Origin: a bacterium
GTDB lineage: Bacteria; Bacillota; Sulfobacillia; UBA995
Assembly (NCBI GenBank): GCA_031082145.1
Contig: JAVHLP010000014.1
Location: forward strand, 1-43,882
Reading direction: 5' to 3'
Length of the DNA stretch: 43,882 nt
Below the pieces are notes generated by a model. It saw nothing but the letters and a program-made list of their open reading frames with translations, made no database searches and had not been told where the DNA came from. Position numbers and translations under genes: made by a program. Shown piece after piece: positions 1 to 43,882 of this stretch; position 1 is the first letter of the stretch, and every line of letters starts with the position of its first letter.

Positions 1-777
1 GCGGAGACGGCCCCCGCACCGTCACCGGTCCCGTCGCCCTCGCCGGCGCCGCGGGCGACCGGGGCCGGCTCGCCGCCCCCATCCTCGTCCGGCACCGGGG
101 TTGCTCCCACTCCCCCGCCCGGTCCCTCCGGCCCCAACCCGGTCCCTTCGCCTCCCGCCGGGCTGCGCGAGGTCAGCGGGCGTACGCCGCTACCACCCCT
201 GATCGAGGTCAAGACGGTGCGCAAGCTCATGACCCTGAAGAAGGAATCCCGCACCTACCATGTACGCTGGGAGTGGGAACTGGGGGACGGACGGCGGGTG
301 GTCGACGAGGACGCCTCCAGCCTGGTCTCTACGCTTACGCCCACCTATGACTCCCCGGGAACCTACGTGGTGCGGGCCATCTCCTTTAGCAACCAGGGCC
401 AGATCCTGCGCGAGCAGCGATGGAACGTTACCCTAGCGCCGGGGGTGGAAGCCGGCCCGGCCTTGAGGTCGGAGACCCTCAGCGAGCCGCGGGTGGTCCT
501 CGCCGTGGAGGGGCCGGCCGCCTGGGTTGTGGGCCGACCCGCCCGCTTCACCGTGCGCGCCTGGACGGAGGATCCGCGTTTCGGGAAGATAGTGGAGGTG
601 AAGGCCGATCCGGGCTGGGCCTTCGAGGTGGTCTGGGAGAGCCCCGGGACCTACGCCGTGGCCGCAGCCGTCAGCGTCAAGGTGAACTACACCCTGGGAG
701 GGCGGTCAATCACGATCACCAACACCTACCTGCGCGGGGTGAAGGTCGACGTCGGGGTGGCGACGGTGAGCCGGTGA
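1..777 (+). CDS. Secreted or surface protein, C-terminal part, PKD-like domain
   Basis: The reading frame is open from base 1, so the gene begins outside the window; an internal ATG at 217 is not needed as a start. About the first 50 visible codons are almost only Pro, Ser, Ala, Gly and Thr, as in an extracellular linker. Next comes a PKD/Ig-like stretch containing WEWELGDGR followed by a YDSPGTYVVRA motif, the usual shape of a PKD beta-sandwich. A second stretch (VVGRPARFTVRAW ... WESPGTYAVAA) looks like another beta-sandwich. No catalytic motif is visible. The next gene starts 90 bases downstream. The function is unknown; a surface-exposed binding or cell-wall role is inferred only from composition and fold. 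Part of it resembles the exported protein at 29084-29866. Confidence 0.7.
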   Translation, partial: AETAPAPSPVPSPSPAPRATGAGSPPPSSSGTGVAPTPPPGPSGPNPVPSPPAGLREVSGRTPLPPLIEVKTVRKLMTLKKESRTYHVRWEWELGDGRRVVDEDASSLVSTLTPTYDSPGTYVVRAISFSNQGQILREQRWNVTLAPGVEAGPALRSETLSEPRVVLAVEGPAAWVVGRPARFTVRAWTEDPRFGKIVEVKADPGWAFEVVWESPGTYAVAAAVSVKVNYTLGGRSITITNTYLRGVKVDVGVATVSR

Positions 778-867
778 TCCGCGTTCTTGCACGACATGCC
801 GGCAGGTTCGCCGGAGCGAGAAGCGAATTGGCTATCCCTGAGACTTGTCGCTCCGGAGGGATCAGGG

Positions 868-2169
868 GTGAAGCTCACGTCGGTGGTCCTGACTGGTCTT
901 GTCTTGCTGGGGATGGTGCTCGGGGCCGGGGCCTGCAGGCCGGCCCAGACTCCGGGGACCCAGAAAGCAGGGGACCCGGGACAGCTTGAAGAGCCAGCGG
1001 GCGTCGCCGATCCGGACGCGGCCGGTGCGGCCCCTGCCCCGGACGGCCAGGGTGGAGTTGACGATGAGCTCCCGGTAGTTCTCAAAGCCGGAGTCCTGGT
1101 ATTTGGGCTGTTCACCGCCAACGCCGACGATTCCCTGTCACAGCTCAAGCTGGCCACGGTCGAGCATGACGGCCAGGGATTCGCCGAACGCCTGATCCTG
1201 AACCGCTACGACGAAGTCCTGACCTTGTCCCCGGATCGCACTAAGCTCCTGGCTTACCGGTTTGACCGCTCGACACCCAGGTTCACGAAGAGTCTTCTGG
1301 TATACGACATGGTGAGAGCAACGGTGACTCCCCTCAGCATGCCGTCGTTTGTGGAGATCCATCGCCACTTCTCGTGGTCACCGGACTCGCGGTTCATCAC
1401 CTGCGCCGTACTGGCCGATGCGGGAGCCCCGGAGACCGCCGCCGACAACGTCTACCGGCTCGTTCGTGTGCCTGCGGACGGTTCCCCGGGAGCCTACGTG
1501 GACACCGTGGGTATCAGGACCTGCCTCCCGCGGGAGATAGCGCCCGTCCCCGGACGTGACGCCGTGGTCTTCACCGGCCCGCCGGATCAGGGCATCGGCC
1601 TGAACGTCAACCTACACGACTTCGGTGCTGGCTCTGGCCGCACCCTCTTTTACCACGCCAACCTGCCGCAGCTGCTCGCCGTTAGTAAGGAAGGAGGCAC
1701 GATCGCCTACCAGTCGACGGGCCCGGCCTGGGTGATCCTGGCCAACCTGCTCACCGGCAAGACCACGGCCACCGAGGACGTGCCCGAGTACGGACCGGCG
1801 GGGTGCTTACAGGACCTCACCTGGTCCCCCGGGGCGGACTTGCTCGCCATCGTCAGGGACGACTGCAACTACCCGGGGTACCCGCCTCCGGTCACCGTCG
1901 TCATATATGATCTGGCTCGGGGCGGGATCACGGTGCGCACCGATCCCATTGACTCCGTGATGGCCGGTCACCCTCTCACCGTCTGGGCAGCTGACGGATC
2001 GGCCCTCTTTCTGGCCGCGGGCACTCCCAGTCCCCCGCCGGAATTGGGTCTTCCGGTCGGGGCCACGACGATCTACCGCATCGATCCGACTACGGGGGGG
2101 TTCACGGCCATCTACACCTGCCGGGCCGACCAGTGTATTCGAAGCCTTAACCTGGTGGGGCGAGAATGA
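868..2169 (+). CDS. Lipoprotein with TolB/WD40-like beta-propeller repeats
   Basis: The chosen start is GTG 868, preceded by GGAGGG at 855-860. It gives a 433-residue protein beginning with a clean lipoprotein signal: positive VK, a hydrophobic stretch, then AGAC with the lipidated Cys at residue 23. The in-frame codon at 787 would bury the signal peptide and is rejected. After a Pro/Ala/Gly-rich linker come repeated propeller blades of the type SPDRTKLLAY, WSPDSRFITCAV, WSPGADLLAIV and AADGSALFLA, typical of TolB-like propellers. It is probably anchored outside the membrane. The next gene overlaps its end region and encodes a membrane metalloprotease, so the two may be co-expressed. The substrate or partner cannot be told from sequence. 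Confidence 0.8.
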   Translation: MKLTSVVLTGLVLLGMVLGAGACRPAQTPGTQKAGDPGQLEEPAGVADPDAAGAAPAPDGQGGVDDELPVVLKAGVLVFGLFTANADDSLSQLKLATVEHDGQGFAERLILNRYDEVLTLSPDRTKLLAYRFDRSTPRFTKSLLVYDMVRATVTPLSMPSFVEIHRHFSWSPDSRFITCAVLADAGAPETAADNVYRLVRVPADGSPGAYVDTVGIRTCLPREIAPVPGRDAVVFTGPPDQGIGLNVNLHDFGAGSGRTLFYHANLPQLLAVSKEGGTIAYQSTGPAWVILANLLTGKTTATEDVPEYGPAGCLQDLTWSPGADLLAIVRDDCNYPGYPPPVTVVIYDLARGGITVRTDPIDSVMAGHPLTVWAADGSALFLAAGTPSPPPELGLPVGATTIYRIDPTTGGFTAIYTCRADQCIRSLNLVGRE

Positions 2170-2216
2170 GGATCCTGGCGGGCACCCCTCCGCAGTGCGC
2201 CACCGGAGGTGAGTCT

Positions 2217-2837
2217 GTGTCCGGCCGCTGGTTCGTCGTTTTGCTGATCGTCATCATCCTCTCCACCTTCCTGCACGAGGTTGGACATGGTGTCAGCGCT
2301 ACCCTGTACGGCCACCCGGTGAGCACCGGCTTCAGCCGGGTGGGGGACTACGGCCGCCGTCCGGGCGATCCGGACTTCCGCGCCCACCTGGCGAGTTACC
2401 GCAACCCCGCCGACCTTGGCCCGGCGGTGACGCTCATCCTTGCCGTGCTGTCGACAACGGCCCTGTACTGGGTGCAAGGGTCCTCTGCCATCACCCTGAC
2501 CGCGGCCGCCGCCCTGGCCAACTCGATGCTCCGCCTGATCCCGCTGGGCCTCGCCTATGGGGCCCTGTTCGCCACCGGGACCCTGGGCTTGGAGGACGAG
2601 ATCGCCCAGGGGCAGTTGTGGTACGAGCTGTCGGGCATCCCCCTACTCCGCCACCTGCCCGCGCTCGTCTCCGGCCCCGTCTCGCTGGTCTGCCTGTGGT
2701 ATGCCCTGCGCGGCATCCGGCTCAGGTTGCGGGGCTTGACGGCGGGGGCGCTCGCCAAGAGCAGCCTGGCGGCGTTGCTGGCGGCCCTGCCGGTTCTGGA
2801 GTTGCTGGACCGGCACTTGCGGATCAACTGGCCCTAG
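2217..2837 (+). CDS. Small integral-membrane metalloprotease-like protein (HEVGH)
   Basis: GTG 2217 is chosen because GGAGGTGA lies at 2205-2212; an upstream ATG at 2166 lacks a good site. The 206-residue product starts with a hydrophobic helix that carries HEVGH (His20, Glu21, His24), the zinc-binding HExxH motif of site-2-type (M50) peptidases. About four more hydrophobic helices follow. A later helix contains NSMLRLIP, which could correspond to the second intramembrane motif of M50 enzymes, but the usual NxxPxxxLDG form is absent. An intramembrane protease, or an inactive relative, is the likely reading. It follows the propeller lipoprotein closely. Substrate unknown. Confidence 0.65.
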   Translation: MSGRWFVVLLIVIILSTFLHEVGHGVSATLYGHPVSTGFSRVGDYGRRPGDPDFRAHLASYRNPADLGPAVTLILAVLSTTALYWVQGSSAITLTAAAALANSMLRLIPLGLAYGALFATGTLGLEDEIAQGQLWYELSGIPLLRHLPALVSGPVSLVCLWYALRGIRLRLRGLTAGALAKSSLAALLAALPVLELLDRHLRINWP

Positions 2838-2900
2838 CCCCCGCAGGAGGGGTCCCTGCCGCCCTCGCCGAAACTTTCCTGCTGGGAGGAGGTTCTGGCC

Positions 2901-3812
2901 TTGGCCGGTGGCGGCGAAGAGGAGGTAGAGCGGTTGGCGTACAGCCTGGAGTGGCTGCGTTCCGCCTTTGAGAAGGACGGCTACATAGCCGGGGAGGAGA
3001 CCCTGGTTTCCGTGTACCTGTCGCTCCGGCTCGGTAAGCCCCTCCTCGTCGAAGGTCCTCCCGGGGTGGGCAAGACCGAGCTGGCGAAGGTGCTGGCACG
3101 CAGCCTGGACACGGAGCTGATCCGGCTGCAGTGCTACGAGGGGCTCGATGAGAACAAGGCCCTCTACGAATGGAACTACCAGCGGCAATTGCTACGGATT
3201 CAGCTGGCCCGGACCGGGGGAGAAGGCGAACAGGATCTCTTCGCCGAGGAATTCCTGCTGGAGAGGCCTCTCCTGCGGGCCATCCGGGCTGAGAGGAAAC
3301 CCGTCCTCCTGGTCGACGAGGTGGACAAGACCGACGAGGAGTTCGAGGCGTTCCTCTTCGAAGTCCTCTCTGACTTCACCGTCTCCGTGCCGGAACTGGG
3401 CACCCTGCGGGCCCGGCAGATACCGGTGGTGGTGCTGACCAGCAACAACGAGCGGGAACTGTCCGACGGGCTGCGGCGCCGGTGCATCTACCTGTATATC
3501 GACTTTCCCACGGTGGAGAAGGAGGTCCGCATCATCCGGTCCCGGGCCCCGGAGGTTGCCGAGGAACTCGGCCGGGAGATCGCCCAGACCGTCCACTACT
3601 TGCGATCCCAACTGGAGGTAACCCGGAGACCTTCCATCGCCGAGACCCTGGACTGGGCCAGGGCCTTGGTGGCGCTGGACGTGGACCGGCTCAGCGACGA
3701 ACACCTCGGCCGGACGGCCAACCTGCTGCTGAAAAGCCGCGACGACCTGGAACTGCTGCGGCAGGAGATCGGGGCCCGCGGTATCCTGGGAAAGGCTCGC
3801 GGTGATGCGTGA
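2901..3812 (+). CDS. MoxR-family AAA+ ATPase
   Basis: The TTG start at 2901 is supported by GGGAGGAGG at 2884-2892. The 303-residue protein has Walker A GPPGVGKT (residues 52-59), Walker B LLVDEVD (about 136-142), sensor 1 TSNN (about 180-183) and an Arg-rich stretch after it (LRRRC). These are the hallmarks of MoxR-type AAA+ ATPases. Family members work with VWA-domain proteins as chaperones that remodel or insert cofactors into metalloenzymes. Its stop overlaps the start of a VWA (CoxE-like) gene, the classic partner. The pair sits immediately upstream of DUF3786 and the CODH/ACS operon, so a role in assembling these nickel/iron-sulfur enzymes is plausible, but that is inference from position only. 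Confidence 0.9.
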   Translation: MAGGGEEEVERLAYSLEWLRSAFEKDGYIAGEETLVSVYLSLRLGKPLLVEGPPGVGKTELAKVLARSLDTELIRLQCYEGLDENKALYEWNYQRQLLRIQLARTGGEGEQDLFAEEFLLERPLLRAIRAERKPVLLVDEVDKTDEEFEAFLFEVLSDFTVSVPELGTLRARQIPVVVLTSNNERELSDGLRRRCIYLYIDFPTVEKEVRIIRSRAPEVAEELGREIAQTVHYLRSQLEVTRRPSIAETLDWARALVALDVDRLSDEHLGRTANLLLKSRDDLELLRQEIGARGILGKARGDA

Positions 3813-5163
3813 GCCGCCCGGCCTCCGGCGGGGTCTGGCCGAGGCCGCCCTGACCCCAGGGCCCGAGAGGGTCGAGTGGAACCTGGCGCGCTTTGCCCAC
3901 CTCCTGCGGATGGCGGGCCTGCGTGTTTCGTCGGCCGAAGTCCTGGACGCGGCGAAGGCCTTGTGCCTCGTCGGAGTAGCCCATCGGGATCGGGTGAAGG
4001 CGTCCCTGAGGGCCACCCTGATCAAGAGCGGCCAGGATGTGCCCTTGTTCGAACGGGCCTTTGACCTCTACTTCGTGCCGGTGGAGGACAAGCGGGCCCG
4101 GGCCGAGTTCTACCGTCGCCAGCGGGAGGAGCAGGCCCGGCGGCGGCGCCGGGCCGGGCAGGAACTCGTCTTCCAGACCCAGCCGCTTGATCTTAGGCCG
4201 GAACAGCTAGACGTCTACCTGCGGTTGGGCGAGGAAGGCCAGCGGCGCCTGCGGGATTTCCTTGACCAGAGTTCGTCTGGAGCCCTCGTGGAGGCCCGGC
4301 ACCGCTCGCTCGTTGAGAATATCGTCCGGGGTCACCTGGATCGCCACCGGCGCGAGACGGGCGCCCCGACCGGCGACGAAGAGTTGGACGCCCTGGCCGA
4401 CGAGGTGCGGGTGGAATCCGAGGCCGATCCCCTGCTTTACCAGGATCTTCAGGGGCTGGAGGGACCGGAGTTGGACCGGGCAGTCGCCCTGGTCCGGCGC
4501 CTGGCGCGGAGGCTGGCTACCCGCATCTCCCGCCGCTACCGGCTGACCCGGTCGGGAACCCAGGTGGATTTCAGGCGGACGATCCGCCGCAACATCCGCT
4601 TCGGGGGGATCCCGCTGCGACTGGCCCACCGGCGGCGCCGCGTCAAGCGCCCGCGCCTGGTGTTGGTGGCCGATGTGTCGGGCTCCATGGCCCGGTACTC
4701 CCGCTTCGTGCTGCAGTTCCTGTACGGGCTGGCGAGCGTGGTCGCCTGCATAGAGAGCTTCGCCTTTTCGGAGCGGCTGGAGCGGCTCACCCCCCACTTC
4801 GCCCGGGGACGCCCCTTCGCCAGGACCATGGCCGCCGTCATGGGACAGAGCCAGATCTGGGGTGGGGGGACCGATCTGGCGGCGGCCCTGGAGACCCTTG
4901 AGACCAGGTACGCCGGCAAGCTCACCCCGGACAGCGTCCTGGTGGTGGTCAGCGACACCAAGACCGTGCACCCCCAGGCGGCAGCCGCCCTCCTTGACCG
5001 CGTTGGCCGGCGGGTCAAGGATGTGCTGTGGCTGAACACCTTACCGCGAGCGGAGTGGCGGGAACTGGCTTCGGTCCGGGCCTTCCAGGCCTGCGCGCGG
5101 ATGTACGAGTGCAACACCCTGGCCCACCTCGAGCAGGTGATAACCAGGCAGATGCTAAGCTGA
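3805..5163 (+). CDS. VWA domain protein, CoxE-like, partner of MoxR ATPase
   Basis: ATG 3805 (with GTG 3802 just before it) overlaps the stop of the MoxR gene. The 452-residue product has a long basic, helical N-terminal part rich in Arg and Glu. The C-terminal von Willebrand A domain carries a complete MIDAS: DVSGS (Asp290, Ser292, Ser294), GGGTD, and VVVSDTKT. This matches the CoxE family, which pairs with MoxR-type ATPases; in aerobic CO dehydrogenase systems CoxD/CoxE take part in active-site maturation. The pairing is clear from sequence and overlap. Which client it serves here is not shown; the CODH/ACS genes 770 bases downstream are an attractive candidate. Confidence 0.88.
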   Translation: MREPPGLRRGLAEAALTPGPERVEWNLARFAHLLRMAGLRVSSAEVLDAAKALCLVGVAHRDRVKASLRATLIKSGQDVPLFERAFDLYFVPVEDKRARAEFYRRQREEQARRRRRAGQELVFQTQPLDLRPEQLDVYLRLGEEGQRRLRDFLDQSSSGALVEARHRSLVENIVRGHLDRHRRETGAPTGDEELDALADEVRVESEADPLLYQDLQGLEGPELDRAVALVRRLARRLATRISRRYRLTRSGTQVDFRRTIRRNIRFGGIPLRLAHRRRRVKRPRLVLVADVSGSMARYSRFVLQFLYGLASVVACIESFAFSERLERLTPHFARGRPFARTMAAVMGQSQIWGGGTDLAAALETLETRYAGKLTPDSVLVVVSDTKTVHPQAAAALLDRVGRRVKDVLWLNTLPRAEWRELASVRAFQACARMYECNTLAHLEQVITRQMLS

Positions 5164-5240
5164 CTATTTGTTTGAAGCGGCGTTCCAGGAGGAGTTTCAC
5201 TTCTAGCCCGAAAAGTAGAGGGGCTGGAGGGATGCCAGGC

Positions 5241-5855
5241 GTGGAGGAGCGGCGCCGGGAGACCTACGCGGTCGCGCTCGAGCAGGCTCGCCGGGACTTC
5301 GCAGCACGCGATCCGGACCGGGCCGCCCGTGAGGCCGGCGGAAGCCGGGAAGGCTCGGCCATCATCCTGAGACACTTCAACACCCTCTACGTGGTGGACC
5401 ATCCCTCGGGCCGGGTGTGCCCGCGGGCCAACCCCGGGCAGCAAGCCGGGGAGGTAACCCGCTTGCTCGTCTTGCACTACCTGATCACGACCCGGGGAGC
5501 GGAGCCGCGGGGCAGGTGGATCTCCTTCCGCGAGGTTCCCGGCGGGGATGTGTATTTGCCCGCCTTCAACCGGCGATCGGTTGCTTGGCTGGTCCGGCGG
5601 TTCGGTGAGGACCCTGCCGGCCTCGTGGAGGCCGGGGTCCGGCTGGGCGGGCAACCGGCGGGGATCGGCGACGCCGCGATCACCCTGCACGCCTTCCCCC
5701 TGGTACCGGTTACCCTGGTGCTGTGGCGGGGGGACGACGAGATCCCCACCGCCGGCAACGTGCTTTTTGATGAGACGGCGCCGCTGCACTTGCCTACCGA
5801 GGACCTTGCCGTGGTGGCCGGCGAGACAATGGCCGTCCTGAGTAGGAAGAGTTAA
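5241..5855 (+). CDS. DUF3786 family protein
   Basis: This is a soluble protein of about 204 residues, recognised from the family pattern WISFREVPGG, then YLPAFNRRS, then FG, then FPLVPVTLVLWRGDDEIP, then LFDETA and LPTEDLAVV. The start is uncertain: GTG 5241 lies 10 bases after GGAGG (5226-5230), while the in-frame ATG 5232 is only one base from it. Upstream in-frame codons back to 5028 overlap the VWA gene and are rejected. DUF3786 proteins occur mainly in anaerobes with CODH/ACS or corrinoid chemistry, but no biochemical function is established that I know of. The position between MoxR-VWA and cooC suggests a maturation or accessory role. Confidence 0.8.
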   Translation: MEERRRETYAVALEQARRDFAARDPDRAAREAGGSREGSAIILRHFNTLYVVDHPSGRVCPRANPGQQAGEVTRLLVLHYLITTRGAEPRGRWISFREVPGGDVYLPAFNRRSVAWLVRRFGEDPAGLVEAGVRLGGQPAGIGDAAITLHAFPLVPVTLVLWRGDDEIPTAGNVLFDETAPLHLPTEDLAVVAGETMAVLSRKS

Positions 5856-5930
5856 GATTCTGGATTCCAATGACCGAGCCTAGCTTTATGTTAGGTTTAG
5901 ATTGAGCATTCCCCGCAAGGAGACTGCCGA
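5856..5930 (+). promoter_or_regulatory. AT-richer leader before the CODH/ACS operon
   Basis: This 75-base gap is visibly richer in A and T than its surroundings, especially TAGCTTTATGTTAGGTTTAG (5881-5900). It precedes the first gene of a 23-kb co-directional cluster. Possible -10 elements are TATGTT (5887-5892) and TAGATT (5898-5903), each matching four of six consensus positions, but I see no convincing -35 box at the right distance. AAGGAG at 5917-5922 is the ribosome binding site of cooC. This is the best place to look for the operon promoter; no operator or riboswitch fold is recognisable. Confidence 0.3.
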
Positions 5931-6704
5931 GTGAAGATAGCCATCGCCGGTAAAGGCGGGGTTGGCAAGACAACCCTGGCCGCCGGGTTTTGCGTGTTTC
6001 TGGCCCGCCGGGGCTACCAGGTCTACGCGGTTGACGCCGATCCCGACGTAAGCCTGGGAGTTGCCCTGGGCTTTCCGTCCTGGTTGCTGGATAGCTTGCA
6101 GCCTCTCATCGAGATGAAAGACCTGGTCGAGGAGAGGACTGGCGGCGGCGCCTACTTGGTCCTCAACCCGCAAGTGGACGACCTGGTGGCGCGCTACGCG
6201 TGCCGCCACGAGAACATAAGCTTGCTCCGAATGGGAGGGATCAAGCCGGGAGGCAGCGAGTGCTACTGCAAGGAATCCAGTTTCCTGCGGGCCGTGCTGG
6301 GATCCCTGCTCTTGGGGGAGGAGGACGTGGTGGTCCTCGACATGGGGGCGGGGATTGAGGGGCTGACCCGGGGCACCGCCAGGGGTGTGGATCTCCTGGT
6401 CGTGGTCGCCGAACCGACGCCCGTCAGCTTCCGAACGGCGCGGGTGATCACCAGTCTGGCCGGCGATCTGGGCATTGCCCGGATCGGGGCCGTCGTCAAC
6501 AAGGTGCGCAACCAGGCTGAGCGAGACTTCATCGCCGCCTCCGGTGAAGGTCTCCAAGTCCTGGGTTGTCTCAGTTACGATGAGGAGGTGCTCGACCGGG
6601 CCCTGGCCGGGGGGGACGGACCGCCGGCAGTTCTGGCCGGGCGGCTCTACGCCGACCTGGAGGGAGTCGGGGCGCGGATTCTCAAGCTGGCAGAAGGAGG
6701 TTAG
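5931..6704 (+). CDS. cooC: CooC-type nickel-insertion ATPase for CO dehydrogenase
   Basis: GTG 5931 follows AAGGAG. The 257-residue protein is a MinD/SIMIBI-class ATPase with a deviant Walker A GKGGVGKTT (residues 7-15), the DADPD loop (about 35-39) and a switch II DMGAG. The CxC pair Cys111-Cys113 is the metal-binding motif of CooC at the dimer interface. CooC proteins load nickel into the C-cluster of carbon monoxide dehydrogenase at the cost of ATP. It lies four bases upstream of the CODH catalytic gene and a second paralogue (acsF) lies further down, so this copy is probably dedicated to AcsA. It is the first gene of the operon. Confidence 0.92.
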   Translation: MKIAIAGKGGVGKTTLAAGFCVFLARRGYQVYAVDADPDVSLGVALGFPSWLLDSLQPLIEMKDLVEERTGGGAYLVLNPQVDDLVARYACRHENISLLRMGGIKPGGSECYCKESSFLRAVLGSLLLGEEDVVVLDMGAGIEGLTRGTARGVDLLVVVAEPTPVSFRTARVITSLAGDLGIARIGAVVNKVRNQAERDFIAASGEGLQVLGCLSYDEEVLDRALAGGDGPPAVLAGRLYADLEGVGARILKLAEGG

Positions 6705-6707
6705 ACG

Positions 6708-8741
6708 ATGTCACCCAGGCACCGGAACACGTCCCTGGGTTTCGCGGCTACGGCCAAGCAGCCGGGCGCCAAGCCGCGACGGGACGCCGACGCCCGGCGG
6801 ACGCAAGACCCCGCCGCCTGCGAACTCCTGGAAGAGGCCCAGGCCAGGGGCATTACCACGGCCTTTGACCGTTTCATCGCCCAGCAGCCGCAGTGCGGGT
6901 TCGGGCTCGACGGCGTGTGCTGCCGGGTTTGCCTGCAGGGGCCCTGCCGGATCAACCCCCGGAAGGCGGGCATGGAGAAGGGCATCTGTGGCGCCCAGGA
7001 CTACACGGTCGTGGCCCGCAACCTGGCCCGGGCGATCGCCGGCGGGACCGCCTGTCACTCCGACCACGGCCGTCACATCGCCAAGGTCCTCCTGCACGTG
7101 GCCGAGGGTGAGATAGGCGAGGAGAACTACCGCGTAAGCGACCCCGAGAAGCTACGGCGAATCGCCACCCGGATCGGCCTGGAGACCGAGGGCGTGGCAG
7201 TGGCCGATCTGGCACGGCGGGTGGCCCTGGCGGCCCTGGCCGACTACGGGCGTCACACCGACGAGACCTGCACCTGGCTGACCACCACCATCACACCCGG
7301 CCGACAGACCAAGTTCAAGCACTGCGCGATTGCCCCCACGGCCATTGACCGGTCGATAACCGACATCATCACCCAGACCGCCATGGGGATGGACGCCGAC
7401 CCGGTCAACATCATCTTCGGCGGCCTGAAGACGGCCCTGTCCGACTACACCGGCATGCACCTCTCCACCGACCTCTCCGACGTCCTCTTCGGTACCCCCA
7501 CCCCGGTCCTGTCGCAAGCCAATCTAGGGGTCATCGACCCCGCCTACGTCAACATCGCCACCCACGGCCACAACCCAACCCTGTCCAGCCTGGTGGTGGA
7601 CGCCGCCCAGGAACTGGCCGGAGAGGCCCGGCAAGCGGGAGCCAAGGGCGTGAACGTGGTGGGCATCTGTTGCACCGGCAACGAGTTGCTGATGCGTGAC
7701 GGGGTGTACCTGGCCTCGAACGTGGCAGGCCAGGAACTGGCGATCATGACCGGGGCCCTGGACGCCATGATCGTCGACATCCAGTGCATCATGCCCTCGG
7801 TCCGAGCCGTCGCCGAATGCTATCACACCGCCGTTATAGCCACCAACCCGCTGGTGAAGATCCCCGGCGCCCACCACGTCGACTTCCGCGAGGAGACGGC
7901 CCTGGCGACGGCCAAGGAGATGGTGCGGCTGGCCATACGCAGTTACGGCAAGCGGGATCCCGCCAAGCTGCGCGTCAGCGAGCACAAGCAGGACGTCGTC
8001 GCCGGCTGGAGCTTGGAGGCGTTGTTTGAGCTCCTGGGCCGGATCGACGCCGACCACCCGGCCAGAGTGCTCACCGATGCCATCCTGGAAGGCGAGATCC
8101 GGGGCGTGGCCCTGTTCGCCGGCTGCAACAACCTGAAGGTCAATCATGACCAATCCCACCTGGCCATCCTGAAGGGTCTGCTGGCCAACGACGTGTTCGT
8201 GGTCGCCACCGGGTGCTCGGCCGGTGCCGCCGCCAAGGCGGGGCTGATGGCTCCCGGGTCTTACGAGGAGTATGGCGGCGAGGGGCTCAAGAAGTTCCTG
8301 GCCCGGCTCAGCCAGGCCGGTGCCACCCGCCACGGGCTGCCGGCCGTGTTCCACCTGGGTTCCTGCGTGGACAATACCCGGGCGGCGGACCTCTGGACGG
8401 CGATGGCCCGCGAACTCGACGTGGACGTGCCCAAGGTGCCTTTCGTGGCCAGCGCGCCCGAGGCCATGCACGAGAAAGCAGTGTCCATCGGGTCCTGGGT
8501 GGTGGCGATGGGCATTCCCACCCACGTGGGGATCATGCCGCAGATCGAGGGCTCCGAGTTGGTCTACGGTGTCGGCACCCAGATCGCCCACGACGTCTAT
8601 GGCGGCTACTTCATCCTGGATCCCAATCCCACCACCGCGGTGGAGCGGCTGTTGGACGCCTTGGAGTACCGGGTTTGGAAGCTGAGAGTGCACCGCAAGG
8701 CGGCTGACCGCTTTGGCGCCGCGCTGACCGCAGGTTACTGA
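6708..8741 (+). CDS. acsA: CO dehydrogenase catalytic subunit (CODH/ACS beta)
   Basis: This is a full-length 677-residue Ni,Fe-CODH interconverting CO2 and CO with ferredoxin. Cys63 and Cys71 fit the D-cluster and Cys72, Cys75, Cys80, Cys94 the B-cluster; the spacing equals that of the structurally known Carboxydothermus enzyme. The C-cluster ligands are also in place: His288 in ATHGHNP, then Cys322 (GICCTGNELLMR), Cys360, Cys473 (AGCNN), Cys503 (ATGCSAG) and Cys553 (LGSCVDN). It starts at ATG 6708, four bases after cooC, with GGAGG just upstream. Directly followed by acsB, so it is the CODH half of the bifunctional CODH/ACS rather than a stand-alone CooS. Confidence 0.97.
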   Translation: MSPRHRNTSLGFAATAKQPGAKPRRDADARRTQDPAACELLEEAQARGITTAFDRFIAQQPQCGFGLDGVCCRVCLQGPCRINPRKAGMEKGICGAQDYTVVARNLARAIAGGTACHSDHGRHIAKVLLHVAEGEIGEENYRVSDPEKLRRIATRIGLETEGVAVADLARRVALAALADYGRHTDETCTWLTTTITPGRQTKFKHCAIAPTAIDRSITDIITQTAMGMDADPVNIIFGGLKTALSDYTGMHLSTDLSDVLFGTPTPVLSQANLGVIDPAYVNIATHGHNPTLSSLVVDAAQELAGEARQAGAKGVNVVGICCTGNELLMRDGVYLASNVAGQELAIMTGALDAMIVDIQCIMPSVRAVAECYHTAVIATNPLVKIPGAHHVDFREETALATAKEMVRLAIRSYGKRDPAKLRVSEHKQDVVAGWSLEALFELLGRIDADHPARVLTDAILEGEIRGVALFAGCNNLKVNHDQSHLAILKGLLANDVFVVATGCSAGAAAKAGLMAPGSYEEYGGEGLKKFLARLSQAGATRHGLPAVFHLGSCVDNTRAADLWTAMARELDVDVPKVPFVASAPEAMHEKAVSIGSWVVAMGIPTHVGIMPQIEGSELVYGVGTQIAHDVYGGYFILDPNPTTAVERLLDALEYRVWKLRVHRKAADRFGAALTAGY

Positions 8742-8761
8742 GCCGGAGGGGAGGAGACAAG

Positions 8762-10948
8762 GTGCCTGTCACGCTTGAGGAGTTCGAGAGGATATACGAG
8801 GGAGCCGTCGAGGACGGGCAAGCCCCCCGGGGCCTGTTCAAGCAGGCGTACGACGGTGCGGTCATCGCCACCAGCTACGCCGAGATCCTTCTTCACCAGG
8901 CCCTGCGGGTACACGGCCCGGATGCCCCGCTGGCTTATCCCGACACCGCGTACTTCCTGCCGGTCATAACCGCGCTCAGCGGGGAGAAGGTCACGAAGGT
9001 GGGCGAGTTGCCGCAAATCCTCAACCGTCTGCGGAGCCAGATCCGCGAGGAACTCACCTTCGAGAACGCCCGCCGGTGCGGGGAGGCAACCCTGTACGCG
9101 GCGGAGATCATCGAAGCCCTGCGTTACCTGGAGGGCATAGGAGAGCATCCCGAGCCCTGGACCGGCTTTCTGTCCGACCCGGTGGTTCGCCGGTATGGCA
9201 TCAAGCTGGTGGACTGGACCATCCCCGGACAGGCGGTGCTCTTGGGACGCGCGCGCAGCTCGAAGGACGCCGCCAAGCTGGTGGCCGAGTTGATGGGCTA
9301 CGGGTTCATGATCTTCGCTTCCGACGAGATCATTGAGCAGTTGATTGAGGAAGACGTCAAACTCGGGATCGACTATATCGCTTTCCCGTTGGGGAGCTTC
9401 ACCCAGGTCATCCACGCCGTCAACTACGCCCTGAGAGCCGGGCTGGCCTTCGGCGGTATCCCCCCCGGGCAGCGCGAGGAGGCGCGAGACTACCAGCGTC
9501 GCCGGGTGCGGGCCTTCGTCCTGCACCTGGGGGAGATCGACGAGGTCAAGGTCGCCGCTCATTTCGGGGCCATCTTCCTTGGCTTTCCCGTCATCACCGA
9601 CCAGGAGGTACCCGAGCAGCTCAAGGACTGGTGGGTCTCCCACCCCAACTACGAAGACCTGGTGGCCTTCGCCATGGAACTCCGGGGCATCAAGCTCACC
9701 GGGGCCAAGGTCGACATCCCGCTCAACTTCGGTCCCGCCTTCGAGGGCGAGACCATCCGCAAGGACGATGTCCACGTGGAGATGGGGGGCGGCCGGTCGG
9801 TGGCTTTCGAACTCGCCCGGATGGTGGGCCCGGACGACATCAAGGACGGGCACATTGAAGTCCACGGGCCGGACATCGACCAGTTCAAGGAGGGCGATCG
9901 GGTTCCCCTGGGCGTTGTCGTGGAGATATACGGCCGTAAGATGCAGGAGGACTTCGAGGGGGTACTGGAGCGGCGCATCCACTACTTCATGAACTACGCC
10001 GAGGGACTCTGGCACGTGGCCCAGCGCGATCTATGCTGGCTCCGGGTGTCCAAGGAGGCATTCCGCAAGGGGTTCCGCTTCCAGCACTTCGGCAAGCTGC
10101 TCATCGCCAAGTTCAAGGATGAGTTCCCGGCCATCGTGGACCGGGTGCAGGTGAAGATCTACACCGAAGAGGAGACGGTCAGGGCACTGCTCAAGGAGGC
10201 CCGGTCCAAGTACCACGCCCGGGACGAGCGCATGCGCGGGCTGACCGACGAGGCGATCCAGGAGTTCTACTCCTGCCTGCTCTGCCAGTCCTTCGCCCCC
10301 AACCACGTATGCGTCATCACGCCCGAGCGGGTGGGGCTGTGCGGGGCCGTGACCTGGTTGGACGGCAAGGCCTCGTTTGAGATCAACCCCACCGGTCCCA
10401 ACCGTCCCATCCCCAAGGGCCCAGCGACCGACGAGGTCAAGGGCATGTGGCCGGCGGTAAACGAGGCGATCCGGGTTTCCAGCAACGGCAACCTGGAGGA
10501 GGTCAACCTGTACACGCTGATGGACCGGCCGATGACCTCTTGTGGCTGTTTCGAGGCGATCATGGCCATCCTGCCGGAAGCCAACGGGATCATGATCACC
10601 ACCCGCGAGCACAAGGGGAGCACGCCGGTGGGCATGACCTTCTCCACCCTGGCCGGCATGGTCGGCGGCGGGGTGCAGACCCCCGGCTTCATGGGCATCG
10701 GGCGTTCGTACCTGACGAGCCGGAAGTTCATCACCGCCGACGGCGGGCTGGCCCGGGTGGTCTGGATGCCCCGCGAGTTGAAGGAGTTCCTGGGCCAGGA
10801 CCTCGTGGACCGGGCCAGGGAGCTTGGGCTGGGTGACGACTTCGTGGACAAGATCGCCGATGAGACGATCGGCGCCACCGTGGAGGAAATCCTGCCCTTC
10901 CTCGAGGAGCGAGGGCACCCCGCCTTCGCCTTGCCGTCCCTCATCTAA
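8762..10948 (+). CDS. acsB: Acetyl-CoA synthase subunit (CODH/ACS alpha)
   Basis: This is a 728-residue bacterial-type acetyl-CoA synthase, nearly the same length as the Moorella enzyme and with the N-terminal CODH-binding region that archaeal CdhC lacks. It condenses CO, the methyl group from the corrinoid protein, and CoA. A-cluster ligands are visible: Cys505, Cys508, Cys517, Cys527 in SCLLCQSF...VCV...GLCGAV, and the CGC motif Cys594-Gly-Cys596 that binds the distal nickel. The GTG start at 8762 is preceded by GGAGGGGAGGAG. It sits between acsA and acsC as in Moorella-type operons. No missing active-site residue. Confidence 0.97.
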   Translation: MPVTLEEFERIYEGAVEDGQAPRGLFKQAYDGAVIATSYAEILLHQALRVHGPDAPLAYPDTAYFLPVITALSGEKVTKVGELPQILNRLRSQIREELTFENARRCGEATLYAAEIIEALRYLEGIGEHPEPWTGFLSDPVVRRYGIKLVDWTIPGQAVLLGRARSSKDAAKLVAELMGYGFMIFASDEIIEQLIEEDVKLGIDYIAFPLGSFTQVIHAVNYALRAGLAFGGIPPGQREEARDYQRRRVRAFVLHLGEIDEVKVAAHFGAIFLGFPVITDQEVPEQLKDWWVSHPNYEDLVAFAMELRGIKLTGAKVDIPLNFGPAFEGETIRKDDVHVEMGGGRSVAFELARMVGPDDIKDGHIEVHGPDIDQFKEGDRVPLGVVVEIYGRKMQEDFEGVLERRIHYFMNYAEGLWHVAQRDLCWLRVSKEAFRKGFRFQHFGKLLIAKFKDEFPAIVDRVQVKIYTEEETVRALLKEARSKYHARDERMRGLTDEAIQEFYSCLLCQSFAPNHVCVITPERVGLCGAVTWLDGKASFEINPTGPNRPIPKGPATDEVKGMWPAVNEAIRVSSNGNLEEVNLYTLMDRPMTSCGCFEAIMAILPEANGIMITTREHKGSTPVGMTFSTLAGMVGGGVQTPGFMGIGRSYLTSRKFITADGGLARVVWMPRELKEFLGQDLVDRARELGLGDDFVDKIADETIGATVEEILPFLEERGHPAFALPSLI

Positions 10949-10967
10949 CCGGAGAGGAGAGGAGACT

Positions 10968-12311
10968 GTGGGCCTGACCGGTCTGGACATTTACAAGTTG
11001 CTCCCCAAGACCAACTGCGGGGAGTGTGGCCCACCGACCTGCCTGGCCTTCGCCATGGCGCTGGCGGCGGGCAAGGCTTCCCTGGAAACCTGCCCTCACG
11101 TGTCCGAGCAAGCGAAGGATGCCCTGGGGGCGGCCGCGGCGCCGCCCATCCGCCTGGTCAAGGTGGGTGGTCTCGGTGGCGCTGCCGAGGTCGAACTCGG
11201 CGACGAGCAGGTTATCTTCCGCCACGAGAAGACCTTCTACCACCCCACCGCCGTGGCGGTGGAGGTCGGCGACGACCTCGCCGACGCCGCGCTCAAGGAG
11301 AAGCTCAACTACCTGAAGGGACTGACTTTCGAACGGGTCGGGTTAAGCTATCGGATTGACCTCGTAGCCCCCACCTATCGATCGGGCAGCCCGGAGCGTT
11401 TCGGGCAGGTAGCCGCCTTGGCTGCCGATAGCGGGCTGGCCCTGGTGCTGGTGGCGGAGGACCCGGCAGCCCAAGCCCGCGCCCTCGAGGCCGTGGGCGG
11501 CCGCCGCCCCCTTATCTACGCCGCCACTCTCGCCAACCTGGACGCGATGGCCGAACTGGCCCGGAAGCACAACTCGCCGCTGGCCGTCCGCGGAGACGAT
11601 CTGGACAAGACGGCCGCCCTGGCCGAGAAGCTGGCCGGCCTGGGTCTCAAGGACTTGGTGGTGGACAGCGGGGCCCGGGCTCAGGCGGACGTTCTGGCCG
11701 ATCTCACCCAGGTCCGGCGGCTGGCCATCAAGCGCCGGTTCCGCCCCTTGGGCTACCCCGCCATCGCCTTTCCCCGGGCGGAGGACCCGCTGGCGGAGAT
11801 GATGGAAGCTTCCCTGTACGTCGGCAAGTATGCCAGCGTGGTGGTGGTCAGTCACGCCGAGCGGGAACACCTGCTGCCCCTTCTGACCTGGCGGCAGAAC
11901 GTGTATACCGATCCCCAGAAGCCGATCCAGGTGGAACCGAAGCTGTACGCGGTCGGCAAGGTCACCCCGGAATCCCCTTTCTACGTGACCACGAACTTCT
12001 CCCTGACCTATTACACGGTCGAGGGAGAGGTTGCCGCATCCAAGGTCCCCGCCTACATCCTGCCCGTCAACACCGAGGGCACCTCGGTGCTGACCGCCTG
12101 GGCATCCGGCAAGTTCTCGGCCGAGAGCATAGCCGAGGCCATCGCCGCCTCCGGTGTTGCCGACCAGGTCAAGCACAGGGAGGTTATCCTCCCGGGCTAC
12201 GTGGCGGTGCTGTCCGGCAAGCTGGAGGAGGCTTCGGGCTGGAAGGTGGCGGTGGGTCCGCGCGAGGCCTCCGGCATACCAAGCTACATCAAGGCGCGGG
12301 TGGCTTCCTGA
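10968..12311 (+). CDS. acsC: Corrinoid iron-sulfur protein large subunit
   Basis: GTG 10968 after GGAGAGGAGAGGAG gives 447 residues, the normal AcsC length; an in-frame start at 10824 would run inside acsB and is rejected. The N-terminus carries the [4Fe-4S] motif CGECGPPTC with ligands Cys17, Cys20, Cys25 and Cys42. This cluster keeps the cobalamin in the Co(I) state. The rest forms a TIM-barrel and a C-terminal corrinoid-binding domain. With AcsD it carries the methyl group from AcsE to AcsB. Gene order and motif leave little doubt. Confidence 0.96.
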   Translation: MGLTGLDIYKLLPKTNCGECGPPTCLAFAMALAAGKASLETCPHVSEQAKDALGAAAAPPIRLVKVGGLGGAAEVELGDEQVIFRHEKTFYHPTAVAVEVGDDLADAALKEKLNYLKGLTFERVGLSYRIDLVAPTYRSGSPERFGQVAALAADSGLALVLVAEDPAAQARALEAVGGRRPLIYAATLANLDAMAELARKHNSPLAVRGDDLDKTAALAEKLAGLGLKDLVVDSGARAQADVLADLTQVRRLAIKRRFRPLGYPAIAFPRAEDPLAEMMEASLYVGKYASVVVVSHAEREHLLPLLTWRQNVYTDPQKPIQVEPKLYAVGKVTPESPFYVTTNFSLTYYTVEGEVAASKVPAYILPVNTEGTSVLTAWASGKFSAESIAEAIAASGVADQVKHREVILPGYVAVLSGKLEEASGWKVAVGPREASGIPSYIKARVAS

Positions 12312-12323
12312 TCGGGGAGGCAG

Positions 12324-14225
12324 ATGAGTAACTGCACCGTCTTGTTCCAACCGGACGGGCGGAAGGTGAGGGTGGCGGCCGGGACTGATCTGCGCCGGGC
12401 CGCCGCCCTGGCCGGCATTGAGCTGAAGAGCGCCTGTGGTGGCGAGGGCACCTGCGGCAGTTGCGTCGTGAAGGTCCTCCGGGGGCGGTACGCCATCCTG
12501 GGAGGGAAGTCCCGCCAGAAGCAGGGGCTGGTCTTGGCTTGCCGTACGGCGGTCCTGGGCGATCTTGAGGTCGAGGTGCCGGCCTTATCCCGGCTCGAGG
12601 AACACCGAGTGCTACTTGAGGAACTGGCCGCCAACGCGACGCTGGCCGAGAGGGAGTTCGACTCGCTGGAGCGGCACGGCTTCCACCCCGTTGTGCACAA
12701 GACCCTGGCGGTGCTGGACCCGCCCACCCTGACCGAGAATGCGTCCGACCTCACGCGCCTGCTCACCCGCTTCCGTCCGGAGGACGGACGGCCGACGCCC
12801 GCCATCGGTCTCCGAGCCATGCGCCAGCTCCCCCTGGCCGTGCGCGAGGGCGGCTGGCGGGTCACGGCGACCGTGGCCGACGTGGGCGGGAAGGAGGAGA
12901 TCCTGCGACTGGAACCGGGATCGAGCCGCCGGCCCGCTTACGGTCTGGCCATCGATATTGGCACCACCTCCTGCGTCGTGAACCTGGTCGACATGCGGAG
13001 CGGCCTGGTGATTGACCGCCGGGGCGCCTTCAACCGCCAGGCCCGGTACGGCGACGACGTCATCACCCGTATCATCCACGCCACCGAGCAGCCCGAGGGG
13101 TTGCAGCAGTTGAACCGGGCGGTCCTCGACACCCTGAACGACCTGGTGGACCGGCTGCTTCTGGCCAACGATCTCCGGGCCGACGACCTGACTGTCGCCA
13201 AGGTGGCAGGCAACACCACCATGGCCCACCTGTTCCTCTCCGTCCCGCCCGACCACATCCGGCGGGAACCGTACATACCTGCCGCAGTCTCCTTCCCCGT
13301 GTTGCGCGCGGGCGAGTTGGGTCTCACCATGAACAAGGCCGCCCCCGTCTTCACTTTCCCGGCTGTGGCCAGCTATGTCGGGGGCGACATCGTGGCCGGC
13401 GTCCTGGTAACCGGCATGGCCCAGGGCGAAGAGGTGACCCTCTTCATCGATATCGGGACCAACGGCGAGATAGTCCTGGGCAACCGGGACTGGCTGGTGG
13501 CTTGCGCCTGTTCGGCGGGCCCCTGTTTCGAAGGGGGGGGCATCACCTGCGGTATGCGGGCCACCCCGGGAGCCGTGGAGCGCATCGAGGTGGAACCGGG
13601 TGGCCGGGAAGTCCGCGTGCGGACCGTGGGGGGCCTGCCCCCCGCCGGCATCTGCGGGTCGGGGCTGGTTGATGCCATGGCCGCTCTGTACGAGGCTCAG
13701 GTCATCGACCGGGTGGGCAACTTCCGTGATCTTGATAGCCCCCGGTTACGCGGGGGCCCCGACGGTCCCGAGTTCGTGCTCGCCGAAGGCCCCGAGCGGG
13801 AGATTGTCCTCACCGGAGCCGACCTCAAGAACTTGATCCGGGCCAAGGGCGCCGTCTACGCGGGCATTCGCTCGCTGCTGGCCGCCGTCCAGCTGCCGGA
13901 AGACGCCATCGCGCGCGTGTTCGTCGCCGGGGGCTTTGGCAACTACCTGAACCTTCGCGACGCCGTCCGGGTGGGGATGCTGCCCGACCTGGATCCGTCG
14001 CGTTATCATTTTGTAGGCAATAGCTCGGTCAAGGGTGCCCGGCTGGCCCTCCTGTCCCGGCGGGCCTGGGCCGAGGCCGATCGCCTGGCCCGGCAGATGA
14101 CCTACCTTGAGCTGTCGGCCAGCCGCAGCTACATGGAGGAGTTTGTCTCCGCCCTCTTCTTGCCCCACACCGATCTGAGCCTGTTCCCGTCGGTCACGGA
14201 GCAGGAGGTGAGCGCATGCCCCTGA
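12324..14225 (+). CDS. acsV: Corrinoid-activating ferredoxin/ATPase
   Basis: This 633-residue protein has an N-terminal plant-type [2Fe-2S] ferredoxin domain (Cys38, Cys44, Cys47, Cys73) and a C-terminal ASKHA ATPase fold (AIDIGTTSCVVNLVD, FIDIGTNGE, then AGGFGNYL). This is the architecture of reductive activators of corrinoid proteins: electrons from the ferredoxin cluster, driven by ATP hydrolysis, rescue inactive Co(II) to Co(I). It lies between acsC and acsF and is expected to act on AcsCD. Its 3' end overlaps acsF by 10 bases. Length and domain order are typical. Confidence 0.94.
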   Translation: MSNCTVLFQPDGRKVRVAAGTDLRRAAALAGIELKSACGGEGTCGSCVVKVLRGRYAILGGKSRQKQGLVLACRTAVLGDLEVEVPALSRLEEHRVLLEELAANATLAEREFDSLERHGFHPVVHKTLAVLDPPTLTENASDLTRLLTRFRPEDGRPTPAIGLRAMRQLPLAVREGGWRVTATVADVGGKEEILRLEPGSSRRPAYGLAIDIGTTSCVVNLVDMRSGLVIDRRGAFNRQARYGDDVITRIIHATEQPEGLQQLNRAVLDTLNDLVDRLLLANDLRADDLTVAKVAGNTTMAHLFLSVPPDHIRREPYIPAAVSFPVLRAGELGLTMNKAAPVFTFPAVASYVGGDIVAGVLVTGMAQGEEVTLFIDIGTNGEIVLGNRDWLVACACSAGPCFEGGGITCGMRATPGAVERIEVEPGGREVRVRTVGGLPPAGICGSGLVDAMAALYEAQVIDRVGNFRDLDSPRLRGGPDGPEFVLAEGPEREIVLTGADLKNLIRAKGAVYAGIRSLLAAVQLPEDAIARVFVAGGFGNYLNLRDAVRVGMLPDLDPSRYHFVGNSSVKGARLALLSRRAWAEADRLARQMTYLELSASRSYMEEFVSALFLPHTDLSLFPSVTEQEVSACP

Positions 14226-14968
14226 GACTCTCAGTGGCCGGCAAGGGTGGAACCGGTAAGACCACCGTCGTCGCGCTGATCATCAGGGCCCTGCGGGAAC
14301 GGGGCGAAGGGGCGGTGCTGGCCATCGACGCCGACCCTAACTCCAATCTGCACGAGGCCTTGGGCCTCACGGTGGAGGCAACGGTCGCCGACATCCTGGC
14401 CGAGACCAAGACGCCCGGCCCGCCCCCGGCCGGTATGACCAAGAACCTGCTGGTGGAGTACAGGCTTCGCTCGATCCTGGTGGAGAGCCCCCGGCTGGAT
14501 CTTCTCAGCATGGGCACTCCCGAGGGGCCGGGCTGCTACTGCTATCCCAATGACCTGCTCCGGTCGCACATGGATACCCTGGCCCGGGCGTATGAGTACC
14601 TGGTTGTTGACAACGAGGCGGGGCTTGAACACCTGTCTCGCCGGGTGGCCCAGGACATGGACCTGACCTTGATCGTCAGCGACGCCACGGCGCGCGGTCT
14701 GCGGACCGCCAGGCGGGTCCGTGAACTGGTGGAAGGACTGGAACTCGACCCCGGCCGGCTGTGGCTCGTGATCAACCGGCTGGCGGGTGATCCCGGCCCT
14801 CTGGCCGCCGAGATCGACGCCACCGGCCTCGAACTGGCAGGGATGGTACCCCAGGACGACATGGTGGCCGACTACGATCTCAGGGGGAAACCCCTGGCCG
14901 GACTCCCGGCATCCTCGCCGGCGGTGCGGGCGATCGCTGAGATCGCGGCCCGGGTTGGATTGACCTGA
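14216..14968 (+). CDS. acsF: CooC-family ATPase for acetyl-CoA synthase maturation
   Basis: A second SIMIBI-class ATPase of 250 residues, with Walker [10 protein letters not shown] (9-17), the DADPN loop (38-42) and the metal-binding CxC pair Cys107-Cys109 within [10 protein letters not shown]. It is paralogous to, but clearly diverged from, cooC at 5931. In Moorella-type operons the copy between acsV and acsD is the AcsF/CooC2 type associated with nickel loading of the acetyl-CoA synthase A-cluster. Assignment to ACS rather than CODH rests on position; the fold and metal motif are seen directly. The ATG at 14216 overlaps the acsV stop. Confidence 0.88.
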
Positions 14969-14987
14969 GGCGAAAGGAGACGAGTTG

Positions 14988-15953
14988 ATGCCAGTTGAGC
15001 GTGTGAAGGAGAGGTATGCCAGCAAGGTTGGCGAGGTGGTGCTGGGGGCCACCCCGGCCGAGGGAGGGACCCGTTCGCACCAGGTGAAGGTGGGTGGTGA
15101 CTCCACCCTGCCCTTCCTGCACGCGGAGGGCGTGGTCGCCAACCGCCCCGTGATCGCCATGGAGGTGCAGGACGTCATCCCGGAGTGGAACCCGGTCTTC
15201 ACCCGCCCCGTCGCCGACGTGATGGGCGACCCCGGTGCGTGGGCGCAGAAGTGCGTGGAGGCTTTCGGCGCGGACTTGATCTACCTGAGACTGGACGGGG
15301 CCAACCCGGAGAAGGGCGGCCGCAAGCCCGACCAGTGTGCCGCAACCCTCCGCCAGGTGCTCGGCGCCGTCAAGGTCCCCGTGATCGTGGTCGGTTCGGG
15401 CGTGGACGAGGCCGATGACGAGGTAATGCCGGTTGTGGCCGAGGCTGGAGCGGGTGAGAACTTGCTCCTCGGCACGGCCACCCAGGACCACTACAAGACG
15501 CTCACCGCGGCCTGCATGGTCCACAAGCACAGCATCGTCGCCCTCTCCCCGATCGACATCAATATCTGCAAGCAACTGAACATCCTCATCAGCGAGATGA
15601 ACCTGCCCCTGGAGCGGATCGTGATCGACCCCACGGTGGGGGCCCTGGGTTACGGCATCGAGTACACCTACTCGATCATGGAGCGAATCCGCCTCGGCGC
15701 CCTGAGTGGCGACCGCATGATGTCCATGCCGGTCCTGTGCACCATTGGCTACGAGGTGAACCGGGCCAAGGAGACGGCGGCCGGTGCCGCCGAATTCCCG
15801 ACCTGGGGCGAAGTCGGCGACCGGGCCGTGCTCTGGGAGGCTATGACCGCCTCCTGTTTCATGCAGGCCGGCGGGCACATATTCGTGCTCCGTCACCCGA
15901 CCTCGGTCAAACTGCTCCGGCAGCAGATCGATGCCCTCATGGCGGGCAAGTGA
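14988..15953 (+). CDS. acsD: Corrinoid iron-sulfur protein small subunit
   Basis: ATG 14988 (with TTG 14985 directly before it) follows AAAGGAGA. The 321-residue TIM-barrel protein is the AcsD/CdhD family, with no Fe-S cysteines; characteristic segments include [41 protein letters not shown] and [17 protein letters not shown]. It forms a heterodimer with AcsC and helps hold the corrinoid cofactor during methyl transfer. It lies between acsF and acsE with short spacers. No anomalies seen. Confidence 0.95.
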
Positions 15954-16757
<804 letters not shown>

Positions 16758-16770
16758 AGGGGGTCTGGCC

Positions 16771-17778
16771 TTGACTGACCGGGGAGTGCTGGTGCTGGGG
16801 GGAGGGGTGGCGGGCCTGGCCGCCGCCCTCTCGCTAGCCTGCATGGGGTTTGAGGTCACCGTGGTTGAACGCGAGCGAGCCCTGGGAGGCCGCGCGGCCG
16901 GCTATGCCTGCAAGGCCACCGATCGCTGCCTGCACTGCGGCGTCTGCCTTGTGTCCGACCTCCAGGACGAGCTGGCGTCGGCTACCGTCAACCTGCGGAC
17001 CGGCGCGGTGCTGGAGGAACTGGCAGGCCAGGCAGGCGACTTCCGGGCGACTGTGGCGGGGACGGTGCTCAAGGTGGGGGCGGTGGTGGTGGCCACCGGG
17101 ATGGACCCGGCGCCCGCAACCGGCTGGCCCGACCTGGGCTACGGTCGCCGGGAGGGTGTGTTGACTGCCTCCGAACTGGAGTCACGCTTGCGCCGGGAGG
17201 GGGTCGTGGACGCCCGGCGGGTGGCCTTCGTGCAGTGCGTGGGCTCGCGCAACCCCGCCTGGGGCCGGGGTTACTGCTCCGAGGTTTGCTGTCCCTACGC
17301 CTTACGCCTGGGGCTCAGCCTGATCGCCCAGCAGCCGGGCCTGGAGGTGACCGTCTTCTACAACGACCTGCAGACCGGGGGCAGCGACCTGGCCGGGGTG
17401 TATGAGCAAGCCGGGCGGAAGCTCCGCCTTCTACAGGGAGTGCCCGCCCGGGCGGAAGCGGGTCCGGACGGGATAGAGGTGCGGTACGAGTCCGTTCCCG
17501 ACGCCGTCTTGCGCCGGGAGTCCTTCGACCTGCTGGTGCTGTCCACCGGCATCTGGCCCCGCGCCGACGCGGCGGCTCTGGCCCGGCTGCTGGGCATCAA
17601 CCTGGATGCCAGCGGCTTCTACGCCGCTCGCCCGGGTGAGAGCTGGCGCTCGTCCCGGCCGGGGATCTACCTCGCCGGCTGCTGCCAGAAGCCCCGCGGC
17701 ATCGCCGCCAGCGTGGCCCACGGGCGAGCTGCCGCGGCCGCCGTGGCCGCCGGGCGGCTGGAGGTGACCGGGGTATGA
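16771..17778 (+). CDS. HdrA/QmoA-like FAD oxidoreductase without ferredoxin domain
   Basis: A 335-residue flavoprotein starting at TTG 16771 after AAGGGGG. It has an FAD Rossmann motif GGGVAGLAAALSL (10-22) and a cysteine motif Cys47, Cys53, Cys56, Cys59 (KATDRCLHCGVC). It also keeps the HdrA/Qmo signatures FVQCVGSR and GYCSEVCCPYAL. The FDLLVLSTG and PGIYLAG segments close the FAD fold. The two C-terminal [4Fe-4S] domains of full HdrA are absent, so the size and build are closer to QmoA. It overlaps the next gene by ATGA, and the two may form one split flavoprotein unit. Expected role: electron relay of the Met-Hdr complex; the direct partner is unknown. Confidence 0.85.
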   Translation: MTDRGVLVLGGGVAGLAAALSLACMGFEVTVVERERALGGRAAGYACKATDRCLHCGVCLVSDLQDELASATVNLRTGAVLEELAGQAGDFRATVAGTVLKVGAVVVATGMDPAPATGWPDLGYGRREGVLTASELESRLRREGVVDARRVAFVQCVGSRNPAWGRGYCSEVCCPYALRLGLSLIAQQPGLEVTVFYNDLQTGGSDLAGVYEQAGRKLRLLQGVPARAEAGPDGIEVRYESVPDAVLRRESFDLLVLSTGIWPRADAAALARLLGINLDASGFYAARPGESWRSSRPGIYLAGCCQKPRGIAASVAHGRAAAAAVAAGRLEVTGV

Positions 17779-18947
17779 AGGTGGAGGTCACCGTGGCCGG
17801 GGCGGGCCCCAGCGGCCTGTCCTGTGCGCTGGCGCTGGCCGGCCTGGGCCGCAGGGTCGCCCTGGTCGATGACGGGCCGGCCCCCGGCGGGACCCTCCGG
17901 GTCTGCCCGGGTTACCTCGGCCCGGCCGGAGCGTCGGCCCAGTTGCTGGCTACCATGCAGGAGAGCCTCGGCCCGCTCGAGTTCATGGCTGGGGAGACGC
18001 TCCGGGACCTTACCGGCGGCCCCGGCGACTATCGCTTGCAGCTTACCGGCCGGCAACTGGAGACACGTGCTCTGGTGCTGGCTACGGGATTGGATCTGGT
18101 GGTTCAGCCTGCCGATCACGGCCTCACCCCCGGTTACAACCTGCTGAGCCTGACGGCGCTGGCCGGCCTGCTAGCCAGCCCCGCGCAGGCGGTCGCCCGC
18201 TTGCGGGGCCGGCGGGTGGCTTTCCGGCTGGACGTTTCCGCCCCCGACAGCCGCCGGCAGCATGCCGCCGCCCTGCACCTGGCGGCGGCGCTCCGGCGCG
18301 ACTCGGCGGCCGAGGTCTTCTGGTTCGGCCGCGACCTCAAGGTGGCCGGCGATGGGCTCGACGAGCTGTACCGGGAAACCCGCGACCTGGGGGTCACCTT
18401 CTTCAAGGACACCGGGCGCCCCGTCGTAGCGACGCCCCATGCCGGCGGTTACCAGTTGCAGGCCTGGGTGGACGAGTTGCCGGTGGTCGTGCCGGCGGAG
18501 CTGATGGTCGTTGATGAACGGCAGACCCCTCGCCTGCCGGTGGCTACCGGGCCCGGCCGGTCCAGCGTTCGCCTGCAGCAGCGGTCCCCGCGTCCCGGCA
18601 TCTTCCTGGCCGGTAGCGTGCGGGCGGATCTGGAGTTGGCCGGCTGCCTGGCCGATGGCCGGGCCGCCGCCGCGTCCGCCGAGATCTTCCTGCGCTCGCT
18701 GACCGGCGAGGTCCGCGCCGAAGTGGACGCCGCCAACTGCGCCCGTTGCCTGACTTGCGTGCGGCTTTGTGCCCACCAGGCCATCGCCGTAGCTTTCAGC
18801 CGGGAGTCTGGACGGGACGCGGCCCAGGTCGATCCTCGCGCCTGCCGGGGCTGCGGCGTCTGCGCGGCCGCCTGCCCGGCGGTGGCCATCAAGCTGGTGG
18901 CTTGCCCTGACGAGGAGATCTTCCGGCGGCTGGGGGTGACGGCGTGA
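17775..18947 (+). CDS. HdrA-like FAD protein with C-terminal 2x[4Fe-4S] ferredoxin domain
   Basis: A 390-residue protein: FAD-binding N-terminus (VAGAGPSGLSCALAL), a divergent flavoprotein core, and a C-terminal bacterial-type ferredoxin with Cys322, Cys325, Cys328, Cys332 and Cys357, Cys360, Cys363, Cys367. The core lacks the CVGSR and CCMYA-type motifs of canonical HdrA, so its flavin environment may differ. With the preceding 335-residue protein and the following MvhD-like protein it resembles a QmoA/QmoB set broken into separate chains, because QmoB combines HdrA-like and MvhD-like domains. It overlaps both neighbours by four bases. A role in electron transfer to or from ferredoxin is inferred. 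Confidence 0.8.
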   Translation: MKVEVTVAGAGPSGLSCALALAGLGRRVALVDDGPAPGGTLRVCPGYLGPAGASAQLLATMQESLGPLEFMAGETLRDLTGGPGDYRLQLTGRQLETRALVLATGLDLVVQPADHGLTPGYNLLSLTALAGLLASPAQAVARLRGRRVAFRLDVSAPDSRRQHAAALHLAAALRRDSAAEVFWFGRDLKVAGDGLDELYRETRDLGVTFFKDTGRPVVATPHAGGYQLQAWVDELPVVVPAELMVVDERQTPRLPVATGPGRSSVRLQQRSPRPGIFLAGSVRADLELAGCLADGRAAAASAEIFLRSLTGEVRAEVDAANCARCLTCVRLCAHQAIAVAFSRESGRDAAQVDPRACRGCGVCAAACPAVAIKLVACPDEEIFRRLGVTA

Positions 18948-19333
18948 GACTCCTGGCTTTCGTGTGCGAGCGATCCGCGGCCCGGGCGGTCGAGGAGGCC
19001 CGGAAGACGGGAAGCTGGCCGGACGGGCTGGAGTTGGTGACCGTGCCCTGTTCCGGCCGGGTGGACGTACTGCACATCACCGGGGCGCTCACCAGAGGCT
19101 ACGCGGGCGTCCTGGTAGTGGGCTGTTTCGAGGAGGCCTGTGAGTTCGTGCAAGGCAACCTGGTTGCCCGGCGCCGGGTTGACTACCTCAGGCAACTCCT
19201 GGCCCAGGCCGGCGTGCAGGCCGACCGGGTAAGGTTTGAGTTCGCTTCCCCGGCCGGCGCGCCCCGGCTGGTCAGAGCGGTGCGGGAAATGACCGAGGCC
19301 GTCCAAGCGCTCGGGAAGGGGGAGAGAGCATGA
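18944..19333 (+). CDS. Reduced MvhD-like iron-sulfur protein
   Basis: A 129-residue MvhD-family protein starting at GTG 18944 in a GTGA overlap. It aligns by eye with the complete MvhD at 24209: VPCSGRVD matches VPCSGAVN, GCFEEACEF matches GCHPGDCHY, and GNLVARRRVDYLRQLL matches GNMVARRKFALLKKLL. The N-terminal CxxC of MvhD is reduced to a single Cys (Cys8), leaving Cys8, Cys36, Cys61 and Cys66. MvhD carries a [2Fe-2S] cluster that passes electrons into HdrA. With four cysteines left a cluster is still possible. It may serve the Qmo-like pair just upstream. Confidence 0.8.
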   Translation: MRLLAFVCERSAARAVEEARKTGSWPDGLELVTVPCSGRVDVLHITGALTRGYAGVLVVGCFEEACEFVQGNLVARRRVDYLRQLLAQAGVQADRVRFEFASPAGAPRLVRAVREMTEAVQALGKGERA

Positions 19334-19818
19334 AGGCTGCTTCCGAGAACGCTCCCCGGGTGGTGAACCCGCGGTTCAAGTACGAGGTGGCCGCTCGCCC
19401 GGGTGGCCAGCAGATAAAGGTCTGCTTTGGCTGTGGGATATGCACCGCCGGGTGCCCGGTAGCCGAGATCGACGCGGCCTACAACCCCCGCCGGATCATC
19501 CGCCTGGTGCTGCTGGGACTGGAGGAGGAAGTGCTCACCGCGGACCTCATCTGGCTCTGCACGACCTGCTTCACCTGTTATGCCCGGTGCCCCCAGGATG
19601 TCAAGTTCACCGATGTCATGGGCGTGCTGCGGGACCTGGCGGTGGAGAAGGGGTATGTGCACCCGTCCTTCCCCGCCCGCCTGCGAGCCCTGGACGACAC
19701 CGTGCAGCGGGCTCGCCGGGATGGGGCCCGGGCCCTGGCCAGAGCCAAGGCCGAGGCCGGCGAGCCTGATGCCGGGCTGCTCAGGCGGATTCTGGCCGCG
19801 GCGGGGGAGGACTCATGA
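19330..19818 (+). CDS. hdrC: Heterodisulfide reductase subunit C-like [4Fe-4S] protein
   Basis: A 162-residue protein with two classic [4Fe-4S] motifs: Cys32, Cys35, Cys38, Cys42 (CFGCGICTAGCP) and Cys77, Cys80, Cys83, Cys87 (CTTCFTCYARCP). This is the HdrC pattern. In methanogens HdrC links HdrA to the catalytic HdrB; here no HdrB (CCG-domain protein) is encoded anywhere in the cluster. The C-terminal 50 residues are Ala/Arg-rich and probably helical. It overlaps the 129-residue MvhD-like gene and the large HdrA fusion by ATGA at either end, so co-translation is likely. Its electron acceptor may be MetVF instead of HdrB. Confidence 0.9.
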   Translation: MKAASENAPRVVNPRFKYEVAARPGGQQIKVCFGCGICTAGCPVAEIDAAYNPRRIIRLVLLGLEEEVLTADLIWLCTTCFTCYARCPQDVKFTDVMGVLRDLAVEKGYVHPSFPARLRALDDTVQRARRDGARALARAKAEAGEPDAGLLRRILAAAGEDS

Positions 19819-22800
19819 GCGAGAAGGTGACCGGCGCCGCGCTGGTGGTGGGAGGCGGCATCGCCGGCATGCAAGCCGCCTTGGACTTGGCTGAGTCCGG
19901 TTTCTACGTGTACCTGGTGGAGAAGTCGCCCTCCATCGGGGGTACCATGGCCCGCCTGGACAAGACTTTTCCCACCAACGACTGTGCCATGTGCATCCTG
20001 TCGCCCAAGCTGGTAGAGTGCGGGCGACACCTCAACATTGAGACCCTGACCGGCGCCGAGGTCGTTGACGTGACCGGTCGGCCGGGCGCTTTCAAGGTCG
20101 TGGTCCGACGGCATCCCCGATACATCGATGTCGCCAAGTGCACCGGGTGCGGCGACTGCGAGAAGGAGTGTCCGGTCCGGAAGCCAAACGAGTACGAAGG
20201 CGGCCTCAGCCTGCGAAAGGCTGTTTTCCGGCCCTTTCCCCAGGCCTACCCCAACGCCTTTGCCATTGAGAAGGCCGAGCGGCCCATGTGCCAGGTATCC
20301 TGCCCGGCGGGAGTGCACGCCCAGGGTTACGTGGCTCTGGTGGCGGAGGGCAAGTTCAAGGAAGCCGTTGCCCTGGTCCGCCGGCACAACCCGCTGCCCG
20401 CCGTCTGCGGGCGGGTGTGCCATCATCCTTGCGAGGCGGCTTGCCGGCGGGGACTAGTGGACGAGGCGGTAGCCATCCGCCCCCTCAAGCGATTCATCGC
20501 CGATTACGAGCACGAGCAGGGGGGCGAGCCGCTCACGGTGGTGACGACCGAACCCCGCCCGGAGCGGGTGGCGGTGGTGGGTTCCGGCCCGGCCGGGATC
20601 ACCGCAGCTCATTACCTGGCCCTGGACGGTTTCAAGGTGACCGTCTTCGAGTCCCTGCCGGTGGCCGGCGGCATGCTGGCGGTCGGCATTCCCGACTACC
20701 GGCTGCCCCGCGACATCCTGACAACCGAGATCGGCCAGGTTGAGGCGATGGGAGTGGAGATCCGGACCGGCACTGCCCTGGGCCGGGACTTCAGCCTGGA
20801 CGACCTGAAGGCCAGGGGATACGCGGCGGTGTTCCTGGCCGTTGGGGCTCACCTGGATCAGAAGCTAGACCTCCCCGGCGAGGACATCCCGGGCGTGGTC
20901 TCCGGGGTCGAGTTCCTGCGCCACCTCAACCTCGACCAGGAGGTTCGGGTGGGACAGCGGGTGCTCGTGATCGGCGGCGGCAACGTGGCCATCGACGCTG
21001 CCCGCAGTTGTCTCCGGCGGGGAGCGGCGGCGGTCACCGTGGTCTACCGGCGTTCCCGGGGTGAGATGCCGGCCGCGCCGCACGAGGTGACGGCCGCCGA
21101 GGAGGAGGGCATCGGGTTCGAGTTTCTAACCGCCCCCACCGCCGTGCGGGGCCAGGGCAGGGTGGAAGGACTCCGATGCCTGCGTATGCAGTTGGGCGAG
21201 GCCGACGCTTCCGGCCGGCGCCGGCCGCTGCCGGTACCCGGGTCCGACTTTACCCTGGAGGCAGATCAGGTGATCGTGGCCGTCGGCCAGTCCGCCGACA
21301 CTTCGTTCGCCGGCGAGGAACTGGTTGACCGGTGGGGCAACCTGGCCGCCGACGCCGGCACGCTGGCCACGGCACTCCCCGGCGTCTTCGCGGGGGGCGA
21401 CGCGGTGACCGGACCGGCCACGGTGGTGGAAGCCATCGCCGCCGGTCGCCAGGCGGCCGTCTCCATCCGACGCTACCTGGACGGCCAGGACCTGGCGGGA
21501 GGCGTCGTCGCCCGGCCCGCCCCGGTGGTGGGCCCGGTTCGCTGGGACGCGCCGCGGCTGCCCCGGGCCACCATGAGGGAACTCGAGCCCGGTGAGCGGC
21601 GCCGGGACTTCCGGGAGGTCGAGCTCGGACTCGACCAGCAGGAGGCGATGGCCGAGGCCGGTCGTTGCCTCGACTGCGGCGTCTGCGCGGAGTGCCTGGA
21701 GTGCGAGCGCGTCTGCCGGGCGGGGGCGGTCGTCCACGACATGCAGGAGGAGACGGTTGAGCTGGAGGTTGGGGCGGTCGTGCTCTGTCCCGGTTTTGCC
21801 GCCACCGAGTCACAACACATGACCCACCTCGGCTATGGGCGATTCGCCAACGTGGTGACGTCGGTGGAGTTTGAGCGCATACTCTCCGCCTCCGGTCCTT
21901 TCGAAGGCCATGTCGTGCGCCCGTCCGACCGCCAGACCCCGAAGCGGATAGCCTTCCTGCAGTGCGTGGGATCCCGCGACGTTCGCAACGGCGAGGGTTA
22001 CTGCTCCTCGGTCTGCTGCATGTACGCGCTCAAAGAAGCGGTCATCGCCAAGGAACACTCCAGCGAGGAACTGGACATCAGCATCTTATACATGGACATG
22101 CGGGCCCACGGCAAGGACTTCGAGCACTACCTGAACCGGGCCCAGCAGGAGTACGGCGTACGGCTGGTGCGGGGCAAGGTGGAGGCGGTTGAGCCCGGCT
22201 CCACCCCCGGCGGCCTCACCGTGCGCTACGCGGCCGAGGACGGACCGGCCCGCCGGGAGGAGTTCGACCTGGTGGTGCTCTCGGTCGGCATGCGGCCGCA
22301 GCCGGAAGTCGTCGACCTCGCCCGCCGGCTGGGCATCAGCACCGACGAGCATGGGTTCCCCCGGGCGGTGCCGGGACAACCCACTCGCACCTCGCTACCG
22401 GGGATCCTGGTGGCCGGTCCCTTCGCCGCCCCCAAGGACATCCCCGAGACGGTGGTGGAGGCCAGCGCGGCGGCGGCCGAGGCGGGTACGGTGCTGGCCC
22501 CGGCCCGCGGCGAACTGGTGCGCGGCAAGGAATATCCTCCCGAACGCCCGGTGGCCAACCGCGCGCCCCGCATAGGTGTCTTCGTGTGCCACTGCGGCAT
22601 CAACATCGGCGGCGTGGTGCGGGTCAAGGAAGTGGTGGAATACGCCCGGGGGCTGCCCGGCGTCGTCCACGCCGAGGACAACCTGTACACCTGCTCCCAG
22701 GACACGCAGGACCACATGAAGGAGTTGATCCGCGAGCACGACCTCAACCGGGTCGTGGTGGCCTCCTGTTCACCGCGCACCCATGAACCCCTGTTCCAGC

Positions 22801-24212
22801 AGACCATCCGGGAGGGGGGCCTGAACCCCTATCTCTTCGAGATGGCCAACATCCGCGACCAGTGCTCCTGGGTCCACATGCAGCGGCCGGACGAGGCCAC
22901 CGCCAAGTCCCGTGACCTGGTGGCCATGGCCGTGGCCAAGGCCCGCCACCTCGAGCCCTTGTACCGGGTACCGGTGCCGGTGACGCCGGGCGCGCTGGTC
23001 ATCGGCGGCGGCATGGCCGGCCTGACCGCCGCCCTGGGCTTCGCCCGCCAGGGTTTCCCCGCCTGCCTGGTGGAGCGGGATGCCGAGCTGGGCGGGCAGG
23101 CCCGGCGGCTGCGGACAACCCTCGAGGGCGAGAACGTGCCGGCCCTGATGGCGGCAGCGGCCGCCGAGGCCCGGAGCCACCGCCTGATCACCATTCATAC
23201 CGGTTCCGAAGTGCGTTCGGTGGAGGGCTTTGTCGGCAACTTCGAGAGTCACATCACCACCCCCGGGGGTGAGGTCACCCTCAAGCACGGGGTGGTGGTG
23301 GTGGCGACCGGCGCCGGCCCGGCCGTCCCTGCGGGTTTCGGTTACGGCGAGGACGCCCGGGTCATGACCCAGCTCGAGCTGGAGGAGTCGCTGGACCGAA
23401 TACCTCCCGGCGATGTCGTCATGATCGGCTGCGCCGGCTCGCGCGAGACGGGCCGCCCTTACTGCAGCCGGATCTGCTGCTCGCACATGGTCAAGAACGC
23501 CCTGGCCCTCCGCCGGGCCTATCCCGACCGCGAGGTCTACGTGCTCTACCGCGACATGCGAACCTACGGCCTCAAGGAAGATCACTACCGGGAAGCCCGG
23601 GCGGCGGGCGTCACCTTCCTGCGTTACCGCGCCGAGCAGCCACCCGCCGTGACCGGGTCGGGCGGGCAGCTCCAAGTGGAGGTGTTCGACGAGACGCTGG
23701 GCGACACGGTGGCGATCCCGGCCGGGGTGGTGGCCCTGGCCACTGGCGTACAACCCCCCGATGACGCGCGCGTGCTGGCCCAGACGCTCAAAGTACCCCT
23801 CAACGCCGACGGTTTCTTCCTGGAGGCCCACGTGAAGCTGCGGCCGGTGGACTTCGCCACCGACGGTGTGTTCGTGGCCGGCCTGGCCCACGCCCCCAAG
23901 AGCCTGGCCGAGAGCGTGGCCCAGGCTCAGGCGGCGGTCGGCCGGGCGGTCACCGTGGTCGCCCGTGATTCCATTGAGGCCGGCGGGGTTGTGGCCGAAG
24001 TCCGGGAGGGCCGCTGCAGCGGCTGCCGTACCTGTGAGAGTGTCTGCCAGTACCAGGCTATCAAGGTCGATCCCGCCAAGGGCAAGGCGGCGGTGGAGAA
24101 GGCGGTCTGCAAGGGTTGTGGCGCCTGCGCCGCCACCTGCTGGTGCGGGGCGATCACGCTGCGTGGCTTCACCGAGGAACAGATCCTGGCGGAGGTGGCG
24201 GCGCTTCTATGA
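19815..24212 (+). CDS. hdrA: Giant HdrA-NfnB/GltD-HdrA fusion flavoprotein
   Basis: 1465 residues, about twice a normal HdrA. Residues 1-150: HdrA-type FAD domain (GGGIAGMQAALDL, FPTNDCAMC, CTGCGDCEKECP). About 157-560: an inserted GltD/NfnB-like unit with N-terminal Fe-S cysteines (159, 163, 198, 202, 206, 210), FAD motif GSGPAG, nucleotide motif GGGNVAIDAAR and VYRRSRGEMPA, which suggests NADP(H). About 612-895: the first HdrA resumes (cysteines 618-634, QCVGSRD, YCSSVCCMYALK). 918-1390: a second HdrA with CHCG, GCAGSR and YCSRICCSHM. 1400-1446: 2x[4Fe-4S] ferredoxin. No frameshift is evident. HdrA carries the bifurcating FAD in known complexes, so this is the predicted core of a bifurcating machine with an added NADP site. 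Confidence 0.9.
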   Translation: MSEKVTGAALVVGGGIAGMQAALDLAESGFYVYLVEKSPSIGGTMARLDKTFPTNDCAMCILSPKLVECGRHLNIETLTGAEVVDVTGRPGAFKVVVRRHPRYIDVAKCTGCGDCEKECPVRKPNEYEGGLSLRKAVFRPFPQAYPNAFAIEKAERPMCQVSCPAGVHAQGYVALVAEGKFKEAVALVRRHNPLPAVCGRVCHHPCEAACRRGLVDEAVAIRPLKRFIADYEHEQGGEPLTVVTTEPRPERVAVVGSGPAGITAAHYLALDGFKVTVFESLPVAGGMLAVGIPDYRLPRDILTTEIGQVEAMGVEIRTGTALGRDFSLDDLKARGYAAVFLAVGAHLDQKLDLPGEDIPGVVSGVEFLRHLNLDQEVRVGQRVLVIGGGNVAIDAARSCLRRGAAAVTVVYRRSRGEMPAAPHEVTAAEEEGIGFEFLTAPTAVRGQGRVEGLRCLRMQLGEADASGRRRPLPVPGSDFTLEADQVIVAVGQSADTSFAGEELVDRWGNLAADAGTLATALPGVFAGGDAVTGPATVVEAIAAGRQAAVSIRRYLDGQDLAGGVVARPAPVVGPVRWDAPRLPRATMRELEPGERRRDFREVELGLDQQEAMAEAGRCLDCGVCAECLECERVCRAGAVVHDMQEETVELEVGAVVLCPGFAATESQHMTHLGYGRFANVVTSVEFERILSASGPFEGHVVRPSDRQTPKRIAFLQCVGSRDVRNGEGYCSSVCCMYALKEAVIAKEHSSEELDISILYMDMRAHGKDFEHYLNRAQQEYGVRLVRGKVEAVEPGSTPGGLTVRYAAEDGPARREEFDLVVLSVGMRPQPEVVDLARRLGISTDEHGFPRAVPGQPTRTSLPGILVAGPFAAPKDIPETVVEASAAAAEAGTVLAPARGELVRGKEYPPERPVANRAPRIGVFVCHCGINIGGVVRVKEVVEYARGLPGVVHAEDNLYTCSQDTQDHMKELIREHDLNRVVVASCSPRTHEPLFQQTIREGGLNPYLFEMANIRDQCSWVHMQRPDEATAKSRDLVAMAVAKARHLEPLYRVPVPVTPGALVIGGGMAGLTAALGFARQGFPACLVERDAELGGQARRLRTTLEGENVPALMAAAAAEARSHRLITIHTGSEVRSVEGFVGNFESHITTPGGEVTLKHGVVVVATGAGPAVPAGFGYGEDARVMTQLELEESLDRIPPGDVVMIGCAGSRETGRPYCSRICCSHMVKNALALRRAYPDREVYVLYRDMRTYGLKEDHYREARAAGVTFLRYRAEQPPAVTGSGGQLQVEVFDETLGDTVAIPAGVVALATGVQPPDDARVLAQTLKVPLNADGFFLEAHVKLRPVDFATDGVFVAGLAHAPKSLAESVAQAQAAVGRAVTVVARDSIEAGGVVAEVREGRCSGCRTCESVCQYQAIKVDPAKGKAAVEKAVCKGCGACAATCWCGAITLRGFTEEQILAEVAALL

Positions 24213-24646
24213 GCCAGACCTGGGAGCCCAAGATAGTGGCTTTCCTCTGCCACTGGTGTAGCTATGCTGGAGCCGACCTGGCCGGGATCTCCCGGCTCCA
24301 ATACCCGGCCAACGTCCGGGTGATCCGGGTGCCCTGCTCCGGCGCGGTTAACCCTTTCTACCTGCTGAAGGCCTTGCAGCGGGGGGCCGACGGGGTGCTG
24401 GTGTCCGGCTGCCACCCCGGCGACTGTCACTACCTGGCCGGCAACATGGTCGCCCGGCGCAAGTTTGCGTTACTCAAGAAGCTCCTTGAGCACGTCGGCC
24501 TGGAGCCGGACCGGGTGCAGTTCTCCTGGGTGTCGGCGGCCGAGGGCCAGAAGTTCGCCGATGTCATCCGCGAGGTGACCGAATCGGTCCGGGCCCTGGG
24601 TCCCGCCCGGCACCTCCAGAAAGCGAGGCGAGCGCTGTGCCGGTGA
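24209..24646 (+). CDS. MvhD/FlxD-like [2Fe-2S] electron-transfer subunit
   Basis: ATG 24209 overlaps the hdrA stop. The 145-residue protein has the full MvhD pattern: CHWCSYAGADLAG (Cys14, Cys17), VPCSG (Cys43), GCHPGDCHY (Cys68, Cys73) and the C-terminal SAAEGQKFADVI. MvhD brings electrons from a hydrogenase or other dehydrogenase to HdrA through its [2Fe-2S] cluster. No hydrogenase gene is nearby; instead the next three genes form a Flx-like NAD(P)H dehydrogenase module, so this is best called the FlxD position of an Flx-Hdr complex. It overlaps the following gene. Confidence 0.92.
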   Translation: MSQTWEPKIVAFLCHWCSYAGADLAGISRLQYPANVRVIRVPCSGAVNPFYLLKALQRGADGVLVSGCHPGDCHYLAGNMVARRKFALLKKLLEHVGLEPDRVQFSWVSAAEGQKFADVIREVTESVRALGPARHLQKARRALCR

Positions 24647-25581
24647 CAGACGCCCTGCGCGAGACGGCCGCCCAGTTGCTGGCCGAAGGGACCGTCCAGG
24701 TGGTTCTGGGCTGGGAGCGGGGAACCCTACCGCTGCGCACCACCCCCCTGCCGGCCCGCACCGTCGAGGAAGCCGGCCGCCTGGTGGCCGACGCCACCTG
24801 TGACAACAACCTCACCCTGTACCTGACACGGCTCAAGGAAGAGCGGGTGGGCCTGGTGGCTCGTCCCTGCGAGGCTCGGGCTTTGGTCGAGTACCTTCGC
24901 GAGCACCGCGTGACTCCGGGCCGGGTCCTGGCCATCGGGGTCCCCTGCACCGGCATGCTCTCCCGCCGGGCCTTGGAGGCCCGCCTGGGAGGCCGGCTAC
25001 CGGAAGCGGGCCGCCTCGACGGGGATCAGGTAGTCGGCACCGCCGGCGGCGCCGAGGAGCGCATCGCCCTGGCCGAGGTGCTGGAACCGGCCTGCCGCGG
25101 TTGCCGCCTTCCCGACGCCGCCGTCTATGCCAGGGTCTTGGGCCATCCATGCCCCCCGGCAGGCGATCGCCACACCCTCTTGCAGCGGTCGGACAACCTG
25201 GCCGCCGATGCCCGGTACGCCGAGTTCGTTGAGGCCGCCGCCAGGTGCCTCCGATGCTATGCTTGCCGGCAGGCCTGTCCCTTGTGCTATTGCGCCGAGT
25301 GCTTCACCGATCGTAGCGCCCCCGCCTGGGTGGGGCCGTCGGATGACCTCTCCGACACCATGCTGTTTCACCTGACGCGGGCCATGCATCTGGCCGGGCG
25401 CTGCGTCGACTGTGGCGCGTGCGTTCGCGCCTGTCCCGTCGGGGTGGATCTCAGCCACCTTAACCTGGCCCTGGGCCGTGAGGCGGCCCAGCGCTTCGGC
25501 TACCGGCCCGGCCTCGACCCCGCCGACCGCCCGCTGGTGGCCACCTTCCGGCCGGATGACCCGGAGGAGTTCATACGATGA
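24637..25581 (+). CDS. FlxC-like iron-sulfur subunit (FrhB-like N-terminus, 4Fe-4S)
   Basis: About 314 residues. The start is GTG 24637 or GTG 24643; the latter would give the GTGA overlap seen at neighbouring junctions. The N-terminal half resembles FrhB/FdhB-type proteins (GLVARPCEARALVEY, AIGVPCTGMLSRR). The C-terminal half has ferredoxin motifs at Cys204, Cys207, Cys210, Cys214 with three extra cysteines (217, 219, 222), and Cys256, Cys259, Cys262, Cys266. In Flx-Hdr systems such subunits carry electrons between the NAD(P)H flavoprotein and the MvhD-like protein. Flx naming is by context and motif; family identity is less certain than for its neighbours. Confidence 0.75.
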   Translation: MPVTDALRETAAQLLAEGTVQVVLGWERGTLPLRTTPLPARTVEEAGRLVADATCDNNLTLYLTRLKEERVGLVARPCEARALVEYLREHRVTPGRVLAIGVPCTGMLSRRALEARLGGRLPEAGRLDGDQVVGTAGGAEERIALAEVLEPACRGCRLPDAAVYARVLGHPCPPAGDRHTLLQRSDNLAADARYAEFVEAAARCLRCYACRQACPLCYCAECFTDRSAPAWVGPSDDLSDTMLFHLTRAMHLAGRCVDCGACVRACPVGVDLSHLNLALGREAAQRFGYRPGLDPADRPLVATFRPDDPEEFIR

Positions 25582-26603
25582 GGAGAGGGGAGCCTGCCGT
25601 GGCCCGCCTGCTAGCCGAAAACGAGCTGGACTCGATCCTCGCCCGGGTGGCCGAGCGGAATGCCCTGTGGGTGCCCGCGGGCGACGGCGAGCAGTCGGCT
25701 TTCGCCCTCTACCGCCCCGGGTTAGCCCTGCGCCAGGAGGCCGGCCCGACCCGCCGCACCGCCAAGGAGATCTTCTTCCCCCGTACCGAGATCCTGTTTA
25801 CCTATGGTGAGGACGATGGCCCGCCCCGGCTGGAAGCTCCCCCCGCCGAGGTCTTGCCGGCGGTTGTCTACGGCCTCCGGCCGTGCGACGCCCGGGCCCT
25901 GACGATGCTGGATCCGGTGTTCGAGGATCCCGGCTACCCGGACGGGCTGTGGGGCGGCCGCCGCCGCGGGGCGACGCTGGTGGGCGTGGGCTGTACACGG
26001 CCCTCGCGGGCATGCTTCTGCACGTCGGTGGGGGGCGACCCGGCGGGCGAAGAAGGCCTGGATGTCCTGGTGGTGCCTATTCCCGGCCACTACCTGGCCC
26101 GGGCGGTGACCGATCGCGGCGAGGAGTGGCTGCAGGCGCTTGACCTTCCCCGGGCCGGGCCCGATCATGAGGCGGCCGCCGTCCGGGCGGCGGCAGCAGG
26201 CGCCGGCCTGGCCGTCGTGGACACCGAAGGCCTGCCGGCCAAGCTGGAGCGGATGTTCGGGCACGCGGTGTGGGAACAGCTTCACGAGCGGTGCCTCGGC
26301 TGCGCCGCCTGCACCTATCTGTGCCCCACGTGCCACTGCTTCGACATCGTGGACGAGGGCGGCTCGCGCCTGCGCAACTGGGACTCCTGCATGTTCCCGC
26401 TGTTCACCTTGCACGCCTCGGGGCATAACCCCCGCTTGAGCGGTAAGGAACGTATGCGGCAGCGGATAATGCACAAGTTCAGCTACTACCCGCAGCGCCA
26501 GGGGCGCCCGGCCTGTGTGGGTTGCGGCCGTTGCGTCGAGGTCTGTCCGGTCAATCTGGACCTGCGCTCGGTGCTGGCACAGCTCAAGGGGGTGGAAGCG
26601 TGA
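25578..26603 (+). CDS. FlxB-like 4Fe-4S subunit (AsrA/HydB-type)
   Basis: 341 residues if started at ATG 25578 (ATGA overlap). GTG 25599, with AGGAGAGGGGAG just upstream, is an equally good start and would shorten it by seven residues. The N-terminal two-thirds match the beta subunits of cytoplasmic sulfhydrogenases and anaerobic sulfite reductase subunit A (KEIFFPRTEILF, GLRPCDARAL, GCTRPSRACFC). The C-terminus has two ferredoxin sites: Cys239, Cys242, Cys245, Cys249 plus Cys252 and Cys254, and Cys313, Cys316, Cys319, Cys323. In AsrAB and HydBG pairs this subunit accepts electrons from the FAD/NAD subunit, which is the next gene. It probably feeds the Hdr part. Confidence 0.85.
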   Translation: MRRGEPAVARLLAENELDSILARVAERNALWVPAGDGEQSAFALYRPGLALRQEAGPTRRTAKEIFFPRTEILFTYGEDDGPPRLEAPPAEVLPAVVYGLRPCDARALTMLDPVFEDPGYPDGLWGGRRRGATLVGVGCTRPSRACFCTSVGGDPAGEEGLDVLVVPIPGHYLARAVTDRGEEWLQALDLPRAGPDHEAAAVRAAAAGAGLAVVDTEGLPAKLERMFGHAVWEQLHERCLGCAACTYLCPTCHCFDIVDEGGSRLRNWDSCMFPLFTLHASGHNPRLSGKERMRQRIMHKFSYYPQRQGRPACVGCGRCVEVCPVNLDLRSVLAQLKGVEA

Positions 26604-27436
26604 ACCCGTACCTGCCCCACCTGGCTACCATCCAGGAGATCATCCCCGAGACCGCCTCCCAGGACGTGAAGACCTTCCGGGTGGTCTTCACGGATCCTGA
26701 GATCCGCCGCTCTTTTACCTACCAGCCGGGGCAGTTCGCCGAGGTGTCGCTGTTCGGCGCCGGCGAGGCTCCCATCTCCATCACCTCCTCGCCCACCCAG
26801 GAGGGGTACCTCGAGTTCTCGGTCAAGCGGGCCGGGGTGGTCACCACCGCCCTGCACTACCGTCAGGTCGGCGACCCCGTCGGCATCCGCGGCCCTTACG
26901 GCAACAACTTCCCTTACCGGGACATGGAAGGCCAGAACATAGTCTTCATCGGCGGCGGCATCGGCCTGGCCCCCCTCCGGTCGCTGATCACCTTCGTGCT
27001 GGACCCGGCCAACCGCTCTCGCTACGCCGGCATCAGCATCATCTACGGCGCCCGCAGCCCCGGCGACCTGGTGTTCAAGTGGGAGTTGGAGCGCTGGGGC
27101 GAGCGCGACGACGTCGACCTCCAGGTGACGGTGGACCGGGGTGACGACGAGTGGACCGGCCGGGTGGGCTTCGTGCCCCAGATCCTCCTGGATCTCGCTC
27201 CCCGCCCGGACAACACGGTGACCGTGACCTGCGGTCCTCCCATCATGATCAAGTTCGTCCTCCAGAACCTGGAGAAGCTCGGCTTCACCCCGGCCCAGAT
27301 CGTGACCACGCTGGAGATGCGGATGAAGTGCGGCATCGGCAAGTGCGGCCGCTGCAACATTGGTTCCAGTTACGTCTGCCAGGATGGCCCTGTCTATACC
27401 TACGAACAGCTCCGCAAGATGCCGGCCGAGTACTAG
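26600..27436 (+). CDS. FlxA-like FAD/NAD(P)H-binding oxidoreductase (AsrB/HydG-type)
   Basis: GTG 26600 overlaps the previous stop and follows AAGGGGGTGG; 278 residues. Ferredoxin-NADP reductase fold: flavin motif APISITSSPT (about 57-66), RGPYGNNFP, nucleotide motif GGGIGLAPLRSLI (118-130) and CGPPIM. The C-terminal [2Fe-2S] domain has Cys244, Cys249, Cys252 and Cys260, as in dihydroorotate dehydrogenase B electron-transfer subunits. It is the expected entry or exit site for NAD(P)H in the complex. Cofactor preference cannot be set by eye. It directly precedes metV, tying pyridine nucleotide to methylene-tetrahydrofolate reduction. Confidence 0.9.
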   Translation: MNPYLPHLATIQEIIPETASQDVKTFRVVFTDPEIRRSFTYQPGQFAEVSLFGAGEAPISITSSPTQEGYLEFSVKRAGVVTTALHYRQVGDPVGIRGPYGNNFPYRDMEGQNIVFIGGGIGLAPLRSLITFVLDPANRSRYAGISIIYGARSPGDLVFKWELERWGERDDVDLQVTVDRGDDEWTGRVGFVPQILLDLAPRPDNTVTVTCGPPIMIKFVLQNLEKLGFTPAQIVTTLEMRMKCGIGKCGRCNIGSSYVCQDGPVYTYEQLRKMPAEY

Positions 27437-27452
27437 GGGAGGGGGAAGGACC

Positions 27453-28109
27453 TTGATCGTCTGTGAGCGCAAGCCCATACCCGCCATCCTGGAGCACCTC
27501 GATGGCCGCCGGCGGGTGGTCATCGCCGGCTGCTCGGAATGCGTGACCGTCTGTCACGCCGGCGGCGAGAAGGAGGTAGCCCTGCTCCGGGACCTCCTCC
27601 TCCTTGCCCGCGAGGGCCTCGAGATCGAGACCCAGGTGCTCACCCGCCAGTGTGACGTTGAGTTCCTGGAAGCCCTCGACCCCCTGGTCAAGACGGCCGA
27701 CTGCGTGATCTCGATGGCCTGCGGCGTGGGCGTCCAGTTCCTGGCCGAGCGGTATCCGGCCACCTGGGTAGTGCCCGCCGTGGACACCCGCTTCGGTGGG
27801 GGTTCGCGCCAGGCCGGTATCTGGGAGGAGCGCTGCGGGTTCTGCGGCGACTGTGTGCTGCATCTGACGGGGGGCGTCTGCCCCATCATCCGGTGCTCCA
27901 AGAGCCTGCTCAACGGGCCCTGCGGCGGCTCCCAGGGCGGCAAGTGCGAGATCGACAAGGAGACCGACTGCGCCTGGCAGCTCATCCACGACCGGCTGGA
28001 AGGCCTGGGCCGGCTGGACCTGCTGGAAACCGTCCTGCCGCCCAAAGACTGGTCCCGGGCCCGGGACGGCGGGCCCCGCAAGCTGGTAAGGGAGGACGTC
28101 CAGGTATGA
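27453..28109 (+). CDS. metV: MetV, iron-sulfur/zinc partner subunit of MetF
   Basis: TTG 27453 is chosen after GGAGGGGGAAGGA (27438-27450); an in-frame ATG at 27360 lies inside flxA. The 218-residue protein is the MetV family: an N-terminal cysteine group (Cys27, Cys30, Cys34) and a C-terminal cysteine-rich zone with Cys128, Cys131, Cys134, Cys143, Cys148, Cys157, Cys165, including GPCGGSQGGKCEI. MetV binds MetF and is needed for activity of the acetogen-type methylene-tetrahydrofolate reductase, which lacks a direct NADH site. Here it is the likely docking point for the Hdr/Flx electron chain. Coupled to metF by an ATGA overlap. Confidence 0.92.
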   Translation: MIVCERKPIPAILEHLDGRRRVVIAGCSECVTVCHAGGEKEVALLRDLLLLAREGLEIETQVLTRQCDVEFLEALDPLVKTADCVISMACGVGVQFLAERYPATWVVPAVDTRFGGGSRQAGIWEERCGFCGDCVLHLTGGVCPIIRCSKSLLNGPCGGSQGGKCEIDKETDCAWQLIHDRLEGLGRLDLLETVLPPKDWSRARDGGPRKLVREDVQV

Positions 28110-29035
28110 ACCACGACACCAGTAAGCTGGAGCGACTGCTGACGCACGGCTACTTCGCGGTGACGGCCGAGGTGGGGCCGCCCCAGGGAGCCTCGGCGGC
28201 CGGCATCCGCCACCACGCCGAACTGCTCAAGGACGTCTCCGACGGTCAGAACCTGACCGACAACCAGACCGCCATCGTCCGGCTCTCCAGCATCGCCGCC
28301 GCGGTGCACGTCCTGGCCGCCGGAGGGGAGCCGATCATCCAGATGACCTGCCGCGACCGCAACCGCATCGCCATCCAGAGCGACCTGCTGGGAGCCCACA
28401 GCCTGGGCATCAAGAACTTGCTCTGCCTGACCGGCGACCACCAGTCCTTTGGCAATCACCCCTCGGCCCGCAACGTCTTCGACCTGGACTCCATCCAACT
28501 GGTGAAGATGGTACAGGATATGCACGAGCCAGGGGCCTTCCAGTGCGGCGACGCCATCGCCGAGGAGCACCGGCCCCGCTTCTTCGTGGGTGCGGCCGAG
28601 AACCCGTTCGCCGAGCCGTTCGCCTTCAGAGTCCGGCGGCTGGCGAAGAAAGTGGCCGCCGGGGCCCGGTTCATCCAGACCCAGGCCATCTTTGACGTCC
28701 CCAAGTTCGCCCGCTGGATGGAGATGGTCCGCGACGCCGGGCTGGACGAGAAGGTCTACATCATGGGCGGCATCTGCCCCGCCAAGTCCTTCGGCGCCCT
28801 GCGCTACATGAGCACGGTACCCGGCATGGCCGTGCCCGAGGATCTGCTGGCCCGGATGAAGGGTGTGGAGAAGAAGAAGCAGAAGGACGAGGGCGTCCAG
28901 ATCGCCGTCGAGACTATCCAGGCCTTGCAGGAGACCAGGGGCGTGGCCGGGGTGCACGTTATGGCCATCATGTGGGAGGAGATCGTCCCCCGGATCGTGG
29001 AAGAGGCCGGCCTGCTGCCGCGGCCGGCGGCGTAA
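28106..29035 (+). CDS. metF: Methylene-tetrahydrofolate reductase, catalytic subunit
   Basis: ATG 28106 overlaps the metV stop and follows GGGAGG; upstream in-frame codons from 27893 lie inside metV. The 309-residue TIM-barrel flavoprotein reduces 5,10-methylene- to 5-methyl-tetrahydrofolate, the substrate of AcsE. Typical segments are FAVTAEVGPPQG near the N-terminus, IIQMTCRDRNRIAIQSDLL, LCLTGDH and ARFIQTQAIFD. It is the last gene of the 23-kb cluster. In Moorella a MetVF complex with Hdr and MvhD subunits has been described; here the additional subunits are larger and include an Flx module. Confidence 0.95.
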   Translation: MNHDTSKLERLLTHGYFAVTAEVGPPQGASAAGIRHHAELLKDVSDGQNLTDNQTAIVRLSSIAAAVHVLAAGGEPIIQMTCRDRNRIAIQSDLLGAHSLGIKNLLCLTGDHQSFGNHPSARNVFDLDSIQLVKMVQDMHEPGAFQCGDAIAEEHRPRFFVGAAENPFAEPFAFRVRRLAKKVAAGARFIQTQAIFDVPKFARWMEMVRDAGLDEKVYIMGGICPAKSFGALRYMSTVPGMAVPEDLLARMKGVEKKKQKDEGVQIAVETIQALQETRGVAGVHVMAIMWEEIVPRIVEEAGLLPRPAA

Positions 29036-29043
29036 GAAGGGGA

Positions 29044-29070
29044 GGGAACCGGCCCCGCCGGCCGGTTCCC
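29044..29070. terminator. Perfect inverted repeat between convergent genes
   Basis: GGGAACCGGCC (29044-29054) pairs exactly with GGCCGGTTCCC (29060-29070) around the 5-base loop CCGCC. It begins 9 bases after metF ends and stops 14 bases before the end of the minus-strand gene at 29084. There is no T-tract on either side, so it is not a textbook intrinsic terminator. The 11-bp G+C-rich stem and its position between two converging genes still make a bidirectional transcription end or transcript-stabilising hairpin the likeliest role. An imperfect copy of part of it lies at 30223. Confidence 0.65.
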
Positions 29071-29083
29071 CCGGTTCGCCTCA

Positions 29084-29866
29084 TCAGGGCGGGACCCACT
29101 CCCACCGGAAGGTGTGGCCTTCTCCGGGAACGCGCTCGGTCACCCCGTCCTCGGACCTCACCGTGACCCACGGCCGCCAGACGAACTGGCCACGCCCTCC
29201 CGCCGGGGGGCGTCCCCTAAGTCGCATCTCGAACTGCACGAGTTGCGTTTCCTGCATGTCAGAGACCTGTTGTTCTGCCTCGACCACCTCAACGTACGCC
29301 GGAAGGGAGGACAGGTCCACCTCGACGGCCAGGGGATGGGGGCGGCGGATGGCGAGGGATTTGCGCAGGAAGCCGCGGCTGGTCAGCCAGTCGGTGCCGG
29401 CGTTCATGCTCATGTCGTAGGTCAGCGTCTGCGGCGAAGCTTCAACGGCGTCGAAGACCAGCTGGACGGGGACCTGCCGCGACCCGGCCCGGGTGGTCAG
29501 GGTCATCGACCCGGCGGCCAGCAGGCCCGGACGCAAGGCGACAACCTCAACGAGGAGCAGGGCGTTCTCGCGCATCAGCCCCCACTGGGGTGGTACCGAG
29601 TGCTTGACCTCCGTCACCTTCAGGTCGGGGCTATCGAGGGCGACCGCCTCGACCGGGCGCGACAGCCGGATCCACGTCCGGTTGCCGTAGTCTGTATAGC
29701 GTACGTAGAAGTTGGTGGGCCTGCCCACCACGCAGGCCACCGAGCCCTCGAGCGGGGACGCGACCACCAGCACGTCGCGGCCCAGCAGGGGGGGCACGAA
29801 AGCGAAGACCGCCAAGGCCGCAGCCGCGATCCCGGCCCAACGTCCGACCCGGCGTTTGGTCCGCAT
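29084..29866 (-). CDS. Exported protein of unknown function with N-terminal anchor
   Basis: About 260 residues on the minus strand. The start is ATG 29866 or TTG 29872; GGAGGAGGA lies just upstream. It opens with a basic MRTKRR segment and one hydrophobic helix (WAGIAAAALAVFAFVPPLL), a signal peptide or membrane anchor. The rest is beta-rich with no cysteines or catalytic motif and ends WRPWVTVRSEDG...WEWVPP. I do not recognise a family. The segment VVGRPTNFYVRYTD resembles VVGRPARFTVRAWTE in the protein at 1-777. It converges on metF, so it is not part of the carbon-fixation operon. Confidence 0.65.
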   Translation of the reverse strand: MRTKRRVGRWAGIAAAALAVFAFVPPLLGRDVLVVASPLEGSVACVVGRPTNFYVRYTDYGNRTWIRLSRPVEAVALDSPDLKVTEVKHSVPPQWGLMRENALLLVEVVALRPGLLAAGSMTLTTRAGSRQVPVQLVFDAVEASPQTLTYDMSMNAGTDWLTSRGFLRKSLAIRRPHPLAVEVDLSSLPAYVEVVEAEQQVSDMQETQLVQFEMRLRGRPPAGGRGQFVWRPWVTVRSEDGVTERVPGEGHTFRWEWVPP

Positions 29867-29890
29867 CGCCAACGGGAATCCTCCTCCCAC

Positions 29891-30266
29891 GGCCTATAGC
29901 CAGTAGATGTGGACCCAGCGTGCACGGTGACGTAGCCCACAACCAGATGGTCCACCCAGATGGTTAGAAGACACAGCACTCCTCCTGTTATGGGTCTGGC
30001 GACAAGCGAACGGACCTGTGTTGCCAATGCACTATTCTCCCCCAGGACTGCCAGGCCCTGCCTCCAAACCGACTGGCCATCCTCCCATCCTGCTGTTCAC
30101 CGGAGTTCTACCGCTTCAAGACGAGCAGACGGCGTAGCCAGAAGGAGGTTGTGCCCATCTGACCGAAGCTCGCGTCGGGTGGGGTGGTCAACTCTCAGGC
30201 GAGCACCCTAAGTGCCAGGGACGGCCCCGTCGGCCGGTTACCCGGGTTGTCGAGAGGTTGGTGCCG
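29891..30266. other. Intergenic stretch without a convincing gene
   Basis: About 375 bases lie between the start of the minus-strand exported-protein gene and the MazG-like gene, so both upstream regions are here. It is less G+C-rich than most of the window. Several short frames are open but none has a plausible start together with a recognisable protein. The only structure I see is the imperfect repeat at 30223-30248. No clear -35/-10 pair, tRNA or riboswitch fold was found. Confidence 0.5.
30223..30248. repeat. Imperfect direct copy of the 29051-29076 sequence
   Basis: These 26 bases match 29051-29076 at 23 positions; the differences are at 30230 (T for C), 30240 (A for C) and 30244 (G for C). 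The first copy overlaps the strong hairpin after metF. The substitutions weaken the hairpin here. The two copies bracket a segment of about 1.15 kb containing the exported-protein gene and its upstream region. This may be a duplicated terminator or the boundary of an old insertion; the sequence alone does not decide. Confidence 0.55.
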
Positions 30267-30647
30267 GTGGACGACAGGCTGACCCCGGTGATAGAGTTGC
30301 GGCGGCTCGTCGAGGAGTTCGTGCGCGAGCGGAACTGGGATGGTTACCACAGTCCTAAGAATCTGGCGACGTCCATATCTATTGAGGCTGCTGAGCTAAT
30401 GGAGTTGTTCCAATGGGTGACGACTGCACAGTCCTCTTGCGTCGATGACGAAACCTTGCGCCGAGTCAAAGATGAACTGGCCGATGTACTCATCTACTGC
30501 CTGTCATTGGCCAACCGGCTCAACATCGACATCGCGGCGGCGGTTGAGACCAAGATGATGACCAACCGCACGCGCTTCCCCGCGGACGGCTTCGCCCCAC
30601 CCGGCCCCGCGTCCCGCCAGCGTCAGGAGGAGCCGGATCCCTGCTGA
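30267..30647 (+). CDS. MazG-like nucleotide pyrophosphohydrolase
   Basis: GTG 30267 is preferred (GAGAGG at 30252-30257, nine bases before); GTG 30261 and TTG 30258 are in frame and nearer. The product of about 126 residues has the all-alpha NTP pyrophosphatase pattern: EAAELMELFQW and, further on, DELADVLIYCLSLANRL, which supply the acidic Mg-binding residues. This matches the small MazG/dCTPase (RS21-C6) group that hydrolyses (d)NTPs to monophosphates, a house-cleaning role. Base composition is distinctly lower than neighbours: 62 of 120 bases in 30361-30480 are G or C. This hints at a transferred gene. The C-terminal tail is Pro-rich and probably disordered. Confidence 0.85.
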   Translation: MDDRLTPVIELRRLVEEFVRERNWDGYHSPKNLATSISIEAAELMELFQWVTTAQSSCVDDETLRRVKDELADVLIYCLSLANRLNIDIAAAVETKMMTNRTRFPADGFAPPGPASRQRQEEPDPC

Positions 30648-30682
30648 GTACCTTTCAATGCCAGCCGTTCGGGGGCAATCGA

Positions 30683-31660
30683 TTGCCGGGGTTCGTGCGT
30701 CGGCATTTCCCGGGAGTGATGATCACGGCCTTGGTCACCACGGTGGTCTGGTCGATCCAGGGACTGCTGCCCCGCGTTCTCGCCCCTAGTCTGGCGGCTC
30801 TCGTTGCCGGCTTGGCCATCGGTGCCGGGTTGGGCGTCCCGGCGGCCTGGCGGCCGGGCTTGACCTTCACCGCCCGGTCGCTTCTGAAGCTCGCCATCGT
30901 CCTGATGGGAGCCCGCCTCACTCTAAGCGATGTTGTAGCCACGGGGGGAAAGGGGCTCCTGCTAATCGTTGTCGTTGTGGGCGGCGCCCTCCTGGCCGGG
31001 CGGCTGCTGACCGCCCGCCTGGCGTTGCCACGGCGGCTGGGCCTGCTGATCAGCCTGGGGGCGGCGATCTGCGGCAACAGCGCCATAGTAGCCGCCGCCC
31101 CGGTTGTGGGGGCCCGCGAGGAGGAGGTTGCCGTCGCCGTCGCCACGACCACCCTCTTCGGCACGGCGGCGGTGTTCCTCTACCCCCTGCTGGGGTCGGT
31201 CCTGGGAATGGAGCAGGAGCTCTTCGGTACCTGGGCGGGCCTTGCCATCAACGATACCTCGCAGGTACTGGCGGCGGCTTTGGCCTACGGTGACACCGCA
31301 GGGTCCGTAGCCACCGTCGTCAAGCTCACCCGCAACTTCTTTATCCTGCCCGTCCTGCTGGGTCTCGCCGCCACCAGCCTTCACCGGGAGAAGGCCGTCC
31401 GCTGGACCTCCGTCTTCCCCTGGTTTGTCTTCGGGTTCGTCGCCGTGGTGGCTGCGGCCAGCGGAGGGTGTATTCCGGCAGCGGCCGGGGGCGTCGTCCA
31501 CGGGCTCTCCCGGTTCCTGGTCCTGATGGCCCTCGCGGCCATCGGCATGACCACCGACGTGACAACCTTGGCCGCGATCGGGCTGCGGCCCTTGCTGGGC
31601 GGTCTCGCCCTCGCCACGGCTATGGGGGCGATGAGCCTGGTCCTGCTGACGGTGTTCTGA
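30683..31660 (+). CDS. yeiH: YeiH-family (UPF0324) putative sulfate exporter
   Basis: TTG 30683 follows a GGGGG run; GTG 30695 is an alternative. The 325-residue protein has about ten hydrophobic helices and the family signatures LAIVLMGARLTLSDV, LGAAICGNSAIVAAAPVVGA and GLAINDTSQVLAAALAYG. These identify the UPF0324/YeiH group, which is often annotated as a sulfate or sulfonate exporter, though the substrate is not firmly established. It converges tail to tail with the SdpI-like gene only 10 bases away. There is no sulfur-metabolism gene beside it to support a specific role. Confidence 0.9.
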   Translation: MPGFVRRHFPGVMITALVTTVVWSIQGLLPRVLAPSLAALVAGLAIGAGLGVPAAWRPGLTFTARSLLKLAIVLMGARLTLSDVVATGGKGLLLIVVVVGGALLAGRLLTARLALPRRLGLLISLGAAICGNSAIVAAAPVVGAREEEVAVAVATTTLFGTAAVFLYPLLGSVLGMEQELFGTWAGLAINDTSQVLAAALAYGDTAGSVATVVKLTRNFFILPVLLGLAATSLHREKAVRWTSVFPWFVFGFVAVVAAASGGCIPAAAGGVVHGLSRFLVLMALAAIGMTTDVTTLAAIGLRPLLGGLALATAMGAMSLVLLTVF

Positions 31661-31670
31661 GGGCGGTTGT

Positions 31671-32294
31671 TCAGCGGCGCCGCCGGCAGAGCGAATAGGG
31701 GTAGGCGATCGAGAATCCGATCATGACCAAGAGGAAACCCAGGATCGCCACCACCACCCCCGGCTCACTCAGCACCAGCGACGCGGCGACAAGCCCCAGG
31801 CCACCGGCCGTGGCCAAGTAGCCCCCGGCCCGGTGGGTCGCCCGCCAGACGGCTTCATCTCCCAGGGTCCAGGGAGTCCTGATGCCGGCCACGTAGTTCG
31901 GCCGGAGCCGGGGCAACTGGTTGCCAACGTAGACCATGAGAAGCCCGAGAGTTACCCCTGTCCACTGCAACATGCGCAGCGGGTATCCCCGGGCGGCAGC
32001 CACCGTGCCGCCGTGGATCACCAGGAACATGATCACGAAGGCCCGGACCAGGACGGGATAGGCGCCCGGCCGTGCTGCCAGCCGCCGGTCCAGGCGGGGG
32101 AGCAAGAGAAACAGCCCGTAAAGCGCCACCGTCACCGCAATCATCCCGAAGATCGAGGCCCTGGGCCCCCAGGCATCAACTTCGCCGTGTACGTTCCAGT
32201 GACGCGGAATCGTCTCCGGTAACCGGGGGTAGACCGCGACTGTAGCCACCAGAGCAATCAGGATCAGGCCCGCGCTCACCCAGTCGAACCTCAC
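31671..32294 (-). CDS. DUF1648/SdpI-family membrane protein
   Basis: GTG 32294 is chosen because GAGGGAGGG lies seven bases upstream on the minus strand; the longer in-frame start at 32330 has no site. The 207-residue product has about six hydrophobic helices. The N-terminal helix is followed by YPRLPETIPRHWNVHGEVDAWGP, summarised by its key residues LP, IP, HW, G and D-x-W, the DUF1648 signature. Further on, NYVAGIRTPWTL is typical of SdpI-type proteins, which in Bacillus give immunity to a toxic peptide. No toxin gene is adjacent, so an immunity role is not supported here. Confidence 0.85.
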   Translation of the reverse strand: MRFDWVSAGLILIALVATVAVYPRLPETIPRHWNVHGEVDAWGPRASIFGMIAVTVALYGLFLLLPRLDRRLAARPGAYPVLVRAFVIMFLVIHGGTVAAARGYPLRMLQWTGVTLGLLMVYVGNQLPRLRPNYVAGIRTPWTLGDEAVWRATHRAGGYLATAGGLGLVAASLVLSEPGVVVAILGFLLVMIGFSIAYPYSLCRRRR

Positions 32295-32433
32295 CGCCGA
32301 TCCCTCCCTCGGTCGCAATCTAAAGTACATTGTGACCCGTCGGCCCCGCTGGCGTCAAGGCGCAAGAGGATCCCGGCCGGGACCGCTGAATATCTACCGC
32401 TGCCTGAAAGTTCTGTCTGCGAGGTGAGTCCAC

Positions 32434-33963
32434 GTGAACCTGGTCGACCTGGCGGAGGACAACATCCGGCGCTTCGGTGAGCATATACGGCTCGTCTACG
32501 AGGACCGGGAGTACTCCAACGTCCAGTTGAACGAGGACTCCCAACGACTGGCCCACGCACTGGCCGAGGCGGGGGTAAGGCCGGGCGATCGCGTCGCCTG
32601 CATTGCGCTCAACAGCCCGGAGACCTCCATCACCTACAGCGCCGTCTGGCGGATGGGAGCCGTCCTGGTCCCCATCCTCTTCCTGCTGAGTCCCACCGAG
32701 GTGGGTTTCATCCTACGCGATGCCGAGCCCCGGGTGGTGGTGGTGGACGCCCTTCTCTACCCGAGCTTTAGAGGAGCCATAGAGGGATCACCCTCGGTCC
32801 GGCGGGTGATCCTGGCCGGCGCTGACAGTGCCCCCGGCAGTACCGTGGCCTTCGGCCAGGCCCTGGCCGGGCGGCCGGCCCTCTTCCCCCGGGCCGACGT
32901 GGGAGAGGACGAGATGGCGGTGCTGCTGTATACCTCGGGGACCACCGGGCAGCCCAAGGGTGTCATGCTGTCCCACAACAACCTGTACGCCAACGCCCGG
33001 GCCGCCGCTGAAACCCAGCACTACACCCGGGAGGACGTCGCCCTGTTCATGCTCCCCCTGGCCCATTCCTATGGCCTGACTCTTATGAACGTAGGCCAGT
33101 TGTACGGCATGAAAGGCGTGCTCCTGCGCTGGTTCGACGCGGGGGAGTCGCTCCGCCTGATCGAGGAACATCGGGTGACCAACCTGGCCGGGGTGCCCAC
33201 CATGTTCCAGTTGATCCTAAGCCATCCCGACGCCGGTACCCGTGACACTTCTTCCCTGAAGCGGTGCACCTCGGGCGCGGCCCCGCTCCCGGTGGAACTC
33301 CTCCGCCGCTTCCAGGACAAGTTCGGGTGCACCATCCTGGAAGGTTACGGGCTCAGCGAGGCGGCGCCGGTAGTCACCGGCCACCGTGAGGGCCGGCCGC
33401 AGAAACCGGGGTCTATTGGGGTTCCCCTTCCGGGGGTGGAAGTGAGGATTGTCGACGATCAGGGGTGTGACTTGCCGGCCGGGGAGGTGGGCGAACTACT
33501 GGTCCGCGGCCCCAACGTTATGCTCGGCTACTACCGGATGCCCATCGAGACGGCCGAGACCTTGCGGGGAGGATGGCTCTACACCGGTGACATGGCCCGC
33601 ATGGACCCCGACGGCTATCTCTACATCGTGGAGCGCAAGAAGGACCTGATAATCCGGGGCGGTTTCAACGTCTTCCCCCGGGACGTCGAGGAGGTCATCC
33701 AGAGCCACCCGGCGGTCGCCGAGGCGGCCGTCATCGGCATCCCCGACCCCGTCCTGGGCGAGGAGTTGAAGGCCTACGTGGTGCTCACCTGTGACCAAGG
33801 GGCCACCGCCGACGACATCCACGAGCACTGCCGGTCTCGCCTGGCCCGCTTCAAGTGCCCCCGGGAGGTGGTGTTTATCACCTCCCTGCCGAAGAACGCG
33901 ATAGGGAAGGTGTTGCGGAAAGAGCTGCGGCGGATGCATGCTGAGCAGGTAGAGACGGCTTAG
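32434..33963 (+). CDS. Long-chain acyl-CoA ligase (AMP-binding family)
   Basis: GTG 32434 follows GAGGTGA. The 509-residue enzyme has all core motifs of the ANL superfamily: P-loop YTSGTTGQPKGVMLSH, EGYGLSEAAPV, YTGDMARMDPDGYLY, the hinge ERKKDLIIRGG and the catalytic Lys in LPKNAIGKVLRKEL. It should activate a carboxylic acid with ATP and join it to CoA; the FadD-like build suggests a fatty acid, but chain length cannot be read. It stands alone, divergent from the SdpI-like gene and running into the truncated gene on the opposite strand at its 3' end. Confidence 0.92.
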   Translation: MNLVDLAEDNIRRFGEHIRLVYEDREYSNVQLNEDSQRLAHALAEAGVRPGDRVACIALNSPETSITYSAVWRMGAVLVPILFLLSPTEVGFILRDAEPRVVVVDALLYPSFRGAIEGSPSVRRVILAGADSAPGSTVAFGQALAGRPALFPRADVGEDEMAVLLYTSGTTGQPKGVMLSHNNLYANARAAAETQHYTREDVALFMLPLAHSYGLTLMNVGQLYGMKGVLLRWFDAGESLRLIEEHRVTNLAGVPTMFQLILSHPDAGTRDTSSLKRCTSGAAPLPVELLRRFQDKFGCTILEGYGLSEAAPVVTGHREGRPQKPGSIGVPLPGVEVRIVDDQGCDLPAGEVGELLVRGPNVMLGYYRMPIETAETLRGGWLYTGDMARMDPDGYLYIVERKKDLIIRGGFNVFPRDVEEVIQSHPAVAEAAVIGIPDPVLGEELKAYVVLTCDQGATADDIHEHCRSRLARFKCPREVVFITSLPKNAIGKVLRKELRRMHAEQVETA

Positions 33964-34155
33964 CTGGGCCTCTACCCCGAGCAGGGGGACCACCGCGTTG
34001 TGGTCGGAGTGTTCGTGACTCACGGTCACGATGTCCGAGTGAACGCCCGGCGACCCATAGCCTATGCTGGCCGGATAGGGGTCGGTGACTACCCGCGTTC
34101 CCTCGGGCGACTCAACCAGGAACATCGCGTGGCCCAGCCAGCGGATCCGTACCAA
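33964..34155 (-). pseudogene. Truncated metallo-beta-lactamase-fold hydrolase, N-terminal fragment
   Basis: About 64 codons on the minus strand, starting at TTG 34155 with GAGGAGG upstream, encode the beginning of an MBL-fold hydrolase: RWLGHAMFLVESPEGTRVVTDPY, in key parts WLGHA, TDPY, and VTVSHEHSDHN, the HxHxDH zinc motif. Homology stops where the acyl-CoA ligase gene ends. Beyond that point the frame only reads the antisense of the ligase, so the remaining zinc ligands are missing. It follows the yhaN-like gene by 16 bases and was probably the third gene of that operon. A deletion or inversion, or an assembly join, removed the rest. Not expected to be functional. Confidence 0.65.
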
Positions 34156-34171
34156 GGCGCACGCCTCCTCC

Positions 34172-36652
34172 CTACAGCTTGAGCACAGTGGCCTCTGGCA
34201 AGAGGCGGGGCAGTTGTTCGTCCTTGCTCACCCAGATGATCTGCCGGGCCGTGGCCAGCTCGGCCAGGGCGGCGGCCGTGTTGGCGAGCCGGCAGCCATC
34301 ATAGTGCACGAACGCGTCATCCAGGATCAGCGGGAAGTCGTCGGTTCCGGCCAGGTACCCTGCCAGGGCAACGCGGAGGGCCAGGTAGAGTTGATCCCTG
34401 GTGCCGGTACTGAGGGAGCCGTCGGGGATGAACTGCCCCGTCTCGGGTGACCGGACCTTCACTGCCAGTTCACCGTCAAGAACCTCGATGGCCAGTTCCC
34501 GGTAGCGGTTGCCGGTGAACCGGGCCAGGAGTTCGCCTGCCCGGTCCTGCAGGGCCGGCGCGACCATGCGCTGGGCTTCTTCGGCAGCCTCGGCCAGCAT
34601 CTGGCAGGCGATCTCCAGTCCCTGGGCTTCGCGCTCCAGCCGCTCGATACTCTGGCGTTCGGAGTCGATGCGGGCCTGAACCTCCCAGGGGTCGCCCTCC
34701 GCCAGGTCGGCCCGGAGAACCCGGACTCGTTCCGCCAGGAGGTTCAGCGTCCTGTCGATCTCCGCCAGCCCGGCTCGCAACTCCTCCTGCCGGGCGGCGT
34801 ACTCCACGTACTCATGGGGCTTGATGTCGACCCGGAGCTCTTGCCGCAGGGAGTCCCGGATCGACTGGAGGGTGGCGACCTCTCCGGCCAAGGCCTCGGT
34901 ACGGCCCTGGATGGCTTCCGGGGTCTCCTGTCCCAGCAGACCGGCCATCTCCGCCCGCAGCTCACCTCGGGATGCCGTGAGTTCCCGGTGCCGCGCCACC
35001 AGCGACCGGGCTTCCTCCAGGCTCTCGACGCCCAGCCTTCCCAGCAGGCGGTCCAGTTGCCGGCGACGTCCGGCGATGGCCTGGACGAGGTCCTCCGCCC
35101 CGGACATCTCCAGGGCCAGGGCCAGAGCGTCCCGGGAGCGCTCGGCATCGCCGACCCGGGCCGCCAGCACCTGCAGTTGGCGGCTGCGCTCGCGGAGGTC
35201 GCCCAGTGAACTGCCGCCGGTCAGCCTGGCCAGGCGACCCTCCAATTCCGTCGCCTGACGGCGGTAGTGAGCGGCATCGCTCGCCAGAAGGTCTCGGTGC
35301 CGGATCTCCCCCATGGTCCTGAGGTATCCTCCCAGCAGCAAGCCAGCCAGCGCCGCTGCTGCCAGTGCCCCCCAGATCAGCGGCAACCGGCCGGCCAGCC
35401 AGCCCGAGGCCAGGGCAGCAGCCAGGGCCACCGTCAAGAGGAAGCCACGGAAGCACCAGTTGGCCAGCCGGGCCCTGGGTGCCAGCAGATCGGCTTGGGT
35501 CCGGCGGTCCTCGGCCTGGCGCAGGTGTTCTTCCCGCTCACGGATCAGCTCTTCCGCCCGGAGCAGGAGATTCTCGCCCAGCCCCTCCGGGTCCAGGGCG
35601 CCCAGTTCCTCGCGGAGGGCCTGCAGGTGGGTGGCGGTCTCGCGGGCCCTCTCCTCTCGCTCCCGGGTGCGCTCGTTCAGGACTTGGAGCTGCTGTTCGA
35701 GCCCGGCCAGGGATATCTCCAGGCCCTCCAGGCTCTCTCCCGTGCGCTCCCGCCAGGCGTCATAGCGGTGGGCCAGGGCCAGCCCGGCGAGTTCTTCCTC
35801 GACCGCGGTCAGCTTCCGCCCCAATCGCTGGTAGGCGGCCAAGCGACCAGCTTCCTTGTCGAGCTCCGCCTGCTTCTGCTCCAGCTTCCGGCTGGCTTCG
35901 GTCATCTGATCGTAGCCGTCGACTAGGGGGTCCAGGCGCCCCAACTCCACTATGACCGCCTCTCTCCGCGCCTGCAACTCCTGGCTCTGGGTCAAGGCCT
36001 CGTAGTAGCGGTCGGCTTTCCCCGCCGTCCTGTCTCTGGATTCCTGCCAGCGGCGAAGTCTTTCGCCGGCCTGGGCCAGCAAGCCAGGCTGGCGATCACC
36101 ACCCCGCACCAGCTCCTGCCGTCGCCGCTCCAGTTTCTTGATGGCCTCGCGGGCGGTGACGGCCGCTTCGCCCCCCGTGATCTTCTCCACCAGGGCCTGG
36201 CCCAGGGTCTTGCGGTCCAGCAAGGCCACCTCGGCCTGGCGAACCATGAAGGTGGAGGTGAACAGGGCCAGCGAGGGAACTCCGCTTTGGGCCAGGACGG
36301 CGCCAAGTTCGGACTCGTCCACGGGTAGCAGGCCGGAGGAAGTCTTGCGCCAGACCTGAGCCTGGCCGCCGGCCAGATCGCGGTGAACCAGGATCTCCTG
36401 GCCATCGCCGGTCGCCAGGGTGAGGGTGACGGCATAGGGCACCTGGGGCTGCCAGGGGAACCTGAGTTCCCGGAGCTCCCGGACCGTGGCGGCTCTTCCC
36501 CGGAGCCCGTAGAGGGCGGCCATGATGGCATCGACCAGGGTCGATTTCCCGGCCTCGTTGGGTCCCAGCACGAGCGTCAGACCGGGCCCGAAGGCGATCG
36601 AAGACCCCACCAGCTTGCCAAAACCATGGCATTCCGCCCGGAGCAGCCTCAA
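34172..36652 (-). CDS. yhaN: YhaN/SbcC-like AAA ATPase with coiled coils and membrane hairpin
   Basis: TTG 36652 overlaps the stop of the exonuclease gene; a longer frame up to 37174 runs inside that gene and is rejected. 826 residues. The N-terminus has Walker A GPNEAGKST (30-38). The middle is long Glu/Arg/Leu-rich coiled coil interrupted by two hydrophobic helices (FLLTVALAAALASGWLAG and WGALAAAALAGLLLGG). The C-terminus has the ABC signature LSTGTRDQL and Walker B LILDDAFVHYD. This is the YhaN type of SbcC/Rad50-like ATPase, distinguished by the internal membrane hairpin. With its nuclease partner it is thought to process DNA ends. Confidence 0.88.
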   Translation of the reverse strand: MRLLRAECHGFGKLVGSSIAFGPGLTLVLGPNEAGKSTLVDAIMAALYGLRGRAATVRELRELRFPWQPQVPYAVTLTLATGDGQEILVHRDLAGGQAQVWRKTSSGLLPVDESELGAVLAQSGVPSLALFTSTFMVRQAEVALLDRKTLGQALVEKITGGEAAVTAREAIKKLERRRQELVRGGDRQPGLLAQAGERLRRWQESRDRTAGKADRYYEALTQSQELQARREAVIVELGRLDPLVDGYDQMTEASRKLEQKQAELDKEAGRLAAYQRLGRKLTAVEEELAGLALAHRYDAWRERTGESLEGLEISLAGLEQQLQVLNERTREREERARETATHLQALREELGALDPEGLGENLLLRAEELIREREEHLRQAEDRRTQADLLAPRARLANWCFRGFLLTVALAAALASGWLAGRLPLIWGALAAAALAGLLLGGYLRTMGEIRHRDLLASDAAHYRRQATELEGRLARLTGGSSLGDLRERSRQLQVLAARVGDAERSRDALALALEMSGAEDLVQAIAGRRRQLDRLLGRLGVESLEEARSLVARHRELTASRGELRAEMAGLLGQETPEAIQGRTEALAGEVATLQSIRDSLRQELRVDIKPHEYVEYAARQEELRAGLAEIDRTLNLLAERVRVLRADLAEGDPWEVQARIDSERQSIERLEREAQGLEIACQMLAEAAEEAQRMVAPALQDRAGELLARFTGNRYRELAIEVLDGELAVKVRSPETGQFIPDGSLSTGTRDQLYLALRVALAGYLAGTDDFPLILDDAFVHYDGCRLANTAAALAELATARQIIWVSKDEQLPRLLPEATVLKL

Positions 36653-37773
36653 CGGAGGTCCTCCCCCCGCAGGGCGGCCAGACCGTACTTGGTGGCCAGG
36701 TTCAGGGCTTCGCGGTCGGGGGCGTCCTCCGGCAGGCCCTCCAGACGCTGGGCCAGCCGGGCCAGGAAGAGTCCGGTGATGGTGGACTGGGGGCGGTCGG
36801 AAGGAGCCGGTCGGGTTCGGTCCTCCACTTTGAGGTGGAAGAAACGGCCCCGGTAGGCCGCCTCCAGGCGATCGGGATGAACCAGGCCGTCCCCGGGGAC
36901 GGTTCCTTCCAGGACTACCCTCACCATGGCCTGTTCGTCGGCGACCGCTTCCAGTTCGGCGATCAAGTCCTCCAGGGGGGCCGTGGCGGGGTTGAACTCG
37001 ATCTCGAGGTAGGGCCGATCCTCCAGGACCAGCGGTTCCACTTCGGCCGCCGGGGCCCCGGGCTTGAACCTGACCAGGAGCGCTTTTCGCTCGGGGAGAT
37101 TGGACCAATCCAGCCGGACCGGCGAACCTGGGTAGCATGCCGGCGGCCCTCCCCGTGGCGTGACGTCGCGCCAATTGTGGTGGTGTCCCAGGGCCACGTA
37201 ATGGGCCTGGGTGTCCACCAGGTCCTGGGGCAGCACCGGCGCGTAGTCTCCCTCCGGCAAGGTGAAGCCCGAGTAGGCGCCGTGGTGTGCCACTACCCGG
37301 AAGCCCTCGCCGGGGGTGGGAGGGAATCGCCGGGCGAAATCCCGCAGTTGACGGCGGCGCCGGGCGGCGGCCAGGAAGGGAAGACCGTGGACGGTCAGCC
37401 CCTCGACCGGGCTGAAAGCGGTGAACTCGTCCCCGCCGAATACGTGGCAGTTGGGGGGAAAGACGTCCTCCCGGTAAGGGCTGCGAGGGTCCTCGCCGGG
37501 ATCGTGGTTCCCCGGCACCAGCAGGATGGGCAGGCCCGCCGAACGGAACAAGGCTGAGACCTGGGCCACCGTTTCCCGCGAGAGGCAGTCGAGGTCAAAG
37601 AGGTCGCCCACGACCAGCAAGGCGTCCACCCGGTGATCTCCGGCTAACTGGACGACGCGACGGAGCCCGGCGAAGATCTCCGCTCGCCGCTCGACCCGCC
37701 GTTCGTAAGGGAGGCCGCCCAGGAGACAATCGAGATGCAGGTCGGCCGTGTGCAGGATCCGAATCTCCCGCAA
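36649..37773 (-). CDS. yhaO: YhaO/SbcD-like metallophosphoesterase exonuclease
   Basis: TTG 37773 with GAGGAG upstream on the minus strand; 374 residues. The metallophosphoesterase core is complete: HTADLHLD (D-x-H), VVGDLFD (G-D), LVPGNHDP (GNHD), VAHHGAY (H) and YVALGHHHN (GHxH). These bind the two metal ions of Mre11/SbcD-type nucleases. The C-terminal 130 residues form the usual capping and partner-binding region. It overlaps the ATPase gene by four bases, as Mre11-Rad50-like pairs often do. The pair probably trims DNA ends or hairpins in repair. Confidence 0.92.
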   Translation of the reverse strand: MREIRILHTADLHLDCLLGGLPYERRVERRAEIFAGLRRVVQLAGDHRVDALLVVGDLFDLDCLSRETVAQVSALFRSAGLPILLVPGNHDPGEDPRSPYREDVFPPNCHVFGGDEFTAFSPVEGLTVHGLPFLAAARRRRQLRDFARRFPPTPGEGFRVVAHHGAYSGFTLPEGDYAPVLPQDLVDTQAHYVALGHHHNWRDVTPRGGPPACYPGSPVRLDWSNLPERKALLVRFKPGAPAAEVEPLVLEDRPYLEIEFNPATAPLEDLIAELEAVADEQAMVRVVLEGTVPGDGLVHPDRLEAAYRGRFFHLKVEDRTRPAPSDRPQSTITGLFLARLAQRLEGLPEDAPDREALNLATKYGLAALRGEDLR

Positions 37774-37896
37774 GCTACCGACTCCTCAGCCGGGTAGAAT
37801 GCTGGAAATGCTTCTCCATGCCGGTCTGCCATCCCTCCCCGCATCAGCCCTCCCTGCCGTGGGTAACCTAGGCGCCGAGTTCGGGAGGAGCGGCCC

Positions 37897-39540
37897 CTGC
37901 CCAAGATCACCCTGGTCGAACCGAAAGCCCCCGATTACCACGTGTTCAGCACGGTGAGGCTGCCCCGGCTGGGTCTTATCGGACTGGCTACCACGCTGCG
38001 GCAGGCGGGCTTGGACGCCCGGGTCTGGTGCCAGAGCTTCGGCGAAGTGCCCGCCGCCGAACTGCTCGCCTCCGATCTGGTGGGTATCAGCGTCACCACC
38101 TCCACTTCCCCCGAAGCCTACCGCCTGGCGCGATTGCTACGGCACCGGGGAGTCCGCGTGGTGCTGGGCGGTCCCCATGTCACCTTCCTCCCCGAGGAGG
38201 GGCTGGCTGTCACCGACCTGGTGTTGCGCGGTGAAGCCGACGAGACCTTCCCCGCCCTGGTGCGCTGCCTGCTCTCCGGGGACGACCACCGGGCGACTCC
38301 CGGGCTCTCGTACCGTGAAGGCAACCGGGTCGTCCACAACCCTCTTCCTCCCCCGGTCGATCTTGAGCGGCTGCCCCCGCCAGACCTGGGAGTGCTCGCC
38401 GGCGCCGACCGGCTGAACCTGTACCCGGTCATCACCTCCCGGGGCTGTCCCCACGGATGCACCTTCTGCGCGGTGACGGCCCTGTTTGGCCGGCGCTACC
38501 GCTTCCGGCGGGCCGGCCAGGTGGTCGACGAACTGGAGGCCCACCGGCGGCGACGCGTCTTCTTCTACGACGACAACTTCACCGCCTCGCCTGCCCGTAC
38601 CCGGGAAATGCTTGAGCTCATGCTGGCCCGGAGAACCGTGCCGAGGGCCTGGATGGCCCAACTCCGGGTAGAGGCGGCGCGGGATCGGGAGCTCCTGCGG
38701 TTGATGGCCCGGACCAACTGCCGCCTGGTCCACGTGGGTTTCGAGTCCATCAACCCGAAGACCCTCCGGGCACTCCAGAAGGGGCAAGCGGTTGAGGACA
38801 TCCGCCACTGCATCCGGGCCCTGCACGAGCATGGAATTGCGGTTCATGGCATGTTCATGCTGGGCAGTGACGACGATACGGTTCAGACGGTGGACGATAC
38901 GGCCACTTTCGCGCTGGAAGAAGGTATCGACACGGCTCAGTTCCTGGTGCTCACGCCCATCCCCGGGACCCGGCTCTTCACGGACCTCGAGCGGCAAGGC
39001 CGGATCCTGACCCGGGACTGGGCGCGTTACGACGGCCATCACGTGGTCCACCGGCCCGCCCGCATGGCCCCCGAGGAGCTGCAGCTTGCGGTCATCAGAG
39101 CTTTCTCCTCCTTCTACGGTCTTCTCCCGATCATCCAGGACCTCCTGGCCGGGCGGCTATCCACGGCAGGCTACAAGCTGGCCGGCAGCCACATCCTACG
39201 TCGCTGGCTAGCCCATCACCCCGACCCGGCGGGGGCCGTGATGGACCGCCAGGCCCGCTCCTACCGGCTGGAGGGCCTGCTGGACCGCACGGCGCTGCGG
39301 CGGCTGGCCGGGGACCTCAGGACATCCCTGGGCCTCGGGTACCGCAGCGTGGACGTTCACCTGGCAGGACTCGAACTGCGCTCCGAGGGGATGTTCCGCC
39401 GTCTCGTCCGGTTCCTGGACGGGTTGGCCGCCCGGCCCGGTGTATCCGTCAGGGTGATCGGCGTCTCCGGGCGGCTGGATGAGATCATCGCCGGAACCCT
39501 GAGGAACCTGCCCCGTTTCGACTGCGTTGGGCCCGGCTGA
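37897..39540 (+). CDS. B12-binding-domain radical SAM protein, probable CTG start
   Basis: The protein keeps the radical SAM motif CPHGCTFC (Cys184, Cys188, Cys191 counted from 37897). It has a cobalamin-binding-like N-terminal Rossmann domain (DLVGISVTTST, VVLGGPHVTFLPEE, DLVLRGEADETFP). It resembles YgiQ/BchE-type radical SAM enzymes of unknown substrate. The only frame upstream of GTG 37942 contains the family-like peptide KITLVEPKAPDYHVFS and then an in-frame stop at 37864, with no ATG, GTG or TTG between. CTG 37897 lies six bases after GGGAGGAG and is the best start, giving 547 residues. GTG 37942 has no binding site. It is divergent from yhaO. Confidence 0.85.
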   Translation: MPKITLVEPKAPDYHVFSTVRLPRLGLIGLATTLRQAGLDARVWCQSFGEVPAAELLASDLVGISVTTSTSPEAYRLARLLRHRGVRVVLGGPHVTFLPEEGLAVTDLVLRGEADETFPALVRCLLSGDDHRATPGLSYREGNRVVHNPLPPPVDLERLPPPDLGVLAGADRLNLYPVITSRGCPHGCTFCAVTALFGRRYRFRRAGQVVDELEAHRRRRVFFYDDNFTASPARTREMLELMLARRTVPRAWMAQLRVEAARDRELLRLMARTNCRLVHVGFESINPKTLRALQKGQAVEDIRHCIRALHEHGIAVHGMFMLGSDDDTVQTVDDTATFALEEGIDTAQFLVLTPIPGTRLFTDLERQGRILTRDWARYDGHHVVHRPARMAPEELQLAVIRAFSSFYGLLPIIQDLLAGRLSTAGYKLAGSHILRRWLAHHPDPAGAVMDRQARSYRLEGLLDRTALRRLAGDLRTSLGLGYRSVDVHLAGLELRSEGMFRRLVRFLDGLAARPGVSVRVIGVSGRLDEIIAGTLRNLPRFDCVGPG

Positions 39541-39602
39541 ACCCTCCCGGCAGGAAATGGCCCTGGGTGCAGGGAATGGCCACTTCCCCGGAGGTGGTTT
39601 CC

Positions 39603-41594
39603 TTGACCCGCCTGGCTCCGGAGGAGTACCTGTCGCTTCAACCCCTGGGTGATCCCCAGCTCAGTCCCGATGGCTCCCAGGTGGCGTACGTTCGCGAGTA
39701 TGTCGATCACAAACGGGACGCGATCTGCACCGACATCTGGCTGGTCAACACGGAGGGGGGAGAACCCCGCCAGCTGACCGCCGCGGGCGCCCTCGACCGA
39801 TTGCCTCGCTGGTCTCCCGATGGCCGCCGGCTCGCCTTCCTGTCCAACCGGGGCGGGACCAACCAGGTGTGGCTGATCGGCGTGGCCGGGGGTGAGGCAA
39901 GGGTCATCGCCACCAAGGAGCAGCCCCATTCGGCTCCCCTCTGGTCTCCGGATGGGACCCAGATCGGCTTTGTAGCCGCCGTGGGGGCCGAAGACCAGGA
40001 CCCGGCCTATCCCGGCGCTCCCCCGGGGGAAGACTGCCGGGACGGCGGGCCCCGGATCGTCGCCGTTCCCCACCACAAGTTGGACGGGGCGGGTTTCTTC
40101 GGGTGCCGCTGGGGACATGTCTTCGTCGTTCCGGCCGAGCCCGGGGAGGCGACGGCGCGGCAGGTGACCTCCGGCCGCTTCAGCCACCAGGCTTTCGCCT
40201 GGTCGCCGGATGGCGGCCGGCTGGCCTGCGTCGTCTGCCGGAATCGGCCCGGCGACAATCCCGCGTGGGATCCGCAACTGTGGATATACCAGGTGGAGAG
40301 CGGCGAGGCGCTGCCCCTGCTGGAAGGGGAGTACTGCGGGCAGGCGCCTGCCTGGTCGCCCGACGGGTCGGCCCTCGCCTTCATCGGGACCATGGGCCGT
40401 TTCGCCTGGAACTCGAGCAACTACCGCGTCTACCTGGCAGATCTATCCGGCGGCCTGCCCGCTTCGCCCGGCCGCATCCGCGATCTCACCGCCGGCCTCG
40501 ACCGGCCTGCCGGGATGGCCGTCCCCTCCGACACCCGTCACCTGACCGCCGAGCCGCTCGGGCCGCTGGTGTGGCCGGCCGACGGCGATCGGCTCTACTT
40601 CACGGCCATGGGCGACGGAGCCAGCCATCTCTACGTGGCCCGGCCGGGGGAGGCGCCCCATCGTCTGACGTCCGGAGCACGGCGAGTTGTGGCCGGAGGG
40701 AGCGCCGCGGCTGGTAGCCGGCTGGCCTATCTGGCGGGGGATGCCACGCGTCCCGAGGAGGTATTCGCGTGGGATCAGGCGCGGGAGGTTCAGCTCACCC
40801 GGATCAACACCGCCTTGGCGGACAAGTATGCCTGGAGGGATCCCGAGCGGCTGGAGATCCGAGGTCCGGACGGCTGGGCGATCGAGGGCTGGCTCTTGCG
40901 GCCGGAGGGAGCGGGGCCTCATCCGCTGGTACTGTCCGTTCACGGGGGACCCGCCAGCATGTACGGCTACGGGTTCGCATTCCTGTTCCAGTGCCTGGCT
41001 CTCAACGGGTTTGCCGTTCTCTACGTGAACCCTCGCGGCAGCCAGGGTTATGGCGACCGTTTCGCGGGAGCGGTGGTGGGAGACTGGGGCGGCAAGGATC
41101 ACGAGGACCTCCTGGCGGCGGTGGACCACGTGGTGGAGGCGGGTGTGGCCGATCCCCATCGACTGGGAGTAACCGGTTGGAGCTATGGGGGCTACATGAC
41201 CTGCTGGCTGATCACCCGGACCGACCGCTTCCGGGCGGCCGTGGCCGGCGCCCCGGTGACCAACCTGCTCAGTATGTACGGGCAGGCCGACGTCGGCCCG
41301 GGCCTGGTCGAGTTCTTCCGGGGCGGCCGGCCCTGGGAGGAGCCCGACCGGCTCTCGGAGCGCTCTCCCGTGCGCTACGCCGACCGCGTGAACACACCCC
41401 TGTTGCTGTTGCACGGTGAGAGCGACCTCCGCTGCCCGATAGGCCAATCGGAGGAGATGTTCGCCGCCCTGCAGCGACTGGGGCGCACTTGCGTGATGGT
41501 GCGTTATCCGGGGGAGTCGCACCGGGTGGGGAGGCGCCTCAACCCCGATCGGATCCGGCGCACACTGGCTTGGTTCCAGCACTACCTGGGATGA
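39603..41594 (+). CDS. S9-family prolyl oligopeptidase/acylaminoacyl peptidase
   Basis: TTG 39603 is chosen because GGAGGTGG lies at 39590-39597; ATG 39576 is an alternative adding nine residues. The 663-residue protein has an N-terminal beta-propeller with repeated LSPDGSQVAYV and WSPDGRRLAFLSN blades. The C-terminal alpha/beta hydrolase has the full triad: Ser527 in GWSYGGYM, Asp608 in HGESDLRCP and His640 in PGESHRV. No signal peptide, so cytoplasmic. Such enzymes remove acylated residues or cut short peptides. Not functionally linked to its neighbours as far as I can see. Confidence 0.93.
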   Translation: MTRLAPEEYLSLQPLGDPQLSPDGSQVAYVREYVDHKRDAICTDIWLVNTEGGEPRQLTAAGALDRLPRWSPDGRRLAFLSNRGGTNQVWLIGVAGGEARVIATKEQPHSAPLWSPDGTQIGFVAAVGAEDQDPAYPGAPPGEDCRDGGPRIVAVPHHKLDGAGFFGCRWGHVFVVPAEPGEATARQVTSGRFSHQAFAWSPDGGRLACVVCRNRPGDNPAWDPQLWIYQVESGEALPLLEGEYCGQAPAWSPDGSALAFIGTMGRFAWNSSNYRVYLADLSGGLPASPGRIRDLTAGLDRPAGMAVPSDTRHLTAEPLGPLVWPADGDRLYFTAMGDGASHLYVARPGEAPHRLTSGARRVVAGGSAAAGSRLAYLAGDATRPEEVFAWDQAREVQLTRINTALADKYAWRDPERLEIRGPDGWAIEGWLLRPEGAGPHPLVLSVHGGPASMYGYGFAFLFQCLALNGFAVLYVNPRGSQGYGDRFAGAVVGDWGGKDHEDLLAAVDHVVEAGVADPHRLGVTGWSYGGYMTCWLITRTDRFRAAVAGAPVTNLLSMYGQADVGPGLVEFFRGGRPWEEPDRLSERSPVRYADRVNTPLLLLHGESDLRCPIGQSEEMFAALQRLGRTCVMVRYPGESHRVGRRLNPDRIRRTLAWFQHYLG

Positions 41595-41678
41595 CGGGCC
41601 CGGCGAGGTAGCAGGGCGCCCGCCCTCCGGTGCCGAAGTTGGGGGACACTCATAACGGGCGGCGAGGTGGAAGGGATC

Positions 41679-42623
41679 GTGCCCGCGAACTTGACTCCGG
41701 AGTACCGGGAGGCCGAGCAGCGTTTCCGGGAGGCCCAGACCCCGGAGGACAAGCTGACCGCCTTGGAGGATATGCTGCGGGTCATCCCCAAGCACAAGGG
41801 CACCGAGAAGATGCAGGCCGACATCAAGCGCCGCATCGCCCGCCTCAGGGCGGAGGCGGCCCGCCGGCCTTCAGCGGCCCGGCAGCGTACCGGCCGCCAT
41901 GTCCGTCGCGAGGGGGCCGGCCAGGCGGTCTTGGCCGGGCCGCCCAACAGCGGCAAGTCGGCCCTGCTGGCCGCGCTCACCAATGCCCAACCGGAGGTTG
42001 CCGGCTATCCGTTCACCACCCGGGAGCCTCAACCCGGTATGATGCCTTTCGAGAACGTACAGGTGCAGTTGGTCGACCTGCCTCCGTTGGCCCGCGGCCT
42101 CACCCCGCCGTGGGTCCTGGGGCTGATCCGGGCGGCCGACCTCACGCTGTTGGTGCTCGACCTCGGTGACGACGACATCCTGGCCCAGGCCGAGGAGACG
42201 CTGGAACTCCTCCGCGACGGCAGGGCAGACCTGTCCCGAGGTCTGGTGGTGGCCACCAAGGCCGATCGGCCGGGAGCGGCCGAACGCCTGATCTTGCTGG
42301 AGGATCTGCTGGGCGATCAGCTTCCCATCATCTCCGTGTCGGCCGAGCGGGGCGACCGCCTGGAGGATCTTCGGCGAAGGGTGTTCGAATCCCTCGGCGT
42401 GATCCGGGTATACACCAAGGCGCCGGGCAAGAAGCCCGACCTCACTGCACCCTTCGTGCTTCCCCGGGGAACCACCCTGGTTGGGGCGGCGGCGGTCGTG
42501 CACAAGGATTTCGCCCGCGATCTGAAGTTCGCACGGGTATGGGGGGCCACGACCTTCGAGGGCCAGATGGTGCAGCGGGATCATGTGCTCCAGGATGGCG
42601 ACGTGGTGGAATTCCGGGTCTAG
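41679..42623 (+). CDS. DRG/OBG-like GTPase with C-terminal TGS domain
   Basis: GTG 41679 is preferred over GTG 41667 because it gives the family-like N-terminus PANLTPEYREAEQRF and lies a proper distance from GAGGTGG. 314 residues. An N-terminal helical region with PKHKGTEKMQADIKRR precedes the G domain: G1 GPPNSGKSA, G2 in YPFTT, G3 DLPP, G4 TKAD, G5 SVSA. The TGS domain follows (VYTKAPGKKPDLTAPFVLP ... LQDGDVVEF). It matches the short bacterial relatives of eukaryotic/archaeal DRG proteins, which associate with translation. The specific role in bacteria is not established. Confidence 0.9.
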   Translation: MPANLTPEYREAEQRFREAQTPEDKLTALEDMLRVIPKHKGTEKMQADIKRRIARLRAEAARRPSAARQRTGRHVRREGAGQAVLAGPPNSGKSALLAALTNAQPEVAGYPFTTREPQPGMMPFENVQVQLVDLPPLARGLTPPWVLGLIRAADLTLLVLDLGDDDILAQAEETLELLRDGRADLSRGLVVATKADRPGAAERLILLEDLLGDQLPIISVSAERGDRLEDLRRRVFESLGVIRVYTKAPGKKPDLTAPFVLPRGTTLVGAAAVVHKDFARDLKFARVWGATTFEGQMVQRDHVLQDGDVVEFRV

Positions 42624-42738
42624 AGGACCAGGATCTCCCGGAGTCGTGAAGTTAATGTAAACAAAACGCCGGCGGCAGGAAGGCATCCTTCATCCCGAGA
42701 AGGGTAACAGCCATTCGCATGTCCTGAGGAGGTAGGCA

Positions 42739-43662
42739 ATGAAGGTGGCCAAGGTGGCCGCAACAGCTGTACACAGGGCGATTCCCTTCCGGCTGCTGGC
42801 GGCGGCGCTGGCGGCGGTGCTCATCCTGGGAGGAGCGGGAGGGCTTCTTCTATGGTGGCGGTCATCCCAGACGGTGGCCGTCGTCAACGGCCAGAGGATC
42901 ACCCGCGCCCAGCTTTTTGACACCATGTACGCCCGGGCGGGCCGGGACGCCCTTGACGAGCTGGTGCTCAAGGCGCTGGTGGACCAGGCGGCCCGCAAGG
43001 CGGGCGTGACCGCAAGTGACGCTCAGATCCAGGAGCGCGTACAGGAACTGGTGACGCGTTTCGGCGGCGAGGAAGCCTTCGAGTCCGCTCTGTTGTACTA
43101 CGGCCTGACCCGGGCGGCGCTGGAAGATGACATCCGGCTCCAAGTCCTGGCGGAGGCTGTGGTGATGCAGGATGTCACCTTCAACGAGTCCGAGCTGCGG
43201 GCCATCTATGAGGTCAACCCCGATCGCTTCGGCCTGCCCGAGCGCGTCAGGGCCAGCCATATCCTCGTGGATACGGAAGCTGAGGCGCAGGACATCCTGA
43301 GCCGGCTGCGGGAGGGGGCGGATTTCGCCGCCCTCGCCGTCGAGTTCTCGCTGGATGGACAATCCGCCGTGAACGGTGGCGACCTCGGTTTCTTCGCGTT
43401 CGACGATATGCTCGAGGAGTTCTCCGCCGTCGCCTTCTCGCTGAACCCCGGCGAGCTCAGCGGAGTGGTGCCTAGCTTGTACGGTCACCACGTGATCCTG
43501 GTGACCGGCCGGGAACCTGCCCAGGTACTCGGATTCGAAGAAGTGCGGGACGAGGTGCTCCGGGAGGCCTACCGGACGACAGCCGAGGAAGCCCTGCCGG
43601 ACTGGATGAGTGCCCTGCGGTACTCGGCCGATATTCAGTACCGGCTTCCCGGCAGCCGTTAG
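42739..43662 (+). CDS. PrsA/SurA-like peptidyl-prolyl isomerase foldase
   Basis: ATG 42739 with GAGGAGG upstream; 307 residues. One hydrophobic N-terminal segment (about 19-40) acts as membrane anchor or uncleaved signal; no lipobox Cys is present, unlike Bacillus PrsA. A SurA/PrsA-type N-terminal chaperone region (VAVVNGQRITRAQLFD) is followed by a parvulin domain (ASHILVDTEAEAQDIL, FAALAVEFSLD, GGDLGFF, GHHVILVTGR). It should help fold exported proteins outside the membrane. The 115-base upstream gap contains an AT-richer patch (42649-42668) that may hold its promoter. Confidence 0.9.
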   Translation: MKVAKVAATAVHRAIPFRLLAAALAAVLILGGAGGLLLWWRSSQTVAVVNGQRITRAQLFDTMYARAGRDALDELVLKALVDQAARKAGVTASDAQIQERVQELVTRFGGEEAFESALLYYGLTRAALEDDIRLQVLAEAVVMQDVTFNESELRAIYEVNPDRFGLPERVRASHILVDTEAEAQDILSRLREGADFAALAVEFSLDGQSAVNGGDLGFFAFDDMLEEFSAVAFSLNPGELSGVVPSLYGHHVILVTGREPAQVLGFEEVRDEVLREAYRTTAEEALPDWMSALRYSADIQYRLPGSR

Positions 43663-43664
43663 GC

Positions 43665-43882
43665 TTGGACCCGATCTCCCGGGTACGGCTGGCCATCCAG
43701 GGGGAGGCGACCGACCGCCCTCCCCGGGGTGAGTTGCAGTTCGGCCAGTTGTTGGCGGAGCGGCTGGCCGGGGGGGTCGCCGGCGCGGCAATCCGGCTGG
43801 GTTTCGACTTCTATGGCGTGGTAGCCCGGGCCGCCGGCCGGCGGGCCCGGGCCATCCTGTGTGACGAGGTCCGCTCCCTGCG
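43665..43882 (+). CDS. N-terminal fragment, possibly uroporphyrinogen decarboxylase-family protein
   Basis: The frame opens at TTG 43665, two bases after the foldase stop, and runs off the window after 72 codons. No strong ribosome binding site is visible, so the start may rely on coupling to the previous gene. The sequence SRVRLAIQGEATDRPPRGEL, with Arg, Gly, Asp-Arg-x-Pro and Gly-Glu, resembles the start of UroD-like corrinoid or methyl-transfer proteins. The conserved active-site part is outside the window, so the family is only a suggestion. Confidence 0.45.
   Translation, partial: MDPISRVRLAIQGEATDRPPRGELQFGQLLAERLAGGVAGAAIRLGFDFYGVVARAAGRRARAILCDEVRSL

Follow-up and report, generated by a model that had tools for sequence, protein, structure and literature searches.

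Cross-genome comparison suggests that a MoxR-VWA pair encoded upstream of a bacterial CODH/ACS operon helps to finish or maintain Ni-CODH/ACS

Genes of the locus

The window, meaning the whole analysed stretch of 43,882 nucleotides, carries on its forward (+) strand a tightly packed run of genes in which a MoxR-type AAA+ ATPase (303 aa; 2901..3812), a CoxE-like VWA protein (453 aa; 3802..5163) and a DUF3786 protein (207 aa; 5232..5855) are followed by a CooC-type ATPase designated CooC1 (5931..6704), the catalytic subunit of a nickel CO dehydrogenase (Ni-CODH; 6708..8741) and an acetyl-CoA synthase (ACS; 8762..10948). An earlier note, made from this DNA alone, had described the first three as a trio directly upstream of cooC and the Ni-CODH, and both the identities, by Pfam and NCBIfam, and the gene order were confirmed. 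A gap of 63 bp lies upstream of MoxR, the MoxR and VWA genes overlap (-11), and the distances that follow are 68 bp (VWA to DUF3786), 75 bp (DUF3786 to CooC1), 3 bp (CooC1 to CODH) and 20 bp (CODH to ACS). No sigma-70-like site was detected in a scan of positions 1900-9000, and the three terminator-like sites in that scan compare with 3.1 expected. The core of the Wood-Ljungdahl pathway is CODH/ACS, which forms acetyl-CoA from carbon dioxide; in the window, the CODH matched TIGR01702 with 723.9 bits (cut-off 478) and the ACS matched PF03598 at 9716-10180. Further along the same strand are an AcsV-like activator (12324..14225), an ORF with homologues in the acs operons of some other genomes, a second CooC-type ATPase designated CooC2 (14216..14968), and an AcsD-like corrinoid protein subunit (14985..15953), an ORF which served as the operon junction marker in the cross-genome comparison; the name AcsV-like is presumed from the operon order, and the name AcsD-like is likewise presumed. 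The order from MoxR through the second CooC is identical in another genome of the window's family (G058).

The MoxR protein is a member of the AAA+ group (Pfam AAA_5/AAA; AAA_5 at 44.7 bits) and has the complete AAA+ core, with intact Walker A (GPPGVGKT at residue 52; about 3054-3077) and Walker B (VLLVDEVD at residue 135) motifs, together with SN, RRR and an arginine-rich sensor region. Its best NCBIfam model was MadB_ATPase, and the pair falls outside the NCBIfam MadB/MadC families (269.1 bits under a cut-off of 475, and 99.7 under 600). The VWA protein belongs to VWA_CoxE (PF05762; 134.6 bits, cut-off 26.4), with a mostly helical N-terminal half and a C-terminal VWA domain in which the MIDAS is intact (DVSGS at residue 291, about 4672-4686; GTD at 356; SD at 384); the DxSxS, T and D are invariant across an 18-row alignment. 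Its structure model has a mean pLDDT of 75.7, and among the Foldseek rows obtained with this model are the NorQD complex chains 9qhg_G and 9qhe_G, although many unrelated VWA domains score alike. The VWA profile gave no PDB sequence match at E 0.01. The two genes form a recurrent partnership, MoxR adjoining VWA in all 18 class genomes with the gene and at 75 of the 80 phylum loci.

The third gene encodes a DUF3786 protein (PF12654; 163.5 bits, gathering cut-off 27), whose start was taken as the ATG at 5232; the longest ORF begins further upstream, at 5028. The model is confident (pLDDT 97.0); a fold match was absent from Foldseek at E <=0.001, and VIA gave Z <=5.7 over 86 residues, which is not evidence of a new fold. 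The profile had no PDB sequence match at E 1. A 48-row alignment contains no cysteine column and one histidine column conserved above 60%, and the protein is thus not an obvious nickel carrier.

Occurrence and position across genomes

Occurrence was compared in a class set of 151 genomes, a phylum set of 398 genomes and a further 12 genomes from a named collection, with a VWA orthologue in the class set defined as full length with >=40% identity. Such an orthologue was present in 18 of the 151 class genomes, and DUF3786 was found in all 18 vs 13 of the other 133. In the phylum set VWA was present in 76 of 398 genomes, with DUF3786 in 74 of the 76 (105/398 overall) and ACS in 65 of the 76 (112/398 overall), these being raw counts uncorrected for ancestry. 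Among the 11 VWA genomes in this set that do not have ACS, nine have a CODH above cut-off, and in the named collection both DUF3786 and a CODH above cut-off were found in 12/12 genomes, at least four of which are also within the phylum set. Cultured Desulfosporosinus strains have both the pair and DUF3786. VWA, DUF3786 and CODH are each clade-linked in these genome sets.

The association is incomplete in both directions. A full-score VWA is absent from 47 of the 112 ACS genomes of the phylum set, four of the 47 having one of intermediate score, and DUF3786 is absent from 19 of the 112. Among genomes with near-identical ACS, VWA is present in G174 and G391 and absent in G257, G367, G414, G459 and G519; the MoxR-VWA pair is dispensable, since close relatives without it retain ACS. 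Two genomes (G178, 82% complete; G488, 95% complete) have VWA, no CODH above cut-off and no ACS. The genomes of family f154 have VWA, DUF3786 and several CODHs and gave no ACS match, which argues against a purely ACS role. In the window's own family (f1), two relatives with only an archaeal-looking ACS match (G076 and G092) are without both VWA and DUF3786, absence calls that are weakened by the incompleteness of both genomes (90% and 76% complete, respectively).

Position was the only link offered in the earlier note, which asked whether the neighbourhood is conserved across CODH/ACS genomes and held that a trio lying mostly elsewhere would refute the link. DUF3786 is the trio member more often tied by position to CODH/ACS and lies <=5 kb from these genes in 18 of 31 class genomes. 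The MoxR-VWA pair does lie mostly elsewhere: in 14 of the 76 phylum genomes with VWA a CODH/ACS-related gene is no more than about 6 kb away and, where VWA and ACS share a contig, tens of kb up to megabases mostly separate them. Position by itself is weak evidence for the MoxR-VWA link. The near placements include CODH-MoxR-VWA adjacency (G166 and G212), a pair at the end of the acs genes (G017) and a pair a few genes upstream of DUF3786-CooC-CODH-ACS (G028); counted by hand, with DUF3786 included as a CODH/ACS-related gene, they span 9 of 42 VWA-holding families. Other recurrent neighbours of the pair are Fix/ETF genes, AFOR, a Fur regulator, a glycosyltransferase and further genes.

These neighbours bear on a rather unlikely reading in which the client of the pair is another anaerobic enzyme, for instance a tungsten AFOR or FixABCX/ETF, and only a lifestyle is shared with CODH/ACS. 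In five genomes (G054, G057, G084, G068 and G025; one copy was checked by Pfam) the pair has AFOR-cluster genes at a distance of about 3-10 kb, and Fix/ETF genes adjoin it in G067, G028 and G228 and are about 4 kb off in G018. However, 46 of the 57 searched genomes contain AFOR, frequently in multiple copies, which makes nearness to the pair cheap, and two VWA genomes (G038 and G017, the latter with its pair at the acs genes) gave no AFOR match. AFOR as the sole client was rejected on these grounds. For AFOR or Fix, no equivalent of the CooC2 relocation described below was noticed.

A cassette with a second CooC-type ATPase

Both CooC-type ATPases of the window contain a CYC motif and match the solved CooC structure 3kje by phmmer, CooC1 at E 1.2e-61 and CooC2 at E 4.8e-18. 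The usual site of CooC2 is just before acsD, which we take to be the place of AcsF, and from this gene order, the CooC homology and the CxC motif CooC2 is putatively AcsF-like. In 10 phylum genomes from four families (f57, f115, f131 and f165), and in L072, CooC2 is instead found beside VWA or <=2 kb away. In these cassette genomes it is absent from the acs operon in all eight readable cases, vs its presence in 11 of 13 readable acs operons of other genomes in the same comparison; two genomes with VWA and no cassette (G166 and G251) nevertheless also have no CooC2 before acsD. In the tree, the CooC2 proteins encoded in cassettes group on one side of a branch (support 94/96), a topology which fits a single relocation of CooC2 to MoxR-VWA, and the eight operons lacking CooC2 are therefore not independent.

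Proposed role and related systems

The earlier note had proposed a maturation theme shared with aerobic molybdenum CO dehydrogenase, whose cofactor assembly is assisted by a MoxR and CoxE-like VWA pair. That premise is borne out, the available parts of PMC4240915 and PMC3471820 describing CoxD/CoxE as needed for metal cluster assembly of the aerobic enzyme. The theme itself draws support from the co-occurrence with DUF3786 and CODH, the CooC2 cassette and the absence of VWA and DUF3786 from G076 and G092; position adds hardly anything. As with CoxD/CoxE, a MoxR-type AAA+ protein and a CoxE-like VWA protein stand beside a CO dehydrogenase, whereas the client candidate in the window is an unrelated anaerobic Ni-Fe-S enzyme; no Mo-CO dehydrogenase was found among the subset of window proteins scanned, and the neighbour is Ni-CODH. 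Among the best 80 loci of a VWA scan of named genomes, a Bacillota group at E 1e-62 or better stood apart from the rest, which were at E 1e-40 or weaker with 24-37% identity in the best segment. NorQ/NorD, whose chains appeared among the Foldseek rows, is likewise a MoxR-VWA pair for a metalloenzyme and differs in its client and in the VWA profile having no PDB match. CooC, which delivers nickel to CODH according to the available part of PMC6006190, is related to the CxC-motif partner in the cassette, but is a P-loop ATPase of another class than MoxR.

Judged from these comparisons, the most likely role of MoxR-VWA is ATP-driven maturation or repair of Ni-CODH/ACS, together with a CooC-type ATPase; that the pair is an accessory machine which uses ATP to remodel the bacterial enzyme, with DUF3786 as a small factor of its own within this system, we rate at about an even chance. 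The VWA protein would recruit the MoxR ring, which would act on CODH/ACS in its apo form or after damage, opening or reshaping it; a CooC-type ATPase (CooC2, AcsF-like) could then insert nickel into the opened enzyme or, alternatively, a dead cluster could be swapped out. We infer the interaction between the proteins, CODH or ACS as the client and nickel as the cargo. A more tentative version, possible but doubtful, would make MoxR-VWA and the CooC2/AcsF-type ATPase a two-engine nickel-insertion machine, in which the ring opens and the CxC P-loop ATPase delivers, and DUF3786 an unrecognised accessory of bacterial-type CODH/ACS. The nickel maturation of CODH/ACS is, to our knowledge, incompletely understood. 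If the proposed role is correct, MoxR-VWA and DUF3786 would be new parts for co-expression with CODH/ACS, and the MoxR-VWA principle would reach beyond Mo-Cu CO dehydrogenase to an unrelated Ni-Fe-S enzyme. The cassette poses a clear question, namely whether MoxR-VWA acts with CooC2.

Literature searches found no paper linking the MoxR-VWA or DUF3786 families to Ni-CODH/ACS. PMC4240915 was the only paper found for MoxR with acetyl-CoA synthase and CODH, none was found for MoxR and von Willebrand together with Wood-Ljungdahl, and nothing on topic was found for DUF3786 as judged from titles and the starts of abstracts. Among the matches listed, those for MoxR with acetogen were off topic, those for CooC/AcsF included none with MoxR, and those for MadB/MadC held nothing useful. 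By term search, the available text of PMC13056359, a 2026 study of CODH gene context, does not contain MoxR, DUF3786, Willebrand or AAA, and that of PMC6344411 does not contain MoxR, DUF, Willebrand, AAA, hypothetical or AcsF.

A pure repair role is unlikely; here the pair would be a CODH/ACS activase that frees inactive enzyme without inserting nickel, as proposed for CbbQ/CbbO with Rubisco. CbbQ/CbbO is also a MoxR plus VWA system, thought to remodel its carbon-fixing enzyme structurally and not to insert metal (available part of PMC12657314); its client differs. A repair role fits the dispensability of the pair in near relatives. The cassette neighbour, however, is a CooC-type ATPase with a CxC motif, and this speaks for a step involving metal. 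Quite unlikely is that DUF3786 alone is the CODH/ACS factor and MoxR-VWA a chance neighbour in the window: the positional counts given above (18/31 vs 14/76) point that way, but VWA is accompanied by DUF3786 in nearly every genome that has it, and the near placements of the pair span several families. Some conflict systems contain MoxR-VWA pairs, but a phage-defence or conflict system adjoining the operon by chance is very improbable and was rejected, PADLOC at E 0.001 giving no match for VWA or DUF3786 and only short Walker-region matches for MoxR (<=28.3 bits), and the pair co-occurring with CODH and DUF3786 across families.

The trio and its co-occurrence with CODH/ACS

In the window, the genes for the MoxR-type AAA+ ATPase (2901-3812), the CoxE-like VWA protein (3802-5163) and DUF3786 (5232-5855) lie in a single run with cooC, CODH and ACS, which start at 5931, 6708 and 8762, and this gene order is repeated in genome G058 of the same family. 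The ATP-binding motifs of MoxR and the metal-site motifs of VWA are intact in the window proteins, and the VWA MIDAS residues are invariant across 18 alignment rows. DUF3786 has a confident predicted fold with no clear structural match. Downstream of the acs genes, one 1465 aa frame (19815-24212) resembles by eye a fused HdrA-type flavoprotein with extra redox domains.

Among the 151 class-set genomes, DUF3786 was found in 31, ACS in 30, CODH over the cut-off in 32 and a full-length VWA orthologue (at least 40% identity) in 18; VWA matches of any kind at E 1e-5 occurred in 84, most of them covering only the VWA domain. Each of the 18 VWA genomes carries DUF3786; CODH over the cut-off is present in 16 and ACS in 15. 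CODH is present only as pieces at contig ends in G025, and G084 (81% complete) gave no CODH match in the genome; the exceptions for ACS are G084, G019 and G017, the last having a fragment of ACS at the edge of a contig despite counting as ACS-negative. DUF3786 and ACS occur together in 28 class genomes. Of the 31 DUF3786 genomes, 18 have this gene no more than 5 kb from CODH or ACS. In the remaining 13, the contig carrying DUF3786 gave no CODH/ACS match, though in some of them DUF3786 adjoins a match to CooC or AcsD.

In the phylum set (398 genomes), DUF3786 was detected in 105, ACS in 112 and VWA at 399 bits or more in 76, with four further genomes (200-234 bits) set aside as intermediate and a weaker second VWA present in many. 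VWA is accompanied by DUF3786 in 74 of the 76 genomes and by ACS in 65, DUF3786 and ACS co-occur in 93, and DUF3786 is absent from 19 ACS genomes; Fisher values for these co-occurrences are extreme but ignore ancestry. CODH over the cut-off was found in 9 of 11 VWA genomes without ACS (G178 and G488 have none), in 8 of 12 DUF3786 genomes without ACS, and in 5 of 48 genomes lacking DUF3786 as well as ACS, 44 of which were drawn evenly and four picked for weaker VWA matches. Two f154 family genomes given as 99% complete, G406 and G429, carry VWA and DUF3786 with five and four CODH matches over the cut-off, respectively, and no ACS match in the phylum-set search.

In the best 80 loci of a VWA scan of named genomes, 17 reached E 1e-62 or better, each with a title naming Bacillota or a Bacillota group, and the remainder matched at E 1e-40 or weaker, mostly in other phyla. 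Five of the 17 were taken as class-set genomes; the other 12 genomes, at least four of which recur in the phylum set, all contain DUF3786 and CODH.

ACS types, dispensability and a possible role

A tree of 85 ACS proteins, picked to include many VWA-negative genomes, was built by a quick method. Of its 33 VWA rows, 31 fell within a 55-member clade and the other two within a 13-member clade; a 17-member clade contained no VWA row. The tree excludes the first ACS copies from G435 and G255, which were too short, and flags ten long branches as unsure. The MoxR-VWA pair is not essential, because it is missing from genomes with nearly identical ACS (absent in G257, G367, G414, G459 and G519, present in G174 and G391).

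The two class-set ACS genomes without DUF3786, G076 and G092, both belong to the window's own family, and the class-set search found no VWA in either. Their ACS matches (G076:C58 and G092:C60) sit in 399 aa frames, with no ACS match in any long frame; G076 has a weak CODH match in a 771 aa frame, and G092 (76% complete) has no CODH match. From these frame lengths, we read their CODH/ACS as a putative archaeal type replacing the bacterial one.

Three papers describe MoxR-VWA pairs as metalloenzyme chaperones (PMC4240915, PMC3471820, PMC12657314), CoxD/CoxE being such a pair for the Mo-Cu CO dehydrogenase (PMC4240915, PMC3471820) and MoxR-VWA binding having been demonstrated for a mycobacterial pair (PMC12657314). 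Because such pairs are described as metalloenzyme chaperones, we favour a remodelling step in which MoxR-VWA would let a CooC-type ATPase load nickel, a step that may be of use under some conditions only; we infer the identity of client and cargo. A term search of a 2026 CODH gene-neighbourhood survey (PMC13056359) returned no MoxR, DUF3786, Willebrand or AAA, and among the matches listed by a literature search that left most subscription papers outside, none joins MoxR-VWA or DUF3786 to Ni-CODH/ACS maturation.

Genomic position of the pair

For each of the 80 VWA loci in the 76 phylum genomes, the flanks were inspected by tblastn of window proteins, up to ~7 kb on each side where the contig allowed. 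On shared contigs, the distance between VWA and ACS mostly ranges from tens of kb to megabases. A CODH/ACS-related gene lies within ~6 kb of VWA in 14 genomes, window included, against a rough chance expectation of ~2 (about five such 12 kb places in 2.9 Mb), which is not a test. The nearby gene is CooC2, the second CooC-type ATPase, in ten (G518, G365, G389, G317, G536, G341, G171, G288, G499 and G458), CODH directly before MoxR in two (G166 and G212) and DUF3786 in one (G451). In the class set, the pair is also near CODH/ACS-related genes in G058, G028 and G017, and G084 and G068 carry DUF3786 and CooC on the contig of VWA, with DUF3786 ~12 kb and ~9.5 kb from VWA, respectively.

Other neighbours recur. 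In four families, FixABCX/ETF-like genes are found next to MoxR-VWA or ~4 kb away (loci L242 in G228, L052 in G067, L061 in G028 and L057 in G018). A Fur-family regulator, its identity checked by Pfam for one copy, lies 0.2-3 kb from VWA at L075, L080, L085, L176, L179 and L180, also at L079, L081 and L082, and near FeoB and DUF3786 at L162-L164 and L168. A second MoxR-VWA pair, with MoxR ~50% and the VWA half ~30% identical to those of the window, occurs a few kb from the first at L165, L166, L187, L190, L192, L193, L198 and L200, and near FeoB, the Fur regulator and DUF3786 at L162, L163 and L164. Second VWA copies without an adjoining MoxR match were seen at L226, L230, L236 and L239, in four f86 genomes.

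A probable relocation of CooC2

In nine of the ten phylum genomes with CooC2 near VWA, and at locus L072, CooC2 comes after VWA in the same orientation, the matched segments being 30-157 bp apart in the nine and ~210 bp in L072; in G458 it is on the opposite strand, ~1.7 kb from the VWA match, past MoxR and one more gene. Outside genomes with this MoxR-VWA-CooC2 cassette, the usual place of CooC2 is just before acsD. The acs operons of nine cassette genomes were compared (G536 was left out); G171 ends at a contig edge, and in all eight that show the stretch before acsD, CooC2 is absent from that stretch. An AcsV match is also missing in five of the eight (G317, G341, G288, G499 and G458). Among 15 non-cassette operons, CooC2 is present in 11 and absent in G166 and G251, the operon of G376 is cut off, and G366 has no acsD match within 9 kb after ACS.

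A branch with support 94/96, recovered in 96% of 200 bootstrap trees, separates the CooC2 proteins of the cassette from the others. Given this single branch, one move would be enough to explain the position of CooC2 in the cassette, as judged from the protein tree. The cassette persists in four families and L072. In family f115, G435 and G255 have divergent CODH/ACS clusters (L263 in G255, L262 in G435) with two ACS genes each, and the other listed members carry the cassette.
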